NCBI GenBank assembly: GCA_903896015.1
Contig: CAITWF010000009.1
Span: 62,001 to 126,000 of the forward strand
Direction of reading: 5' to 3'
Length of the DNA stretch: 64,000 nucleotides
Source of the DNA: an uncultured Opitutia bacterium
GTDB lineage: Bacteria; Verrucomicrobiota; Verrucomicrobiia; Opitutales; Opitutaceae
Of the stretch, positions 1 through 64,000 are shown one piece after another (the first letter of the stretch is position 1; every line of letters starts with the position of its first letter). A program made the position numbers and the translations under genes. The notes under the pieces are model-generated. The model had not been told where the DNA came from and made no database searches. It saw nothing but the letters and a program-made list of their open reading frames with translations.

Positions 1-687
1 GAAAAAAGCTTTCACCAAGCGACACGGTTCAGCGCCGACGCTTCGCACGAACTGAAGACGCCGCTCGCGCTGCTGCAGGCCGAGTTGGAAGAGGCCCTCG
101 CCACGGCACCCGCCGGTTCACCGCACCAACAGACCTGCACGAGCCTCCTCGAGGAAGTGCATCGTCTCAAAGCCATCGTGCAAAAACTTCTCCTGCTATC
201 GCTCGCGGATTCCGGACGACTCGAGATTCATCGCGAGCCGACGGACCTCGCCGCGCTGCTCACCAACGTGATCGAAGACAGCGCCGCGCTCGCACCCACG
301 CTGACCATCGAAACAAACTTGGCCGCCGGCGTCATGGTCGAGTCGGACGCAGTGCTTTTGGAACAGGCGCTGCAAAATCTCGCCGGCAACGCGATCAAAT
401 ACAACCGAGGGGGCGGCAAAATCCAGTTCACGCTGCGCGTCGTTTCCTGCGTTGCTTTCGTCGAAGTCGGCAACACCGGTTCAGGTATCGCCGCCGAGGA
501 TCGGCCGCGCATGTTTGAGCGATTCTTTCGCGGTGACCGCTCGCGCCGTCGGGGTTCTGCCGCTGGCGTCGGTCTCGGCCTGAGCTTGTCGCGGGAAATT
601 CTGCGAGCGCACGGGGGCGACCTTAAATTGGAGGCCTCACGTGACGACTGGACGCAATTTGTCGCATCCCTACCGTGCATCGCCTGA
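1..687 (+). CDS. Sensor histidine kinase, C-terminal part (5' end outside window)
   Basis: The reading frame is open from base 1 with no start, so the gene begins upstream. The fragment starts in the dimerisation/phosphoacceptor (HisKA) helix: ASHELKTPLALL carries the H-box histidine at fragment residue 16. The ATPase domain follows, with an N-box (NLAGNAIKYN), a G1-like GNTGSGI, an F-box (MFERFFRG) and a G2 box (GVGLGLSLSREI). It should autophosphorylate and pass phosphate to a response regulator, presumably encoded upstream; the sensed signal is not visible. The stop codon lies one base from the convergent stop of the 8-oxoguanine deaminase gene. Confidence 0.93.
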   Translation, partial: EKSFHQATRFSADASHELKTPLALLQAELEEALATAPAGSPHQQTCTSLLEEVHRLKAIVQKLLLLSLADSGRLEIHREPTDLAALLTNVIEDSAALAPTLTIETNLAAGVMVESDAVLLEQALQNLAGNAIKYNRGGGKIQFTLRVVSCVAFVEVGNTGSGIAAEDRPRMFERFFRGDRSRRRGSAAGVGLGLSLSREILRAHGGDLKLEASRDDWTQFVASLPCIA

Positions 688-688
688 C

Positions 689-2050
689 TCAGCCGGCCAC
701 CAGTTTCCCTGCGAGGCGGTTGGTTTCTTCCACCAGCCGAGGCAGCTCGACAGTGGTCAGCCGCCCGTGATCGACGACCCGGCGGCCGTTGATAAAACTG
801 AAGTCCACGGCGTCGGCCTGGCAGAGCACCAGCGCCGCCACGACGTCATGCTGCGCTCCGGCAAAAGCCGGCCGATCTAGGTCGAACGTGATAAAATCGG
901 CCGACATGCCCGGCGCGATGCTCCCAATGTCGTCGCGGCCGAGCACACGCGCCCCGCCAAGCGTAGCGAGTTCCAGCGCTTCACGCGCAGTCATTGCCGA
1001 GGCGTCCTGCGCGGCGACGCGCGCGAGGAAGCAGGCCGCGCGCGCTTCGTGCAGCAGATTCGTGGCGTCGTTCGACGCAGCACCGTCCACGCCGAGCCCG
1101 ACGGGCACGCGCGCACAGAGCATTTTCTTGATGGGCGCGATGCCGCTCGCGAGGCGCATGTTGCTGCACGGACAGTGCGCCACGCCCGTGCCCGTGCGGC
1201 CAAACTTCGCGATCGAGTCGTCGCTCAACTGCACACAGTGCGCATGCCAAACGTCGGCCCCCACCCAGCCAACGCTCTCGGCATAGTCGCCGGGCGTCAG
1301 GCCAAATCTCTCCAGACTGTAGGCGACGTCGGATTTATTCTCTGCGAGATGCGTATGCAGCCGTACGCCCGGATGCGCCCGCGCGAGCGAAGCCGATTCA
1401 CGCATCAGGTCGCGCGAGACGGAAAACGGCGAGCACGGCGCGAGTGACACGCGCGTCATCGAATAACGCGCGGGGTCGTGGTGGTCCTCAATGAGACGCT
1501 GGCTGTCGCGGAGGATGGCGGCTTCGTTTTCGACGAGCGCATCTGGCGGCAGCCCGCCCGCGCTTTCGCCGACGCTCATGCTGCCCCGACACGCATGAAA
1601 GCGCAGGCCAATGTCGCGCACCGCCCGAATCTCGTCGTCGAGCGTGCAGTCGTTGGGAAAGAGATAGAGGTGATCGCTCGAAGTCGTGCAGCCAGAGAGC
1701 ATGAGTTCCGCGGCCGCCATCTGGGCGCTCACGTAGACACCCTCAGCGGTGAGCCGTGACCAAATCGGATAGAGCGTCTTCAACCATTGAAAAAGATCGC
1801 AGTCCTGCGCGGCGGGAATGGCACGCGTCAGCGTCTGGTAGAAGTGGTGGTGGGTGTTGACGAGCCCGGGCAACACCACGTGGTTTCCGTGCAAATCGAG
1901 CACTTCGTCGGCGGTGGCGGGCAGCGTGGCCGTCGCGCCGATCTGCTCGACTACGCCGTCACGGGCGAAGATCGCGGCGCCGCGCAATTCCTCGCGCGCG
2001 CCATTCATCGTGACGAGGGTGTGGATGTTTTTGACGAGCAGTGTGCCCAT
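689..2050 (-). CDS. 8-oxoguanine deaminase (amidohydrolase superfamily)
   Basis: A 453-residue cytosolic metal-dependent deaminase expected to convert 8-oxoguanine to urate plus ammonia. The metal-binding HxH is in LVNTHHHFYQ (His67, His69), followed by a family-typical SGCTTSSDHLY. Further ligands are in LHTHLAE, WHAHCVQLSD and GVDGAASND. The Gln-Asp-Cys-Asp stretch after the HxH motif fits 8-oxoguanine deaminases and related hydroxyatrazine hydrolases better than guanine deaminase. The start is the ATG giving MGTLLVKNIH; a longer open frame upstream has non-coding-like composition and overlaps the permease gene. It is last in a tandem minus-strand set with a purine permease and adenine deaminase. 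A hydroxydechloroatrazine-type hydrolase is the alternative. Confidence 0.9.
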   Translation of the reverse strand: MGTLLVKNIHTLVTMNGAREELRGAAIFARDGVVEQIGATATLPATADEVLDLHGNHVVLPGLVNTHHHFYQTLTRAIPAAQDCDLFQWLKTLYPIWSRLTAEGVYVSAQMAAAELMLSGCTTSSDHLYLFPNDCTLDDEIRAVRDIGLRFHACRGSMSVGESAGGLPPDALVENEAAILRDSQRLIEDHHDPARYSMTRVSLAPCSPFSVSRDLMRESASLARAHPGVRLHTHLAENKSDVAYSLERFGLTPGDYAESVGWVGADVWHAHCVQLSDDSIAKFGRTGTGVAHCPCSNMRLASGIAPIKKMLCARVPVGLGVDGAASNDATNLLHEARAACFLARVAAQDASAMTAREALELATLGGARVLGRDDIGSIAPGMSADFITFDLDRPAFAGAQHDVVAALVLCQADAVDFSFINGRRVVDHGRLTTVELPRLVEETNRLAGKLVAG

Positions 2051-2100
2051 GGATTTTGATCGAGCGTGCAGGTTCGCCGAGTGCCGCCCAGCAGCAAATC

Positions 2101-3450
2101 TCAGTCCGCGATGGGCACCGCTGGCACCACAGGCCGCCAAAGCAGATTCAGTAGCAGCGCCGTGAGTCCACCGGCAGAAATCCCCGACTCCAGCAGCGAA
2201 CGCGCAAACTCTGGCAGGCTCGCCAGAATCGCCGGCTGCGTGGGCAAACCCAACCCGACTCCCAGCGAAAGCGCCACGATCACGCCCTCGCGCTGGCCGA
2301 GCCCGGCGCTCACGAGCAGCCGCACTCCCGCCACCGCCACAAGGCCGAACATCATAAGCGCCAGACCGCCGAGCACTTGCGGTGGCATCACGGTCACCCA
2401 TCGGCCCACCGCGGGAAACAGCCCGAGCAGCGCCAGCATCACCGCCATCACGGAGCCGACCCTTCGACTCGCGACGCCCGTGATTTGAATGACGCCATTA
2501 TTCTGCGCGTAGGTTGCGCTCGGAAATCCCCCAAACAGCGCGGCCAGCGTGCACGTGATGCCATCCGCCAGCACGCCGCCTGACAGCCGCCGCCAATGCT
2601 GGGGACCGTGCGGCGAAAGACCGGAGAGTTGTGACGTCGCAGCGATATCACCGAGCGCCTCAAGCATTGAAACCAGATAGATGAAAGCGAACGGCGCGAC
2701 GAACTTCCAGCTGAACGCGAATCCGTGCGGCAAAAAACGCGGCTGCATAAGCCACGCGCCAGCGCCCGGCTCGGGCGCGTGCAAACCGCCCGCGAGTCCC
2801 GCCACGATGCATCCGGCGACCACGCCCAGCGCCGCACCCGCGATTCGCGCCCACGCTCGCCCTGTCGCCTGCGCCCCGACGATCACAGCAACGACGATTA
2901 CTCCGATCGCGAGGCCCAGCCACGCGGGTGCATCCGGCCGGACCGGCGTCGCCAACCCGAAGAAGGCCGTCGGGATCAGCGACGTGCCGATCAGCAGAAC
3001 GACGACACCGGACACGAGCGGAGTGAAGACCGTCCGCAGTTTCGCGATAAACGGGGAAAGCAGCAGCAGCAGTGGTGCCGTGACGAACGACATGCCCAGC
3101 ATCAGCGCGAGCCCGCCCGCCTGCCCCGCGGCCGTCAGCGGCTGGATAAATGCAAAACTCGTCCCGCTCACACTCAACAGACCCGAGCCCACGGGCCCCC
3201 GTTGGCGGCATTGCAACCATGTGCCAAACGCCGAAGCGAGCAGGGCGATGCTGACAAGGTAGGCGGTGTCGGCCTGCGAAATCTTTAGCGCACCCGCCAG
3301 GATCAGCGGCGGCGTGATCGTGCCGACGACCATGGCCGAGACGTGCTGCGCCCCGACCAGAAGTGACGGGCCAAAAGGAATCTTGTCTTCAAGACCGTAA
3401 ACAATGTGCGGAGCCGTCTCAGGGGCCGCTGGGGGTGGAAGGATCTCCAT
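2101..3450 (-). CDS. NCS2 family purine/xanthine permease
   Basis: A polytopic inner-membrane permease of the nucleobase-cation symporter-2 family, about 449 residues with roughly 12-14 hydrophobic segments. The N-terminal GAQHVSAMVVGTITPPLIL matches the NCS2 Q-H-x-x-A signature of TM1, and FGLVAVAGVRLL near the end is also typical. It probably imports xanthine, uracil or another purine by proton symport; the substrate cannot be read from sequence alone. It sits between adenine deaminase and 8-oxoguanine deaminase on the same strand (gaps of 105 and 50 bases), which favours a purine. I chose the ATG at 3450; an in-frame GTG at 3486 would add 12 residues. Confidence 0.9.
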   Translation of the reverse strand: MEILPPPAAPETAPHIVYGLEDKIPFGPSLLVGAQHVSAMVVGTITPPLILAGALKISQADTAYLVSIALLASAFGTWLQCRQRGPVGSGLLSVSGTSFAFIQPLTAAGQAGGLALMLGMSFVTAPLLLLLSPFIAKLRTVFTPLVSGVVVLLIGTSLIPTAFFGLATPVRPDAPAWLGLAIGVIVVAVIVGAQATGRAWARIAGAALGVVAGCIVAGLAGGLHAPEPGAGAWLMQPRFLPHGFAFSWKFVAPFAFIYLVSMLEALGDIAATSQLSGLSPHGPQHWRRLSGGVLADGITCTLAALFGGFPSATYAQNNGVIQITGVASRRVGSVMAVMLALLGLFPAVGRWVTVMPPQVLGGLALMMFGLVAVAGVRLLVSAGLGQREGVIVALSLGVGLGLPTQPAILASLPEFARSLLESGISAGGLTALLLNLLWRPVVPAVPIAD

Positions 3451-3555
3451 GGGTTCAAGCCAGCTAGCAGGCCGCAGGCCACGCACGAAAACGAAACGCT
3501 TCTCGCGCTTGCGCGGGGCGACCAGCCGCGGCCCGCAGTGCCGCGCCCTCCGCAG

Positions 3556-5316
3556 CTAGGTAAACAACGGCACAATCGCCATCGCTTTGACGTCGACAAT
3601 CCCCTTATCCGTCAGCCTCAACTCCGGGATCACCGACAACGGCAGCAGATTAAAGCCCATGTAAGGCACTTTGCAGCCCAGCGCCACCCACGCGCGCTTG
3701 AGCGCGCTCGTCTCCTTCGCCACGACCGTCGCCCGCTTATCCGAGAGCAGGCCCGCGATCGGCAGGGCCACACTCGCGAGCACTTTTCCGCGCCGCACTA
3801 CGCACACTCCGCCGCGAAGTGCTTTTACCGCGGCGAGCGCGCGTTGCATGTCCGGCTCGTTCGTTCCCGCGATCACAATATTGTGCGCGTCATGCCCCAC
3901 GCTGCTCGCGACCGCGCCGTCGCGGAGGCCAAAATCGCGCAGCAACCCGTAGCCCACACCACCGTTCTTTCCGTGCCGCTCGACCACCGTGAGAAAACAA
4001 AGGCTGTGCTTCGTAAAATGCTCGGACCACGCCGCCGCCGGCGCGAGCGCGACCCGATCATGTGCCGTCACGATGCCCGGCGGCACGACGCGAATGACGC
4101 TGGCCGTCACCGCCTTTTTCGGCAGAGGCGGCGTGAGCGTCACGCGCCGCGGAAGCATCACCGTTTGATACGCCGCCCGCGGATAGCGGTAGCGCCGGCT
4201 CAACGCTCGATCGAGCAGCGGCGTAATTTTCTTTTTTTCGACGACAAGTTCGCCGCCAAACCACGTGTTTTGCACTTCAAGCGCATCGTTGGTCAGCACG
4301 ATGTCCGCCCGGCGCGCGGGCGCGAGACCGCCGAAGTCACCGTCGAGCGCGTAACGCGTCGCGGGATGAAGCGACCCGAGGCTCCACGCCGTCGTCGTCT
4401 TCAAACCAGCGGCGACCGCCTGGCGCACCACCCAGTCCATGCCGAATAAAAACAAATCATCCGCATCGCGATCGTCCGTGCACACGCACACGCGTTTCGG
4501 ATTCGCGCCGAGTTCCGTCACCGCCTTGATCGCCTGCGGCAGTGAGTGCCAAGGCGTCAGCGGATTTCCCCCGCGCAGAAAGACCCACACGCCGTTTTCC
4601 AGAAAATCATTGGAAATCTCGCGGTCGATTGCCTCGTGCGTGTCGGAGATGCCGCTCGCCGCACCGGCGGCGACAAATTCCCGGCCATAGATGTGCCCGC
4701 AGACCGGCTTTCCCCGCTTCAGCGCCTCCGCCAAAATCGCGTGGCTCCGTGTGTCGCCCATCGCCACCGACACATAGTCCATCTTTTCCCCCAATGCGCG
4801 CGCTTCCGGCCAGCGATCGAAAATCTTCCCGATTTTCCCCGGCGTGAGGTCGCCGCCCGCCGTTTCCAATTTGGAATTCGTCGCCGGCACGGTGCTTGGC
4901 ACCGTCAGAAACACCGACAGCGGCGCGCGGCGCGCATCTTCTAGCATCCACTCTATGCCGGCCACATCGCATACGTTGCCGATTTCATGGCTGTCGCAGA
5001 AAACGGTCGTCGTCCCGTTGAGCAGCGCGGCCTCGGCAAACGCACACGCCGTCATCATGCTGCTCTCGATGTGCACATGGGGATCGACGAGACCGGGCGC
5101 CAGGATGCCGCCGCGCGCGTCGTAGACCTTCGCGCCGCCGAGCTTCGATTTCTTAAACGTCCCCGCCGGCTTCACCACCGCGATCCGCCCGCCCTTTATC
5201 CAAATTTCCTGACCCGCGTGCACGCGCTCCGTGTAGGTCGACAACACGCGCGCACCGGTGATGACCAGATCCGGCGCGGCGCGGCCCATGGCCACGGCGG
5301 CCAGTGAACGCGTCAT
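3556..5316 (-). CDS. ade: Adenine deaminase
   Basis: A cytosolic amidohydrolase-family enzyme of about 586 residues that deaminates adenine to hypoxanthine. Visible motifs are [12 protein letters not shown] (metal-binding HxH), [13 protein letters not shown], a GHIYG segment, ISDTHEAID and [10 protein letters not shown]. The C-terminal domain typical of Ade carries [14 protein letters not shown]. It is the first of three tandem minus-strand purine genes and starts 93 bases after the caspase-like gene. Hypoxanthine would feed Hpt (47601-48164). The start is uncertain: ATG at 5316 is used, ATG at 5352 would add 12 residues, and neither has a clear Shine-Dalgarno sequence. Confidence 0.9.
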
Positions 5317-5409
5317 TGTGTGAAGGGGGGCAACGGAAAAACGGGTGAGCATGGCTGCATGAAGCAGACCGCGCGCCGCCTCGTCACGCCCTTTTCCATC
5401 CTGCTCGGA

Positions 5410-6372
5410 TTACGTGCCGCCGTAAAGCCCCGCGAGCTCCACCAGCAGTTTTTCCAGCTCTGAAAAATAGGTTTCCTCCACCATCCGCGGCTTCGCCTCG
5501 CGCAACTTCGCCACCGCACGCTCCAATTCGTCCCGCCGTGCGCGCGCGTCCGCGGTGAGTTGCTTCTCCGCCGCACTGCGCACGAGGAAAAACTGATTCG
5601 CCCGCGTGCCGTCGAGCGCCGCCCCCTCCTTCGCCTGCTTCGTCGCGCGCACGCCCTTGAACCACGCCGCCGGTGTGCCGAGGCCGTCCCCGTTGTCGTC
5701 GATCAGCGCGTGCTCCGTCACGAGCCGGCCCTCGGTCTTGTAGAACTCCTCCGTGCGCCGCGCCGCGCTGAGAAACGCCTCCAGCAGCGACACCTGCCCG
5801 TCCTTGTCGAGATCGCTCGCCGAATCTGCCATCGCCTCGGCGAAATATTTTCCGAACCGCGAATAGTTCTGCTCAAATCCGCTCCGCGTCGAGGTGACAA
5901 TCGCCCGATTTGGGCCGGCGAGTTTGTTCAAGAACGGCGCGCTCGCCGACGACGTGTCGATGATCGCCAACGGGCGGTGAAACGGCTTCAGCCATTCCGC
6001 GAGCTCACCCGACGACACGTCTGGTCCGCGCAGATTGAATTTCGCCTCCTTGCCGTCGAACGTCCCGTGCCCGAACAGCACTATCCAGAATTCACCCGGG
6101 CCGTCCTTGGGCTCAGCCGCGATCGCCTGTTTGAGCCGATCGTGGTCGCTCATCGCTTCCGCCACCCCGCTGCCGACCATGATCAACTTCGCATCGGCGA
6201 GCGCGCAGAGTCCCGCCCACACTTTTACCTCGCCCTCAAACACCGACGCAAACTCCGCCTCACCCGGCGCCCCCGCGACGACAATCACCGTGGAGCGATC
6301 GACGGGCACCTCGACCGCCTGCGTCGCGCTGGCCACCATAACCGCGATTAAGGCGAGGATTGCGCGCTTCAC
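5410..6372 (-). CDS. Secreted caspase-like protein with EF-hand loop, catalytic Cys replaced by Ser
   Basis: A 320-residue protein with a signal peptide (a hydrophobic N-terminus ending near ASATQA). The central part resembles caspase/legumain-type (C13/C14) folds: a hydrophobic strand leads to FGHGTFDG (His102, where the catalytic His is expected), and a second strand ends in LAIIDTSSAS (Asp139 to Ser144), where DxC would carry the nucleophile. No Cys is present there. A textbook EF-hand loop, DLDKDGQVSLLE (residues 187-198), follows, then a second acidic stretch DDNGDG (225-230) and a charged C-terminal helix. The GTG start overlaps the upstream stop by four bases, indicating translational coupling. 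Known family proteins of this kind are uncharacterised; the fold assignment is inference. Confidence 0.6.
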   Translation of the reverse strand: MKRAILALIAVMVASATQAVEVPVDRSTVIVVAGAPGEAEFASVFEGEVKVWAGLCALADAKLIMVGSGVAEAMSDHDRLKQAIAAEPKDGPGEFWIVLFGHGTFDGKEAKFNLRGPDVSSGELAEWLKPFHRPLAIIDTSSASAPFLNKLAGPNRAIVTSTRSGFEQNYSRFGKYFAEAMADSASDLDKDGQVSLLEAFLSAARRTEEFYKTEGRLVTEHALIDDNGDGLGTPAAWFKGVRATKQAKEGAALDGTRANQFFLVRSAAEKQLTADARARRDELERAVAKLREAKPRMVEETYFSELEKLLVELAGLYGGT

Positions 6373-8747
6373 GGCAGTCCTTTCCACCGGCGCACGCCCC
6401 ACTCCGTCAGCAGACACGCCAGTGCGAACGCGAACATTGCCGGCGTGTGCCATGCCGGGTAGGACCACGTCTCCATCACCGGCGCCTGCAACTGCGGCAG
6501 CTTCTTCGCGAAATTGTCCAACTCCGCCGCCGCGATTACCTGGCCGCCGGTCTTGCGCGCGAGTTCCCCGAGCAGCGCGGTGTTCGGCGTCAGCGAGCGA
6601 AATTCCTCCGCCGCGAGATCGGTGCTCCAGCCGGCCGAGGCTCGCCCAAGGTCGGCACCCGCGTTGTTCGTCACGCGCGCGGTCGCCTTGTAGCCGCCCG
6701 TCTGGTGCGGCACGTAGGTCGCCTGATAGAGCCCCGGCTCGCTCAACGCCGGCTCCGCCTCGATCTGGATCGGACGTGCCATCCCACCCGCGTCACCAAA
6801 AGCGATCGGCTCAATCTCGATTTTCACCGTCGCATCGTCGACCGCCTGGAATTTTTCGTCGCGCACGCGCACCTGCACGAGCACCGCGCCGTTCGGATCG
6901 GCGGGCTGCGACGCCGCGGTGCAATCGACGCGGTTCGGCACGTCCGCCACGAGCCAGCGCACGAGCTGCCGCCACGCTTTGTCCATGTCGGCGCGCGCCG
7001 ACGCGTCCTTCATACCCCAGCGCCACACATCGCCGAGCATGAGCGCCGCCGTCCGACCGCGGCCGAAACGCTGCACCGCGAGCGCGGGCAGCTCGGCGCT
7101 CTTCTCGTCCCGCACCGTCGCAATCACGCTCGCGCCCGGCTTCAGCGCCCGCACACGGTTGATGATGCCAAAGGAGCGCATGCTATCGAGCCGCGCGCGC
7201 TCGTCGGCCTCGTTGTCGCGCAGCCGCGCCCACGCCTGCAGCCAGCCTTCGCGCGCGAGATCGAGACGCAACTCACCCGGCGGTCCGGCCGGCGCACCCT
7301 CGTCATGATCGAGGTAAACGGGCAGCATATCGCCGACCGGCGTGCGCAGGTAGCCGCCCTCGTGGAAGCTTTCCATGCCGCCCAGCATCAAGAAACCGCC
7401 GCCGCGCTCCGACACGAATTTCTGCAACAGCATCGCCTGCTCCGGCGCGAAAAACTCCGCCTCCAGATCGTCCACGATCACCGCCTGATAACCGTAGAGT
7501 TCCTCGGGCGTGCGCGGAAACCCGGCGCGCAACTCGACCTCGTCGCGCGTGTTGAGGCGCACGAGCACGGGTTGATCATAACGCTGCACTTCCTCCGGCG
7601 ACTGGCTGCCGAAACCGCGGAACAGCGGATTGCTGGTCTCGCCCGCGCGCCCGCGAAAATCGAACTTCGGCTCGCGCTTCGCCACGCGAATCAACCCGAC
7701 GAGTTGCACCTGAGAGTCCTCCTCAATCGCGCGGTTGAGAAACTTGAACTCCCAATTCGGCCGCCCCGCCACGTAGAGGACGCGAAACGGCCCCTCGCCG
7801 CGATCGACCGCGAGCACGTGCGTGTTGTTCGCGAGCGTCGCCTCCTCCGATTTGGCGCCCGGCGCGGCGGAGATTTCCGCCTGCGCGCCGACGCGCACTT
7901 GATAGAACGATAGGCCCGGCAGCTCCGGCTTCACCTGAAAGCGAAACGCCAGCGTCTCGCCGTCGCCGCGCGGCTCTGCCGTCTGCTCCTGCACGATTTT
8001 GCCATTCCGGTCGACGAGCCGCGCGACGACGGGCGTGCCGCGAAATCCGGCGGCCGTCACGTCGGCTTGCACCGTGACCGGCGCATCCTCGAACGCGCTC
8101 TGGCTCACGCGCACCTGCTGCACTGCGATGTCGCGAACCGGCTCACTGCGCCCGATGACCACGGGATAAATCGGCGGCAATCCCTTCACGTCCGACAGCG
8201 TGCCGCCAGGGAGATCCGTCGCGTTGCCGTCGGTGAACAGCAGCACGCCCGCGAGCGGCCGCCCCTGAAAACGCTCCGCGATCGTGCGCAGCGCCGCGCC
8301 GAGCGAGGTCGCACGACCGTCAAACGCGAGCTCATGAAAATCCGTCGTCGCCTGCAGCCGCGTGTCGAAGAGATAGCGCCGCACATCGAACGTGTTCGCC
8401 AGCGTGGCCTGCCAGCCCGCGCCGCGCGGATCAACGAGGTCGCGCAGCGCCTCACCGCGGGTGCGCACGTCGCCGCGATCGTGGATTTGCAAGCCCTGGC
8501 TGTTGTCGGCGACAACCGCGAAGAGATTCGCACCGGGCCGCGCGCGCTGACCGAGCCAGCGCGGCTCCAGCAGGCAGGCCGTCAGTGCCGCGATGCCGGT
8601 GAGTTTCAACCCCAGGCACAGCCAGCGCACGGCCGGAGAAGCTGGCGCGCGATAACTCCACACCAGCAGCGCGAGTCCGACGCCAAACAGCACGAGCGCC
8701 GGCCAGAGCCAGTTCAAACCGGAGAGTGTGAGCGAGGGCGACGGCAT
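6369..8747 (-). CDS. Membrane-anchored vWA/glutamine-amidotransferase-like protein
   Basis: About 792 residues. Two N-terminal transmembrane segments (LWPALVLFGVGLALLVW and LGLKLTGIAALTACLL) precede a vWA-like region where the MIDAS is degenerate (VADNSQGLQ) but LLFTDGNATD is kept. Residues near 400-460 form a class I glutamine-amidotransferase-like fold (LQKFVSERGGGFLMLGG, then ESFHEGGYLRTP) without an obvious catalytic Cys-His pair. A C-terminal TM is followed by a short tail. Proteins of this build accompany BatA/MoxR genes in Planctomycetes and Verrucomicrobia; their function is unknown. The start is ATG at 8747, touching the upstream stop (TGATG); a GTG at 8750 is an alternative. Confidence 0.8.
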   Translation of the reverse strand: MPSPSLTLSGLNWLWPALVLFGVGLALLVWSYRAPASPAVRWLCLGLKLTGIAALTACLLEPRWLGQRARPGANLFAVVADNSQGLQIHDRGDVRTRGEALRDLVDPRGAGWQATLANTFDVRRYLFDTRLQATTDFHELAFDGRATSLGAALRTIAERFQGRPLAGVLLFTDGNATDLPGGTLSDVKGLPPIYPVVIGRSEPVRDIAVQQVRVSQSAFEDAPVTVQADVTAAGFRGTPVVARLVDRNGKIVQEQTAEPRGDGETLAFRFQVKPELPGLSFYQVRVGAQAEISAAPGAKSEEATLANNTHVLAVDRGEGPFRVLYVAGRPNWEFKFLNRAIEEDSQVQLVGLIRVAKREPKFDFRGRAGETSNPLFRGFGSQSPEEVQRYDQPVLVRLNTRDEVELRAGFPRTPEELYGYQAVIVDDLEAEFFAPEQAMLLQKFVSERGGGFLMLGGMESFHEGGYLRTPVGDMLPVYLDHDEGAPAGPPGELRLDLAREGWLQAWARLRDNEADERARLDSMRSFGIINRVRALKPGASVIATVRDEKSAELPALAVQRFGRGRTAALMLGDVWRWGMKDASARADMDKAWRQLVRWLVADVPNRVDCTAASQPADPNGAVLVQVRVRDEKFQAVDDATVKIEIEPIAFGDAGGMARPIQIEAEPALSEPGLYQATYVPHQTGGYKATARVTNNAGADLGRASAGWSTDLAAEEFRSLTPNTALLGELARKTGGQVIAAAELDNFAKKLPQLQAPVMETWSYPAWHTPAMFAFALACLLTEWGVRRWKGLP

Positions 8748-11700
8748 CACTTCGTGTCCGGCTTGTCCTTGCCGAGTTCCTCGTAGTAACGCCGCACCGA
8801 ATCCGCGAACCGGTTCGGCACGGGATCGCGATCGATCGGGGCGAGCTGATCGCGTGGGTCGCGGCGGGCGAGTTCCTCGGCCACCCGGCTACGCACCTCG
8901 ACCAGCGGCTTCAAAATCTCCAGCTGCACGACCGCCCAATCGGGCTTGTCGTGTTTCACCGCATAGTCGCGACGCAACAGCCGGGCTCGCTCACGCGCCG
9001 CCGCGACCGCCGCGCGCAGCTCCTGCGAGTCGAGCAGCGTCTCGACATCGCGCAGCCGCTCCGTCCACGAACCAAAATTACTTCCGGTCAGCGGCCCTCC
9101 AGCGTAGGCGCCGCCAATCGGCCCGCCGTCAATCGCCCCACCCACGGCGTTGTCACGACCCTCAAGCAGGTTGGGCAAGTCGATTCCCGGACGCGCCCCA
9201 CCGCCACCCGCGCCCGCGCGCGGATCGCCGCTCGCGATCTGTCCGCGATCGCCAGCCAGCGGGGACGCCTTGCCGGTCTGATTTCCCGACGCGCTGCTCG
9301 ATTTACCCTCCCCGAGTTTGCCGCCCCCCTGCTGCGGATCGCCCGAAGGTTGATCACCGCTCGCTGAAGACTGCCCCGGATCATTGTTCGCCACCTTGCC
9401 CGCCGATCCGGACTGATCTGAATCTTGTTCCTGACCGGGCTTGGAGGGATCGCCGGACCGTCCGCCCGCTGCAGATTTTTCGCCGGGCTTGCCCTGCCCT
9501 TGCGCGATCTCACGGCGGATCTGATCCGCGAGTGAATCGAGTTCGGATTGCGCGAGCTTCAACTGCTCGGTGTCGTCGCCCAGCACGCTGTCCGCCGCGC
9601 GCTCGACGCCGCGGCGCAGTTCATCCGTCTCGCCGCGCGCGCGCTGGCCGGCCTGCCGTGCGAGCGGCAGGTTGCCGTCGCGCAACAGCTCGCGCGTGAG
9701 ATCGATTGCCTTGCCGGCGTCTTCCCTCTCCCCGACCTTGTCGAGTCGATCGAGGAGGTCGCGCGTGATCATGCCGCTGTTCAGCAGTTCCTGTTTCGCC
9801 TGTTTCAGCGTGTCGCTGTCGTCGGTGTTGAGCTTGCGCACACTGTCGTAGAGTTGCTTCGAAAGCAGCGGCTCGGAATTTTCCGCCTGCTCCGACACCT
9901 GCTTCGCGCGATCGACGAGCTGGTTCATCTTTTCCTTTTGCTGCGCGAGCTGTTCCTGCAACTTCGCCTGGTCGCCGGAGTCGCCGAGCGACTTGCGCTG
10001 CGCCGTGCCGCCGAGCGCGTCGATCGCCTTGGACAAATCGTCCTGCTGCCGCGCGAGATCCCGCGCCTCGGTTCGCATCTCTCGCAGATCGTCGGCGAAC
10101 TGGCTGGAGTTTTCCTTCCGCAGATCGTCGCGCATCTGCTGGAACGAACGCTGCGCGCGCGTGCCGGCCGCCAACGCCTGTGCCACGGATCCGGAACCGG
10201 TCGCTTGCGCCGCGCGCTGCAAGTCCTCGCGCGTCTGCTCGAGCTGCTGCCGCTCCTGCGACATGCTTGACTGGTTTTCCGGGCGCTCCATCCGCTGTTT
10301 GACCTCGTCGGCGTCGGCGAGCATCTGCTGCTGCTCCTCCTCGAGCCGCTTTAGCCGGCGTTTCAAATCTTCGCGCTCCTGTTCGGTCTTGGATTCCTGC
10401 AACGCCGTCTGCAACTCCTTCAGCCGTTCGTTCAAGTCCTGCTGCCGCTTCGCGAGCTCCTGCAAACGGTTCATCACCTGGAGTTGCTCCTGCCGCTGCG
10501 CGCTCTGCGGCGCCTTCGCCTGGCGCTGCGTCTCGTAGCGGTTCTGCGCCTGCGTGAGATCGAGCTGATCGATCTGGCGCTGGCTGGCGCCGCCCCCGCC
10601 TCCGCCCCGGCCGCCACGGCTGCGGGCAACTTGGGTTTCGCGCGCCTGCAATTTCAACAGCGCCTGATACGCCGCCTGCTCCGCGGTCACCGCGACTCCC
10701 AGCGGCGCGGGAGACTTCGCGGCGTCGCGTAGTTTCGTCAGCGCCTTTTCCATTTCGTCGCTCGCAGCTTTCCACAGCGCCTGCTCGCGCGGGCCCTGCG
10801 CCTTGTCGCGCGACTCGTTCGCCTGATCGTTCGCCTGCGCCTGCGAGTCGGTGACGACCTTCACATCCTCCACGTAGTGCGGCGTGGCGCCATCGCGCTG
10901 GAGTCGCCAAGTCGCGTTAATGATTTGTTTCTGGAGCTCGGTGAGCTTGCGTGTGGGGCTGTTGCCGCCACCGCCCTGCTGCTGCGTGTCATCCTGCGAC
11001 TGCATGCCCTGGCTCTCGCGGAAGACCTCGTCGAACGGTCGGACTTCGGCGAAAAACAAGTCTCCCTTCGTGCGCCGCACTTGACCGTCGGGTCCGACAT
11101 CGTCGGCCCACACATACCACGACACAAGATCGTCCGGCTTCGCATGGAGGTCTTCAAGTTTCAGCGTGTAGCTGAACGCCCGTTTGTCCTTCGCACCCGC
11201 GTCGCGCCCGAGTTCGATCGTTTTTTCGGGCTGACCGGCGAGTTCGTAGGTGAGCCCGTAGCTCGGCGTGCCGAAGTCGTCAAACACCGTGCCGTCAAAC
11301 GCGATTTCCTCGAGCGCCGACGGCCGCACATCGCCCCGCGGTGTCGTGAGTTTGATCTCCGGCGGCCGGTTCGGCTGCACATCGATCACAAACGAAGCTC
11401 CGACCTTGTTCGCACGACCATCCGCGTCGACGAGCTTCAAATCGTAAACCTGGCTCGCGGCAAACGCGGTCGCCGGCAGTGACGCCCCCGGCTTGCCCGC
11501 TTCGACGGTGAGCGGAATTTCAGTCTTCGTCTTGTCTCGCGCCACGAGCTTCGCCGAAGCAACGGGTTTGTTGAACTGAAGCGTGAAGCCGAGCTTTGTG
11601 CCCTCGACGGCGCTCACGCGTCGCGTGTCGTCGATGTGCTTGGGCTGAATTTTGGTGTAGCCCGGAAACGTGAGGTCGGCGTCGGCGCGCACGAGCCGCG

Positions 11701-12523
11701 GGTGCTCGAAGACTTTCACGTTGAACTCCCGCGTCGACCGTCCGCCGTAGTCGACGTGATAGGTGAAGTCGGCCGCGACCTCGGGCACGCTGCCTCCAAA
11801 CACCGGATCGGCGAGGCTCTTCACAAGCGGGATCGCGCGCGTAGAGGAGGAGGCGCTCGCTGCCGGATTTTTTTCGCGAACCACCAGCGTCACGCTCGGC
11901 GGCAGCGTGCGGGCAAAACGCGCGAGCACGACGAGGCTGTCACCTTTTTCGATGCTCGTGTCACCCGGCGCGATCGAAAGTCCATCCGCACTGACCCAGC
12001 CGGTGTCAGTCGGGGTGCCGGCAGCGGGGGCCATCCGGACATTGGCGAGGGCCGCAACAAACGCCGCCAGCGCCAAGCACTGCAACGCCGCCGCCGCCGC
12101 GAGCCGACGGGTCGGCACCACCTGCCGCCAGTCCCGCTCGGTGCTGCGCGCCGTCGCATCCTGTAGCACCCGGTGCTGGAGAAAATTCGGCGTGGCCCCC
12201 GGCTCAATCACCTGTTGCACGGCCGTGAGCAGCACGCCTTGCAACTCGGGATGAGCCTGCTCGATTGTTTTGGCCGCCCAGCGGAAATCCGGCGCGCGCG
12301 CGTAGTGCAGCATCGCGATCGCCGTGATCGCGGTCGCGGCCAGGCCAGCCAACAGCGGCAGCACCATCGGCGCGCGCCAGCCGGTCGAACGTTCCACCCA
12401 GATTAAACCGGCGCCGACCAGCGCAGCCAGCATCCAGCACGCGGCGAGCTTGAGCATCAGCCCAAGCCATTGCTGGCGGCGAATTACCCGCCGCAGCCGT
12501 TCTTTCAGGAATTCCTCGTTCAC
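8747..12523 (-). CDS. Large coiled-coil membrane protein (DUF4175-like)
   Basis: A protein of 1258 residues. Two N-terminal transmembrane segments (about residues 20-65) are followed by a beta-rich extracytoplasmic part containing Ig-like stretches (for example LTFPGYTKIQPKHIDDTRRV). A very long Gln/Glu/Lys/Arg coiled coil then runs from about residue 520 to 1000. The final part is a low-complexity Gly/Ser/Gln/Asp region and a conserved-looking tail with FGSWTERLRDVETLLDSQE. The layout resembles DUF4175 proteins. The GTG start overlaps the BatA gene's stop (GTGA). It probably serves as a scaffold in the MoxR/vWA system; no catalytic motif is visible. Confidence 0.8.
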   Translation of the reverse strand: MNEEFLKERLRRVIRRQQWLGLMLKLAACWMLAALVGAGLIWVERSTGWRAPMVLPLLAGLAATAITAIAMLHYARAPDFRWAAKTIEQAHPELQGVLLTAVQQVIEPGATPNFLQHRVLQDATARSTERDWRQVVPTRRLAAAAALQCLALAAFVAALANVRMAPAAGTPTDTGWVSADGLSIAPGDTSIEKGDSLVVLARFARTLPPSVTLVVREKNPAASASSSTRAIPLVKSLADPVFGGSVPEVAADFTYHVDYGGRSTREFNVKVFEHPRLVRADADLTFPGYTKIQPKHIDDTRRVSAVEGTKLGFTLQFNKPVASAKLVARDKTKTEIPLTVEAGKPGASLPATAFAASQVYDLKLVDADGRANKVGASFVIDVQPNRPPEIKLTTPRGDVRPSALEEIAFDGTVFDDFGTPSYGLTYELAGQPEKTIELGRDAGAKDKRAFSYTLKLEDLHAKPDDLVSWYVWADDVGPDGQVRRTKGDLFFAEVRPFDEVFRESQGMQSQDDTQQQGGGGNSPTRKLTELQKQIINATWRLQRDGATPHYVEDVKVVTDSQAQANDQANESRDKAQGPREQALWKAASDEMEKALTKLRDAAKSPAPLGVAVTAEQAAYQALLKLQARETQVARSRGGRGGGGGGASQRQIDQLDLTQAQNRYETQRQAKAPQSAQRQEQLQVMNRLQELAKRQQDLNERLKELQTALQESKTEQEREDLKRRLKRLEEEQQQMLADADEVKQRMERPENQSSMSQERQQLEQTREDLQRAAQATGSGSVAQALAAGTRAQRSFQQMRDDLRKENSSQFADDLREMRTEARDLARQQDDLSKAIDALGGTAQRKSLGDSGDQAKLQEQLAQQKEKMNQLVDRAKQVSEQAENSEPLLSKQLYDSVRKLNTDDSDTLKQAKQELLNSGMITRDLLDRLDKVGEREDAGKAIDLTRELLRDGNLPLARQAGQRARGETDELRRGVERAADSVLGDDTEQLKLAQSELDSLADQIRREIAQGQGKPGEKSAAGGRSGDPSKPGQEQDSDQSGSAGKVANNDPGQSSASGDQPSGDPQQGGGKLGEGKSSSASGNQTGKASPLAGDRGQIASGDPRAGAGGGGARPGIDLPNLLEGRDNAVGGAIDGGPIGGAYAGGPLTGSNFGSWTERLRDVETLLDSQELRAAVAAARERARLLRRDYAVKHDKPDWAVVQLEILKPLVEVRSRVAEELARRDPRDQLAPIDRDPVPNRFADSVRRYYEELGKDKPDTK

Positions 12524-14625
12524 GATGGAGCCTCCTCGAGTTTCGGATGCGCCCGGCGGGCCGCGCGGCCCGCCAACGCCGTTTCAATCAACAACACCGC
12601 GAGGGTCGCGGCGATGAACCAACGCCAAAGCTTCTGCCGGTTTTCCGTCTCGGCGCCCGCCAGCAACTTCGGATCCGCTGCGGCCGCAGCCGGTGCTAGG
12701 CTCGCCGCCGTCACGGGCACACCGAGGTGTTCCAACTCGTCCGTGCCAAGCGGAGCAGTGCGGCTTTCAGCGGGATCAAGATTCACCGGGAGGCGTAGCA
12801 CGCGTCCATCCGCGATGATTTCATAGATTCCCGGCTCGTCCGTGTCGGCAAAACTCGTCGCACCCATGGGCAACGTGATCGTCTTTGCCGCGGGCGTGCG
12901 CAGCGTGACCGCGTCACGACCGGCGGGCACCGGCAATGCATCGCCGACTATCCACTGCGCCGCCGCGTCGGGCGCGCCGCCCGCCAGTTCGAGCAGCGAG
13001 TAGGTCAGTGGGACGAACTTCGACGACACCGCGAGTTGACTGTCGTCCGGCTGCCAGCCCGCCGCCAGCACCACGATCCGTCCGCGCCCAACAGGCACAT
13101 CGATCACCGCCGGATCTCCGCTGTCGAACTTCGCGACAACGTGCGCATCGGGCAGCGTGCCCGCGTCGAACTTCCGATATTTCCAGAAATGGATCTTGGT
13201 GAAGTCGCTGAACCGTGGGTCGGCGAATGCGGCGAACAGCGGGTGCCGAAAATCGATCTCCGCGAACATCGCGTAATTAGCCACGCGCGCCTCCTCGATC
13301 GGGACGGAATCACGGCCGAGCAGCGCCGCGAGCGTCGGGGCCGCGGCGGCCGATTTCGGTGCGAAGACAATCGTCTTGCCGTTGACCACTTCGGCGCGGA
13401 GCGCAGCCGCCTGCGCTGGCGCCACTGCCTCCGAAACAAAAATTATCGTGGCAGCGGCGGTCTCCGTCGGCAGCAACGGAGCGCTCAGCCCATGCGCCAC
13501 GACTTTCACGGCGAGCCGCGGCGAGTCGGTCAACGCGCGGCGCAGGAAGAACAGTGGCTGCGTGGTGTCGTCGGCGAGTTCGCTGCCAAGCCAGAGCACG
13601 CCCAGCTTCTGCTGCGCGGGCGGAATCACAAAGACCGTGTTATCGAAATCCTCGTCGTCCCCGCGCAACCCGATGCGTGTGAGTCCCGTCGCGCCCTTCG
13701 GCAAGGGCACCGCCAGCACGCGGCTCTGCCCCGGCGGCACATAAAGATCAATCGGCGGTCCCGCGAACTCGGCGTTTTCAGGGCGCAGCCAGCCGACTTT
13801 GAACTGCTCACGCGGGGAATCGGACGCGTTGGTCACACGCACGCGAACCGCGACGCTGCTGCCCGCCACGGCTTCCGCCGACTCGGCGATTAACTGCACG
13901 CCGGCGTTCGCGTTGCTGCGCGCCTTGATCGGCTCGACGACAAGCACCACGCCCTTCGGCCATTCGTAGGCCTGCAATGCATCGAGCCGGCTCCCCGCCT
14001 GCACATCGCTCACGAGCACAATCTCGCGCGGGCCGAGCGTCGCTTTTTTCTCGTCCGGCTCGGCGAGCGTCTCGGCGGCCGTAATGAGCGCACTGCCAAG
14101 ATGCGTGCCCGACCAACCGGGCGAAACCGAATCGATCCGCGCCGCCACCAACCCAGCGCGATCAGCGGGTGGCACGCGATTCCAATCCTCGAACGAAACC
14201 AGCGGCGTGACGCGCCGATCGAACGTCAGCACCGCCACCTGATCGCCCGGCGCGGCGCGGCGGACGGCGGTGTTCACGCGCTCACGGGCGGCGCTCCACA
14301 GACCGGCGCGCCGCATGCTCGCGCTCACATCGACGAGCACCACGGTGCGCTTCGGTTGGACGCTCGTCGGATCGACCACGGGTGATTGTTTGAAAAACGG
14401 CCGCGCGAATCCCAGCGCGAGCAGCGCGAGCGCGAGGCAGCGCAACAGCAGCAGCAGCCAGTGCTCCAGCCGACTGCGCCGCGACAAGCGCGGCGGCGAC
14501 GGTCGCAGAAACATCAGCGAACTGAACGTCGTCCGCTCGCGCGTCGTCCGGCGAATGAGGTGAAAAATCACGGGCGCGGCGAGCGCGAGGCCGCCGAGCA
14601 AAAAGAAGGGCGCGAGAAAATTCAT
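12520..14625 (-). CDS. BatA/von Willebrand factor A domain membrane protein
   Basis: A 701-residue protein. The N-terminus is a classic BatA segment: FLAPFFLLGGLALAAPVIFHL then LIRR, followed by a second TM (HWLLLLLRCLALALLALGFARPFF). A vWA domain follows with an intact MIDAS start, VDVSAS (Asp99, Ser101, Ser103). The remainder is a periplasmic beta-rich region with a GATase-like segment, and a last TM (LWRWFIAATLAVLLIETAL). BatA proteins are substrates or partners of MoxR AAA+ ATPases. Its start ATG overlaps the DUF58 stop (ATGA) and its own stop overlaps the next gene, so it is translationally coupled on both sides. Confidence 0.88.
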   Translation of the reverse strand: MNFLAPFFLLGGLALAAPVIFHLIRRTTRERTTFSSLMFLRPSPPRLSRRSRLEHWLLLLLRCLALALLALGFARPFFKQSPVVDPTSVQPKRTVVLVDVSASMRRAGLWSAARERVNTAVRRAAPGDQVAVLTFDRRVTPLVSFEDWNRVPPADRAGLVAARIDSVSPGWSGTHLGSALITAAETLAEPDEKKATLGPREIVLVSDVQAGSRLDALQAYEWPKGVVLVVEPIKARSNANAGVQLIAESAEAVAGSSVAVRVRVTNASDSPREQFKVGWLRPENAEFAGPPIDLYVPPGQSRVLAVPLPKGATGLTRIGLRGDDEDFDNTVFVIPPAQQKLGVLWLGSELADDTTQPLFFLRRALTDSPRLAVKVVAHGLSAPLLPTETAAATIIFVSEAVAPAQAAALRAEVVNGKTIVFAPKSAAAAPTLAALLGRDSVPIEEARVANYAMFAEIDFRHPLFAAFADPRFSDFTKIHFWKYRKFDAGTLPDAHVVAKFDSGDPAVIDVPVGRGRIVVLAAGWQPDDSQLAVSSKFVPLTYSLLELAGGAPDAAAQWIVGDALPVPAGRDAVTLRTPAAKTITLPMGATSFADTDEPGIYEIIADGRVLRLPVNLDPAESRTAPLGTDELEHLGVPVTAASLAPAAAAADPKLLAGAETENRQKLWRWFIAATLAVLLIETALAGRAARRAHPKLEEAPS

Positions 14626-15581
14626 CGCGCGCCTCCCCGGCCGCCGCGCGCAGCGGGCCGGAATTTCCGGCCGCGTTTCGTCCGCTCCTGCAGGAACTCA
14701 AATAGCGCGATCTCCAGCGGCTGCGCAGTCGACAGCAAATGGTGGCTGACGCCGAGCCGGCGACAGATCGCCCGCAATGCTTCGCAGTGCGCCATGAGCT
14801 TTTGCGTGTAGCCCGCACGGGCCGCGGCCGGATCGATATAGATCGCCTGGCCCGTCTCTACGTCTTCAAACAACGCCGCCATTTCCAGCCCGAGGTTGAG
14901 TTCCGCCGGATCGAGCACCTGGAAGACGCTTACCTCGTGACCGCACGCGGTGAGTGTCTGGAGGTTGCGCTCGAGCCGATCGAGTGGCGCGAGAAAATCA
15001 GAAATCACCGCGACGAGCCCGCGTTTGCGCACGAGCGCGGTGATGCGTTCGATCGGCGCGACGAGATTGGTCTCGCTACCCGCCGCGGGTCGCTCGAGCG
15101 CGATCATCAATTGACGCAAATGGCCCGGCCGGTGGCGGGCAGGCAGATACTCCCGCACCTGCGAATCAAACGTGAGCAAGCCAACTGCGTCACCCTGCAA
15201 ATCGAGAAAATGTCCGAGCGTCGCCGCGAGCGTTGCCGCGTAATGCGCCTTCGTGTAGCCGCGCGTTCCAAAATCCATCGAGCGGCTCTGATCCGCGAGG
15301 AGGTGGCAGCGGAGATTCGTTTCGTCCTCGTATTTCTTGATGTAGTAGCGATCGCTCCGCGCGTAGACGCGCCAGTCGAGATAACGCGGATCGTCGCCCG
15401 GCGTGTAGGGACGATATTCGGTGAACTCCACCGAGAATCCGTGGTACGGGCTGCGGTGCAGCCCGCTCCAAAATCCCTCGACGACCGCATGCGCCCGCAG
15501 TTCGAGGCTGCGGATGCTCATCAGCGCCGCTGGATCGATCAGCGAGGCGCTGGGCGCGGGACGGGGAGCAGGCGCGACCAT
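14622..15581 (-). CDS. DUF58 domain protein
   Basis: A 319-residue soluble protein. The DUF58 signature is clear: YRPYTPGDDPRYLDWRVYAR followed by a DRYYIKKYEDET segment, then a vWA-like core with LLADQSRSMDFG (DxSxS-type motif) and LVAVISDFLAPLD. DUF58 proteins almost always accompany MoxR ATPases and are thought to be their vWA partners. It begins seven bases after the MoxR stop and overlaps the BatA gene by four bases. No membrane segment is visible, so it probably acts at the cytoplasmic face with MoxR. Confidence 0.92.
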   Translation of the reverse strand: MVAPAPRPAPSASLIDPAALMSIRSLELRAHAVVEGFWSGLHRSPYHGFSVEFTEYRPYTPGDDPRYLDWRVYARSDRYYIKKYEDETNLRCHLLADQSRSMDFGTRGYTKAHYAATLAATLGHFLDLQGDAVGLLTFDSQVREYLPARHRPGHLRQLMIALERPAAGSETNLVAPIERITALVRKRGLVAVISDFLAPLDRLERNLQTLTACGHEVSVFQVLDPAELNLGLEMAALFEDVETGQAIYIDPAAARAGYTQKLMAHCEALRAICRRLGVSHHLLSTAQPLEIALFEFLQERTKRGRKFRPAARGGRGGAR

Positions 15582-15588
15582 GGGAAAA

Positions 15589-16632
15589 TCACGCGGACTT
15601 CACCGGCAGCGGCGTCGCCGCGAGCAGGCGCTTAATCACTTCTTCAACGCGGATGCCGTCGGCCTCGGCGCGGTAGTTCAACAGCACGCGGTGCCGCAGC
15701 GCGGGAGCAGCGAGCGCCTGGATGTCCTCGATCGTCACGTGTGCGCGACCCTGCAGCAGCACGCGGGCTTTGGCGCCGAGGATGAGGAATTGTCCGGCGC
15801 GGGTGCCGGCGCCCCAACTTACCCAGTCGTTCACAAAAGCCGGCGTCGCAGCCTGGTTCGGGCGCGAGGCGGCGGAGAGTTGCACGGCGTAGCGCACCAT
15901 TTCTTCGGCGACCGGCACCTTGCGCACGAGTTCGTGGAAGCTCTGCACATCCTCGCCCGTGAAGAGCGGCGTGATTGCGGCGGGACGCGTCGAAGTCGTC
16001 TGCGTGACGACACTGACTTCGTCCGCCTCCGGCAAATAATCCATCACAACGTTGAACATGAAGCGATCGAGCTGCGCCTCCGGCAGAGGATAAGTGCCTT
16101 CCATCTCAATTGGGTTTTGGGTGGCCAGGACGAAAAACGGCTCGGCCAAAACGTGCTTCACGCCCGCTGCGGTGACTTGATGCTCCTGCATTGCCTCGAG
16201 GAGCGCCGCCTGGGTCTTTGGCGGCGTGCGGTTGATTTCGTCGGCGAGGATCATGTTGGCGAACACCGGTCCGGGCACAAAGACCATTTTCCGCGTGCCT
16301 CCGAGGTCCTGCAAAATCTCCGTGCCCGTGATGTCCGCCGGCATAAGATCGGGCGTGAACTGGATGCGTTGAAACTTCAGGTGAAAGATCTGCGCGATCG
16401 ATTTCACGAGGAGCGTCTTCGCGAGGCCGGGCGCGCCCGTGATGAGGCAGTGCCCGCCGGCGATGAGCGCGATCATGATTTGCTCGATGACGTCGCGCTG
16501 GCCGATGATCACCTTGCCGAGTTCGGCTTCGATCCGGGCGCGGCCCTCGAACAGTTTTTCTGCGGTTTCGCGCTCAGCGGCAAAAGCGGCGCTGGCGTTG
16601 CTGGTCGGGGCGGTTTCGGTGGGTGTGCTCAT
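15589..16632 (-). CDS. MoxR family AAA+ ATPase
   Basis: A 347-residue AAA+ ATPase. The Walker A is GAPGLAKT (residues 66-73), the Walker B is LADEINRTPPKTQAALLEAM, and a sensor-1 region reads FVLATQNPIEMEGTYPLPE. A C-terminal lid with ARVLLQGRAHVTIEDI completes the MoxR layout. MoxR proteins act as chaperone-like activators that load cofactors into, or assemble, vWA-containing partners. Here the partners are the DUF58 and BatA products immediately downstream. It is the energising element of the nine-gene operon. Confidence 0.95.
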   Translation of the reverse strand: MSTPTETAPTSNASAAFAAERETAEKLFEGRARIEAELGKVIIGQRDVIEQIMIALIAGGHCLITGAPGLAKTLLVKSIAQIFHLKFQRIQFTPDLMPADITGTEILQDLGGTRKMVFVPGPVFANMILADEINRTPPKTQAALLEAMQEHQVTAAGVKHVLAEPFFVLATQNPIEMEGTYPLPEAQLDRFMFNVVMDYLPEADEVSVVTQTTSTRPAAITPLFTGEDVQSFHELVRKVPVAEEMVRYAVQLSAASRPNQAATPAFVNDWVSWGAGTRAGQFLILGAKARVLLQGRAHVTIEDIQALAAPALRHRVLLNYRAEADGIRVEEVIKRLLAATPLPVKSA

Positions 16633-16650
16633 GGAAGTGATTGGACGCGT

Positions 16651-17661
16651 TCAATGCGTCATCAGGTAGAAGACGATGTTGATGCCGAGGGGATAGGCTA
16701 CCTTCTCGGAAAAAGTGTGAAAGTAGTCGAGGTTCTCGCCCTCACGCTCCCAGCCATCGCTCACGTCGCTGTTGTGAATCGCGACGACCATCATGCGGCC
16801 CTTGTCGTCAAACCACGCGCGGACGTGCATGTTTTCCGAGCCTTCGCCGCGAAAGACCCGCGAGAGACGCGAGGTCGGATCGTTCGGATCGAAATTTTGA
16901 TTCCAAAACTGCATTGTCGGGATTTGCAGGCGGTTCATCGGACCGCGCAGTTCGAACACGCTGTGAAAGATCGGGTGCTCCATCGTCAGCTCCGTCCAGC
17001 CGCGGCCGGGCAACACCCGCTTCATCTGGTCCTCGAAACCGTCCCACTCGCGTTGGCTCCAAAAATCGTTCACGAACAGCGCACCGCCGTTATTCAGGTA
17101 ATCGTGCAACCGCTTCACCTCGGCCTCGCGCAACTCCATGAAGCCCGTGTGCTCCATGTAGACCATCGGGAAGTCCGCAAGATCAGGATCGGTCAGGTGC
17201 AGCGTGCGCGCATCGGGGTCGACCTTCATCGAGGTCATCTGCTGGAGCCGGTAGGAAAAATTCAGATCGGCATCAGGAAAATCGACCCACCAACCGAAGC
17301 GCCGCCCCGTCCCCCACCCGCCGCCCGTCCCGCGACCCATGCCGACCTTGAAAATGATCCGCGCAAACGTGAACACGTCCTTCTCGAAGCCCGGCGGATT
17401 TTTCCACTCCGGCGTGCCCGTGCTGTGCGAATCTATCTCGCGCGCCGTGCGCACGGTGTCGGAGTCGACAAGACGACCGCCCTCGATGCGCACGATCGGG
17501 CCTTCGTCGTCCTCGTTGCCGTTCCAACCCCAGCCTTGCGGCGGACCGAAGCCACCACGTCCGCCGCGACCCTGACGCGGCGCCGACTGCTGCGCGAAAT
17601 CGGCGCCGGCGCACCCGAGCGCGAGCGCGATGACAGCGAGAGTTTTTTGGCGGACGTTCAT
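16651..17661 (-). CDS. DUF4159 secreted protein, copy 1
   Basis: A 336-residue protein with a signal peptide (KTLAVIALALGCAGADFAQ) and a Gly/Arg-rich linker near residues 28-45. The rest is a DUF4159 domain: FPDADLNFSYRLQQMTSMKV, LADFPMVYMEHTGFMEL, LNNGGALFVNDFWSQREWD and WFDDKGRMMVVAIHNSDVSDG. To my knowledge DUF4159 has a glutamine-amidotransferase-like fold with no assigned activity. It is followed by MoxR (18-base gap) and preceded by a close paralogue (one base between them). The two are about half identical by eye, indicating tandem duplication. Confidence 0.88.
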   Translation of the reverse strand: MNVRQKTLAVIALALGCAGADFAQQSAPRQGRGGRGGFGPPQGWGWNGNEDDEGPIVRIEGGRLVDSDTVRTAREIDSHSTGTPEWKNPPGFEKDVFTFARIIFKVGMGRGTGGGWGTGRRFGWWVDFPDADLNFSYRLQQMTSMKVDPDARTLHLTDPDLADFPMVYMEHTGFMELREAEVKRLHDYLNNGGALFVNDFWSQREWDGFEDQMKRVLPGRGWTELTMEHPIFHSVFELRGPMNRLQIPTMQFWNQNFDPNDPTSRLSRVFRGEGSENMHVRAWFDDKGRMMVVAIHNSDVSDGWEREGENLDYFHTFSEKVAYPLGINIVFYLMTH

Positions 17662-17662
17662 C

Positions 17663-18577
17663 TCAGTGCGTCATCGCGTAGAAGATGATGTTAATTCCGA
17701 GGGGATAGGAAACCTTCTCGGAAAAATTGTGGAAGAAATAGTCGCTCTCGCCTTCGCGCTCCCAGCCGTCGCCGTTGTCGGTGTTGTGCGTGGCGATGAC
17801 CATCATCCGCCCCTTGTCGTCGAAGATCGCGCGGTGGTGCACGGTGCGGACGTCACCGTCGTGATTCGTCTCCCACGTGCGGTGCTGCGGATCAAATTCG
17901 CTTTGGATGCCGAGGCGGACATTCGGCACCTGATACTTGGCCTTGATCTCAAACACGCAGTGGTAAACCGGATGTTCGAGCGGCAGCTCGGCGAAATCGC
18001 GATCGGGGAGAACGCGTTTCAGCACGCGCTCGGCGTTGCGCCACTCGCTGTCACCCCAAAAATCGTCGAGCATGAGAAAACCGCCGTTGGTGAGGTACGT
18101 GCGGAGCGCCGCGATCTCCTCGTCCTCGAGCGCGAGCGAGCCGGGCTCGACCATGTAGATGAATGGAAAATCCGCGAGGTCCGGATCGGTGAGATGGATG
18201 AAGCGGCCGTCGGGGTTGACCTTGAGCGCCGTCATCTGCTGGAGCCGGTAAGAAAGATTGAGATCGCTGTCGGGCGTGTCGGTCGCCCAGTTGCCGCGCG
18301 GGCCACCCGGGGTGTGGCCGCGACGGACGCGGACGAACGTGAACGTGTCCTTTTCAAATCCCGGCGGGTTCGTCCACATCGGTGTGCCGGTGCTGTGCGA
18401 GTCGAGTTCGCGCGGCGTCTTCACGTCCGCCCCGATCCACCCGCCCTCGCCCCACGTGCCGCCCGCGGGATCCTCGAGGTCGCCGCCGCCGCGACTGCGG
18501 CCGTTGCGATACGGGCGCTGGGCGAGCAGCGCGCCCACGACGATCAGAAACACGAGGACGAGCGCGGCGCGTTTCAT
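17663..18577 (-). CDS. DUF4159 secreted protein, copy 2
   Basis: A 304-residue paralogue of the downstream DUF4159 protein. It has an N-terminal hydrophobic signal (ALVLVFLIVVGALLAQ) and the same landmarks: ELDSHSTGTPMWTNPPGF, LNLSYRLQQMTALKV, LADFPFIYMVEPGSLAL, LTNGGFLMLDDFWGDSEW and IFDDKGRMMVIATHNTD. It lacks the longer Gly-rich linker of copy 1. Its ATG overlaps the stop of the TPR/peptidase gene (ATGA), so the two are co-translated. Function unknown; probably periplasmic. Confidence 0.88.
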   Translation of the reverse strand: MKRAALVLVFLIVVGALLAQRPYRNGRSRGGGDLEDPAGGTWGEGGWIGADVKTPRELDSHSTGTPMWTNPPGFEKDTFTFVRVRRGHTPGGPRGNWATDTPDSDLNLSYRLQQMTALKVNPDGRFIHLTDPDLADFPFIYMVEPGSLALEDEEIAALRTYLTNGGFLMLDDFWGDSEWRNAERVLKRVLPDRDFAELPLEHPVYHCVFEIKAKYQVPNVRLGIQSEFDPQHRTWETNHDGDVRTVHHRAIFDDKGRMMVIATHNTDNGDGWEREGESDYFFHNFSEKVSYPLGINIIFYAMTH

Positions 18578-21177
18578 GTCTTTGGTGCCGGAGCCAGCGC
18601 TTCCGGGCCGCGCAATTCGAGGAGCAATTTCAGTGCCTCGCGGTAACGCGGCGCCTCCTCCAGCGCGAGCAGCGTGTGCCGGCGGGCATCGTCGTTCGCG
18701 CCCGTTTGGTGGAGCAGTTGCGCGAGCTGAAAATGCACCGCCGCCGGGTCGGCGGGCTCAAGTTGGAGCAAGGTCCGCAGCGCCGCGATCGCAGTCGAAG
18801 TGTCGTTCGTCGCCGTGCTGGCTTGCGCGAGATAGCGCCACGGCGACGCGACAAGTGGATTCACGCGGAGAAACCGCTCAGCGTTGATCGTCACCACCGG
18901 CCAGTCGCTCACGGCGGCGCCGAGTTCCATGAGCCGGAGATACGCCTCCGGTGCCTCGTCGTCGATCGCGGCCCACTTCGTGAGCGCGGCGCGCTCGGCC
19001 GTCGCATCGCCCAGTTCGCGGAGCACGGCAACGAGCGGGCGATACGGCGTGTCGGCGCCCTTCTCGGCCGGATTCAGCGCGGCGATCTTCGTGAGCAACA
19101 CGCGCGCCTCCTCCCATTTCTTTGCCTCCATGAGCTGCTGCGCCTGAAGCGACAGCGCCCAGTAGTTGTCCGTCTTTTTCTCCGCCTTCTCACCGGTCAC
19201 GGCGACCGAAACGATGTCCACCGCATCCTTCGGCAAACGCGTCCAGTCGAGCCCAGGCGCCAGACGCGCCGCGCGCTCGTGCACGAACGCGGAAAAATCT
19301 TTTTCCAGTTGTTCGATCGGGGCGACGTTCTTCGCGAGCGCCGCGTTGATTTCGCGGCCGTCGCGCAAGTCGCCGAGCACGCCGCGCAGGTGATCGAGGC
19401 CGTAGCGGTTGATGATGAACTCGACGACGAGTGACGATTCGAGATACGCAAACTGCAGATAATCCGCTGACTTTGGCGCGAGAAACGCCGCGCTCAACGA
19501 CGCCACCGGCGTCAGCTCGCCCTTCGCGATCATCTCGCTGTAGCGCGCGTTGAGCCGCATGCCCCAGGCCGGATCGGCCTGCCGCTCCTCATAAACGGAG
19601 ATGCCTTCGCTCAGCCAACGCGGCATCCGGTTGCGGGTGAGCTGCAAGGTGACCGCGTGGCAAAATTCGTGCCACAGCACCGACTCCCAATTCACAGGAT
19701 GCCCGCCCGTCGCCGCCGGGCCGTTGGCCGTGACGACGCGCCCGAAGCACACGCCGAGAAAGCCCGGCACGTCCGGCATCCCAAACGTCCGCACCGCGAA
19801 ATCCTTTTGATCGGCGAACACCTCCACGTAGGTCGGCGATGCGAGTTCGACGCCGTATTTCGCCGTGAGCGTGTTCTTCGCCCGCCGCAGCAGCGCGAGC
19901 ACGCGCGGACCGTAAATCGTGACCTCGTTGGCCGCCATGCGCACGACGAGATCATCGCTCTTGAGCGAAGCGTATTTCGCCATCGTATCGTGCAACGTGA
20001 CGAGATTGAACGCCTCCACATCATACTCGTCGCGCTCGTGCACGGCCTGCGCAAGCCGCCAGCCCTCGTCCTCGTTGCCGAGCCGCAGCATATCCGTCGC
20101 GAGCTGGGCGTTGGCCGGCAGATAGCCCGGATCAAATTCGATCGCGCGGCGCTGGTAGGCGGCGGCCTCGGCGAAGCGGTATTTTTGGGCGAGCTTCTCG
20201 CCGATCAGGAAATCGACGCGCGGGTTCGTGGCCCAAGTGCTGAGCGCCGCGTTGTGCGCGGCAGCTTCAGCGTCGTCGTCGTGGCGCAGATGCGCCAGCA
20301 CCGCGCGATAGGCCCAGGCATCGGGCTGCATCGGATTCACCGCGAAGACGCGATCGAGGAGCTTCGCGGCCTCGGCATACTCTTCGGAATCGATCCGGTT
20401 CGCCGCGAGCAGCAGCAGGCTCGGGACGTGGCGCGGATTGAACGTGATGGCCTGATTGAGTGCAGTCAGCGCGATATTCTCGGCGTCGACGCGCGTGTCG
20501 GCGTAGGCCCGCGCGCGCCCGAAAAGCAAATCCGGATCGTCGGGAAGCTGCTTTAGGCCCTCGTCGAACGCGCGCGCCGCGAGCGCAAAGTCGTGCTTGT
20601 CGAGGGCGAGTTCGCCGCGGGCGAGATAGACATCACGCAGCTTCGGCTCAGCCTTCTGCGCCGTCGCGAAAAGTTTATCGAGCACCTCCTTCGGATCGTA
20701 GCCGAGCAAAATGAAGGCGCGTCCGATCACCACGAGATCGACGGGCGTGCGGTAGAGCCACTGACGCGAGGTGACGAGCCGGCGGATTTCCTGCAGGTAG
20801 TTCGCCGCCTCCTCGGGCTTGCCGTTGGCAAACGCGATGTCGCGCCCGAGCCAGCGCAGCCGGATGCTCGTCGGTTCGCGCACCAGCGCCGCCTCGATCG
20901 TATGCTGGGCCTCGATGTTTTTGCCGACTGCCAGTTGCGCTTGCGCCACCAGTAACGCCCAGTCCACGCCAGTCGGGTTGTCACGCAGCCCCTTCGCGCC
21001 ATGGTCGATCACGAAAGCATAGTTTCCTGCGAGCAGCTCCCGCTGCGAGTCAGCTGCGTCCGGCTCGGCGGCCCTCGCGCGCGAGGTCAGCCCGAGCGCG
21101 ATCAGCGACGCCGTCCAAGCGAGCATGGTCGTTCCCTTGGTGACAAGGCGCGAAAGACCCGTCCAACGCGGCTTCAT
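18574..21177 (-). CDS. TPR protein with HExxH metallopeptidase-like (peptidase MA) domain
   Basis: About 867 residues. The N-terminus looks like a signal peptide (MLAWTASLIALGLTSRARAA). The first half holds TPR-like helices. Around residue 500 a gluzincin motif appears: WHEFCHAVTLQ with the zinc-binding HExxH, and WLSEGISVYEE, whose Glu about 20 residues later is the expected third ligand. More TPRs follow to the C-terminus. It probably acts in the periplasm as a peptidase or as a protein-binding scaffold. It heads the minus-strand MoxR run and is divergent from the adenosine deaminase gene. Start choice is open: ATG 21177 used, ATG 21126 also possible. Confidence 0.82.
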   Translation of the reverse strand: MKPRWTGLSRLVTKGTTMLAWTASLIALGLTSRARAAEPDAADSQRELLAGNYAFVIDHGAKGLRDNPTGVDWALLVAQAQLAVGKNIEAQHTIEAALVREPTSIRLRWLGRDIAFANGKPEEAANYLQEIRRLVTSRQWLYRTPVDLVVIGRAFILLGYDPKEVLDKLFATAQKAEPKLRDVYLARGELALDKHDFALAARAFDEGLKQLPDDPDLLFGRARAYADTRVDAENIALTALNQAITFNPRHVPSLLLLAANRIDSEEYAEAAKLLDRVFAVNPMQPDAWAYRAVLAHLRHDDDAEAAAHNAALSTWATNPRVDFLIGEKLAQKYRFAEAAAYQRRAIEFDPGYLPANAQLATDMLRLGNEDEGWRLAQAVHERDEYDVEAFNLVTLHDTMAKYASLKSDDLVVRMAANEVTIYGPRVLALLRRAKNTLTAKYGVELASPTYVEVFADQKDFAVRTFGMPDVPGFLGVCFGRVVTANGPAATGGHPVNWESVLWHEFCHAVTLQLTRNRMPRWLSEGISVYEERQADPAWGMRLNARYSEMIAKGELTPVASLSAAFLAPKSADYLQFAYLESSLVVEFIINRYGLDHLRGVLGDLRDGREINAALAKNVAPIEQLEKDFSAFVHERAARLAPGLDWTRLPKDAVDIVSVAVTGEKAEKKTDNYWALSLQAQQLMEAKKWEEARVLLTKIAALNPAEKGADTPYRPLVAVLRELGDATAERAALTKWAAIDDEAPEAYLRLMELGAAVSDWPVVTINAERFLRVNPLVASPWRYLAQASTATNDTSTAIAALRTLLQLEPADPAAVHFQLAQLLHQTGANDDARRHTLLALEEAPRYREALKLLLELRGPEALAPAPKT

Positions 21178-21334
21178 GCGCGAGAAAAGGGCGGCGGGTT
21201 GCTCATCGGGGAAACGCACGCTCCAAGCCAGACGCGTGCCGGACCAAAGAGTAATACGTGCTCGCGCGATTTCTCAAGCGCTCGCGCGCTTCTTGCGCAC
21301 TTGCACCCTTACATTCGGCAGGCTGACATTGCCC

Positions 21335-22756
21335 ATGCGCTTTCCCGCCGCATTTCTGACCGCCGCCCTGCTCGTCACCACTGCCAGCCGCGCCGCCGAC
21401 TTCTCCGCCCGCTTCGAGGCCCTGAAGACCGCCGCCACGCCCGCGCAGCTCTACGCTCTGCTCTACGATCTGCCGAAGGGCGGAGATCTGCATCACCACG
21501 CCGGCGGCGCCGATCGGCCCGAGTGGATTTACGCCGTCGCTACCGATCCTGCGCGCAACGGAGGCGACACGTTTTACACTCGTGCACACTTTAACGCCGC
21601 ACCCGACGCCGTCGCGCCCGGCGCGCGTTTTCACAATCTCCGCCAGAACGGCTACGACCGGCTCTCCGCCGCCGCCCGTGCCGAATACGTCCGCCTCGAT
21701 CAACTTACCGCCGATGAGCGCGCAGCCTGGTGCAACAGTCTCCGCCTCGACGCCCCCAGTGAGGGCCGCGACGAGTTTTTCAAGGTGCTCTGGCCCCGGC
21801 GCGGCCAGCTCGAAAGTAGCCTCCCACTCAGCACCGAGATGGTCGTCGAAAACCTCAAGGCCTTCGGCGCCGAGCACCTCGTCTACGCCGAGATGCAGTT
21901 CGGTGCCGACAATTTCGTTTCCAACACGGGCGAACCGATCCCGGCGGACGACGCGGTCGCCTTCATCCGCCGCCGGCTCACGCAGCCTGACGTCGCCGCC
22001 ACCGGCATGACCGTGCGTTTCCAAAAAACCATCCTGCGTTTCGCCCCGGACGCCGAGGCCCGGCTCACCGCCGCCTACGCATTCGTCGACGCCCACCGCG
22101 ATCTCTGGGTCGGGCTCAACCTCGCCGGCATCGAGGAGAACGGCTTCGGCCACCCGCGCCGGTTCCTCGACACATTTCGCGCCATGCGCGCCCGCTACCC
22201 CACGCTCGCGCTCTCGATCCACGCGGGCGAGATGGACGGCCCTGACTCGCACATCCGCGACACGCTGCTCCTCGGTGCCAGCCGCATCGGTCACGGCGTC
22301 AACCTCATCAAAGATCCCGAAACGCTAATCCTGCTCCAGCAAACCCGCCGCGTACTCGTCGAGGTCAACCTCGTCTCCAACCGTCTCCTCGAATACACCC
22401 CCGACCTCACGAAACACCCGTTTCCCGAGTATCTGCGCACCGGCGTGCCCGTCTGCCTCAACACCGACGATCGCGGCATGTGGGATTCCAATCTCACCGA
22501 CGAATATTTCACCGCCGTGAAGACCTTCAACCTCTCCTGGGCAGAAGTCGTTGAACTTGGCCGCAACTCCCTCGCGTTCTCCTTCGTGCAGCTCGACGTG
22601 AAAGCCAAACTCCTCGCCGACTACGAGGCGCGCGTCGCCGCGTTCGAGAAAAAATACGGCGGCGAAAATGCCCGCGACGCGCTCGCCCAGCTAAACGCTG
22701 TTCAGCCCGTCTCCTACGGCTATGGGCAGCGAGCCTTCGGATTGGTGTTTCCGTAG
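21335..22756 (+). CDS. Secreted adenosine deaminase-family protein (ADGF/CECR1-like)
   Basis: A 473-residue protein with a signal peptide (FLTAALLVTTASRAA), so it is periplasmic or surface-located, unlike the usual cytosolic Add. All catalytic motifs of the adenosine deaminase fold are present: GDLHHHAGGA (zinc ligands His53 and His55), SIHAGEMDG, SRIGHGVNL and LNTDDRGMW. The extra N-terminal helices and overall length resemble the secreted ADGF/CECR1 branch. It should convert (deoxy)adenosine to inosine outside the cytoplasm. The ATG at 21335 was chosen because it begins the signal peptide. The convergent UspA gene ends 12 bases downstream. Confidence 0.85.
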   Translation: MRFPAAFLTAALLVTTASRAADFSARFEALKTAATPAQLYALLYDLPKGGDLHHHAGGADRPEWIYAVATDPARNGGDTFYTRAHFNAAPDAVAPGARFHNLRQNGYDRLSAAARAEYVRLDQLTADERAAWCNSLRLDAPSEGRDEFFKVLWPRRGQLESSLPLSTEMVVENLKAFGAEHLVYAEMQFGADNFVSNTGEPIPADDAVAFIRRRLTQPDVAATGMTVRFQKTILRFAPDAEARLTAAYAFVDAHRDLWVGLNLAGIEENGFGHPRRFLDTFRAMRARYPTLALSIHAGEMDGPDSHIRDTLLLGASRIGHGVNLIKDPETLILLQQTRRVLVEVNLVSNRLLEYTPDLTKHPFPEYLRTGVPVCLNTDDRGMWDSNLTDEYFTAVKTFNLSWAEVVELGRNSLAFSFVQLDVKAKLLADYEARVAAFEKKYGGENARDALAQLNAVQPVSYGYGQRAFGLVFP

Positions 22757-22768
22757 TCGACCTAGCGA

Positions 22769-23221
22769 CTAGGTTGCAAAAGGAGCCGTGGTCCCGCCGC
22801 TTCCCGCACGCACCACGAGGATCGGGATCGCCGTATTGTGCCGCACCTTGTCGATCGTGCTGCCAAGGAAGAAGTCGCCGATGAGTTTGTGCCCGTGCGA
22901 GGTCATCGCGATCAAGTCGCAGGCATGCGCGCCGGCGGTTTTAAGAATTTCGGTCGGCGGATTGCCGAGGGCGAGTTCGGTTTCGACCGTCAGTCCGTTC
23001 GCGCGAAGCTTCGCCGCGACACCGTCGAGGTAGGCGCGGTCAGCGCGCATTTCGTCGGACTCGGCAAGTTGCAGTGTTTCCTGGTGCCGCGCCGCGAAGC
23101 CGTCTGCCACATGCAGCAAGAGCAGCGTCGAGCCCATTCGCCGCGCAAACTCCGCGATGTGCGGCACGAGCGTATCGTCGGCGCGGCTGTTCTCAAGGGC
23201 GACGAGGATTTTTTTATACAT
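22769..23221 (-). CDS. Universal stress protein (UspA family)
   Basis: A single-domain 150-residue Usp. It starts with the family-typical YKKILVALENS and ends with the nucleotide-binding loop region AMTSHGHKLIGDFFLGSTID, then the final strand IPILVVRAG. The spacing G-2x-G-9x-G-S is close to but not a perfect match of the ATP-binding form. It lies 15 bases downstream of mntH on the same strand and probably shares its transcript. Confidence 0.93.
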   Translation of the reverse strand: MYKKILVALENSRADDTLVPHIAEFARRMGSTLLLLHVADGFAARHQETLQLAESDEMRADRAYLDGVAAKLRANGLTVETELALGNPPTEILKTAGAHACDLIAMTSHGHKLIGDFFLGSTIDKVRHNTAIPILVVRAGSGGTTAPFAT

Positions 23222-23236
23222 GGCGCGCTCGGGGTT

Positions 23237-24604
23237 TCAGGAGTTTCCGCTAGTCACGCCGGCAATGTCGAGCAGGAGCTTCACGTTGAGACCGATAATG
23301 ACCAAGGTCGTCGTCCACCCGAGGATTTTAATCCACAGCGGGTTCACGAACTCGCCCATCTTTGCCTTTTCGCCGGTAAACCGCATCAACGGCCAGCACG
23401 CGAACCCCAGCTGCATCGAGAGGCACACCTGGCTCGCGACGAGCAACTCGGTCGATTTGCTCTCGCCAAAAATTCCGATGACCACCACCGCCGGCACGAT
23501 CGCAATCGCGCGCGTGATGAGCCGTCGCACCCACGGCCGCAGCCGGATGTCCAGAAATCCCTCCATCACAATTTGACCGGCGAGTGTGCCGGTGAGCGTG
23601 GAGTTTTGCCCCGACGCCAGCAGCGCAACGGCGAACAGAACGCTCGCGAAGCCAACGCCCATCAGGCCGTCGAGCAGGTGAAACGCATCCTGAATCTCCG
23701 CCACTTCCTGGTGGCCGCTGCCGTGAAACGCCGCCGCCGCGAGCACGAGAATTGCGCCGTTGATAAACAGCGCGAACATCAGCGCGAACGTCGAGTCGAG
23801 GGTCGCAAACGCGATCGCGTCGCGTTTGCCGCCGGCCGTCTGCTCGTATTTTCGCGTCTGCACGATCGACGAGTGCAGGTAGAGGTTGTGGGGCATCACC
23901 GTCGCTCCGAGAATGCCGATCGCGACATAGAGCATCGAAGGGTTGCGCAGGATTTCCATGCTCGGCACGAACCCCGCGAGCACCGCCCCCGCGGCCGGCT
24001 TTGCAATGAAGAGTTCCACCGCGAAACAGGTCCCGATCGTCGCAATGAGCGTGATAACCACGGCCTCAAGGTAGCGAAAGCCGCGATGCTGCAGCAGCAG
24101 CACGATCATCACGTCGGCCGCCGTAATGACGCAGCCCCACACGAGCGGAATGTGAAACAACAACTGCAGCGCAATCGCCGAGCCAACGACCTCCGCGAGA
24201 TCGCACGCCGCGATGGCGAATTCACAGATGATCCAGAGAAACCATACCGTCGGCCGCGAGTAATGATCGCGGCACGCCTGCGCGAGATCACGGCCCGTGG
24301 CGATGCCGAGCTTCACACTGAGGTGCTGGAGCAGGATCGCCATCAGGTTGGAAATCATGATGACGCTCAGCAGCGTGTAGCCGAACTTCGCGCCGCCCGC
24401 GAGGTCGGTCGCCCAGTTGCCCGGATCCATGTAGCCGACGGCGACAAGAAAACCGGGCCCGGCAAATGCCAGGCACTTCCGCCAAAACCCCGCCCCCGCC
24501 GGCACCGCGATCGACCGGTGGACCTCCGGCAGGCTCGGTCCCCCGCCCTCACGCCGCCAGCGCGCAGTGGGCGGCGGCGTGGAGGCGATCGGATCGGCGG
24601 ACAT
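23237..24604 (-). CDS. mntH: NRAMP-type divalent metal (manganese/iron) transporter
   Basis: A 455-residue inner-membrane proton-coupled importer of Mn2+/Fe2+. It carries the metal-site motif of TM1 ([12 protein letters not shown]; Asp60, Asn63) and the TM6 motif [11 protein letters not shown], plus the conserved [19 protein letters not shown]. About 11 hydrophobic segments are visible after a 45-residue cytoplasmic N-terminus. It is divergent from a DtxR/MntR-type regulator gene with a palindromic site in between, which strongly suggests Mn-dependent repression. Confidence 0.95.
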
Positions 24605-24624
24605 AGTGGAACGAGAACGGCTTT

Positions 24625-24642
24625 ATTTTGATTAGTCAAATT
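24625..24642. promoter_or_regulatory. Candidate MntR/DtxR-type operator
   Basis: An AT-rich 18-base imperfect palindrome, ATTTTGA-TTAG-TCAAATT, with six of seven arm positions pairing. It stands out in otherwise GC-rich DNA, in the 78-base gap between divergent mntH and the DtxR-family gene. On the minus strand it also contains TTGACT, a possible -35 element for mntH. Binding by the neighbouring regulator is inference. Confidence 0.55.
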
Positions 24643-24682
24643 CTTATCTTGTCCTGTTCAAATAATCATCCACGCTCACCCC

Positions 24683-25345
24683 GTGGCCACGAGCACCGTT
24701 GAAAATTACCTCAAGCAAATCCTCCTGCTTTCCGCCGGCGACGACGCCCTGGTTTCAATGGGCGATCTTGCAGCCGCACTCGCGGTCGTGCCCGGCACCG
24801 CCACCACGATGGTCAAGTCGCTCGCCTCCGACGGCCTCGTCGATCACCACCTGCGGCACGGCGTGCGGCTGACCGCGGCCGGCCGGCGCGTGGCCCTCGG
24901 CGTCCTGCGCCGCCACCGCTTAATCGAAACATTTCTGGTGGAGGTGCTGAAGATGGACTGGACGGAGGTGCACGCCGAGGCTGAGCTGCTGGAGCATGCC
25001 ATCTCCGACGCCGTGCTCGACCGTCTCGACGCCCTGCTCGGCCACCCTGCGGCCGATCCCCACGGCGATCCGATTCCGACACGGCTCGGCAAGATAGACG
25101 CACAGGTCTACGCGACGCTCGCGACCTGCGTGGTCGCGCAGCCGCTGCGGATCGTGCGGGTGACGGAGCAATCGGGCGAGTTTCTCCAGTTCGCCGAGCG
25201 CAATGGGCTGCGCCCCGGCGCCCGTGTGCGCGTCGCGGAACGCGATCTCGCGGCCGGATTAATCACGCTGAAGAAAACCTCCGGCCGCACGGTGGCACTC
25301 AGTTTGGCAGCGGCGGGCAACATCCTCGTTGCGCCGGCGCGCTGA
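24683..25345 (+). CDS. mntR: DtxR/MntR-family metal-dependent transcriptional regulator
   Basis: 220 residues. The N-terminal winged helix reads TVENYLKQILLL, MGDLAAALAVVPGTATTMVKSLASDGLVDH. The metal-binding/dimerisation region follows with RRHRLIETFLVEVLKMDWTEVHAEAELLEHAISD, where Glu, His and Asp/Glu ligands align with DtxR-family sites. A C-terminal FeoA/SH3-like domain (LRPGARVRVAERDLAAGLITL) makes it longer than Bacillus MntR and closer to DtxR/IdeR in layout. The start is GTG. It probably represses mntH when manganese is replete. Confidence 0.9.
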   Translation: MATSTVENYLKQILLLSAGDDALVSMGDLAAALAVVPGTATTMVKSLASDGLVDHHLRHGVRLTAAGRRVALGVLRRHRLIETFLVEVLKMDWTEVHAEAELLEHAISDAVLDRLDALLGHPAADPHGDPIPTRLGKIDAQVYATLATCVVAQPLRIVRVTEQSGEFLQFAERNGLRPGARVRVAERDLAAGLITLKKTSGRTVALSLAAAGNILVAPAR

Positions 25346-25363
25346 TCAGTTATCGGTGCGCGG

Positions 25364-26176
25364 ATGAACTTAGCCCTCTCCCGCCGCCCGCGCGCGCTCT
25401 GGCTCGCGTTGCTTCTACCCCTTGCCCTCTTCGCTGGCGATCCGCGGACAGAGGCGGACGCGCTCGTCGCGCAGATCATGGCCAAGATCAAGGCCGGTCA
25501 GCGCACCGAGGCGGCACTCGCGCCCGAACTCGCGCAGTTCGACACCTTGCTCGCCGCGCACAAAGGCGACACGAGCGACGGGGTCGCGCGCATCGCCCTG
25601 CTCAAGGCGACGCTCTACACCCAAATCCTCGGCAACGAGGAAAAGGGCCTCGTATTGCTGAAGCAACTGAAGGCCGATTTCCCCAATTCCAAGATCGCCA
25701 ACGGCGTCGACACCATGATCGATTCGCTTGAGGCGCAACGCGCGTATGCAACCGGAAAAGTTTTTCCCGATTTCGCCGAGCAGGATCTGAACGGCAAGCC
25801 GCTCTCGATCTCGAACTACAAAGGCAAGGTGGTGCTGCTCGATTTTTGGGCGACGTGGTGCGGACCGTGCCTAGCGGAGCTTCCAAATGTCGTCGCCGCC
25901 TACAAGAAATACCACGACCGCGGTTTTGAAATCATCGGCATTTCGCTCGATCGCGAAAATGCCCGGGAGAAGCTCGTCGAGTTTACCAAAAACCGCGAGA
26001 TGCCCTGGCCGCAGTTTTATGATGGGAAATATTGGGAGAACAAACTCTCCACCCGCTATGGCATCCACAGCATCCCGGCCACGTTTCTGCTCGACGGCGA
26101 AGGCCGCGTGATAGCGAAGAATCTGCGCGGCGCCGCTCTCGATGAGGAATTGGAGAAGCGGTTGCCCGCGAAGTGA
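25364..26176 (+). CDS. TlpA-like thioredoxin-fold protein
   Basis: A 270-residue exported protein. A signal peptide (LWLALLLPLALFAG) is followed by a helical region (residues 30-125) and a thioredoxin/AhpC-TSA-type domain with FWATWCGPCLAELP (redox Cys166 and Cys169), the cis-proline loop SIPATFLLDGEG, and IIGISLDREN. It probably works as a periplasmic thiol-disulfide reductant, as TlpA/ResA do. It begins 18 bases after the mntR stop on the same strand and may be co-transcribed. It converges with an outer-membrane protein gene. Confidence 0.92.
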   Translation: MNLALSRRPRALWLALLLPLALFAGDPRTEADALVAQIMAKIKAGQRTEAALAPELAQFDTLLAAHKGDTSDGVARIALLKATLYTQILGNEEKGLVLLKQLKADFPNSKIANGVDTMIDSLEAQRAYATGKVFPDFAEQDLNGKPLSISNYKGKVVLLDFWATWCGPCLAELPNVVAAYKKYHDRGFEIIGISLDRENAREKLVEFTKNREMPWPQFYDGKYWENKLSTRYGIHSIPATFLLDGEGRVIAKNLRGAALDEELEKRLPAK

Positions 26177-26186
26177 CGCGCCGCGC

Positions 26187-26945
26187 TCAAAACAGCCAGC
26201 GCAGTCGCAACACGCTCAACCAGTCGGTCGCGCGTCCGCCCAGCCCCCGACTCAGACCGTAGTCGAGTTGAAAGGCTTTCGAGAAATCGAAGGTCACGCC
26301 TCCGCCCAGCGTGCCCGCAAACGTCGAAGCGGTTGCCGACGAAATCGACAGCGTCGCTTCAGCATAGGCACCGATCCCGCCGATGATATGCTGGCGCGCA
26401 AAGCCGCTGACGAACCACCGCGAGTCATAACCGTCGTTCGCGTCGTTGCGCACCAAGTCCCATTCAGCCATCGCGCCCGCTTCAGAGCCGGGCCCGAGTG
26501 ATTTCGCCCACGGCACAATCACGCCGCCTTCGAAGTGGTTGTTGCCGACGCCGGTCGCCCGCGAGGGAATCTTCACGAACGGAATCACCGCCGCGGCCGC
26601 CTCGCCGGGCACATCGCGCCAGAACGTCCACTTCGCGCGGACCGAGGTGTCGCCCCAGCCGCTGCGCGTGGAGCGATCACCCTGATACTGGTAGGTCTCG
26701 CGCACGAAAAACTGAGCGCCAAACTGGACGTCAACATCGCGCGTCACGCCCACCGAAAGAATCGACGAAGCCAGCCCAAGCGCGGTGTATTTTGCCGGCT
26801 CGAGTGTATCGCGGTTGATGCCAACGCTCACCGCGTCCATGCGCAGAAAAAACTTCCCTGGCTCGATCGTCTGGGGAGTCTCGGTGACTTGCGCATGGAG
26901 CGCGCTGGCGGTCAACGCCAGCAGCAGCGCGATCGTTTTGAACAT
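26187..26945 (-). CDS. Putative outer-membrane beta-barrel protein
   Basis: 252 residues with a signal peptide (TIALLLALTASALHAQ). The mature part has alternating short amphipathic strands rich in Gly/Asp/Arg turns, such as YAEATLSISSATASTFAGTL and GGGVTFDFSKAFQLDYGLS, and ends in a terminal aromatic residue (LRLRWLF), a common outer-membrane barrel signature. It may belong to the MetA-pathway/phenol-degradation transporter-like group, which I cannot confirm. The gene is divergent from the ABC permease gene at 27048. Confidence 0.7.
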   Translation of the reverse strand: MFKTIALLLALTASALHAQVTETPQTIEPGKFFLRMDAVSVGINRDTLEPAKYTALGLASSILSVGVTRDVDVQFGAQFFVRETYQYQGDRSTRSGWGDTSVRAKWTFWRDVPGEAAAAVIPFVKIPSRATGVGNNHFEGGVIVPWAKSLGPGSEAGAMAEWDLVRNDANDGYDSRWFVSGFARQHIIGGIGAYAEATLSISSATASTFAGTLGGGVTFDFSKAFQLDYGLSRGLGGRATDWLSVLRLRWLF

Positions 26946-27047
26946 GGCCGAGCTTCCGGCGATCGGCCGGAGCGCGGCCAGCCAAAAAGTGACGCGACGT
27001 GACAACGCACTTGCCGCCGCGCGCCGCGCGCCGCCACACTTCGCCCG

Positions 27048-28742
27048 ATGTCGCAGTCCTTCGCACGCGTCGTCTGGGTCGTGACCGCGGTGTTTTTCGC
27101 GGCGTTCTTCGCGTGGCCCGTGTGGCAGATTCTCAAAGGCGGTTTTGTCGACGCCGACGGCCGGTTTACCCTCGCCTATCTTGGCGCACTCCTGCGCGAC
27201 CCGCTCTACGTCGGCGCGCTCGGCAACTCGCTGCTCCTCGCGTGCGCCGCAACGCTGCTCGCCGTGCTCATCGCGCTCCCGCTCGCCGTCGCGGGCGATC
27301 GCTACCTTTTTCCGGGCAAGACACTTTTCAGTTCGCTCGTGCTGCTGCCCATGATTCTGCCGCCGTTTGTCGGCGCGATCGGCATCAAGCAAATCTTCGG
27401 GCAATACGGCGCGTTCAACGCCCTGCTCCACCACGCCGGACTGCTCGCCCCCGCCGCGACCATTGACTGGTTTGCCGCGAACCAATTCTGGGGCATCGCA
27501 ATCGTGGAGGCGCTGTCGCTCTACCCGATCATTTACCTCAACGCTCTTGCTGCGCTCGCCAACATCGATCCGGCGATGGAAGAAGCCGCGCAAAATCTCG
27601 GCTGCACCGGGCTCCGTCGGTTTTCTCGCATTACCCTGCCGCTCATCCGACCGGGACTCTTCGCCGGTGGCACGATCGTGTTCATTTGGGCGTTCACCGA
27701 ACTCGGCACGCCGCTCATTTTCGACTATGATCGCGTGACGAGCGTGCAGATTTACTACGGCCTGCGCGACATCGGCGGCAACCCGTTCCCCTATGCGCTC
27801 GTCGCCATCATGCTCGCCGCTTCGGTCGCCCTCTACGCGCTGGGCAAAGGCCTGTTCGGTCGCGCCGGCTATGCCATGATGGCGAAAGCGACTAGCACCG
27901 GCGGAGCGCGCTTGCTGCCGCGGGCGCGCGCCTGGCTTTGCACCGCGCTGTTTGCGGGCGTGACGTTCGTCGCGGTTCTGCCGCACCTCGGCGTCGTGCT
28001 CGTGGCGTTCTCGCGCGACTGGTATGCGACCGTGCTGCCGCAGTCCTATTCGCTCGAGAACTTCCGCCTCGCCCTCGGCCACGATCTCACCGTGCCCGCG
28101 ATCGCCAACAGCCTCAAGTTCGCGAGCCTCGCAACCCTCGTCGATCTCGTGCTCGGCGTCGCCCTCGCCTATGTGATCGTGCGCACGAAGATCGCCGGTC
28201 GCGGCGTGCTCGACTTTCTCGCGATGCTTCCGCTCGCGGTGCCGGGACTGGTCCTCGCGTTCGGCTATCTCGCGATGGCGCAGGAAGGGAAAGCCTTCGC
28301 GTTTCTCAACCCAGTCAAAAACCCCACCCTCCTCCTCGTGATCGCCTATTCGGTGCGCCGACTGCCTTACGTCGTGCGCTCGGCTGCCGCAGGCTTCGAG
28401 CAGACGAGCGTGACGCTTGAGGAGGCCGCGCAAAATCTCGGCGCGCCGCCGCTGCGCGCCGTGGTGCGCATCACCCTCCCACTGATCGCCGCCAACCTCA
28501 TCGCTGGCGGCCTGCTCGCCTTTGCCTTCGCGATGCTCGAGGTCAGCGACTCGCTCGTCCTCGCGCAAAAACAGCTCTACTACCCGATCACCAAGGCGAT
28601 CATGGAACTCTTCCAACTCCTCGGCGACGGCAAGTTCCTTGCCAGTGCCCTCGGCGTGTGGGCGATGGTTTTCCTCGGTGTGACGATCGCGGGACTGAGT
28701 CTGCTCCTCGGGAAAAAACTCGGCGCGGTGTTTCGCGTCTGA
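27048..28742 (+). CDS. Iron(III)-type ABC transporter permease, fused two-domain
   Basis: A 564-residue protein with about 12 transmembrane segments and two copies of the binding-protein-dependent transport inner-membrane domain. Each half carries the EAA loop that docks the ATPase: EEAAQNLGCTGLRRFSRITLP in the first half and a second copy EEAAQNLGAPPLRAVVRITL. This architecture is that of FbpB/SfuB-type Fe3+ permeases. No solute-binding or ATPase gene adjoins it. The matching subunits are probably the products of 44808-46400 and 46408-47478. Confidence 0.9.
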   Translation: MSQSFARVVWVVTAVFFAAFFAWPVWQILKGGFVDADGRFTLAYLGALLRDPLYVGALGNSLLLACAATLLAVLIALPLAVAGDRYLFPGKTLFSSLVLLPMILPPFVGAIGIKQIFGQYGAFNALLHHAGLLAPAATIDWFAANQFWGIAIVEALSLYPIIYLNALAALANIDPAMEEAAQNLGCTGLRRFSRITLPLIRPGLFAGGTIVFIWAFTELGTPLIFDYDRVTSVQIYYGLRDIGGNPFPYALVAIMLAASVALYALGKGLFGRAGYAMMAKATSTGGARLLPRARAWLCTALFAGVTFVAVLPHLGVVLVAFSRDWYATVLPQSYSLENFRLALGHDLTVPAIANSLKFASLATLVDLVLGVALAYVIVRTKIAGRGVLDFLAMLPLAVPGLVLAFGYLAMAQEGKAFAFLNPVKNPTLLLVIAYSVRRLPYVVRSAAAGFEQTSVTLEEAAQNLGAPPLRAVVRITLPLIAANLIAGGLLAFAFAMLEVSDSLVLAQKQLYYPITKAIMELFQLLGDGKFLASALGVWAMVFLGVTIAGLSLLLGKKLGAVFRV

Positions 28743-28858
28743 AGTCACTGCGGCCGACGCAGCGCACGAACGCTTCGCCGCCGGCGCATGATATCCCGGC
28801 CTGAGACCGCCTTGCGCCGCGCTCAATTCCATCCACGCTTTAATTCGAGCGTTTCTTC

Positions 28859-29587
28859 ATGACCACTCTTCGCCTGCTGCTCTGCTGTGCCGGGATCGCA
28901 CTGCTCCCGGCCGTCCTCGCTGACGAACCCGCCAACGACACCTCCGTCGCAAAATTGCGGCTCGATATATTCGTGCTGCCGGAATTTCCCGACTACGTGC
29001 GCGCGAGCGGCAATCACAAGGGCGTCGTCACGGTCGCGATCGGCCGCGACGCCGAAGGTCGCGTCACTGATGTCCTCGTGCTCGACTCCACGCACCCGCG
29101 CCTCACGCAAACAACGACCAACGCCGTCCGGCAATGGAAATTCAAAATCCCCGCCAACCCCGCGCCGGTCGGCCACGAAGTCGTGCCGATCGTGCGATTT
29201 TTGTTCACGTCAAAAGGGATCGCCATCGTCTCCGCGCTGACTGGCAGCCTTGCCTCGAAGGATCGCGACGTGAATGAAAACGCTCCCGTCATCCTTCCCT
29301 CATTCGCCGATCTCGATTCACCGCCCGTGCCGATCAACCATCCGATGCCGCGCTTCACCGGCCGGCTCGCCGAAGCCGCCCAAGGCGGCACGGTAACCGT
29401 GAAATTCTTCCTCGATGAAACCGGCAAAGTCCGCGTGCCGATCATTCTTGAATGTTCGGCGCCCGAACTCGGTCTCGCCACACTCGCAGCCGTCGAGCAG
29501 TGGACGTTTACCCCGCCGCGCGCGGCGGGCCACGAAACGATCGCGCTGGAGACCCAGACGTTTGCGTTTGGGTCGCCGAAACTCTGA
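28859..29587 (+). CDS. Periplasmic protein with two TonB C-terminal-like domains
   Basis: 242 residues. A signal peptide (LLLCCAGIALLPAVLADE) is followed by two TonB_C-type repeats. Repeat one has GVVTVAIGRDAEGRVTDVLV and AVRQWKFKIP; repeat two has GTVTVKFFLDETGKVRVPII and AVEQWTFTPP. There is no N-terminal TonB anchor with Pro-rich spacer, so it is not a classical TonB and may not contact ExbB/ExbD. Proteins of this type are frequent in Opitutaceae; their role is unclear. Confidence 0.82.
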   Translation: MTTLRLLLCCAGIALLPAVLADEPANDTSVAKLRLDIFVLPEFPDYVRASGNHKGVVTVAIGRDAEGRVTDVLVLDSTHPRLTQTTTNAVRQWKFKIPANPAPVGHEVVPIVRFLFTSKGIAIVSALTGSLASKDRDVNENAPVILPSFADLDSPPVPINHPMPRFTGRLAEAAQGGTVTVKFFLDETGKVRVPIILECSAPELGLATLAAVEQWTFTPPRAAGHETIALETQTFAFGSPKL

Positions 29588-29638
29588 GCCCGAAACTTTG
29601 TTTTGCCACGCCCCGTGCGTTCTGCGCGCATCGCTGCA

Positions 29639-30481
29639 ATGGCGTTGCTCCTGCTCGTCTCCTTCATCTGGGCGTTCTCCTACGGCCTGATTAAAAACCG
29701 GCTCGCCGGGATCGACTCGACCGCGGTGGCCACGCTCCGGCTCGCGCTGGCCTTACTCGTATTTCTTCCATTCTTCCGGCCGCGTCGTCTAAAGCTACGT
29801 CTGGCGCTGCAGCTCGCCGCCCTCGGGGCCGCGCAATTCGGCGTGATGTATCTGCTCTACCAGCGATCGTTTCTCTATCTGCCCTCCTACGCGGTCGTGC
29901 TCTTCACGCTCACGATGCCACTCTACATCACCCTCGCCGACGCGTTCGTCGCGCGCCGCCTCCACGTCCGCTACGCCCTCGCCGCGCTGCTCGCTCTGGC
30001 CGGCGCTGCAATCGTCGTGCTCAACGGCACGCTGCACGGCGATCTACTCATTGGCTTTCTGCTCATGCAGGTGTCGAACCTCTGTTTCGCCGCCGGTCAA
30101 ATCGCCTGGCGCCGTCTGCGCCCACACTTTCCGAGCGGTACAACCGACGCATCGCTCTTTGCCCTGCCCTACGCCGGTGCGCTCGCGATCTGCGCCGCCG
30201 TCTCGCTCGTCATCACTCCCTGGAGCGCCGTGCACGTCAGCTCCGATCAAACGATCGCGCTGATCTATCTCGGCGCGATCTCGTCCGGCGCGTGCTTCTT
30301 CTGGTGGAATCTCGGCGCGACGCGGGTCAACGCCGGCACGCTCGCCGTCTTCAACAACGCCAAGGTGCCACTCGGGGTGGCGTGCTCGCTGGTGTTTTTC
30401 CACGAGTCGGCGAATCTGCCGCGCCTCCTCGCCAGCGGAGCGCTCATGGTGGCCGGTGTGTGGATCGCCGAGAAAAAATAA
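29639..30481 (+). CDS. EamA/DMT-family transporter
   Basis: A 280-residue inner-membrane protein with ten hydrophobic segments in two EamA repeats (repeat one begins LLLVSFIWAFSYGLIKNRL, repeat two near LIGFLLMQVSNLCFAAGQIAW). It probably exports a metabolite such as an amino acid; the substrate is not deducible. The ATG at 29639 is preferred because it starts directly at TM1; an in-frame TTG at 29603 would add 12 residues. It converges with the metallo-beta-lactamase-fold gene, with five bases between the stops. Confidence 0.88.
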   Translation: MALLLLVSFIWAFSYGLIKNRLAGIDSTAVATLRLALALLVFLPFFRPRRLKLRLALQLAALGAAQFGVMYLLYQRSFLYLPSYAVVLFTLTMPLYITLADAFVARRLHVRYALAALLALAGAAIVVLNGTLHGDLLIGFLLMQVSNLCFAAGQIAWRRLRPHFPSGTTDASLFALPYAGALAICAAVSLVITPWSAVHVSSDQTIALIYLGAISSGACFFWWNLGATRVNAGTLAVFNNAKVPLGVACSLVFFHESANLPRLLASGALMVAGVWIAEKK

Positions 30482-30486
30482 CCGAC

Positions 30487-31557
30487 CTACTTCGGTGTCG
30501 TCGCGTAAGTGCGAGCGTGCCCGTTTGCCGGGATCGAAATCGTGTAGCTCTTCCCATCCGCCGCGACCGACAGCTCGATGACATTCGCCGGGCACTTAGC
30601 GGCGTCGGCGCCGGTGAGATTGTCACGATTCGCGATATACTCGTCCGTGACGTTCTGCTCGGCCGGCGCGTTAAAACTCTTGTGGATCTGATAGCTCGCC
30701 TGCACTGATCGCACCGACTTGATCGCGGAAAACGCCGTCGGCGTGCCGCCCTTTTTCGGGCCGTTGTTCATGAGCGTGACGGTCGGCGCGAGGCTCTGGA
30801 TGAGCAGCGGATTATTGCTCACGTCGAGGCCGTGGTGGTCCGTTTGGTAAACGTCGACTGCACCGACAAGATTGAACGGTGAAACGAGCCGCGCCTCGAA
30901 ATTCCATGTGAGATCGCCGCCGTCGAAAAGCCTGAAGCCGCCAAACGCCAGCACGAAGACCGCGCTGTTGTCGTTGTCGCTTGGTGCGATTTCCTTTGCC
31001 GCGCCGGCGAGCAGATTTTTCGTCTTTGCCTGCTCGGCCGTGGGCGTCACAAATTTCTGATCGGCCGCGAGGCAACGCAATGACAGCGCGGGCGTGCCCG
31101 GCGCATTCTTCATCGGAATCACTACGCCCGCGGCTAGTGCCACTCGGTTTGCCGCAATCTCGCGGAACGGTTTGATCTGCGTTGGAAAGGTCGTCGGCGT
31201 CTTCCCATCCGGATCGCCGGCCGGGATCGCTCGCTGGTAAATCGTCCCGATCGGGATCTGCTCGGCGACCTCCGCGATGCCGCCGAAGTGATCGACATGA
31301 TAGTGCGTCAGCAGAAAATAATCGATCCGCGCAAGGCCCGCTTCCTTCACCGCGCGCACGATCCGCGCGGGGTCGCGGCCCCCGGGATTGCCGGAATCGA
31401 TCAGCACGGACTCGCCGGCCGGTGTGACGATGAGCGTCGAGCCACCGCCTTCCGAATCGATCCAGACGACGTCGAGCGTCCTCGTTTTCTGATCGGCACG
31501 GGCGAGATACGCGGACGCGAGCCATAAACCTAATCCGAGGCGCAGGTAGTTTTTCAT
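30487..31557 (-). CDS. Secreted metallo-beta-lactamase-fold hydrolase (ComEC-like domain)
   Basis: 356 residues with a signal peptide (LGLGLWLASAYLARA). The metal-binding motif is THYHVDHFGG (His85, His87, Asp89, His90), with later ligands in NSAVFVLAFGGFRLFDGGDL and YQTDHHGLD. The order and spacing resemble the hydrolase domain of ComEC rather than true beta-lactamases. Because it is exported it is probably periplasmic. The substrate is unknown; a phosphodiester or lactone are possible for this fold. Confidence 0.88.
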   Translation of the reverse strand: MKNYLRLGLGLWLASAYLARADQKTRTLDVVWIDSEGGGSTLIVTPAGESVLIDSGNPGGRDPARIVRAVKEAGLARIDYFLLTHYHVDHFGGIAEVAEQIPIGTIYQRAIPAGDPDGKTPTTFPTQIKPFREIAANRVALAAGVVIPMKNAPGTPALSLRCLAADQKFVTPTAEQAKTKNLLAGAAKEIAPSDNDNSAVFVLAFGGFRLFDGGDLTWNFEARLVSPFNLVGAVDVYQTDHHGLDVSNNPLLIQSLAPTVTLMNNGPKKGGTPTAFSAIKSVRSVQASYQIHKSFNAPAEQNVTDEYIANRDNLTGADAAKCPANVIELSVAADGKSYTISIPANGHARTYATTPK

Positions 31558-31600
31558 GGGGTAAGGGGTATGCCGGAGCCCGCGGCCGGCCCGCGGCGCG

Positions 31601-32992
31601 TCAGGCCTTCGCGTAGAACGCGTTGATCTTGTCGGCCACGTCACGGAAACCGATATCTTCGCTGTAGATGATCTTGAACTCGACGATCGCGAGATCGGCC
31701 TTGCCCATGTGTTCGAGGCACGAGCCAAGTTCGTAAATCACGTCCTTCTTCGTGTCATCCATCGTCGCGAGTTCGGACTTCGCGGTGTTGAGCTGCGCGA
31801 CGGCGAGGTCGAAAAGTTTCTTCGCTTTGAAGCAGCGCGCGAGGCCGATGAGCGAGGCCACGCGGACCTTCGGGCCCTTTTGGGCCTGTTGAAATTGCGC
31901 GATTGCGGCGTCCGTCTGATTGCTTTCGAGCAGGAGACTCGCGAGCGCGTAACGCGCCTCATGATCGTTCGGGTAACGCTCCGTGTAGTGCCGCGCATCG
32001 CGCAATTTAAAGTCGGTGAGTTCCGCGCGCGCGGCCGCAAGTTTGCCCTGGGCCGTCGCATCTGCAGGCGCGGCGGCGAGCGCAGTTTCGGCTACCTCGA
32101 CGCGCTTCGCAATCACGGCGGCTGTGAGTTCGGACTCCTGTTTTTCCAGCGCCGCATCGGCGCCACCCGCGGGCAGATGCCGCGCCTTCTTTATCCACGC
32201 GAGCGCCTGCTCCAGATCGCCGACCTGGCGGTAGAGTTTCGCGAGCTCGCGGTAGTGATTCAGATTCGCCGGCTCCTTCACCACGCGGGCGTGCGCCTCG
32301 TCCAGCAGGCGCTGCGTCATCGCGTCGGTCGTGACCACCTTCGCCGCCTGCTCCAATGAGACAGACTGAGCTTCGTCGCGGAGCTTGTCGCGATAACTGG
32401 TCTGCGCGTCCCACTTGCTCGTGTTGACGGTCTGCGCGACGGACGCCTTGCGCATCAGCGCCTGCGCCTCTGCATCGACCGGTCGCGCGGCCAGCATCTC
32501 GTCGGCGATCTTCAGCGCCTCGGTGGCCTTGCCGGCCGCCAGCCACGCTTCGCCCAGAGCGAGCAGATTGGCGCGGTTGCCCGGCTCGATTTCACGGATC
32601 GCGTCGAGCGCAAACGCTACGGTCTCCAGCAATCCCAGCCCCTGCGCCGCCTCGGCGAGCAGCTTGAGAGCAGCGACATTGGCGGGGTCTTTCGCGAGCA
32701 GCGCTTCCGCCGACTCAAGCAGTTTCGCCGGATCCTTTTTCCCGCCGAACATGAACGGCGCCGCCGAAAGTCCGCCTGACATGCGCGCCATAAAACCGCC
32801 CTTGCCCTTCGCCTGACGCAGTTGCGCGACGCGCTGAAGTTTGCGCACCGGCAGGCAGCCGGGCTGCACCTTGAGCACCTGCGCTGTGACTTCGAGCGCG
32901 TAGTCGAGATTGCCGCGTTCGAGGGCAATACGCGCGTTCTCAATCAGTTTTTGGTGCCGGGGATCGAGGGAGGCGACGGGAACTTCGGGCAT
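31601..32992 (-). CDS. TPR-repeat protein
   Basis: A 463-residue cytosolic protein without signal peptide. Repeated TPR-like helices are visible from RIALERGNLDYALEVTAQVL onwards, including FALDAIREIEPGNRANLLALG and LYRQVGDLEQALAWIKKA, with a central Lys-rich low-similarity part (residues 190-220). It ends in a helical segment with ELGSCLEHMGKADLAIVEFK. A protein-binding scaffold role is the only reasonable inference. The ATG at 32992 is chosen over a start 39 bases upstream. It follows glmM on the same strand with a 112-base gap. Confidence 0.85.
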   Translation of the reverse strand: MPEVPVASLDPRHQKLIENARIALERGNLDYALEVTAQVLKVQPGCLPVRKLQRVAQLRQAKGKGGFMARMSGGLSAAPFMFGGKKDPAKLLESAEALLAKDPANVAALKLLAEAAQGLGLLETVAFALDAIREIEPGNRANLLALGEAWLAAGKATEALKIADEMLAARPVDAEAQALMRKASVAQTVNTSKWDAQTSYRDKLRDEAQSVSLEQAAKVVTTDAMTQRLLDEAHARVVKEPANLNHYRELAKLYRQVGDLEQALAWIKKARHLPAGGADAALEKQESELTAAVIAKRVEVAETALAAAPADATAQGKLAAARAELTDFKLRDARHYTERYPNDHEARYALASLLLESNQTDAAIAQFQQAQKGPKVRVASLIGLARCFKAKKLFDLAVAQLNTAKSELATMDDTKKDVIYELGSCLEHMGKADLAIVEFKIIYSEDIGFRDVADKINAFYAKA

Positions 32993-33104
32993 ACGGTGGT
33001 GCAGCGAAGTCGGCGGGCCCACGGCGGTCAACGCCAGACTCGGTCGCGCCGGCGACGCGCCCCGAAATGAAAAGTTTCAGCGCAGCGCAATCCGACCTGC
33101 CCGC

Positions 33105-34463
33105 TCACGCCAGCACGTCGAGCTCCGCCCGCGCCGCCCCGCTCAGCCGCGCGATTCCCTCGCCGACGATCGCGGCGCTCGGCCCCTCCACGAGCAGCCG
33201 CAGTTTCGCCTCCGTGCCCGAGTAGCGCACGAGCACGCGGCCGCGCTCGCCAAGCTCGGCTTCGAGGGTGCGGATCATCGCGGTAAGTTTTGGGAGCGAG
33301 TCGACGGGAATTTTTTCGCGGACGTTCAGCGCGGCCGTTTGCTGCGGGAATCGCCGCAGCACGCGGCGCAACTCCGAGAGCGGCCGGCCCGTCGCCCGCA
33401 TCACCTCGATCACTTTGAGGGCGGCCACGAGCCCGTCGCCCGTCGGCGAAACGTCCGAGCAAATCACGTGGCCGCTCGATTCGCCGCCGAGCGTCGCACC
33501 TTCCACGCGCATCCGCTCAATCACATAGCGGTCGCCGACGGATGTGCGCAGGGTGCGCCCGCCCGCCGCGGCGACCGCGGCATCGACGCCGAGGTTGCTC
33601 TGCACCGTGACGACGAGGGTATTTTTTCCGAGCGCTCCGCGCGCGAGCGCGTGCGTCGCCAGAATCGTGAGTATCTCGTCGCCATCGAGCACGCCGCCGA
33701 GTTCATCGCACAACACGCAGCGATCGCCGTCGCCGTCGTGCGCGATGCCCAGCCGCATGCCACGCTCGCGCACGAGTGCTGCGAGGCCAGCGGGATGCTC
33801 GCTGCCGACGCCCGCGTTGATGTTGTTTCCGTCCGGCGCATCTCCAATCCCGATCACCTCCGCACCGAGCTCGCGCAATACGGCTGGGCTCGTGGCGCAG
33901 GTCGCGCCGTTCGCGGTATCCAGCGCCACGCGCCATCCCGCGAGCGAATGGAACGGCAACACCGCCCGCGCCACCGCTCGATATTCCTCGATCGCTCCGG
34001 CGCGGATGGGCAGGGCGGACGATTGGCTCGGCACCACCGCCTCCTTGAGAAAATTTTCGATCGCGGCCTCGTCATCATCGGTCAGCTTACTGCCATCAGG
34101 GCCGAAGAACTTGATACCGTTGTCCGCGGCCGGATTGTGCGAGGCCGTTATCATCACGCCGAGCGCCGCGCCATCGACCTTCACTGCGCGCGCGACGGCC
34201 GGCGTCGGCAACACCCCGAGCGAAACCGGCTCGGCGCCCGCCGCCCGCAGGCCACCCGCGATCGCCGGTTCCAACGCCGCCCCCGAGCCGCGCGTGTCGC
34301 GCCCGATCAAGACGCGGCCAATGCCACCCGCCGCGCCGCGCGCGGTTCCGTTGCGCAGCCACTGCACAGCGGCGAATCCGAGCTTGGCCGCGAAATGCTC
34401 ATTCACCACGGGGCCGCCGTAAGGTCCGCGCACGCCATCGGTGCCGAAAAATTTGCGGGTCAT
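33105..34463 (-). CDS. glmM: Phosphoglucosamine mutase
   Basis: A 452-residue cytosolic enzyme converting glucosamine-6-phosphate to glucosamine-1-phosphate for peptidoglycan and LPS precursors. The N-terminus [10 protein letters not shown] is diagnostic for GlmM. The phosphoserine loop is [12 protein letters not shown] (Ser108), the Mg-binding loop is HDGDGDRCV, the sugar-binding loop is GESSGH, and the phosphate-binding loop is [12 protein letters not shown]. Its ATG overlaps the trpD stop (ATGA), so it is translationally coupled to trpD. Confidence 0.96.
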
Positions 34464-35506
34464 GCGCGGTAAAATTCCCGCGTCGCCGCGATCTTCTTTT
34501 TTACCGCTCCGCCAAGCAGGAGCTCGCGCGCGATCGGCAAGCCGTCCTTCACGGTCGAAGTTCTGCCCACAATCCAGAGCGCGACCGCAGTGTTCAGCAC
34601 AATTGTGTCAACGAGTCCGGCCGGCCCGCGTCCCGCCAACACCGCGTCGACCATCGCAAGATTCGTCGCCAAATCACCGCCGACGAGATCGTCGAAGGGC
34701 GCAACGCCCAGACCGAAATCGGCCGCACGCCACTCGGCATCGAGATCGCGCAGGCGGCCGAAGCCGCGCACCCGGTTCACCGTCGCGGTCGTCAATTCGT
34801 CGATGCCGCGATCGGCGCTGATGATTCCGTGCGCCGCGAGCCCGGCCGGCACGCCCAACGTGTCCATCGCCGACGCGAGTTTCCCCACCCATGCGTCCGC
34901 AAACACCCCCAACACCACGTGCGCCGGCCGACCCGGATTAATCAGAGGGCCGAGAATGTTGAAGATCGTGCGCTGGCCGCGCGCCGCGAGGGCTTTGCGG
35001 ACGGGGGCGATATGTTTGAAGGCGGGATGATAGGACGGCGCGAAAAAGAAAACGTAGCCGAGCTCGTCAAGCGCGCGGCGAAGTTTCTCCGGTGGCGCAT
35101 CGAGATTCACGCCGAGGCCCGCGAGCAAATCCGCGCTGCCACATTTTGAAGTGATGCCGCGGTTGCCGTGCTTCATCACCGTGACGCCCGCGCTCGCGAG
35201 CGTGAGCACGACGAGCGAGGAAATGTTGAACCCGCCCGCGTGATCACCACCCGTGCCGACAATGTCGATCGCCCGCGCCGCCCACGCCTGCACGCCGGGG
35301 TCGACGGCCCGGGTGCGAAAAGCCACGGCAAACGCCGCAATCTCGGCCGCGGTTTCGCCCTTGGCGGCGAGCGCCGAAAGGAAAGCGCCCTTCGCCTCAT
35401 CGCTGTCAGCTGGGCCAGCAAGAACCTGCGCCACTGCCTCCACCTCAACCGCCGTGAGCGGGTGGCGGGCCGCAAGTCGGGCGGTAAGATCGGCGAGCAG
35501 GTTCAT
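34460..35506 (-). CDS. trpD: Anthranilate phosphoribosyltransferase
   Basis: A 348-residue enzyme of tryptophan biosynthesis that joins anthranilate and PRPP. Key motifs are [17 protein letters not shown] (PRPP/Mg binding), [19 protein letters not shown] (anthranilate/PRPP loop), and [14 protein letters not shown]. No other trp gene is nearby; instead it overlaps glmM by four bases. The start is the ATG giving MNLLADL, 60 bases from the divergent uppP start. Confidence 0.95.
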
Positions 35507-35566
35507 GCGCGGAGTTGAAGGGAGTGAGGCGGACGCTGGATTCGCCGCAAATAAATTTGCTCCGCG

Positions 35567-36604
35567 GTGACGAAGCTGAAACCAAGACGCGTGCGCAATT
35601 TTTTTCTCCCGCTGATTTTTCTCCTGCTGCTCACGCCGCTGGCATCCGGCCAGCCGGGAATACAGCGCCCTGCGACAAACACCCCCGCGCCCGCCGCCGA
35701 GTTGAGCATCGGCGACGCGATCGTGCTCGGGGTGGTCGAAGGCGTGACGGAGTTTCTGCCGGTTTCTTCGACCGGGCATCTCATTATCGCGTCGCGCGCG
35801 CTCGGGCTCGAGTCGGAGAAGCCCCTCGTCGGCCGCGACGGCCAGCCCCTCTGGTATCATAAGCCTTCGGAGAAATACCCCGCTGGTGAGCCTCTCACGC
35901 TCAAGCTCGCCGCCGACACCTTTAACGTCGTCATCCAATTCGGCGCGATTGCCGCAGTCGCGTTGCTCTATTGGCCGCAACTCGTCTCCCTGCTCATGGG
36001 CCTGCTCGGCCGCGATCCCGCGGGGCGGCGGCTGCTCATCAATCTGATCATCGCGTTCATCCCGGCGGCGGTGATTGGTCTCGCGCTGAAAAACTGGATC
36101 GACGCGAAGCTGTTTGGCGTCGGACCCGTCATCGTGGCGCAGTTGGCCGGCGCGGGGCTGATGTTGTTTGCCGAGAGCTGGCGACGCCGGAACTTCAAGG
36201 TGCGCGCCTCCGACGACGGGCTCGAGCACATGCCGCCGCATCACGCAGCCGGCATCGGCACGCTGCAGGTGCTCGCGTTGTGGCCCGGCATGAGCCGCTC
36301 CATGACGACGATCGTCGGCGGCTACTTTTGCGGTCTCGAGCCGAAGCGCGCGGCGGAGTTTTCCTTCCTGCTAGGGTTTCTCACGCTGACAGCCGCGACC
36401 GGTCTGAAAAGCGTGACGCACGGCGCGGCGATGATCCAGGTTTTCGGCTGGTCGCACGTGCTGCTAGGCTGTGGGGTGGCGGCAATCGTGGCCGCCCTGT
36501 GCGTGCGCTGGCTCGTGGGCTGGCTGACGCGGCACGGTCTGGCCGCCTTTGCCTGGTATCGGATCGCGATGGCGATCGTGCTGGCGATCGCATTTTACCT
36601 CTGA
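35567..36604 (+). CDS. uppP: Undecaprenyl-diphosphatase
   Basis: A 345-residue inner-membrane enzyme (BacA type) that dephosphorylates undecaprenyl pyrophosphate to recycle the lipid carrier. The first signature is EGVTEFLPVSSTGHLI. The second is WPGMSRSMTT, where the usual Gly of PGxSRSG is Met, a substitution that may be tolerated. About eight TMs follow an N-terminal hydrophobic extension (FFLPLIFLLLLTPLAS) that resembles a signal peptide and is longer than in E. coli. The start is GTG at 35567. It is divergent from trpD. Confidence 0.93.
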   Translation: MTKLKPRRVRNFFLPLIFLLLLTPLASGQPGIQRPATNTPAPAAELSIGDAIVLGVVEGVTEFLPVSSTGHLIIASRALGLESEKPLVGRDGQPLWYHKPSEKYPAGEPLTLKLAADTFNVVIQFGAIAAVALLYWPQLVSLLMGLLGRDPAGRRLLINLIIAFIPAAVIGLALKNWIDAKLFGVGPVIVAQLAGAGLMLFAESWRRRNFKVRASDDGLEHMPPHHAAGIGTLQVLALWPGMSRSMTTIVGGYFCGLEPKRAAEFSFLLGFLTLTAATGLKSVTHGAAMIQVFGWSHVLLGCGVAAIVAALCVRWLVGWLTRHGLAAFAWYRIAMAIVLAIAFYL

Positions 36605-36627
36605 AACGCGCGCGGCGATTATGACGC

Positions 36628-36655
36628 TTGACGCGCCATTCCGCCGCCCTTTACT
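36628..36655 (+). promoter_or_regulatory. Candidate sigma-70 promoter of the rpmF-plsX-fabH operon
   Basis: TTGACG (36628-36633) is followed after 16 bases by TTTACT (36650-36655). These match the -35 consensus at five of six and the -10 at four of six positions. It lies about 70 bases upstream of the rpmF ATG in the 119-base gap after uppP. Call made by eye. Confidence 0.4.
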
Positions 36656-36723
36656 CCGACCCTTTCACTCATTCCGCGGGCCTCGGGCAACCGTCGACCG
36701 CACTCTCTCAAACACGCACTCCC

Positions 36724-36903
36724 ATGGCCAATCCGAAACGCAAAACGTCCAAACGCCGCAGCGCCAACCGCCGCGCCGGCAACGCTTATATCGCTCCCGA
36801 GTTCGCGAAGGATCCGACCGATGGCAGCGCGTTCCGTCCCCACCGCGTGAACCCCAAGAACGGCATGTATCGCGGCCGCCAGGTCCTCAACGTAGAGGTC
36901 TGA
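36724..36903 (+). CDS. rpmF: 50S ribosomal protein L32
   Basis: A 59-residue basic protein starting ANPKRKTSKRRSANRRAG, which is diagnostic for bL32. No Cys residues are present, so it is the zinc-free form. In many bacteria rpmF is followed by plsX and fabH, exactly as here (34-base gap to plsX). The DUF177/YceD gene often found upstream is absent. Confidence 0.95.
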   Translation: MANPKRKTSKRRSANRRAGNAYIAPEFAKDPTDGSAFRPHRVNPKNGMYRGRQVLNVEV

Positions 36904-36937
36904 GTCCGCGCGCTTTCTGCACTCCGCCATCCCCGCG

Positions 36938-37996
36938 ATGGTCACACATTCCGGCGCCGTCGGGCGCATCGCTGTCGACGCCATGGGCGGCGACCTTGGT
37001 CCGTCCGAGGTGGTCGCCGCCGTCAAGCTGGCGCTCCACCATTATTCCGCGCTCAACCCGATCACGCTCGTCGGCGACGAGGCGATCTTGCGCCCGCTAA
37101 TCGCGCAGGCCGGCCTTGAGCACAACGAACGCCTCGCCGTGTTTCACACCTCCGAGGTGATCACGATGGAGGACAAGCCGCTCAACGCCTTGAAGCGGAA
37201 GAAAGATTCCTCGATGGTCCGGGCCATCGAGCTTGTGAAAAACGGTGATGCCGGCGTCGTCGTGAGCTGCGGTAACACCGGCGCGCTCATGGCTGGCGGC
37301 ACGCTTCGCCTCCGCCCGATGGAAGGCATTGCTCGCCCCGCCCTCGCGGCCATATGCCCGCGCGAAGGCGGCCACTTTGTCCTTATCGATGCCGGGGCCA
37401 ATCCCGAGGCGAAGCCCGAGCACCTCGTTCATAACGCGATTCTCGGCAGCCATTATTGCCGCGTCATGCTTGGCGTGAAGTCGCCCCGCGTCGGACTGAT
37501 GACCATCGGCACCGAGGACGGCAAGGGGAACGCCCTCATCACTGAGACCAACCTCATGCTGCGCCGCGTCGACGGCATCATCAACTACGCCGGCCCGATC
37601 GAAGGTTTCCATGTGTTCGCGGAGCATGTCGACGTCGTCGTCTGCGACGGCTTCGTCGGCAACATCATGCTCAAGAGTTGGGAGTCGCTCGTGAAGTTTT
37701 TCTCGAACATGCTCCGCGAGGAGCTCCAGTCCAATCCCATGCGCGCGACTGGAGCGCTGCTGTCAAAGGGCGCGTTCAATGCCCTCAAGGAACGCATCAA
37801 CCCCGAGCGCTACGGCGGCGCCCCCCTCCTTGGCCTAAACGGCAACATCCTCAAGGCCCACGGCTCCTCCAACCGCCACGCCATCAAGAGCGCCATCCAC
37901 GCTGCCAGCCTCATCCTGAAGGCCGATATGAACCAGCGCATCATCGCCGACATCGCCCGCGCCAACGAAGCACTCGCCGGCCCCGAAGCCGCCTAA
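36938..37996 (+). CDS. plsX: Phosphate acyltransferase PlsX
   Basis: A 352-residue enzyme that makes acyl-phosphate from acyl-ACP for phospholipid synthesis. The N-terminal [11 protein letters not shown] is the PlsX signature; further family blocks are [32 protein letters not shown], and [18 protein letters not shown]. It lies between rpmF and fabH in the standard order; fabH begins 22 bases downstream. Confidence 0.96.
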
Positions 37997-38018
37997 TCTT
38001 CACCCGCTCCGCACCTGC

Positions 38019-39011
38019 ATGACCCAGCGCTCCACCGTCATCCTCGGCACCGGCTCTTACGCCCCGGAGCGCGTCGTCACGAACGAAGAACTCTCCAAAA
38101 CGGTCGATACATCTGACGAGTGGATCCACACGCGCAGCGGCATCCGTGAACGCCGGATCGCCGGCCCCGGCGAAACGACCTCCGACATGGGTGCGGCCGC
38201 CGCGCGCCGCGCGCTCGAAGCCGCCGGCCTCACCGCCGCCGACATCGATCTGCTCGTCGTCGCGACCGTCACGCCCGATCTCGTGATGCCTGCGGCCGCT
38301 TGCCTCATTCAGACCAAGCTGGGCGTCCCGAGCACCGCCGCCTGTTTCGATCTCAATGCCGCCTGCTCCGGCTTCGTTTACGCGCTCGACACCGCCTGCG
38401 CGATGCTCACGTCCGGCCGCTACCGGCGTGCGCTCGTCATTGGCGCGGAAAAATTTTCCTCGATCGTCGACTGGCAGGATCGCACGACCTGCGTGCTCTT
38501 TGGCGATGGCGCCGGCGCGGTTGTCCTCGGCACCACTGAACAGCCCGGTGTCGGCCTGCTCGGGACCAAATTGGGCGCGTTCGGTGAAAGCGCGGAGTTG
38601 CTCTACGTCCCTGCCGGCGGCAGCAACGAGCCCGCCACCGCCGCGTCGATTGCCGCCCGCCGCCACTGCGTAAAGATGAAAGGCAAGGAAGTCTTCAAAC
38701 TTGCCGTCCGTGTCATGGACGAGGCCGCACGGGATATTTTGGAACAACACCACGTGCGTGCGGATCAGATTTCGCTCGTGATTCCCCACCAGGCCAATCT
38801 CCGCATCATCGAGGCGATCTCCGAATACCTCGAGCTCCCGATGGAGCGCTTCTTCGTCAACGTCGATCGCTACGGCAACACCTCCGCCGCCTCCATCCCG
38901 ATCGCGCTCGACGAGGCCCGCCGCTCCGGCCGGATCAAAACCGGCGATCTCACGCTCCTCGTCGCGTTTGGGGCGGGCTTGACCTACGGAAGCGCGCTGA
39001 TTCGCTGGTAA
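38019..39011 (+). CDS. fabH: Beta-ketoacyl-ACP synthase III
   Basis: A 330-residue condensing enzyme that starts fatty acid synthesis from acyl-CoA and malonyl-ACP. The catalytic triad is intact: Cys116 in [13 protein letters not shown], His257 in [11 protein letters not shown] and Asn287 in [13 protein letters not shown]. The N-terminus [15 protein letters not shown] is typical. It is part of the rpmF-plsX-fabH operon; the next gene starts 12 bases later. Confidence 0.96.
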
Positions 39012-39023
39012 ACGATTTTCTCG

Positions 39024-40091
39024 ATGCGACTCCTCTCCGCCCGCGCGCTGCGCTTCCACTTTCTCCTGTTGTTCTCGTTCGGCCTGCTCGCGTCGATCAG
39101 CCGCGCCGACCTCGTGTGGAGCCGCGAAACCGGCTGGCGCGTCGAAGGCGGTGCCCTCTCCGGCCTAGCCGGCCCCGAGGGTCGTAAGGCCCTCGACCTC
39201 ATGAACGAGGCCCGCACCGACGAGGACAAAGGCAACAACCGCTCCGCGATCAAGGCCTACGCCTCCGTTGCGAAGAAATACCCCAACTCCATCTACGCCC
39301 CCGAAGCCTTCTACCGCTCCGCCAAGCTCCACCTCATCCGGAAGGAATACACCAAGGCCTTCGAGGACTACCAGCAGGTCGTCAGCCGTTACCCCAACAC
39401 CAAGCGCTTCAATGAAATCATCGGCGAGCAATACCGCATCGCCAGCGCCCTCCTCGACGGCGCGCGCGGCCGCATTTTCTACGGCCTGCTCCCTGGCTTC
39501 GTCAGCCGCGAAAAATCCCTCGAGTATTTCGAGACCATCTTGGCCAATGCGCCCTACAGCGACTACGCGCCGCTCTCGCTGATGAACATCGCTCGCGGCC
39601 ACACCAAGCTAAAGCAGCCCGAGGACGCCATGGATGCCCTCGATCGCATGATCAACAATTACCCGCAAAACCTCCTCGCGCCAGACGCCTACCTTAAGCT
39701 CGCTCAAGCCCATGCCAGCCTCGTCGACGGCCCCTACTACGACCAAGCCTCGACCAAGGAATCCATCACCTACTTCACCGACTTCATGCTTCTCTTCCCG
39801 AGCGATCCCAACGTCGCCGCCGCGGAGCGAGGCCTTGACGGCATGAAAACCATGCTCGCCGAAAGCAAAATGAAGATTGGCGACTTCTATTTTTACAAAC
39901 GCAGTAATTTCACCGCCGCGAAAGTCTTCTACAACGAAGCGATTACGGCCTACCCCGAGTCCGCCGTCGCCAGCCGCGCCAAGCTCCGTCTCGCCGACGT
40001 CGAGGCCAAGGCCTCCGGCAAGCCCATCGCCCCCGAGGGCAAGGCGCAGGGCGACTCCCCGCAGCGCAAGAAATTCCTTGGGATCTTCTGA
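39024..40091 (+). CDS. BamD-like outer-membrane assembly TPR protein
   Basis: 355 residues with a signal peptide (FHFLLLFSFGLLASISRA). TPR pairs follow, for example AIKAYASVAKKYPNSIYAPE, AFEDYQQVVSRYPN and AMDALDRMINNYPQNLLAPD, with the spacing of BamD/ComL. There is no lipobox Cys after the signal, so it is not a typical BamD lipoprotein. It ends in a Lys/Pro-rich tail. The position downstream of fabH and upstream of the LptE-like gene fits a role in outer-membrane assembly. Confidence 0.82.
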   Translation: MRLLSARALRFHFLLLFSFGLLASISRADLVWSRETGWRVEGGALSGLAGPEGRKALDLMNEARTDEDKGNNRSAIKAYASVAKKYPNSIYAPEAFYRSAKLHLIRKEYTKAFEDYQQVVSRYPNTKRFNEIIGEQYRIASALLDGARGRIFYGLLPGFVSREKSLEYFETILANAPYSDYAPLSLMNIARGHTKLKQPEDAMDALDRMINNYPQNLLAPDAYLKLAQAHASLVDGPYYDQASTKESITYFTDFMLLFPSDPNVAAAERGLDGMKTMLAESKMKIGDFYFYKRSNFTAAKVFYNEAITAYPESAVASRAKLRLADVEAKASGKPIAPEGKAQGDSPQRKKFLGIF

Positions 40092-40130
40092 CGACCGCAG
40101 CGCGGTGCTTCCGCCCGCGCTCCCTTTTTG

Positions 40131-40327
40131 TTATTCTGAGCGAAGCGAAGAATCCCCTCGTGCCATGAACTCACCACGCCGTTTCCTCCCTTCACTTGCG
40201 ATGAGCGACTCCCTCTCGTGCTCGGGCTGTCGGGTTGCGTTCCCTCCGTTGCCTTCTGTCCAATGGGCACCGCTTCCGTGGTTTCGCCGTTCGTTCATCC
40301 GCGCCCAGCCGTGAAATCCGCGATTAA
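40131..40327. repeat. Dispersed-repeat-like DNA in front of lptE
   Basis: The 219-base gap between the BamD-like gene and lptE contains two stretches that look like dispersed intergenic repeats. One is TTCTGAGCGAAGCGAAGAA (40133-40151). The other, 40294-40327, includes TTCATCCGCGCCCAGCCG followed by GTGAAATCCGCGATTAA. From memory, near-identical units recur in intergenic DNA of many genomes, Verrucomicrobia included. No other copies exist in this window. The second unit runs into the first codons of lptE. Confidence 0.45.
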
Positions 40328-40829
40328 ATTTCTTTCGGTTTTCGCGCTCGGCCTGCTTTTCGCCGGCTGCTCCCACTACCAACTCGGCACCGGCGCCGCG
40401 GGCAATCTCGCGTTTCGCACGCTCTACCTCGCCCCCGTCGAAAACCAAACGCACCTCCCGCAGGCCCGCGAGCTCATCAGCACCCAGCTCCGCGAAGCCT
40501 TCGCGCGCGATGCCCGCGTCACCCTCGCCGATTCGCCCGAGTCCGCCGATGCTACGCTCACCGTCGTCCTCACGAACTTCCGCCGCGATGTCGCCACTGT
40601 CCGCGAAGGCGACACCGGCCTCGCGCGCAAATTCAACCTCACGCTCGACGCCACCGCGACCCTCCGAGACAACCGCGCCGGCCGCGATCTTTTCGTCCAC
40701 CGGCCGCTGAGCGCCGTCCGCGAAGCCTTCACGGACAGCGGCCAGCTCCAGAGCGAATACCAGACGCTCCCCCTTCTCGCCGAAACGCTCGCCCAGAAGA
40801 CCACGCACGCCGTGCTCGACGTCTGGTAG
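40311..40829 (+). CDS. lptE: LptE-like LPS-assembly lipoprotein
   Basis: 172 residues. A lipoprotein signal with lipobox LLFAGC leads into SHYQLG, as in LptE-type proteins that plug the LptD barrel in the outer membrane. The body has LYLAPVENQTHLPQARELIS, LREAFARDARVTLAD and a DATLTVVLTNFRRDV strand, matching the LptE family in Bacteroidetes/Verrucomicrobia style. The GTG at 40311 is chosen because it gives a normal signal peptide; a longer in-frame reading begins in repeat-like DNA. Probably co-transcribed with the BamD-like gene. Confidence 0.8.
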   Translation: MKSAIKFLSVFALGLLFAGCSHYQLGTGAAGNLAFRTLYLAPVENQTHLPQARELISTQLREAFARDARVTLADSPESADATLTVVLTNFRRDVATVREGDTGLARKFNLTLDATATLRDNRAGRDLFVHRPLSAVREAFTDSGQLQSEYQTLPLLAETLAQKTTHAVLDVW

Positions 40830-41153
40830 CCGCACAGCGAGATAATATTTCGCAGGCCTTTTTCGTGCTGCCACGCTCCACCGGGAGCCCGGCACGCCGA
40901 TAAATCAACGCACTCGCGGTGGGTGTTCGTCACGAACGGAGCCAATACGATCGACAGTGAGAAAAGGAATCTCCGCCCGAAGCGGATGGCCCGTGAGTGA
41001 CTTGGCCGTGCGCGACGCAGCCGCTGCGTATTGTGTCGTGTCGAGCGCGCGGCGTGCTTATTCTGCGGGGGTCAACCAACGATTGGACGGGCGTGCAGCG
41101 CGACGTTTGCCAGCCGGTGGAGACCCGCCCACAGCGGTTCAGCTCTTCGCCTC
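40830..41153. other. Intergenic stretch, no gene seen
   Basis: About 320 bases between lptE and a small ORF. It contains an imperfect nested hairpin at 40864-40896 (arms CGTGC/GCACG and GCTCC/GGAGC) that lacks a following T-run on either strand. I see no tRNA, SRP RNA, 6S or RNase P signature. The region probably holds the promoter for the small ORF and rpmI. Confidence 0.5.
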
Positions 41154-41348
41154 ATGCACCACTCCTCCCCGGCCAACTTTCCCGGCGCCAGCCCCGCGGA
41201 GATTCGCGCCAAGGCGCTCACCTCGGCCACCGTCTTTCGCGACTGCGCGCTGCGCGCCCCCGCGGCCGGCACGACCCGCCAGCGTTGCCGCACCCTCATG
41301 CGCGACCAAGCCATCCTTTGGCGTCACCCGGTTCCGATCAAAACCTGA
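41154..41348 (+). CDS. Small hypothetical protein upstream of rpmI
   Basis: A 64-residue ORF starting MHHSSPANFPGASPAEIRA and ending PVPIKT. Codon third positions are overwhelmingly G or C, as in the real genes around it, whereas the in-frame extension upstream is less biased. It ends 37 bases before rpmI on the same strand. I recognise no family. It may be a small protein co-transcribed with rpmI, a leader ORF, or spurious. Confidence 0.35.
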   Translation: MHHSSPANFPGASPAEIRAKALTSATVFRDCALRAPAAGTTRQRCRTLMRDQAILWRHPVPIKT

Positions 41349-41385
41349 GCGCACCTTGGTTGCGGAATCGTACGTGCCCACCTTT

Positions 41386-41580
41386 ATGCAAAAAACCAAA
41401 AAGTCCGTCACCAAGCGTTTCAAGATCACCGCCACCGGAAAATTGATGCGCCGCACGCCGGGCTTCCGGCATCTGCTCTCCGCAAAAAGCACGAAGTCCA
41501 AACGCCGCGCCTCGCGCGACAAACAGGTCGCTCCCGGCCACGCCCCGGCGCTGCTCCGGTGCATGCCCTTCGGCCCGTAA
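41386..41580 (+). CDS. rpmI: 50S ribosomal protein L35
   Basis: A 64-residue very basic protein. KKSVTKRFKITATGKLMRR is the bL35 signature, followed by the RHLLSAKSTKSKRRAS block. The C-terminus (ALLRCMPFGP) corresponds to the KRIKRLLPY-type end of other L35 proteins. In most bacteria rpmI is flanked by infC and rplT; neither is here. A transglutaminase gene follows 35 bases downstream. Confidence 0.9.
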   Translation: MQKTKKSVTKRFKITATGKLMRRTPGFRHLLSAKSTKSKRRASRDKQVAPGHAPALLRCMPFGP

Positions 41581-41615
41581 GCCGCCGTCGATCTGTGCTG
41601 CGTTTCTCTACTTCC

Positions 41616-42545
41616 ATGATTCCGTCCCCGCTCGACCTCACTCTGCGCGTCGGATGCAGCCTCGCGTATGAAGTCACGGGCACCGCGTCCGTGCTGCTCA
41701 ACGTCCAGCCGCAAGCGGGGCAGCACCACGCCGTGCTCTTTCAGGCGCTCACGCTCGGCGCGAATCTGCCCGCCGAGGCGTTTGTCGACAGCCATGGCAA
41801 TCACGTCTGGCGCGTGACGCTCGCTCCCGGCGCGAACTATTTCCGCCACGATGCGATCCTCGCTGTGTCCTCGCAGCCCGACAATGCCGGCCAGCCTCCC
41901 GCGGTTCCGCTGCCGCCCGATCGCCTTCCGTCGGCCGTGCTGCGCTACACTTTGCCAAGCCGTTATTGCGACTCCGACAAGCTCACGAATTTTGCGTGGG
42001 AGAAATTCGGCCAGATCGAGCACGGCCTCCCGCGCGTCAACGCCATCAGCCAGTGGCTCCACGACAACATCGAGTATCGCTACCTCTCCGGTCGCGCCGA
42101 CTTCTCCGCGTGGGATATACTCCAACGCGGCCACGGTGTCTGCCGCGACTTTGCCCATCTCGCGATCGCGCTCAATCGCACCTTCAATCTCCCCGCGCGT
42201 TACGTGACCGGACATCTGCCCGACATCGGCTTTCCCGATCCGGACAACCACATGGATTTTCACGCCTACGCGGAAGTCTACGTCGGCGATCAGTGGTTCA
42301 CGACCGACGCCCGCTTCCACGTGCCGCGCATCGGCCGGATCAAAATCTCGCACGGGCAGGACGCGGTCGACGGCGCCTTCTCGACGATCTTCGGCGGTGC
42401 GACGCTGAGTTATTTTCAAGTCTGGGCGTATCAGGTGCCGCGCGGCCAAGTGGGCGTCGGCGACCCGCTCGACTTCAGCCGCCGGCTCGATAACCGCCGG
42501 ACCGTGCAAACCGATCCTCCGCCGCACCCGATCACTTCGGTGTGA
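41616..42545 (+). CDS. Transglutaminase-like protein
   Basis: A 309-residue cytosolic protein with an N-terminal bacterial transglutaminase beta domain (RVGCSLAYEVTGTASVLLNVQ) and a C-terminal transglutaminase-like domain. The catalytic triad is visible: Cys176 in GHGVCRDFAHLAIAL, His216 in MDFHAYAEVYVG and Asp231 in FTTDARFHVP. Family members are usually amidases or proteases rather than cross-linking enzymes. The ATG at 41616 gives the usual N-terminus. It may be expressed with rpmI and is convergent with the RRM gene. Confidence 0.9.
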   Translation: MIPSPLDLTLRVGCSLAYEVTGTASVLLNVQPQAGQHHAVLFQALTLGANLPAEAFVDSHGNHVWRVTLAPGANYFRHDAILAVSSQPDNAGQPPAVPLPPDRLPSAVLRYTLPSRYCDSDKLTNFAWEKFGQIEHGLPRVNAISQWLHDNIEYRYLSGRADFSAWDILQRGHGVCRDFAHLAIALNRTFNLPARYVTGHLPDIGFPDPDNHMDFHAYAEVYVGDQWFTTDARFHVPRIGRIKISHGQDAVDGAFSTIFGGATLSYFQVWAYQVPRGQVGVGDPLDFSRRLDNRRTVQTDPPPHPITSV

Positions 42546-42609
42546 GCGCGGCGGAAAGAATCCTTAAGCCGGCCGGCAGGCTCATTTTTGACTCGCTCCT
42601 GGCGCACAC

Positions 42610-42640
42610 AAAAAAGGCGATGCGCCGGAGCACATCGCCT
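42610..42640 (-). terminator. Rho-independent terminator of the RRM gene
   Basis: Arms AGGCGATG (42615-42622) and CATCGCCT (42633-42640) form a perfect 8-bp stem with a 10-base loop. On the minus strand the stem is followed by six U residues (complement of 42610-42615). It lies just downstream of the RRM protein stop. Confidence 0.8.
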
Positions 42641-42672
42641 GGATCATTCGACGGCGTTAGCCGACGGAAAGA

Positions 42673-42999
42673 TTAGTAGCGGCTCTTGCCGCGATCGCTG
42701 AAGCCGCCGCCGCCGCCACCACCACCGCCAAAGCTGCGGCCGCCGCCTTCAGTCTTCGGGCGGGCTTCGTTCACGGTCAACGCGCGACCATCGAGATCGG
42801 CGCCGTTCATCTTTTCGATGGCGAGCTTGCTTTCCTGCTCGGTGCCGAGCGTGACGAACGCGAAACCGCGCGGGCGGCCCGTCTCGCGATCGTTGGCGAT
42901 GTAGACATCAGTCACGGTGCCGAACTGGCCGAAGGCCGTGCGGAGCGCGTCTTCGGTCGTGTTAAAGGACATATTTCCAACGTAAAGTTTGGAGTTCAT
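42673..42999 (-). CDS. RNA-binding protein with RRM domain and Gly-rich tail
   Basis: A 108-residue single-RRM protein like the small Rbp proteins of cyanobacteria and other bacteria. RNP2 is KLYVGNMSF near the N-terminus, and RNP1 is RGFAFVTL. After the RRM (residues 3-80) comes a Gly-rich tail with nine consecutive Gly residues and the end DRGKSRY. It probably acts as an RNA chaperone, perhaps cold-responsive. The 190 bases upstream to rpoZ hold a small hairpin (CCCGATTTCCGGG) but no gene. Confidence 0.93.
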
Positions 43000-43189
43000 G
43001 GTATGAGTTTCGTAGGCTTTGCTCGCTGTCAGTCCGTTCCCGGAAATCGGGTTTCGAATCATCTCACGAACTCAAAGCTCACTCGAAGACTCACCAGCCA
43101 CTGTCATCTAACGCAGATTACGTGAGCGCACTCTCGGGCAAGATCAGGCAATAGCAAGCTGCATCGCTCGATCGAGTTCCTCGTCAGGC

Positions 43190-43420
43190 TCAACGCCGAC
43201 CAGGATTGTCCGCCAACTCCTGCGGTGTCGCCAGCTCGTAGCTAATCTTGCCCTCGATGATTTCGCGGAGTGCGATATCCTCCGGCAGCAGCTTTTCGAG
43301 CGAGGTGACCAGCGCGCGATTGCCGCGCTTGAGCTGTTTCACTCGGCGCGAAACGACGTTCACCAAAATATTCGGATCGTCGATCACCAGAAGCGCTGCG
43401 GCGAGGTAATCGTCCCTCAT
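43190..43420 (-). CDS. rpoZ: DNA-directed RNA polymerase omega subunit
   Basis: A 76-residue small subunit that stabilises RNA polymerase. Landmarks are NILVNVVSRRVKQLKRGNRAL and LPEDIALREIIEGKISYEL, matching the RpoZ core. The ATG at 43420 (MRDDYLAAALLV) is chosen because the family begins close to that point; an upstream in-frame start at 43507 would add 29 unconserved residues. It is divergent from rpe, across about 260 bases without other genes. Confidence 0.85.
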   Translation of the reverse strand: MRDDYLAAALLVIDDPNILVNVVSRRVKQLKRGNRALVTSLEKLLPEDIALREIIEGKISYELATPQELADNPGRR

Positions 43421-43680
43421 GTCAGGAAGGTCGAAAGCGAGACGAGCGCGACTGCCGGAATGAAGCTGGGCGTTTTTGTTTTCATGGTAGGGTGGCTGAC
43501 TCAACATTCTAGGAACGCGTCCGCGCGATAGCCACGCCTAACGCCGATCCGTGCCGCCGCTCGGCCAACCGGTTCGCCGGCCATGGCCTTCGGTCGATTA
43601 TCGCCGTGCGCGGGTGTCAATCCGGCGAGCCGCAGTCCGTTGTTGAGGTTTCTGTTCCTGCGCTTCTGCTTGGATTCGTC

Positions 43681-44349
43681 ATGTCCGCACTGCGCGCACC
43701 GCTCCTCAATCCGTCTCTCCTCGCCGGCGATCACGCCCACCTTGCCGCCAGCGCCAGCGTGGTCGAGGAGTTGCGCCTCCCCTGGCTGCACTGCGACATC
43801 ATGGACGGACACTTCGTGCCAAACCTCTCGTTTGGTCCCGAAACGCTCGCCGCGCTCCGCCGCGCCGGCTCGAAACTTTTCTTCGACACCCACTTGATGC
43901 TCAGCGAACCGCAACGCTACGTCGAGCCGTTCGCCAAAGCCGGGGCCAACCTGATCAGCATCCACATCGAGCCTGACTATGATCACGCCACCACGCTCGC
44001 GCGCATCCGCGATCTCGGCTGCCAATGTGGCATCGTACTCAATCCCGGTACACCCGCCCGCGCGGTCGAAAAACTGCTCCCGCTCGTCGACCTCGTGCTC
44101 GTGATGACCGTGCAACCCGGCTTCGGCGGCCAGAGCTTCCGCCGCGACATGCTCCCCAAGATTTCCCAATTCCGCGACTGGCGCGCCGCGCGCGAACTGA
44201 ACTTTCGCCTCGAAGTCGACGGCGGCATCGATCTTGCCACAGCCGCCGAGTGCCGCGCCGCCGGCGCCGACACCTTCGTCGCTGGCACTTCATTCTTCCG
44301 CGCGGTCGATCGCACGAAGTTCGTCGCCGACTTCGCAAAGCTCGTCTGA
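43681..44349 (+). CDS. rpe: Ribulose-phosphate 3-epimerase
   Basis: A 222-residue TIM-barrel enzyme interconverting ribulose-5-phosphate and xylulose-5-phosphate in the pentose phosphate pathway. Motifs are LHCDIMDGHFVPNLSFGP, THLMLSEPQRYVEPF, LVMTVQPGFGGQSF, and LEVDGGIDLATA. The start is the ATG at 43681 (MSALRAPLLNPSLLAGDH). The stop overlaps the next gene's start (TGATG). Confidence 0.95.
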   Translation: MSALRAPLLNPSLLAGDHAHLAASASVVEELRLPWLHCDIMDGHFVPNLSFGPETLAALRRAGSKLFFDTHLMLSEPQRYVEPFAKAGANLISIHIEPDYDHATTLARIRDLGCQCGIVLNPGTPARAVEKLLPLVDLVLVMTVQPGFGGQSFRRDMLPKISQFRDWRAARELNFRLEVDGGIDLATAAECRAAGADTFVAGTSFFRAVDRTKFVADFAKLV

Positions 44350-44807
44350 TGCCGCACGAGCTTCGTCAAGGCGACTACCTCATCTCCGACGATCCAGCCC
44401 GGATCGACGTGGATGCGATTCACGCGTTTCTCGCGCAAAGTTACTGGGCCAAGGACATCCCGCGCGAAGTCGTTGCCCGGTCGGTCGCGAACTCGCTTTG
44501 CCTCGGCATCTACGCAGCCGACGGCGCACAGGTCGGCTTGGTCCGCGTTATCTCCGACTACACGACGTTCGCCTATCTCTGTGATGTTTACGTCCTCGAA
44601 GCGCACCGCGGACTTGGTCTTTCGAAAGCCACGATGCGTGCCTATGCCACGCACCCGCGCCTCCAAAATCTCCGGCGCCAGCACCTCGTCACGCAGGACG
44701 CCCATGGTCTCTACGCACAGTTCGGCTTCATGCCGGTCGCCCAGCCGGAGCGCCACATGGAAAAACGCGATCCCGAGGCATATCGTCGCCCTGCTCCGCC
44801 GCGCTGA
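44349..44807 (+). CDS. GNAT-family N-acetyltransferase
   Basis: A 152-residue acetyltransferase. The acetyl-CoA-binding motif region is LCDVYVLEAHRGLGLSKATM (R/Q-x-x-G-x-G/A with a substitution), and the C-terminal YAQFGFMPV is the usual GNAT end. It overlaps rpe by one base (TGATG), so it is coupled. The substrate is unknown. Its stop abuts the convergent stop of the solute-binding protein gene. Confidence 0.88.
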   Translation: MPHELRQGDYLISDDPARIDVDAIHAFLAQSYWAKDIPREVVARSVANSLCLGIYAADGAQVGLVRVISDYTTFAYLCDVYVLEAHRGLGLSKATMRAYATHPRLQNLRRQHLVTQDAHGLYAQFGFMPVAQPERHMEKRDPEAYRRPAPPR

Positions 44808-46400
44808 TTATTTTTCGCCGCGTGCGATCGCCTCGGCGTCGCGATACTGCGCGCGAAACTTGGCTCCCAGTTCGCTCGCAAGCCGCACTTCGTCTACTTT
44901 GTCCTTCGACGCGAGCGTCGCGCGAATCCTTCCATTCACGGCCACGTAGTCGACGGCCTGAATCTCCTGCAGCACCGCCATCGCCCGCGCGCGCCGGTCA
45001 ACCGGCGCCGCGTTAATCGCACGCCATGCGCTCGCCAGTTCAGTGTGCGCGTCAAGGCACATCACGCGCGCCACGAACGCCAGCTCGCGAAACAGATGCG
45101 ACGTCCACTCCGGCCGGTAGACCAGAGGATCAGGATCGGCGAACGGGTTCGCGTCCGGATCGCTCCGCAGCGGCTTCCACTCGCTATGCGCATAAAAATC
45201 GCGACGCGCCGGCAGCCGGCGGAGCGCGAACCGCGCCGGTCCGCCGTCCGTCCCCGGCTTAAAATTCCAAAGCTTCTGCGCGTCCATCGTCAGCGTGTAT
45301 TCCAGAAAAAGCTCGGCGACCTCGCGGTGCGGCGCACCTCGCAGAATCGCAATCGGGTCGACCGAGTTCACCGTGCCGCCACGCGGTGTGACGAAGCGCA
45401 GCCGGTTCGCGCCCCGCCGCTCCACCGCGTCGGCCTGAGCGCGGCCGTAGAAGTCGATGCAGATGCCCGCCGCACAGTCGCCCTGCGCCACATCGATCGG
45501 CGGCTTCTGCGACGAGTCCGTGAAATAGCGCGCGTTGGCCGCGAGCAGTTGGATCAGTTTCATCCCTGCCACCCAGCCTTCGCGCACCGCCGGCGGTTCG
45601 TTCGCGCCACCGAGGCTCGCAAGCCGCTGCTGCATTTGCTGCTGAATGATGTTCTCAAACGCCTTCGCCATCGAACTGCTCTTCGTCGGATCAGAGAGCG
45701 CGAGCGCGCCCGCGTAACGCGCATCGGTCAGGTCGCGCCACTCTTGCGGCGGCGCGAGGCCGAGCCGCGCGAGCGCATCGACATTATACAAAATCCCGTA
45801 GCTGCTGATCACGTTGCCAAACCAGCACTCCCCCTCGTCCCAGTATTGCTCGCCGGTGAACCGCAGCGGAATCACTGCGTCGACAAACCACTCCGGATGA
45901 ATCCGCCGCACGCGCGCCGGAACGATCCGTCCGGCCTGAGCCTGTCGCACAAAATCATAACTTCCGCCTCCGAAAAAAAGATCGTGGCCGCAGCTCACGT
46001 CTGAGGCGAGAAACACCGCGCGCGCCTCGCGCACTGCCGCCGGCGCCACTGCCGGCAGACCGGGATCCGCGAAACCGGTCTGGATCTCCCCGCTCCATTC
46101 CCGGTGCAGCCGGCCCGTCCAAAAATTCCGAAACGCTGCAATGTATTCCGACTCGAGGAATCGCGTGATGTCGCTCGTGCCACCGACGACCCGCCAGTCC
46201 ACCGCGACCGACCGACCCGTCCGTGCGCGATACCATGCCTGAAAGCCGCGGGCAAATTCCGTCCGGATCGCCTCGTTGTGCGGAGTGATAATCACCACCG
46301 TGTCGTCGGCGGGAGCCAACGCCGGCTTCTTCGAACGCAACGCAAACGGCAGGGCCACCGTCGCGATCAGCGTAAAAATAATCAGCGCGCGTTTCCCCAT
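44808..46400 (-). CDS. ABC transporter substrate-binding protein (iron/putrescine-type family 1)
   Basis: A 530-residue exported protein. The N-terminus is an uncleaved-looking signal (ALIIFTLIATVALPFAL), then VVIITPHNEAIRTEFARGFQAWY, as in Fe3+-type binding proteins (family 1 extracellular solute-binding). It is much longer than the usual 340 residues, with a C-terminal extension of about 150 residues. It follows the ATPase gene (seven bases between them). No permease adjoins; see 27048-28742. Confidence 0.85.
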   Translation of the reverse strand: MGKRALIIFTLIATVALPFALRSKKPALAPADDTVVIITPHNEAIRTEFARGFQAWYRARTGRSVAVDWRVVGGTSDITRFLESEYIAAFRNFWTGRLHREWSGEIQTGFADPGLPAVAPAAVREARAVFLASDVSCGHDLFFGGGSYDFVRQAQAGRIVPARVRRIHPEWFVDAVIPLRFTGEQYWDEGECWFGNVISSYGILYNVDALARLGLAPPQEWRDLTDARYAGALALSDPTKSSSMAKAFENIIQQQMQQRLASLGGANEPPAVREGWVAGMKLIQLLAANARYFTDSSQKPPIDVAQGDCAAGICIDFYGRAQADAVERRGANRLRFVTPRGGTVNSVDPIAILRGAPHREVAELFLEYTLTMDAQKLWNFKPGTDGGPARFALRRLPARRDFYAHSEWKPLRSDPDANPFADPDPLVYRPEWTSHLFRELAFVARVMCLDAHTELASAWRAINAAPVDRRARAMAVLQEIQAVDYVAVNGRIRATLASKDKVDEVRLASELGAKFRAQYRDAEAIARGEK

Positions 46401-46407
46401 GGCCGCG

Positions 46408-47478
46408 TCAGTCCCGCAGCACGACCACGTCCTCCGGCTGCGCGCTGGCGAATACCTCGCCCGCCGCAGCCGCCAGATCGAACCGCGGATTCAGCTCCAG
46501 AATCTTCAGCGCGTGTCCGCTCGCGAGGAACTCGTATTGCGCCACTTCGCCGAGATAAATCGCTGCGCCGATTGTCCCGCGCACCGCGTTGCGCCCCGGT
46601 GCTTCGCGGCTGAGCGTCCAGCACTCCGGCCGCACCGAGAGCGTCACCTTCGTGCCGGCCGCGAGCACCACCGCCGGATCACCGGGCACGCCTTCAAACT
46701 TTCCGCAGGCGGTCTCAACGAAGACTCGGCCTTCCGCCGCCGAGACGATCGTGCCGGGAATGAAATCCGTTTCGCCGATGAAATTGGCCACGAGCTTGCA
46801 CGCCGGCCGGCGATAAACCTCCCGCGGGGTGCCGACCTGCCGAATCCGGCCGGCGTCCATAATCGCCATCCGATCGGCAATCGACAGCGCCTCCTTTTGA
46901 TCGTGCGTGACGTAGACGGTCGTCAGTTTGAACTCCTTGCACACGCGGCGGATTTCCGCGCGCATCTCGAGGCGCAGCTTCGCGTCGAGATTCGAGAGCG
47001 GCTCGTCGAGCAGGAGGCAGCTCGGCCGGATCACCAGCGCGCGCGCGAGCGCCACCCGCTGCTGCTGGCCACCGGAGAGCTCGTTCGGGCGACGCGCCGC
47101 ATACGCGCCCATCTGCACCGACTCCAGCGCCTCGGCGACGCGCCGCGTGATTTCTGGCCGTGCAATTCTCCGCTCTTCCAGCCCAAACGCCACGTTCTCC
47201 GCGACAGTCATGTGCGGCCACAGCGCGTAGCTCTGAAACATCATGCCCGTGTTGCGCTTGTGCGGCGCGAGCCGCGTCACGTCTTCGTCGTCAAAAAAGA
47301 TAGTTCCCTCCTCCGGCACGTAGAAACCTGCGAGGCTGCGCAGCAGCGTGGTCTTGCCACACCCGCTCGGCCCGAGCAGGAAAAACAACTCCCCCGGCGC
47401 AATCGCCAGATCGAGGTCGTGCAGCGCGGTGACGGCACCGAAGCGCTTGGTGAGGTGCTGAACGCGAATGGAAATCAT
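46408..47478 (-). CDS. ABC transporter ATP-binding protein (FbpC/PotA type)
   Basis: A 356-residue ATPase. The Walker A is GPSGCGKTT, the Q-loop region is MFQSYALWPHMTVAENVAFGL, the signature is LSGGQQQR, the Walker B is CLLLDEPLSNLD and the switch His is in VTHDQKEAL. A C-terminal TOBE domain (from about residue 240; VTLSVRPECWTLS) is typical of iron, sulfate and polyamine importers. It is the first gene of the two-gene unit with the solute-binding protein. Confidence 0.95.
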   Translation of the reverse strand: MISIRVQHLTKRFGAVTALHDLDLAIAPGELFFLLGPSGCGKTTLLRSLAGFYVPEEGTIFFDDEDVTRLAPHKRNTGMMFQSYALWPHMTVAENVAFGLEERRIARPEITRRVAEALESVQMGAYAARRPNELSGGQQQRVALARALVIRPSCLLLDEPLSNLDAKLRLEMRAEIRRVCKEFKLTTVYVTHDQKEALSIADRMAIMDAGRIRQVGTPREVYRRPACKLVANFIGETDFIPGTIVSAAEGRVFVETACGKFEGVPGDPAVVLAAGTKVTLSVRPECWTLSREAPGRNAVRGTIGAAIYLGEVAQYEFLASGHALKILELNPRFDLAAAAGEVFASAQPEDVVVLRD

Positions 47479-47600
47479 GCGCCCTTGGAACGGCGAGCGA
47501 GGCAACGTTTCGCCTCCGGTTTAGTCAAAGCGAATTGCCGCCGGACGCCCGCGCTAACGAGTTGCCAGCGGGCCGCAGGCCGTTTTCGCTCGTCGCTCTG

Positions 47601-48164
47601 ATGCCCGCCAAAAAAACTCCCGCCCTGCATCCCGACCTCGAGAGCGTCCTGCTCACCCACGCGCAAATCCAGCGCCGCGTGAAGCAGCTCGGAGCCGAAC
47701 TCAAACGCCATTATCGCGACGAGGAGATTACCGTCGTCGCCATCATGAACGGCGCGCTCCTCTTCACCGCCGATCTTCTGCGCAGCGTCGACAATCCCGT
47801 GCGGCTCGACTGCGTGCGCACCACCAGTTACGGCGCGTCCACGGAATCGCTCGGGACGCCCAAACTGATCCACGGCCTCACGCTCGACGTCACCGGCCGC
47901 CACGTGCTGATCGTCGACGACATCCTCGACACCGGCAAAACGCTCTCGCTCATCTCCAGCATGATTCGCGGTATGAGGCCGGCGAGCCTCCGTGTCTGCG
48001 TGTTGCTCGACAAAAAGGGCCGCCGCCAAGTCCCCTTCGAGGCCGATCTCGTCGGCTTCGAAATCCCGGACAAATTCGTCGTTGGCTACGGACTAGATTT
48101 TGCCGAGCGCTACCGCAACCTCCACGAGATCGGTGTACTCAAGCCGGCGAAGCAAAAGGTCTGA
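47601..48164 (+). CDS. hpt: Hypoxanthine phosphoribosyltransferase
   Basis: A 187-residue type I PRTase that salvages hypoxanthine (and often guanine) to nucleotides. The PRPP loop is HVLIVDDILDTGKTLS (about residues 101-116), with IMNGALLFTADL and a flexible-loop segment RTTSYGAST typical of Hpt. It would use the hypoxanthine made by the adenine deaminase. The ATG at 47601 gives the family-like N-terminus. It converges with uvrB. Confidence 0.93.
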   Translation: MPAKKTPALHPDLESVLLTHAQIQRRVKQLGAELKRHYRDEEITVVAIMNGALLFTADLLRSVDNPVRLDCVRTTSYGASTESLGTPKLIHGLTLDVTGRHVLIVDDILDTGKTLSLISSMIRGMRPASLRVCVLLDKKGRRQVPFEADLVGFEIPDKFVVGYGLDFAERYRNLHEIGVLKPAKQKV

Positions 48165-48173
48165 GCGGCAAGG

Positions 48174-50216
48174 TCACCGTCGCTTCACAGTCGCAACCTT
48201 CGTTTTGCGCGTCGGGTAATTCGTCGTCCGCGTCGCGCCCGCCTTCGCCGCCTTCTTGTAATCACCGCTCCGGAGTGCGTTCACCTGATCGCGCAGCAGC
48301 GCCGCGCGCTCGAACTCAAGCCGGCCTGCCGCCTCCTGCATTTCTTCCTCAAGCTCCGCGATCACCGCCGCGACATCGTCGCCGCTCTCCGCCGCGATCG
48401 CCTCGGTCTCGCGCTCGCCCGAGCCGTCGTAGACATGCAGGCTCGCCTGTGCTGAGCGTTTCACGCTCCGCGGCGTGATGCCGTGCGCCTCATTGTAGGC
48501 AATCTGCTTCGCACGCCGATACGTGACCGTCGCCATCGTCTTCTTGATCGATTCGGTGAGTTTGTCGGCGTAGAAAATCACCCGGCCTTTTTCGTGCCGC
48601 GCCGCGCGGCCCGCCGTCTGAATGAGCGAGGTTTCGCTGCGCAAAAACCCTTCCTTGTCCGCGTCGAGAATCGCCACGAGCGCGACCTCGGGCAAGTCGA
48701 GACCTTCGCGGAGCAAATTGATTCCGACGAGCACATCGAAATTTCCCAGCCGCAGGTTCCGCAAAATCTCCACGCGCTCGATCGCGTCGATGTCCGAATG
48801 CAGATACTCAACCCGGATTTTCGCCTCGCGCAGATAGCTCGTCAGATCCTCGGACAGTCGTTTCGTCAGCGTCGTCACGAGCACGCGTTCACCCGCCGCC
48901 GCCGCCTGCTTGATCTCGCCGATCAGATGCTCAACCTGGCCCTTCGTCGAATGCACCGTGATCTCCGGATCGAGCAGGCCCGTCGGACGGATCAGTTGCT
49001 CGGCAATTACGGTCGAGTTTTTGAGCTCATAGTCCGCGGGCGTTGCGGAAACGTAGAGCGTCTGGCCGGTCACCTGCAAAAATTCCGCGAAGCTCTGCGG
49101 CCGGTTGTCGAGCGCCGACGGCAGCCGAAAGCCGAAATTCACGAGCGTGGTCTTCCGCGCCAGATCGCCGTTATACATCCCGCCGATCTGCGAGACGGTC
49201 GCGTGACTTTCGTCGATCATCAGCAGGAAATCCTTCGGAAAAAAATCGATCAGGCAGAACGGCCGATCGCCCGCTTTTCTGCCCGTGAGGTGCCGCGAGT
49301 AGTTCTCGATGCCGCTGCAAAATCCCATCTCCTGCAGCATCTCCAGATCGTAGTTGGTCCGCATCCGGATGCGCTGCGCTTCGAGGTATTGACCGTTCTT
49401 CTCAAAGAAGGCGACGCGCTCGTCGAGTTCCGCCTTGATCGCCTTGATCGCCGGTTCGAGTTTGCCGCGGCTCGTCACGTATTGGTTCGCCGGGTAGAGA
49501 TCGAATTGATCAAGCGTGCGGATGACCTCACCCGTCAGCGGATCGAATTCGCTGAGCGCCTCCACATCGTCACCGAAAAACTCCACGCGCAGCCCGTGTT
49601 CCATGTAGGCGGGCATCACGTCGACGGTATCGCCGCGCACTCGGAAGCGTCCGGGTTTTAGCTCGTAGTCGTTTCGCTCGTAAATGTTGTCGATGAGCCG
49701 TTCAAGAAACCGGTTGCGGCCGAACGGCGCGCCGCGTCGCAGCGGGATCATCATTGCAGAGAATTCTTCCGGCGAACCCAAGCCGTAGATGCACGACACG
49801 CTCGCCACGACGATCACATCGCGCCGCGACACGAGCGAACTCGTTGCCGCAATCCGCAGTCGCTCGATCTCCTCGTTAATCGACGAGTCCTTCTCGATGA
49901 AGGTGTCGCTCGACGGAATGTAAGCCTCGGGCTGGTAGTAGTCGTAGTAGCTGACGAAGTATTCAACCGCGTTTTCCGGAAAAAAGTTTTTGAACTCCGA
50001 GTAGAGCTGCGCCGCGAGGGTCTTGTTGTGCGAAATGATGAGCGTCGGTCGGTCCGTGCGCGCGATCACGTTCGCCATCGTGAACGTCTTCCCGGAGCCC
50101 GTCACGCCGAGGAGGGTCTGGTGCTTGTTGCCCGCGTTGACCGAGGCCACGAGCTTCTCGATCGCCTGCGGTTGGTCGCCGGTCGGTTGATAGTCGGATG
50201 CGAGCTTGAACAGCAT
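48174..50216 (-). CDS. uvrB: UvrABC excinuclease subunit B
   Basis: A 680-residue helicase-like subunit of nucleotide-excision repair. The N-terminus [20 protein letters not shown], Walker A GVTGSGKT, beta-hairpin [20 protein letters not shown], the DESHAT box and the C-terminal UVR motif ([21 protein letters not shown]) are all present, followed by a Lys/Arg-rich tail. The start is ATG at 50216; ATG at 50234 would add six residues. Confidence 0.97.
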
Positions 50217-50263
50217 CGCGCGACCGAAAGCCATGGCGCGGAATTTCGCAACCGCCGTCGTGA

Positions 50264-51703
50264 TTACAGCCCGAAAATCTTCATCACGCCACCCCACAAG
50301 CTGGCCCAAAATCGGCGAGCCTTGCGTGCGTCGCCAGGCGTCGAAATCTGCTGGCAAAGAAACAGGCCGCGACCGGCGAATACGTCGTCGAACAGCGGGC
50401 TGGCGCCGCGATAGTAGCTCCAAAACGTCTCCACACGCGCCGGCCGATAGTCGAGATTGGGCGTGAAACCGATCGTGGCATCCTGGTGGGCCCGACGCGC
50501 GGCGGATTGGCCGTCGCCCGCGCCAAGTTTTTCCACGCGAACGCCGCGGCTGCCCGCAATGATCAGCTGACACGGACCGATGAATTCGAAAAAGCGAAAT
50601 TGCAGCGTGACCCACGCTTGCCAGCGGAACAGCTGCCAGCGCCTGCGCAGCTTCAGCGCCGCGGCGTCCGCGATCACGACGCCGGCAAGAAAGCTTGGGC
50701 GCAACACGAGCGCCGCTCCTTTCGACAGTGTCACAACTGAAAGTTCGCTGTAAGGATCCGTGCGGTTCGACAGGGTGAGCCTTTGCTCACCCTCCCCGCC
50801 GCCGTGCCGCAACTCGATCAATTCGATCAAGCCGGTGGCGAGACACGTGAACGGAATGCGCCAGTCGAGCACGGTGCGCGTTTGTTTGTGCAGCGCCTCG
50901 TCGGAGGCCTGCAAAAATTTCTCCTTCACCCACATTTTTTCGCCTGTCCGCAACACGATTTCCGCCGATACCGCGCTCGCCGCCACGCTCGGCCACTCGC
51001 CCATTTCCTCCTCGATTCGCACCGGCCGCCCCCGCGCGATCCATGGGGCGATGGCAAAATACATGGCGACTTTTCCCACGGTCGGTCCGAGAAAATAGCC
51101 GCCGACGAAAAGATAGATCCATATTTTCACCGGCAGCCGGAGCAGGCCCCGGCCGACCGGGTAATTCCACAGCCGCTCCAGATAGTGCAGCACCTTCGAC
51201 TGGTTCTCCTCCGCCGCCTTGAGCCGCGTCTCGACCTTGCCGATGGCGATTTCAAGGCCGTCACGTTCCCACGTGGTGTGGGTGAATTCCTGCTGCAACG
51301 CCTGCAGCTTTTTTTCCGACGCGGCGCGCACGGCTGTCATCCGATCGAGTTGCTCGGCGTTCGCCTTCTGCTGCTCGCGGTTGCCGACGAGCCTTTCCCA
51401 TGTGCTCTCCAAGTCGTGCAACTGCGCGATGACCTTGTCGGTCTGTCTCGCCCGCTCTTGTTCGCTGGCGAGCTCAACTGAAATTTTCAGTAGGCGCTGC
51501 TGGACATCCCCTAGCGCGGCCTGCGTTTTCGCGCGCTCGCCGTTGAGCGTCCGGACGAGTTCCTGGCGCCAGAGGTCGAAGTCGACGTTGTCCTTCAGAA
51601 ACAGCCACAGCCCGCCCGCCGCAAGCGCGAGCGTCACGATTAGCGAGGCGGTGGCAAATTTGCCGAAAATCCAGCGAAGGAAGCGGCCGACGACGTTGAA
51701 CAT
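50264..51703 (-). CDS. Membrane protein with coiled coil, unknown function
   Basis: 479 residues. An N-terminal TM ([21 protein letters not shown]) is followed by a coiled coil (about residues 50-175, [20 protein letters not shown]). A second TM ([24 protein letters not shown]) leads to a C-terminal beta-rich domain with [20 protein letters not shown] and [17 protein letters not shown], which faintly recalls AIM24-type folds. I do not recognise the family firmly. It is upstream of uvrB on the same strand (47 bases) and divergent from gdhA. Confidence 0.75.
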
Positions 51704-51847
51704 ATTTATCACGCCGCGTTTCCGCGGAATAAGCGCCCGTCATTCAACGTGCCGCCACGCCGGAAGCAAATTGCTAATCCACCGCCGTCTCCCCACAGTC
51801 CGCCATCATCAAACGCCGAACCCCTCGGCCCAACAACCGTTGTTCCT

Positions 51848-53122
51848 ATGTCCAAAGCAATCGTTTCCTCCCTCTACGACTCCGACGTTTTCAAGATGGC
51901 GTGCCGCCAGTTCGACAAGGCCGCTGATGCGATCAACCTGCCCGAGGATCTTCGCGATCGAACGAAATATCCGCGCCGCTGCCTCGCCGTCTCGCTCCCC
52001 GTGCGCCGCATGGACGGCAGCGTAACCGTCTTCGAAGGATACCGGGTCCAGCATAACGTTTCGACCGGCCCGTCGAAGGGTGGCATCCGTTTTCACCAGC
52101 ACGTCACGCTCGGAGAAGTCGCCGCGCTCGCGATGTGGATGAGTTGGAAAACCTCGCTCGTCGGCCTCCCCTACGGCGGCGCAAAGGGCGGAGTGATTGT
52201 CGATCCGACTCTGCTTACGCCCACGGAGCTCGAACATCTCTCGCGTCGCTACATGCAGGAGATGGTAAACTTCTTCGGCCCGCACACCGATGTGCCCGCG
52301 CCCGACGTCGGCACCAACGAAAGGATCATGGGCTGGATGATGGACACCTATTCCAATCACGTCGGCCACCTCTCGCCCGCCGTCGTCACCGGCAAGCCGA
52401 TTTCCCTCGGTGGCTCGCTCGGCCGGCGCGAAGCCACGGGTGCTGGCGTCGCCTACCTCACGAAAAAATACCTCGAGGATCTGAAGATTCCGCTGAACAA
52501 AACCACCGTCGCGATTCAGGGTTTCGGCAACGTTGGCAGCGAAACCGCTATCGCCCTCGCCGCCTATGGTGCGAAAATCATCGCGATCTCCGATTACACC
52601 GGCGGCATCTACAACGCCAAGGGGATCGACCTGAAAAAGGCGCTCAACTACATCCGTACGCAAAAGACGCTAAAGGATTTTGACGGCGGCGAGCCGATTG
52701 CAAACGAGCAGCTGCTCGAGTTGAAATGCACCGTCCTTGCGCCCGCCGCGCTGGAGCGGGTCATCACCGACAAAAACGCCAAAAAGCTGAAATGCCGGGT
52801 GCTCGCCGAAGCGGCGAACGGCCCGACCACTAACGCCGCGGATAAAATCATCGAGGAACGCGGTGACATCGAACTCATCCCCGACGTCCTCTGCAACTCC
52901 GGCGGCGTCGTGGTCTCCTACTTTGAGTGGCTGCAAAATCTCTCCAGCTTCTACTGGAGCCGCGACGAAGTGATGCAGAAGCTTTTCGGCATCCTCGACA
53001 AGGCGAAGGATTCCGTCGACGTGCAGAAAAAGAAATTCGGCTTCAGTCGCCGCCTCGCCGCGCTCACGCTCGGCATCCAGCGCGTGGCGGATGCCAAGGC
53101 TGCGCGCGGACTATTCCCGTAA
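51848..53122 (+). CDS. gdhA: Glutamate dehydrogenase (Glu/Leu/Phe/Val family)
   Basis: A 424-residue oxidoreductase interconverting glutamate and 2-oxoglutarate plus ammonia. The substrate region is GLPYGGAKGGVIVDP (catalytic Lys113), and the nucleotide-binding fold is VAIQGFGNVGSETAIALAAY. The chain length and PKS-type N-terminus fit the hexameric NAD-dependent class. The start is the ATG at 51848 (MSKAIVSSLYDSDVF). Two secreted-protein genes follow on the same strand (27-base gap). Confidence 0.94.
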   Translation: MSKAIVSSLYDSDVFKMACRQFDKAADAINLPEDLRDRTKYPRRCLAVSLPVRRMDGSVTVFEGYRVQHNVSTGPSKGGIRFHQHVTLGEVAALAMWMSWKTSLVGLPYGGAKGGVIVDPTLLTPTELEHLSRRYMQEMVNFFGPHTDVPAPDVGTNERIMGWMMDTYSNHVGHLSPAVVTGKPISLGGSLGRREATGAGVAYLTKKYLEDLKIPLNKTTVAIQGFGNVGSETAIALAAYGAKIIAISDYTGGIYNAKGIDLKKALNYIRTQKTLKDFDGGEPIANEQLLELKCTVLAPAALERVITDKNAKKLKCRVLAEAANGPTTNAADKIIEERGDIELIPDVLCNSGGVVVSYFEWLQNLSSFYWSRDEVMQKLFGILDKAKDSVDVQKKKFGFSRRLAALTLGIQRVADAKAARGLFP

Positions 53123-53149
53123 GACGAAACTCGCCCAAGGCATTCGCGC

Positions 53150-53887
53150 ATGACGCGATCTCTAATCCCACTCTTCGCTTTTGCCGTCGCGGCCGTCTTC
53201 GCAGCGGCCGCGCCCACCGACCAGGCGATCGTCGCGACGATGAAGATCGTCGAAGCGCCGAACTACACGTGGTCGACCTACGTGCCGTCGGCGGGGCGCG
53301 CGTTGCCGGTGCGCGAGGGAAAATCGGAAAAGAACGGCTACACGCTCGTCACCTTCATCGATCCGCAGTCGCCGATGTTGCGCCAGATTTCCCGCCTGAA
53401 CGACGGCGTAGTCATGGCCGTTTTTCGCGGCTCGGAGAACTTTGTCTTCCAGACGTCCGATGGCTGGAAGAACGGCGCCGAGTTGCCACCGCTCGGTCCG
53501 CGTCGCCGGGGCGCCACCGGCGGCTCCGACTACTGGATTGCGCTGCAATCACCAGCGGAGGAACTTGAGATCATCGTCGGCAGCTACAGCGAACTGCATG
53601 AGGTGAAGGGTGGTGTCGCGGGCACGTTGAGCGAGGATGGCGCCCGGCAGTTGCTCGGCTCGGTCAAGGCGCCCGCAGTGACCGCAACGGGCACGTTTAT
53701 CCTCGGCATCGCCAATGGTGTGCTGACCAGCTACGCCCTCGACCTTTCCGGCACCGTCTTGGTCGGTCCACCTGGCGAGGAAAAAGAATCTCCCCCTCAA
53801 CGCCGGGTGCTGATCACCGAACTCAAGGAGGTCGGCCGCGCCAAGCTCGACGTACCGGACGAAGCCAAAGCGAAGCTCGGGCGCTAG
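53150..53887 (+). CDS. Secreted protein of unknown family, paralogue 1
   Basis: 245 residues with a signal peptide (LFAFAVAAVFAAAA). The mature part begins TDQAIVATMKIVEAPNYTWS and ends KLDVPDEAKAKLGR. Both ends match the next protein (53968-54915), so the two are paralogues. I do not recognise the domain. The centre has a Pro/Arg-rich loop (LGPRRRG) and acidic beta-strand-like stretches. Probably periplasmic or surface-located. Confidence 0.75.
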   Translation: MTRSLIPLFAFAVAAVFAAAAPTDQAIVATMKIVEAPNYTWSTYVPSAGRALPVREGKSEKNGYTLVTFIDPQSPMLRQISRLNDGVVMAVFRGSENFVFQTSDGWKNGAELPPLGPRRRGATGGSDYWIALQSPAEELEIIVGSYSELHEVKGGVAGTLSEDGARQLLGSVKAPAVTATGTFILGIANGVLTSYALDLSGTVLVGPPGEEKESPPQRRVLITELKEVGRAKLDVPDEAKAKLGR

Positions 53888-53967
53888 CGGGCGTATCCGG
53901 CACAAATATTGCGGAACGATTGGCTATTGGTTTTGGTCTTGCTCGCGAATCGCCCGTCACCCCCACC

Positions 53968-54915
53968 GTGTCCCTACCCACCCTCACCCTCGCACTGATC
54001 TTGTCAGCGGCTTCAGCGTCTGCGGCTGCCGGCGCAGTCTCGACTGATCTGGCGATTGTCGCGGTGATGAAACTTCCCGACGCGGCGAACTACACCTGGT
54101 CGACTACGATTGATGACGACGCCCGAACCTATGCCGTTGACGGCCAGACCGATCGCGCCAGCGACCTTTCTCTCGTCAATATGCCTGTCGTCGCCGCCCT
54201 GCGTCGGCGCGTGAGTTCTGCTCCAAGCAGTTCCGTCGACCTCGCCACGGTCGCGTTTAAAGGCGATGAGGTTTACGCAATACAGACTGACAAGGGCTGG
54301 AAAAACGCCGGCGAGATTGCCGCGATGTCGCCCGCGAACGCCAACACTCCCTATGGTGGCTACCCCGGGGGATGGGGCGGCATGCGCCGGGGAAGGCGGG
54401 GCATGATGGGCGGTATGGGTCGTGGATTCCCTCCACCCGACGATTCGGGCACCGCTCCGAATGGCGATCAAAACGGTGACGGCCGTCAGCCGCCCCACTA
54501 CAGCAATCTCCAGAAAACCCTGAGCCGCCCGCACGAGGAGGTCGGCATCATCGTCGCCGGTGCCAGCGATCTGAAGGTCGAGGACGGTGACGTAATGGGC
54601 GGCACTCTTTCCGAAACGGCGGCAAAACTTCTCCTCGTGCACGCCGGCCAAAAGGAAATCACTCCGCTCAAGGCCAGTGGGACATTTCGCTTCTGGGTGA
54701 AAGACGGCGCGCTTGTGAAATACGAGGTGAAACTCGAGGGACGAATCGCTGTGGTCACCAACGGCGATCGCCACGAAATCGATATTCACCAGACCGCAAT
54801 GACCGAAATCAAAAGCGTCGGGGTGACGAAATTTGATGTGCCCGATGAGGCAAAAAAGAAACTCGGCATCGCCATCGATCCAGCCCCACCCGCCGCGAAG
54901 AGCCCGAGCGCCTGA
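53968..54915 (+). CDS. Secreted protein of unknown family, paralogue 2
   Basis: 315 residues if started at the GTG at 53968 (SLPTLTLALILSAASASAAA signal); an in-frame TTG at 53920 would add 16. It shares TDLAIVAVMKLPDAANYTWS and the ending KFDVPDEAKKKLG with paralogue 1, but has an insertion of about 45 residues rich in Gly, Met, Arg and Asp (for example GRRGMMGGMGRGFPPP). The insertion looks like a flexible linker. Function unknown. Confidence 0.75.
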   Translation: MSLPTLTLALILSAASASAAAGAVSTDLAIVAVMKLPDAANYTWSTTIDDDARTYAVDGQTDRASDLSLVNMPVVAALRRRVSSAPSSSVDLATVAFKGDEVYAIQTDKGWKNAGEIAAMSPANANTPYGGYPGGWGGMRRGRRGMMGGMGRGFPPPDDSGTAPNGDQNGDGRQPPHYSNLQKTLSRPHEEVGIIVAGASDLKVEDGDVMGGTLSETAAKLLLVHAGQKEITPLKASGTFRFWVKDGALVKYEVKLEGRIAVVTNGDRHEIDIHQTAMTEIKSVGVTKFDVPDEAKKKLGIAIDPAPPAAKSPSA

Positions 54916-54918
54916 GGC

Positions 54919-56172
54919 TCAACCCGCCAGTCGCGCGAGCGTCGCCGACAACACGCGCACCCCGTCCACGATCTCCTCGGACTTCGTGAATTCGTCCGGC
55001 CGGTGGCTGAATCCGCCTTTCGACGGCACGAAGATCATGCTTGTCGGGCAAATCAACGCCATGAACAGCGAGTCGTGATACGCCCGGCTCGTCATGTCCT
55101 GATACCGCAAGCCGAGTTCGTCGCACGCCGCGTGGATCGCCGCTAGGATTTCCGGCGCACACGTCGCCGGAGCGTCGGCATTGAGCACTTCGTCGCTAAA
55201 CCCGACTCCGAATTTTTCCGCAGACGCGCGCGCGGTCTGGCGAATCTCGGCGAGCATCCCGTCGCGCCGCGCCAGCTCGATGTCGCGCACATCGATGGTC
55301 AGCGTCACGTCGCGCGGGATGCTGTTTACGGCGCCCGGCAACACCTGCACGAGGCCGCAGGTCGCCACGCTGTTCACATTGCCCGTACCGCGCGCAGTGC
55401 GATCGACGGCCAGCATGATCTCCGACGCTGCCAGCACCGGATCGTGGCGGTCGGGCATGAGCACTGCGCCGGCGTGACCACCCTCGCCTGTCAGTTGCAC
55501 GCGCAGCGTCGCCGGCGCCGCGATCGCGGTCACCACCCCGATCGGCAGGCCTGCGCGTTCGAGCCGATATCCCTGCTCGATGTGCAACTCGACGAACGCG
55601 CTGTAATAGTTCTTCGGCAACTGCGCACTGGCGACGCTGCCCGAGTAGCCCGCTGCCGCGCGCGCCTGATCGAGCGAAAGCCCGTCTTTGTCGCGCAACG
55701 CCATGATTTTTTCCGGCGACATCGTGCCCGCCATGATCCGGCTGCCGACGCAGCCAGGCCCGAAGCGCGTCGGCTCTTCTGCGGTAAACATCACCAACTC
55801 GATCGAGCGGCGCGGCTTGAAGCCGGCGCGTTGCAGCGCCCGGATCGCTTCGAGACCGCCAAGCACGCCAACGACGCCGTCGAAGCGGCCCGCATTCGGA
55901 ATCGCATCAGTATGCGAGCCCGTCCCGACCGGCGCGGCGCTCAGGTCGGTGCCGGCCCAACGCACGTAGGTGTTGCCGATCGAATCTTCGCGGACGGCGA
56001 GCCCGGCTTCTGCGTAGCGGAGCTTAAGCCACGCCCGCGCCTTCATGTCCGCCTCCGTGAAGAGCACGCGGGTGACGGACGGATAGGGCGTGTCGGAAAT
56101 CTGCGCGAGCGCCTCGATCTCGGCGCTCAGGCGGGCTTGGTCGATGGTCACAGAAGTGGCGGTCGGACTCAT
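54919..56172 (-). CDS. M20-family amidohydrolase (allantoate/N-carbamoyl-amino-acid type)
   Basis: A 417-residue Zn-dependent hydrolase. Metal ligands are in TGSHTDAIPNAGRFDGVVGV (His, Asp), TAEEPTRFG (Glu) and ELHIEQGYRLE (His). The swivel domain contains GHAGAVLMPDRHDP. The sequence fits the AllC/ureidoglycolate-amidohydrolase/beta-ureidopropionase branch. Allantoate hydrolysis would fit the other purine genes in the window, but no ring-opening urate or allantoin genes are here. It follows the DUF1015 gene on the same strand. Confidence 0.82.
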   Translation of the reverse strand: MSPTATSVTIDQARLSAEIEALAQISDTPYPSVTRVLFTEADMKARAWLKLRYAEAGLAVREDSIGNTYVRWAGTDLSAAPVGTGSHTDAIPNAGRFDGVVGVLGGLEAIRALQRAGFKPRRSIELVMFTAEEPTRFGPGCVGSRIMAGTMSPEKIMALRDKDGLSLDQARAAAGYSGSVASAQLPKNYYSAFVELHIEQGYRLERAGLPIGVVTAIAAPATLRVQLTGEGGHAGAVLMPDRHDPVLAASEIMLAVDRTARGTGNVNSVATCGLVQVLPGAVNSIPRDVTLTIDVRDIELARRDGMLAEIRQTARASAEKFGVGFSDEVLNADAPATCAPEILAAIHAACDELGLRYQDMTSRAYHDSLFMALICPTSMIFVPSKGGFSHRPDEFTKSEEIVDGVRVLSATLARLAG

Positions 56173-56257
56173 GGGTGTTTTTCAGTCGTCAGCACGAACC
56201 GTGCAAACGCAAAACCCGTGCTAGGGACGCCTCGGAGATGCGTCTCCTACCTGCGGT

Positions 56258-57472
56258 TCAGAATGTGTGAACGAAAAGCCCCGACCGCAGTTTCGGCTCA
56301 AACCAGGTGCTCTTCGGCGGCATGATTTGGCCCGCGTCGGAGATATCCATGAGCTGATTGAGCGTCACCGGGAACATCGAGAACGCCACGCCGCCGTCGG
56401 CGTCGACACGCTTCACGAGTTCACCCGGGCCGCGAATGCCACCGACAAAATCAATGCGCTTGCTCGTGCGCACGTCGGCGATGCCGAGCACGGGCGCGAG
56501 CAGCTTGTCCTGCAACACCTGCACATCAAGGCGTGACACCGGATCGGCGTCGGGCGCGGGCTTCATGCGCAGGCCATACCATTTTTTCCCGAGATACATG
56601 CTCACGTGTCCGACGGCGGCGGGCGAAGGCGCGGCGTTTTCTTCGAGGCCAAACGTCTCTTTTACCTTGGCCAGAAAATCCACGGGCGCGAGACCATTGA
56701 GATCGACGACGAGCCGGTTGTAGGGGAGGATTTTCAGCTCGCTCGCTGGGAAGAGCACGCAGAGGAACCAGTTGTAGTCCTCGTTGCCCGTGTGCTGCGG
56801 ATTGCGCGAGCGCCGCAGCCGCGCCACGCGCGCCGCGCTGGCTGCGCGGTGGTGGCCGTCGGCGATGTAGAGACACCGCACGCGCTCGAAAGCCTTCACC
56901 CACTCGGTGCCGCCGGGCACGCGCCACGCCGCGTGCCGGATACCATCGGGCGCCGTGAAATCATGCACGGGCGTCTCAGTCGTCTTCGTATTCACGAGCG
57001 CCGTGATGGCCGCGTCGTCGCGATACGTCAGGAAAACCGGCCCGGTGTTCGCGCTCAGCGTGTCGATCAGCCGCGTGCGATCGTCTTCTTTGTCGGGGCG
57101 CGTCTTCTCATGTTTCTTGATCAGATTCGCGTCATAGTCGTCTACGTGGCAGACCGCGACGATCCCGCGTTGGCGATGCACACCCATCTGCTGTTCGTAA
57201 ACGTAGAGCGATGGCCCGGCTTCGCGATTCAGCGTGCCCTCACGCTGCATTTTCGAAAATGTTTCGAGCGCCTTCGCGTAAACCGCGTCGGAATAGGGAT
57301 TCGTTTCCTTCGGTAAATCGATCTCGGCCCGATCGACGCGGAGCAGCGTGCGGGGCTTGCCGGCGGCGAGCGCAGCGGCCTCGGTGGCGTTGACGACGTC
57401 GTAGGGCACGCAGGCCACTTCGGGCGCGAGTGCAGGCGGCGGGACGAGTCCTTGAAAGGCGTGGATTCTCAT
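56258..57472 (-). CDS. DUF1015 family protein
   Basis: A 404-residue protein with family blocks IHAFQGLVPPP, VACVPYDVVNATEA, LIKKHEKTRPDKEDDRTRLI, and CLYIADGHHRAASAARV. DUF1015 proteins are widespread and, to my knowledge, without an agreed biochemical role. The gene precedes the M20 hydrolase by 85 bases. No signal peptide or TM is visible. Confidence 0.88.
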   Translation of the reverse strand: MRIHAFQGLVPPPALAPEVACVPYDVVNATEAAALAAGKPRTLLRVDRAEIDLPKETNPYSDAVYAKALETFSKMQREGTLNREAGPSLYVYEQQMGVHRQRGIVAVCHVDDYDANLIKKHEKTRPDKEDDRTRLIDTLSANTGPVFLTYRDDAAITALVNTKTTETPVHDFTAPDGIRHAAWRVPGGTEWVKAFERVRCLYIADGHHRAASAARVARLRRSRNPQHTGNEDYNWFLCVLFPASELKILPYNRLVVDLNGLAPVDFLAKVKETFGLEENAAPSPAAVGHVSMYLGKKWYGLRMKPAPDADPVSRLDVQVLQDKLLAPVLGIADVRTSKRIDFVGGIRGPGELVKRVDADGGVAFSMFPVTLNQLMDISDAGQIMPPKSTWFEPKLRSGLFVHTF

Positions 57473-57485
57473 GAATGACAGATTT

Positions 57486-57556
57486 GAACCACGAAGGACA
57501 CGAGGGACATGAAGGTCTGGCTAGCTAATTTTCCAGTCTACGTGAACTTCGTGGTA
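57486..57556. repeat. Palindromic intergenic repeat-like element
   Basis: Arms ACCACGAAG (57488-57496) and CTTCGTGGT (57547-57555) form a perfect nine-base inverted repeat around GACACGAGGGACATGAAGG. From memory, ACCACGAAGGACACGAAGG units are common dispersed intergenic repeats in several phyla. It lies between the DUF1015 start and the rpmE terminator. No other copy is in the window. Confidence 0.5.
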
Positions 57557-57587
57557 AACAAAAAGCCCCCCGAATTCTCGGAGGGCT
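57557..57587 (-). terminator. Rho-independent terminator of the rpmJ-rpmE unit
   Basis: Arms AGCCCCCCG (57564-57572) and CGGAGGGCT (57579-57587) pair with one mismatch around a six-base loop. On the minus strand the stem is followed by a U-rich run (TTTTTGTTT, complement of 57557-57565). It is 28 bases downstream of rpmE. Confidence 0.8.
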
Positions 57588-57614
57588 TCGAAATACAGGA
57601 GTTCGAATCGCGCG

Positions 57615-57869
57615 TTACTTCTTTGCGGCGCCGCGCTTGAACTTCGAGGTGAACTTCTCGACGCGGCCGGCGGTATCGACCAGGCGCTTCTCGCCGGTGT
57701 AGGCGGGATGCGAATCCATGGTCACGTCGCGAGCGACGACGAAGTATTCCTGACCATCGATCTGCTCCTTGCGGGCGGATTTCATGGTGGACTTCGTAAG
57801 GAAACGACGGCCGGTTCCGATATCGAGGAAGCAGACGTTGTTGAGGACGGGATGGCCTTCGGCTTTCAT
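57615..57869 (-). CDS. rpmE2: 50S ribosomal protein L31, type B
   Basis: An 84-residue type B (Cys-free) bL31. HPVLNNVCFLDIGTG and HPAYTGEKRLVDTAGRVEKF match the family; the single Cys is not part of a CxxC zinc site. It lies 17 bases downstream of rpmJ on the same strand. Type B L31 usually replaces the zinc-binding form under zinc limitation. Confidence 0.93.
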   Translation of the reverse strand: MKAEGHPVLNNVCFLDIGTGRRFLTKSTMKSARKEQIDGQEYFVVARDVTMDSHPAYTGEKRLVDTAGRVEKFTSKFKRGAAKK

Positions 57870-57886
57870 CGGGAAAAGAGGTTAAA

Positions 57887-58012
57887 TTAGCCTTGGCGCG
57901 CCTTGTAGCGCGGCTCGACTTTGTTAATGACGTAGATCTTGCCCTTGCGACGCACGACCTGACAGGCCGGGTGACGCTTCTTGGCCGATTTGATGGAGGA
58001 AACGACTTTCAT
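57887..58012 (-). CDS. rpmJ: 50S ribosomal protein L36 (zinc-independent form)
   Basis: A 41-residue bL36. [20 protein letters not shown] and the end [14 protein letters not shown] match the YkgO-like paralogue group. It has only one Cys (Cys17), so it lacks the usual three-Cys/one-His zinc site. The ATG at 58012 is chosen over the longer frame. It forms a two-gene unit with rpmE2. Confidence 0.9.
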
Positions 58013-58022
58013 AAAACGGGTG

Positions 58023-58051
58023 AAAACAGAGCGCGCGCTCGGCTCTGTCAA
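58023..58051 (-). promoter_or_regulatory. Candidate promoter of the rpmJ-rpmE2 unit
   Basis: On the minus strand TTGACA (complement of 58046-58051) is followed after 17 bases by TGTTTT (complement of 58023-58028). The -35 is perfect, the -10 weak. It is about 11 bases upstream of the rpmJ ATG, close for a promoter, so the transcript would have a very short leader. No Zur-box-like palindrome is visible. Confidence 0.25.
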
Positions 58052-58098
58052 CTGAAATGTCCCACCAACGCCGCTCCTACTTCTCAATCTGCCTCAAC

Positions 58099-58653
58099 TC
58101 AGTTCTGCTCCGGATGCTCCGGCTCGTCGGCGAGCAGCCGCCATTCGGCGCCTTCGCGGCCGAGGACGGTGCGCCAGAGAGTTTCGTTGGCGTCCTGCTG
58201 CAGCAAATCCTCCGGCACATCGGCCACGACCCACGTGCCGTGTTTCATTTCGTTTTCGAGCTGGCCCGCCGACCAGCCGGAGTAGCCGAGAAACGCGCGG
58301 AGGTGCGTGCCCTCGTCGGCGAGCAGTTGCATCGCCTTGTCAGGTTCAATGCCGAAGTGCAGCCGGAAGCCATCAGGCTGCGGTTGCCACGCGGCGAGCA
58401 GCAACTGCTCGGTCTGCACCGGGCCGCCTTGGAACAGCGCTACCCCCGCCAGCGGGCCGAGCGCAAACTCGCCGTTGAGCTCGCCCAAGCGTTTGCCGAG
58501 CGGGCGGTTGAGCACGACGCCCATCGCGCCTTCCGCGTTGTGCGCCGACATCAGAATGACGCTGCGCCGAAAATTCGGATCGCGCATCGACGGGTGCGCG
58601 AGCAACAGCGAACCGGCGAGTGTTTCCTTTGTGTTGGTGCGGCGTTCGCGCAT
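58099..58653 (-). CDS. YqgE/AlgH family protein
   Basis: A 184-residue protein of the YqgE (UPF0301/AlgH) family: LLAHPSMRDPNFRRSVILMS, GVVLNRPLGKRLGEL, LFQGGPVQTEQLLLA and FLGYSGWSAGQLENEMKHG. No catalytic role is established for the family. The ATG at 58653 is preferred over a TTG nine bases upstream. It lies between a dCMP deaminase and the rpmJ-rpmE2 unit on one strand. Confidence 0.93.
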   Translation of the reverse strand: MRERRTNTKETLAGSLLLAHPSMRDPNFRRSVILMSAHNAEGAMGVVLNRPLGKRLGELNGEFALGPLAGVALFQGGPVQTEQLLLAAWQPQPDGFRLHFGIEPDKAMQLLADEGTHLRAFLGYSGWSAGQLENEMKHGTWVVADVPEDLLQQDANETLWRTVLGREGAEWRLLADEPEHPEQN

Positions 58654-58693
58654 GAGAAACAAATAGCAATAACGTCGCCGGAAGCCAGCGCGC

Positions 58694-59167
58694 TCAGAGC
58701 TTCAACACCTGCACTCCCGCCTCCGCAAGCAGCGGCGCGACGAGCGGGTCGTTGTGGTAGTCGGCGCGGTAGCGCACTTCGGCGATGCCGGCGGCGGCGA
58801 GAATCTTCGCGCAGTTGATGCACGGATAATGCGTCACGTAGGCCACGCAGCCCTCGACCGAGCTGCCGCGGCGCGCGGCATCAGCCACGGCGTTTTGCTC
58901 GGCGTGCACCGTCGCCTGCTCGTGACCATCGCGCTGACGCGACACGTGCGGCGTGCCCGGCAGGTAGCCGTTGTAGCCCGCGGCGACGAGGCGGTTCTTC
59001 CGCGCTCCGCCCGTCACGATCACGCAGCCGACGTGCAGCCGCTCGCAGTTCGAACGCGTCGACATGAGCACGGCGGTCGCCATGAAATACTCGTCCCACG
59101 ACGGACGGTGCGGGAATTTTTTCGCGGCCTGCGCGATCAGATCGACGGGTGAAACGGTTTTCGGCAT
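58694..59167 (-). CDS. dCMP deaminase (ComEB type)
   Basis: A 157-residue zinc-dependent deaminase converting dCMP to dUMP. The zinc site is visible: HAE (His88-Glu90) in TVHAEQNAVADAA and PCINC (Cys116, Cys119) in THYPCINCAKIL. The N-terminal RPSWDEYFMATAVLMSTRSNC is characteristic of the dCMP/ComEB group. The ATG at 59167 is chosen over an upstream in-frame start. It is divergent from the methyltransferase gene by 60 bases. Confidence 0.92.
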   Translation of the reverse strand: MPKTVSPVDLIAQAAKKFPHRPSWDEYFMATAVLMSTRSNCERLHVGCVIVTGGARKNRLVAAGYNGYLPGTPHVSRQRDGHEQATVHAEQNAVADAARRGSSVEGCVAYVTHYPCINCAKILAAAGIAEVRYRADYHNDPLVAPLLAEAGVQVLKL

Positions 59168-59227
59168 AACAAATCTGCGCGCGACTCTGGACAGCGCCAC
59201 CGTCGCGGGCAACCTTCGTCTCGCTTG

Positions 59228-59890
59228 ATGACCCGCAACCTCACTCCCGAGCTGCTCGACTCACTGCCGGCCGACGATCCCGCCGCCCTCCATAGCCGCC
59301 GAGATCTGCGCTGGATCAATGCGGCGATGGGCAACCACCGCTGGTTCGCGCGCACCCTGCCGCGGCTGCTTCGGCAAGGCGAACGCGCCCTCGAACTGGG
59401 CGCGGGCACCGGTGAACTCGTCGCCAAACTCAACGCCCGCGGCGTTGCGATCGACGGCCTCGATCGCGCGCCCGCACCGCTTCCCTGGCCGGCCACCCGC
59501 GCGTGGCATCAGCACGATCTGCGCACCTTCACCGGCTTCGCTCGCTACGACGCGGTGATCGGAAACCTCATCTTTCATCATCTCGATGATGGCGAGCTTG
59601 CCCAGTTTGGAGCGCGCCTGTCGCGCGCCGTGCGCGTGATCGTCGCGAGCGAGCCCACGCGCAGCCCGCGCTCGCAGCGACTAATCGCCTTCGCTGGGCG
59701 CGCGCTGGGGGCAAGCCATGTAACCCTGCATGACGCGCACGTTAGCATCGCCGCCGGCTTTCGTGGCGAGGAACTCCCGCGGCATCTCGGCCTCGACCCT
59801 GCGGTCTGGTCAATCGAGTGCAGCGAAACTTTCCTCGGCGCCTACCGCCTGATCGCGGTGCGCCGCGGCCCGGCGGTTGCACTTTCTTGA
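59228..59890 (+). CDS. SAM-dependent methyltransferase (class I)
   Basis: A 220-residue Rossmann-fold methyltransferase. Motif I is ALELGAGTGELVAKL, with the acidic residue of motif II in AIDGLDRAP and motif IV in YDAVIGNLIFHHLDD. The gene overlaps the type III polyketide synthase gene by one base (TGATG), so its likely substrate is the PKS product, an O- or C-methylation of a resorcinol, phloroglucinol or pyrone. The start is the ATG at 59228. Confidence 0.88.
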   Translation: MTRNLTPELLDSLPADDPAALHSRRDLRWINAAMGNHRWFARTLPRLLRQGERALELGAGTGELVAKLNARGVAIDGLDRAPAPLPWPATRAWHQHDLRTFTGFARYDAVIGNLIFHHLDDGELAQFGARLSRAVRVIVASEPTRSPRSQRLIAFAGRALGASHVTLHDAHVSIAAGFRGEELPRHLGLDPAVWSIECSETFLGAYRLIAVRRGPAVALS

Positions 59891-60921
59891 TGCATCTCCA
59901 CGCTCTCGCCACCGCCGTCCCAGCCATGCGATTCGCCCAGTCGGATTGCTGGGAAATTCTCCAACGGTCCCCGGCCCGGGCCCGGCTCTCGAAGCGCTCG
60001 CGTCTTATCCTTCACAGCATCCTCACCCACGATCACGGCATCGCGACGCGCCATTTCGCCATGCCGGACATCGAGCGCGTCTTTGATCGCACGTCGGACG
60101 AACTCAACGCCACCTTCCGCACCGAAGGGCCCGCGCTCGCCGGCCGCGCTCTCGCGCTCGCCCTCGATCGCGCAAATCTCCGCGCGGCCGATCTCGACGC
60201 GCTCATCATCTGCACTTGCACGGGCTATCTTTGCCCCGGACTGACGAGCTACGTCGCGGAGCAACTTGGCGTGCGCACCGATGCGTTTCTCCAGGATCTA
60301 GTCGGACTCGGCTGCGGTGCAGCGATTCCCGCACTCCGCGCCGCGAGCCACGTGCTCGCCGCCAATCCCGCCGCTACGGTCGCGTGTATCGCCGTCGAAG
60401 TCTGCTCGGCCGCGTTTTACCTCGACGACGACCCCGGCGTGTTGATCAGCGCGTGCCTGTTTGGCGACGGCGCAGCCGCCACGATTTGGCGGGCCACACC
60501 GGGCCCGAGCGGATTGCGCGCATTTGATTTCAACACGCTCCACCTCCCTGCCGATCGGGACAAACTCCGCTTCGAACAGCGTGACGGAAAACTCCGCAAT
60601 CTCCTCGATCCCTCGGTGCCGTCGCTCGCCGCCAGTGCCGCGGAAAAGCTCTGGTCCGCCCGCGGCCCGCGCCCAATCGCCCGCGTGGTCACGCACACTG
60701 GCGGACGCGATGTGCTCAACGCCCTCGCGCCCGTCGTCGCGCCGCACACCCTCGACGCCAGCGCCCGCGTGCTCCGGACGCACGGCAACATGAGCAGTCC
60801 GTCCGTGTTGTTTGCGCTCGAAGTGACGCTCAGCGAGACCGCACCGTCCGCCGCCGGCGATTTTTGGCTCGTGAGTTTCGGCGCAGGCTTTAGCGCACAT
60901 AGCTGCAGGCTCGGCCTGTAG
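59890..60921 (+). CDS. Type III polyketide synthase (chalcone/stilbene-synthase family)
   Basis: A 343-residue condensing enzyme. The triad is complete: Cys142 (LVGLGCGAAIPAL), His269 (VVTHTGGRDVL, with Thr where Pro is usual) and Asn300 (RTHGNMSSPSVLFAL). The closing strand SFGAGFSAH is also typical. It should condense an acyl starter with malonyl-CoA units to a resorcinol, phloroglucinol or pyrone. It is coupled to the upstream methyltransferase (TGATG), and nif3 begins three bases after its stop. No further biosynthetic genes are in view. Confidence 0.9.
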   Translation: MHLHALATAVPAMRFAQSDCWEILQRSPARARLSKRSRLILHSILTHDHGIATRHFAMPDIERVFDRTSDELNATFRTEGPALAGRALALALDRANLRAADLDALIICTCTGYLCPGLTSYVAEQLGVRTDAFLQDLVGLGCGAAIPALRAASHVLAANPAATVACIAVEVCSAAFYLDDDPGVLISACLFGDGAAATIWRATPGPSGLRAFDFNTLHLPADRDKLRFEQRDGKLRNLLDPSVPSLAASAAEKLWSARGPRPIARVVTHTGGRDVLNALAPVVAPHTLDASARVLRTHGNMSSPSVLFALEVTLSETAPSAAGDFWLVSFGAGFSAHSCRLGL

Positions 60922-60924
60922 CCT

Positions 60925-61677
60925 ATGCCCACGCTTTCCGAACTCGTCACGTATTGCGACACCCGCACACGCCGCAGCGCGTTCAAGGATGCGCCCGGTG
61001 CCTTGAACGGCCTACAACTCGCCAACGACGGCCGCGTCACCAAAATCGGCGCTGCCGTCGACGCGGGGGTCGTGCCGTTTAAAAGGGCCGTCGCCGCCGG
61101 AATTGATTTTCTGATCGTGCACCACGGGATGTATTGGGACATGCCGCGCCCGCTCACCGGCCCGGCCTACGAGCGCGTCGCGACACTCGTCCTCGGCAAC
61201 TGCGCGCTCTACTCGAACCACCTGCCCCTCGACGGCCACCCTGCGATCGGCAACAATGCGCTGCTCGCGAAGCAACTCAGCCTCAAACCCTCGCGACCGT
61301 TTCTCGTCCGCGACGGCGAAGCGATCGGCTGCATCGCGAAGGCGAAACTCCCCCGCGCTGCGCTCCGCAAAAAACTCGAGTCCCTTTACCCACGCGTGAT
61401 CGCGATCGAATGCGGCTCGGCCGCGCCGCGCGAAATCGCCTTTTGCAGCGGCAGTGGCTACAGCGCCGTGCCAGAGCTGCTCAACGCGGGAGTCGATACA
61501 CTGGTTACCGGCGAGTTGCGCGAGGACTGCTTCAACCGCGCACAGGAGGAGAAGCTCAACCTCTACCTCTGCGGCCACTACGCGACGGAAGTACACGGCG
61601 TGCAGGCGCTCGCCGCCGAGCTCGCAAAAAAATTCAAGCTGCCCTGGGAATTCATCGCCACGGAAAATCCCTTTTGA
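60925..61677 (+). CDS. Nif3-like dinuclear metal-binding protein
   Basis: A 250-residue NIF3/DUF34-family protein. The metal site is FLIVHHGMYWD, with later ligands in NHLPLDGHPAIGNNALLA and LYLCGHYATEVHGVQALA. Conserved from bacteria to humans, its function is unsettled (sometimes annotated GTP cyclohydrolase 1 type 2). It starts three bases after the PKS stop. Confidence 0.92.
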   Translation: MPTLSELVTYCDTRTRRSAFKDAPGALNGLQLANDGRVTKIGAAVDAGVVPFKRAVAAGIDFLIVHHGMYWDMPRPLTGPAYERVATLVLGNCALYSNHLPLDGHPAIGNNALLAKQLSLKPSRPFLVRDGEAIGCIAKAKLPRAALRKKLESLYPRVIAIECGSAAPREIAFCSGSGYSAVPELLNAGVDTLVTGELREDCFNRAQEEKLNLYLCGHYATEVHGVQALAAELAKKFKLPWEFIATENPF

Positions 61678-61756
61678 ATTCCCAAGACGTGAAGTCCCGG
61701 ATCGGTTTGAGTTTTCGCTTTCGTGGTTTCGTAGCTTCTGAATTAATACCACCTCG

Positions 61757-62185
61757 ATGAAAAAGATCGCCATTCTCAACGGCCCCAACCTCGATCGTCT
61801 CGGCAAGCGCGAGCCGGAGATCTACGGGCGCGCCACGCTGGTCGACCTTGAAGCGGCGCTAAGCAAGGAATTCGCCGAGACCGCGTCGCTTGAGTTTTTC
61901 CAGTCCAATCACGAAGGCGCGCTAATCGACAAGATCGCCTCGCTTGCCGACCGCAAGTTCGACGGGCTGGTGATCAATGGCGGGGCCTTCACCCACACGA
62001 GCGTCGCGCTGCGCGATGCGCTGCTGGGGGCGCATTTGCCGACGGTCGAGGTGCATATTTCAAACATCTACAAGCGTGAGTCATTTCGCCACGAGTCGCT
62101 GACGGCCCCGGCGTGCGTCGCCGTCATCACCGGCCTCGGACTAGAGGGCTACCACGCCGCCGTGCGTTTTCTCCTCAAGGGCTGA
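61757..62185 (+). CDS. aroQ: 3-dehydroquinate dehydratase, type II
   Basis: A 142-residue enzyme of the shikimate pathway. ILNGPNLDRLGKREPEIYG contains the catalytic Arg18 and Tyr23; FFQSNHEGALIDKI, VINGGAFTHTSVAL, and VEVHISNIYKRESFRHES (His100) complete the site. It precedes the NusG-like gene by four bases. Confidence 0.96.
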   Translation: MKKIAILNGPNLDRLGKREPEIYGRATLVDLEAALSKEFAETASLEFFQSNHEGALIDKIASLADRKFDGLVINGGAFTHTSVALRDALLGAHLPTVEVHISNIYKRESFRHESLTAPACVAVITGLGLEGYHAAVRFLLKG

Positions 62186-62189
62186 GCGG

Positions 62190-62681
62190 ATGAGCGATCA
62201 TTACTGGCTGGTCTGTCACACCAAGCCGCGGTGCGAAAAAAAATTCGCCGCGCTCATGGCGGCGGAAAAGTTCGAGCATTACCTTGCGCTGGTCGAGAGC
62301 GTGCGACGCTACGCCCAACAGACGAAGCGTTTTACCAAGCCGCTGTTTCCCGGCTACGTGTTCGCCAACGTCCCCACTGAAAAGAAAGCGCGCATCTACC
62401 AGCAGGATTTGCTCGCCCGCGCGATCATCGTCGAAGACGAGGCAAAATTCCTCCGCCAGCTCGCCGACGTAAAGGCGATCGTCGCGTCCGGCCTTGAGTT
62501 GAGTGTCATGCCTTTGCTAACGAAGGGCCGGCGCGTGAAAATCCTCGGCGGCCCGCTGCATGGCCTCGAAGGGTTCGTCGACGATCCGACAAACCCTCAT
62601 GGCATCGTGCTTTCGGTCGATGTCCTCCGGCAAGGACTGCACGTGAAAATGCCGGCGGAACAACTCCAAGCCCTGCCCTGA
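62190..62681 (+). CDS. NusG-family transcription elongation factor paralogue
   Basis: A 163-residue protein. The N-terminal NGN domain is HYWLVCHTKPRCEKKFAALM, then KPLFPGYVFANVP; the C-terminal KOW domain is RVKILGGPLHGLEGFVDD. This is the RfaH/UpxY/LoaP-like specialised branch rather than housekeeping NusG, which has GDxVRVxxGPF and lies with secE. It starts four bases after aroQ. A target operon downstream is not obvious. Confidence 0.85.
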   Translation: MSDHYWLVCHTKPRCEKKFAALMAAEKFEHYLALVESVRRYAQQTKRFTKPLFPGYVFANVPTEKKARIYQQDLLARAIIVEDEAKFLRQLADVKAIVASGLELSVMPLLTKGRRVKILGGPLHGLEGFVDDPTNPHGIVLSVDVLRQGLHVKMPAEQLQALP

Positions 62682-62691
62682 CCAAACTGGT

Positions 62692-63618
62692 GTGAGGCCA
62701 AGACATTTCACCACCCTCATTTTTCGTGCGTGTGCAGGCGCACTGGCGTTTGCGTGCCTTGGCTCCGCGCTGCGTGCCGCCGAGCCGGCTCCGACGACGC
62801 TGCCCGCGGTCACGGCAACGGCGACGTCATCCGGCTGGAATTTGCCCGACTTCATCGATCGGCTCCCCGACTTTCTCGCGGATCGACTGCCAGGCTTTGA
62901 GCCCGCCGGGGCGCTCCGCATCTACGTGCGCCCGCACTTCGGCGACTTCGTTCACCGCGACTATGTCCGCGTGCCGGTCGGCATCCGTGATAAAATCAGC
63001 GAGAACGTCGAGTTTAACGCCGAACTCGAAAGCTACTTCACCGACGGACTGCATGACAGCGCGGGTTACGGCCTCTCCAACTTCAAGGTCGGCGTAAAAC
63101 GCGAGCGTGTGCTCCCAAGCTTTGGCGATAGTGGCATCAGCGTTGGCCTCAACTTTCAAACCCCGCTCAGCCGACCGCCGATCGATCTCACGGACGGCTT
63201 CCGCCATTTTCAGCCGTACGCCGCACTGACACACCCGCTTGTTCCGGCGTGGCGCGTCCTCGGTTATGCGGGCCTCGGCGCCGACCTGCTTGAACACACG
63301 GCGATGCCCCCTCATTTCGGCCGGAATCAACTCCACTCCGATTCGCTCACTTTCGGCGCGGGCGTGGCCAGGGAGTGGACGCGCTTTCATGGATCGCTGA
63401 CCGCGACCGTCACAACGTCGAGCCTGATCACCAACGAACACCAGCAGGTCTACGCGCTTCGGCCCGAGATCGTCGTGCCTTGGAAATCTCGCACGGGCTC
63501 CAAGACCCAAGTGTTGTTCACCCTCGGCGGTCGCGCCATCCACGGCCCCGACGGCAACGAATTTGGCGTGAGCGGCAGCGTCCGCGTCGAGTTTCAGGTC
63601 AAGCCCGGCGCGAAATAA
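62692..63618 (+). CDS. Secreted protein, probable outer-membrane beta-barrel
   Basis: 308 residues from a GTG start. A signal peptide (LIFRACAGALAFACLGSALRAA) precedes a short DFIDRLPDFLADRLPGF helix and then a strand-rich part with alternating hydrophobic residues (IRDKISENVEFNAELESYFT, GLSNFKVGVKRERVL, FHGSLTATVTTSSLI). It ends VSGSVRVEFQVKPGAK without a terminal aromatic. Function unknown. It begins ten bases after the NusG-like stop and may be its co-transcribed neighbour. Confidence 0.7.
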   Translation: MRPRHFTTLIFRACAGALAFACLGSALRAAEPAPTTLPAVTATATSSGWNLPDFIDRLPDFLADRLPGFEPAGALRIYVRPHFGDFVHRDYVRVPVGIRDKISENVEFNAELESYFTDGLHDSAGYGLSNFKVGVKRERVLPSFGDSGISVGLNFQTPLSRPPIDLTDGFRHFQPYAALTHPLVPAWRVLGYAGLGADLLEHTAMPPHFGRNQLHSDSLTFGAGVAREWTRFHGSLTATVTTSSLITNEHQQVYALRPEIVVPWKSRTGSKTQVLFTLGGRAIHGPDGNEFGVSGSVRVEFQVKPGAK

Positions 63619-63625
63619 TTTTCGC

Positions 63626-64000
63626 TCACCGCAGCGACCACAGCCAGACCGCCCCGTGCAGCGTCGCGCACGTCGCAACTGCCGCCGCGAGATCGTCGAT
63701 CACCACGCCCCAGCCGCCCGGCAGCGCCTGCAATCGTGAAATTCCCAGGGGCTTCGCGATGTCAAAAAAGCGAAACACGGCGAACCCCGCCAGCAACACG
63801 GCCCACGCCGGAGCGATCGCCAGCAACCGCGAGGCCCCGAGAAAACACACCGGCATCGCCATGAACTCATCAAGATTCACCTCGCCCGGATCGGTTTTGC
63901 CGAGGCGGATTTCCGCTTCGCCGCATACCGCCACGGAAAAATAATTACTCGCGAGAATCAGCGCGACTGAGCAGCCCGGCCCGAGTTGCGGCCACCAAAA
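63626..64000 (-). CDS. pgpA: Phosphatidylglycerophosphatase A (5' end outside window)
   Basis: The minus-strand frame is open to the window edge, so the N-terminus is missing. The visible part carries KTDPGEVNLDEFMAMPV (the acidic catalytic segment of PgpA), then RFFDIAKPLGISRLQALPG and VVIDDLAAAV, all family-typical. It dephosphorylates phosphatidylglycerol phosphate in the inner membrane. The stop is seven bases from the convergent stop of the barrel-like protein. Confidence 0.92.
   Translation of the reverse strand, partial: FWWPQLGPGCSVALILASNYFSVAVCGEAEIRLGKTDPGEVNLDEFMAMPVCFLGASRLLAIAPAWAVLLAGFAVFRFFDIAKPLGISRLQALPGGWGVVIDDLAAAVATCATLHGAVWLWSLR

Follow-up and report, generated by a model that had tools for sequence, protein, structure and literature searches.

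In peptidases of clan CD the catalytic histidine is preceded by a glycine and then followed by another glycine (PMC12445089). The catalytic residues of caspase-fold proteins are not always retained. Among the metacaspases of Planctomycetes the Cys-His dyad was reported to be kept in 64%, and serine was given as the commonest replacement for the cysteine in prokaryotic metacaspases (PMC3501461). Pseudo-orthocaspases have tyrosine and serine in place of the histidine and the cysteine (PMC6426788). Activation by calcium is known in metacaspases and in gingipain (PMC4357240). In the MoxR-VWA conflict systems, about 70% of the caspase domains found in the effector position were called inactive (PMC7159879). 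MoxR proteins are thought to be chaperone-like ATPases, and one of them, RL3499, plays a part in the integrity of the membrane and in cell morphology (PMC3893208); in Borrelia, the VWA domain of the BatA-like protein BB0173 lies on the periplasmic side (PMC5700661).

Here we describe a caspase-fold protein encoded at the end of a MoxR operon in an uncultured Opitutia bacterium. The window, that is, the whole stretch of DNA analysed, comprises 64,000 nucleotides of contig CAITWF010000009.1.

Materials and Methods

A search with the single window protein gave matches in 24 of 95 related genomes, its own genome included. Profile searches gave matches in 30 of 387 genomes of its own phylum and in 39 of 294 genomes of the phylum to which Singulisphaera sp. 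GP187 belongs, weak distant matches being included in both counts. Among named genomes a scan turned up at least 558 relatives. The 80 best of them were retained; their record titles mostly point to Verrucomicrobiota and Planctomycetota, some of the names being vague or doubtful. Five records titled Klebsiella pneumoniae, Proteobacteria or Akkermansia muciniphila (L098, L099, L091, L093 and L127) carry the gene together with its operon neighbours and group with verrucomicrobial relatives on the tree; they are probably misnamed assemblies.

The tree has 150 rows, namely matches at E 1e-6 after removal of identical cores and of rows with fewer than 120 filled columns; L025-L028, L030, L032, L038 and L044 (repeats) as well as L135-L156 had been left out beforehand. 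It is a tree of the quick type with long branches flagged. The main clade of 129 rows was cut from it by hand at a branch with a support of 94 that is not starred, and 21 rows fall outside. Since patterns derived from the two acidic loops had served to find 74 of the 129 rows, conservation of the loops is also quoted for the 55 rows found without them. Start codons of the relatives were judged by eye. Residue numbers in the AlphaFold2 model are the protein numbers minus 1.

Results

The gene and its protein

The features of the locus are listed in Table 1. The 320-residue open reading frame is on the minus strand, and the plus-strand frame over the same interval is not the gene. The N-terminus of the protein has a short basic-hydrophobic stretch of the Sec-export type, and residues 4-24 form a hydrophobic segment. 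By a crude hydropathy rule, applied in place of a signal-peptide predictor, a hydrophobic 12-mer lies ahead of the core in 123 of the 127 main-clade relatives that have enough upstream sequence. Further along, the protein reads F100-G101-H102-G103, D139-T-S-S-A-S144, the loop from D187 to E198 and DDNGDG at 225-230. A sequence-only reading of this DNA had named each of these motifs and proposed that the protein is exported; all the residues are present as it claimed, and the relatives agree with export.

Table 1. Genes of the MoxR run and features of the caspase-fold protein in the window
Feature	Position	Strand	Basis or remark
Exported caspase-fold protein, 320 aa	5410..6372	minus	GTG start 6372-6370, stop 5412-5410
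N-terminal signal peptide, about residues 1-19	6316..6372	minus	sequence; cleavage near TQA-VE by eye
G101-H102-G103, catalytic-His motif of the caspase/legumain fold	6064..6072	minus	each residue 129/129 in main clade
D139-TSSASAPF147, nucleophile region	5932..5958	minus	Ser142 (5947-5949) at nucleophile position
EF-hand-like calcium loop, residues 187-198 (DLDKDGQVSLLE)	5779..5814	minus	conservation; shuffles; flanking model helices
Second acidic loop, residues 220-229 (EHALIDDNGD)	5686..5715	minus	E220, D226, D229 129/129
C-terminal helical hairpin, about residues 274-318	5419..5553	minus	model helices 273-295 and 298-317
GATase1_like (PF07090) protein, N-terminal membrane segments	6369..8750	minus	directly upstream of caspase-fold gene
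Long membrane protein, presumably DUF4175-like	8747..12523	minus	no Pfam match at E 0.001
BatA + VWA membrane protein	12520..14625	minus	Pfam
DUF58 protein (VWA-like)	14622..15581	minus	Pfam
MoxR AAA+ ATPase (AAA_3)	15589..16632	minus	Pfam
Two DUF4159 genes	16651..18577 (16651-17661, 17663-18577)	minus	Pfam
TPR + Peptidase_MA_2 protein, head of run	18574..21219	minus	Pfam

The sole Pfam match of the window protein was a sub-threshold EF-hand (EF-hand_5, 11 bits against a cut-off of 25.9), and a search of NCBIfam gave one match, weak and unrelated. Neither Peptidase_C13 (PF01650) nor Peptidase_C14 (PF00656) matched the protein at E 1 or its genome at E 0.001. Matches to PF01650 occur in 17 of 288 genomes of the phylum, at 20 loci; a motif scan of these loci returned frames at six of them, including an obviously spurious one, and no DDNGD-type motif was seen in any by eye.

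Predicted fold

The AlphaFold2 model, built with an alignment of 24 sequences (A1), is a confident caspase/haemoglobinase fold with a pLDDT of 90.5 and a pTM of 0.87. In a Foldseek search 78 PDB chains matched it with an E of 0.001 or lower, and a caspase gave the lowest value (E 1.4e-06). When the matches were re-aligned, legumain (4nol_A) came out on top with a Z of 19.1 and an rmsd of 2.4 over 193 residues at 11% identity, and metacaspases and the catalytic subunit of GPI transamidase ranked lower; the C-terminal helical hairpin is scarcely covered by these matches. By this model, which is a prediction and not a solved structure, the window protein is of the clan CD fold. The sequence-only reading had proposed a caspase/legumain fold, to be given up if a predicted structure lacked it, and the fold was indeed predicted. 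A sequence search of PDB chains with alignment A1 gave matches at chance level only (best E 0.089), so that the kinship of the family to solved structures rests on the fold.

The nucleophile position

The histidine of the motif is invariant in the main clade and is flanked by glycine on both sides throughout, as in clan CD. The nucleophile position is a different matter, being Ser142 in place of the cysteine. An hhalign alignment of A1 with a sister subfamily, A2 (E 5.2e-39), pairs Ser142 with the cysteine of the sister member L188 (SACGSDGF), with no gap nearby. The earlier suggestion of a DxC site without its cysteine therefore stands as regards the missing cysteine and fails as regards the place, which it had put at the third residue of DxC, Ser141. 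Ser141 was rejected as nucleophile because the alignment puts the site at 142 and residue 141 varies among A, T, G, S and F.

Residue 142 is serine in 119, alanine in 9 and proline in 1 of the 129 main-clade rows (48, 6 and 1 of the 55 rows found without the loop patterns). The automatic column is uncertain by about one residue in L052 (TSCAG), L185 (NPCHSGG) and the L048/L049 pair, where it reads S, P and T. An older count over 114 unique rows, a few distant ones among them, which the present count supersedes, gave S 104, A 6, T 2, P 1 and E 1 at residue 142, with H102 in 113. An ordinary active cysteine peptidase was rejected since cysteine occurs at 142 in none of the 129 rows; the sequence-only reading, with its retained histidine and absent cysteine, thus holds for the clade as well as for the window protein.

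Ten residues of the histidine motif and the loops (G101, H102, G103, D187, D191, S195, E198, E220, D226 and D229) are present in 129 of 129 rows, and likewise in all 55 rows found without the loop patterns. In the ten rows without Ser142, His102 and Ser144 are retained and so are the acidic residues of the two loops; H221 or N227 is changed in three of the ten. The nine Ala142 rows fall at about eight places on the tree. Serine/alanine changes at this residue require 10 steps on the 150-row tree, and at least seven changes are forced by starred branches for the whole Ala142 group (11 rows, two of them outside the main clade). Among 235 columns of the main clade, Ser142 ranks 43rd by entropy and His102 4th, tied with others at zero entropy. 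The Ala/Pro142 members that were inspected, L081, L086, L121 and L163 (= L201), stay in the operon slot. Since 10 of 129 rows have alanine or proline at 142 and keep His102 and the invariant loop residues, a pseudo-protease is favoured over a serine-dependent variant; the sequence-only reading had offered both. Repeated loss of Ser142 while the histidine and the loops stay fixed makes it unlikely, judged from the alignment, that Ser142 is an essential nucleophile.

Calcium-type loops

The 12-residue EF loop pattern has a single match among the 307 open frames of at least 100 residues (67,435 residues) in the window. It arises in 42 of 20,000 shuffles of the window protein, and a stricter version in 1 of 20,000; a chance motif was rejected on the strength of the shuffles and the frame scan together. 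In the AlphaFold2 model the loop lies between helices, as in an EF-hand. Position 13 of what we take to be the PROSITE EF-hand pattern is missed, the window protein having Ala199 there. Conservation is a stronger argument for the loop than the pattern: in the 55 rows found without loop motifs, D187, D191, S195 and E198 are kept in all 55, and residue 189 is D in 50 and N in 5. Conservation of the loop among homologues, on which the earlier suggestion of an EF-type loop had been made to depend, is thus borne out. The second acidic motif, E220-H-x-x-x-D225-D-N-G-D229, is as constant as the EF loop at E220, D226 and D229. From this conservation, the two acidic loops very probably bind calcium.

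EF-type loops are also seen in the cysteine-bearing relatives L185, L179, L182 and L231. L185 has both loops together with a cysteine, which makes the loops independent of the loss of cysteine. The EF loop as an invention of the window family was rejected on the same protein, whose locus showed none of the operon genes.

Sister subfamily and distant relatives

Subfamily A2 comprises 9 sequences from Planctomycetota and other deep branches. Position 142 in the sisters is cysteine in L179, L182 and L184 and serine in L178 and L180. With the Peptidase_C13 cut-off at 22.8 bits, two of the five A2 members scanned score above it, namely L188, which has the cysteine (28.1 bits), and L197, which does not (26.2 bits); L190 (21.0 bits) and L196 (16.3 bits) fall below it and L187 has no C13 match. 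The bridge protein L192 (= L185), which is outside the operon, reaches 19.2 bits. The Pfam scan named no family in L195 and gave only weak EF-hand matches in L198 and only chance matches in L043. The AlphaFold2 model of A2 (pLDDT 78.8) matches legumain and metacaspase with a Z of 19.9. The alignment with A2, the C13 scores and the A2 fold together indicate that cysteine-bearing C13-like proteins either gave rise to the window family or have a common ancestor with it.

The gene neighbourhoods were compared in 16 wider regions. A GATase1-like gene directly precedes the sister members L187-L191, three of which have the cysteine. At L194, L196 and L197 the sister member comes after the GATase1-like gene with one or two DUF4159-like matches between them, and the distant lone relative L195 is preceded by a weaker GATase1-like match. 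No operon genes were seen in the regions of L192 and L193. The region of L201 has a main-clade member in the usual operon place, and that of L202 has MoxR about 2 kb downstream. Since sister members in the same slot have cysteine or serine, the loss (or change) of catalysis can be traced within one gene position.

A third group, L198-L200, has threonine or alanine at 142 and retains the EF-type loop; it lies immediately upstream of MoxR and not after a GATase1-like gene. L024/L044/L202, L046, L047, L050, L051 and L054 are distant relatives having a caspase-like N-terminal domain with degraded motifs, and their longer frames resemble, by eye, a DUF3857/transglutaminase-type protein.

The MoxR operon

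The run in the window reads, in one direction, TPR/Peptidase_MA, two DUF4159, MoxR, DUF58, BatA-VWA, DUF4175-like, GATase1-like and the caspase-fold gene, with spacings of -4 to 18 bases. Successive 4-base overlaps join DUF58, BatA, the DUF4175-like gene, the GATase1-like gene and the caspase-fold gene; the last gene of the MoxR run, as it had been called from the sequence, is indeed chained by them to the genes upstream. The MoxR protein scores 207 bits with AAA_3 and 39.8 bits with bpMoxR (cut-off 27), and over eight operon proteins Pfam named no VMAP, iSTAND or FtsH. The TPR/Peptidase_MA_2 protein has a HEFCH motif and is possibly an active protease of the same operon. Elsewhere in the window, an NRAMP-like transporter frame (23237-24604, minus strand) is divergent from a DtxR/MntR-like regulator frame (24683-25345, plus strand), both named by eye.

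At 76 of the 80 named loci (the best 80 of at least 558) a GATase1-like gene on the same strand is no more than 0.75 kb upstream. Three of the other four (L101, L103 and L134) have at most 248 bases upstream; the fourth, L126, has 10 kb upstream and is a genuine miss. The more distant genes were recovered at fewer of these best 80 loci (DUF4175-like at 66, BatA at 50, DUF58 at 46 and MoxR at 39), many of the loci being short or ending within the 10 kb flank; where the flanks reach, the order is mostly MoxR-DUF58-BatA-DUF4175-like. Four loci (L084, L087, L104 and L130) have 10 kb upstream, yet only one or two operon genes were found there.

The full-length GATase1-like gene and the caspase-fold gene are present together in 23 of 95 genomes, the same 23 for both genes, and are adjacent in all, a count that is uncorrected for shared ancestry. 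In these genomes the GATase1-like matches have E values of 3.2e-121 or better and the gaps to the caspase-fold gene are 0-249 bases. Seven of the 95 genomes have weak partial GATase1-like matches and no caspase-fold gene, and G041 has weak matches to both. By single-protein search the window gene was not found in 71 of the 95 genomes; among these 71 is the only further genome from its genus, and so the gene is not essential to its order.

Discussion

The fold, the change of nucleophile, the conservation, the gene order and the co-occurrence computed here tie an exported caspase-fold protein without a catalytic cysteine to a MoxR/VWA operon in Verrucomicrobia and Planctomycetes. As to its function, we infer with some confidence that it is an exported, calcium-stabilised pseudopeptidase working in a MoxR/VWA machine of the envelope, as one of its subunits or as its receptor for substrates. 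Binding of calcium, lack of cleavage, membership of a complex and the part of a receptor would each belong to this proposal. The machine would consist of the MoxR, DUF58, BatA, DUF4175-like and GATase1-like proteins together with the caspase-fold protein. MoxR and DUF58 would act from the cytoplasm. The pseudopeptidase would work at the outer face of the inner membrane, paired specifically with the GATase1-like membrane protein encoded next to it. Calcium may hold the loops round the old active site, which would bind a peptide or the tail of a partner with no cutting. In that case the protein could be a receptor or adaptor that gives the membrane VWA proteins access to a substrate in the envelope. 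We propose this exported receptor or adaptor on the basis of the presumed chaperone-like role of MoxR proteins, the membrane role of RL3499 and the periplasmic VWA domain of BB0173. A pseudo-caspase role in a MoxR machine becomes directly testable.

The same protein might instead be an active hydrolase with a serine nucleophile on the caspase/legumain fold, in which a Ser142-His102 dyad, switched by calcium, would process envelope proteins for the MoxR machine. The serine majority (119 of 129) and the invariant histidine are also compatible with a catalytic dyad that some members lost later, Ser142 is aligned with the cysteine of L188, and the acidic loops are conserved. We nevertheless regard such an enzyme as unlikely: ten members have alanine or proline at 142, alanine having arisen at about eight places, while His102 and the invariant loop residues are kept, the four such members inspected also keep the operon, and Ser142 is far less constant by entropy rank than His102. 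We know of no caspase-fold peptidase with a serine nucleophile. A historical form of the idea, in which a cysteine peptidase lineage of planctomycetes and verrucomicrobia became a calcium-gated Ser142-His102 envelope hydrolase or transpeptidase next to the MoxR machine and then lost its nucleophile several times, seems to us quite doubtful.

A purely structural calcium-binding exported protein, co-transcribed with the MoxR machine and having no tie to it, is improbable. The open-licence literature searched, as far as its available text goes and among the matches listed, reports a function for no member, which would suit such a protein; the gene order is kept across two phyla, however, the two genes share one set of 23 among the 95 genomes, and a divergent sister subfamily occupies the same operon slot. 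Cys140, two residues ahead of the nucleophile position, occurs in 43 of 129 main-clade rows, and the window protein has threonine there; Ser144 is found in 125, the other four rows having glycine. Ser144 needs no catalytic role, for it aligns with the serine two places after the cysteine of L188 (CGS). An active enzyme with its nucleophile shifted to Ser144 or, in about one-third of the members, to Cys140 is thus very improbable despite these frequencies, given the glycine rows and the minority standing of Cys140.

For an exported pseudopeptidase of a MoxR machine, the nearest operons are those of the Bat and RL3499-RL3502 type, which likewise combine MoxR with DUF58 and VWA membrane proteins. 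A caspase-fold member is not mentioned for them in the text available, and the word caspase is absent from the available text of the Leptospira Bat paper (PMC3557215). The MoxR-VWA conflict systems share MoxR, VWA and caspase-fold partners with the window operon, but here the caspase-fold protein is separate and exported and no VMAP or iSTAND was named by Pfam in the eight operon proteins scanned; the words DUF58, BatA and DUF4175 are absent from the main text on those systems as available (PMC7159879). Titles and abstracts of the open-licence literature, among the matches listed, gave no description of this protein in this operon. An invariant histidine alongside a lost cysteine, export, loops of the calcium type and a constant slot in an operon of the DUF58/BatA type make up a combination that is new as far as the literature searched goes.

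Pseudo-orthocaspases and substituted prokaryotic metacaspases resemble the window family in being caspase-fold proteins with lost catalytic residues. The window family differs from pseudo-orthocaspases in its invariant histidine (129 of 129 main-clade rows, with no tyrosine), its export and its tie to a single operon. Legumain and peptidase family C13 of clan CD are like it in the predicted fold, the His-Gly motif and export, and two sister members pass the Pfam C13 threshold. Against these likenesses, the window family has serine (or alanine or proline) for cysteine and an EF-type loop. The window protein itself has no Pfam C13 match at E 1, and in place of the LSAM domain described for legumain (PMC4357240) it carries a short helical hairpin at its C-terminus. 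By fold and alignment the window protein is kin to the clan CD peptidases, yet it has a serine where the clan has its catalytic cysteine.
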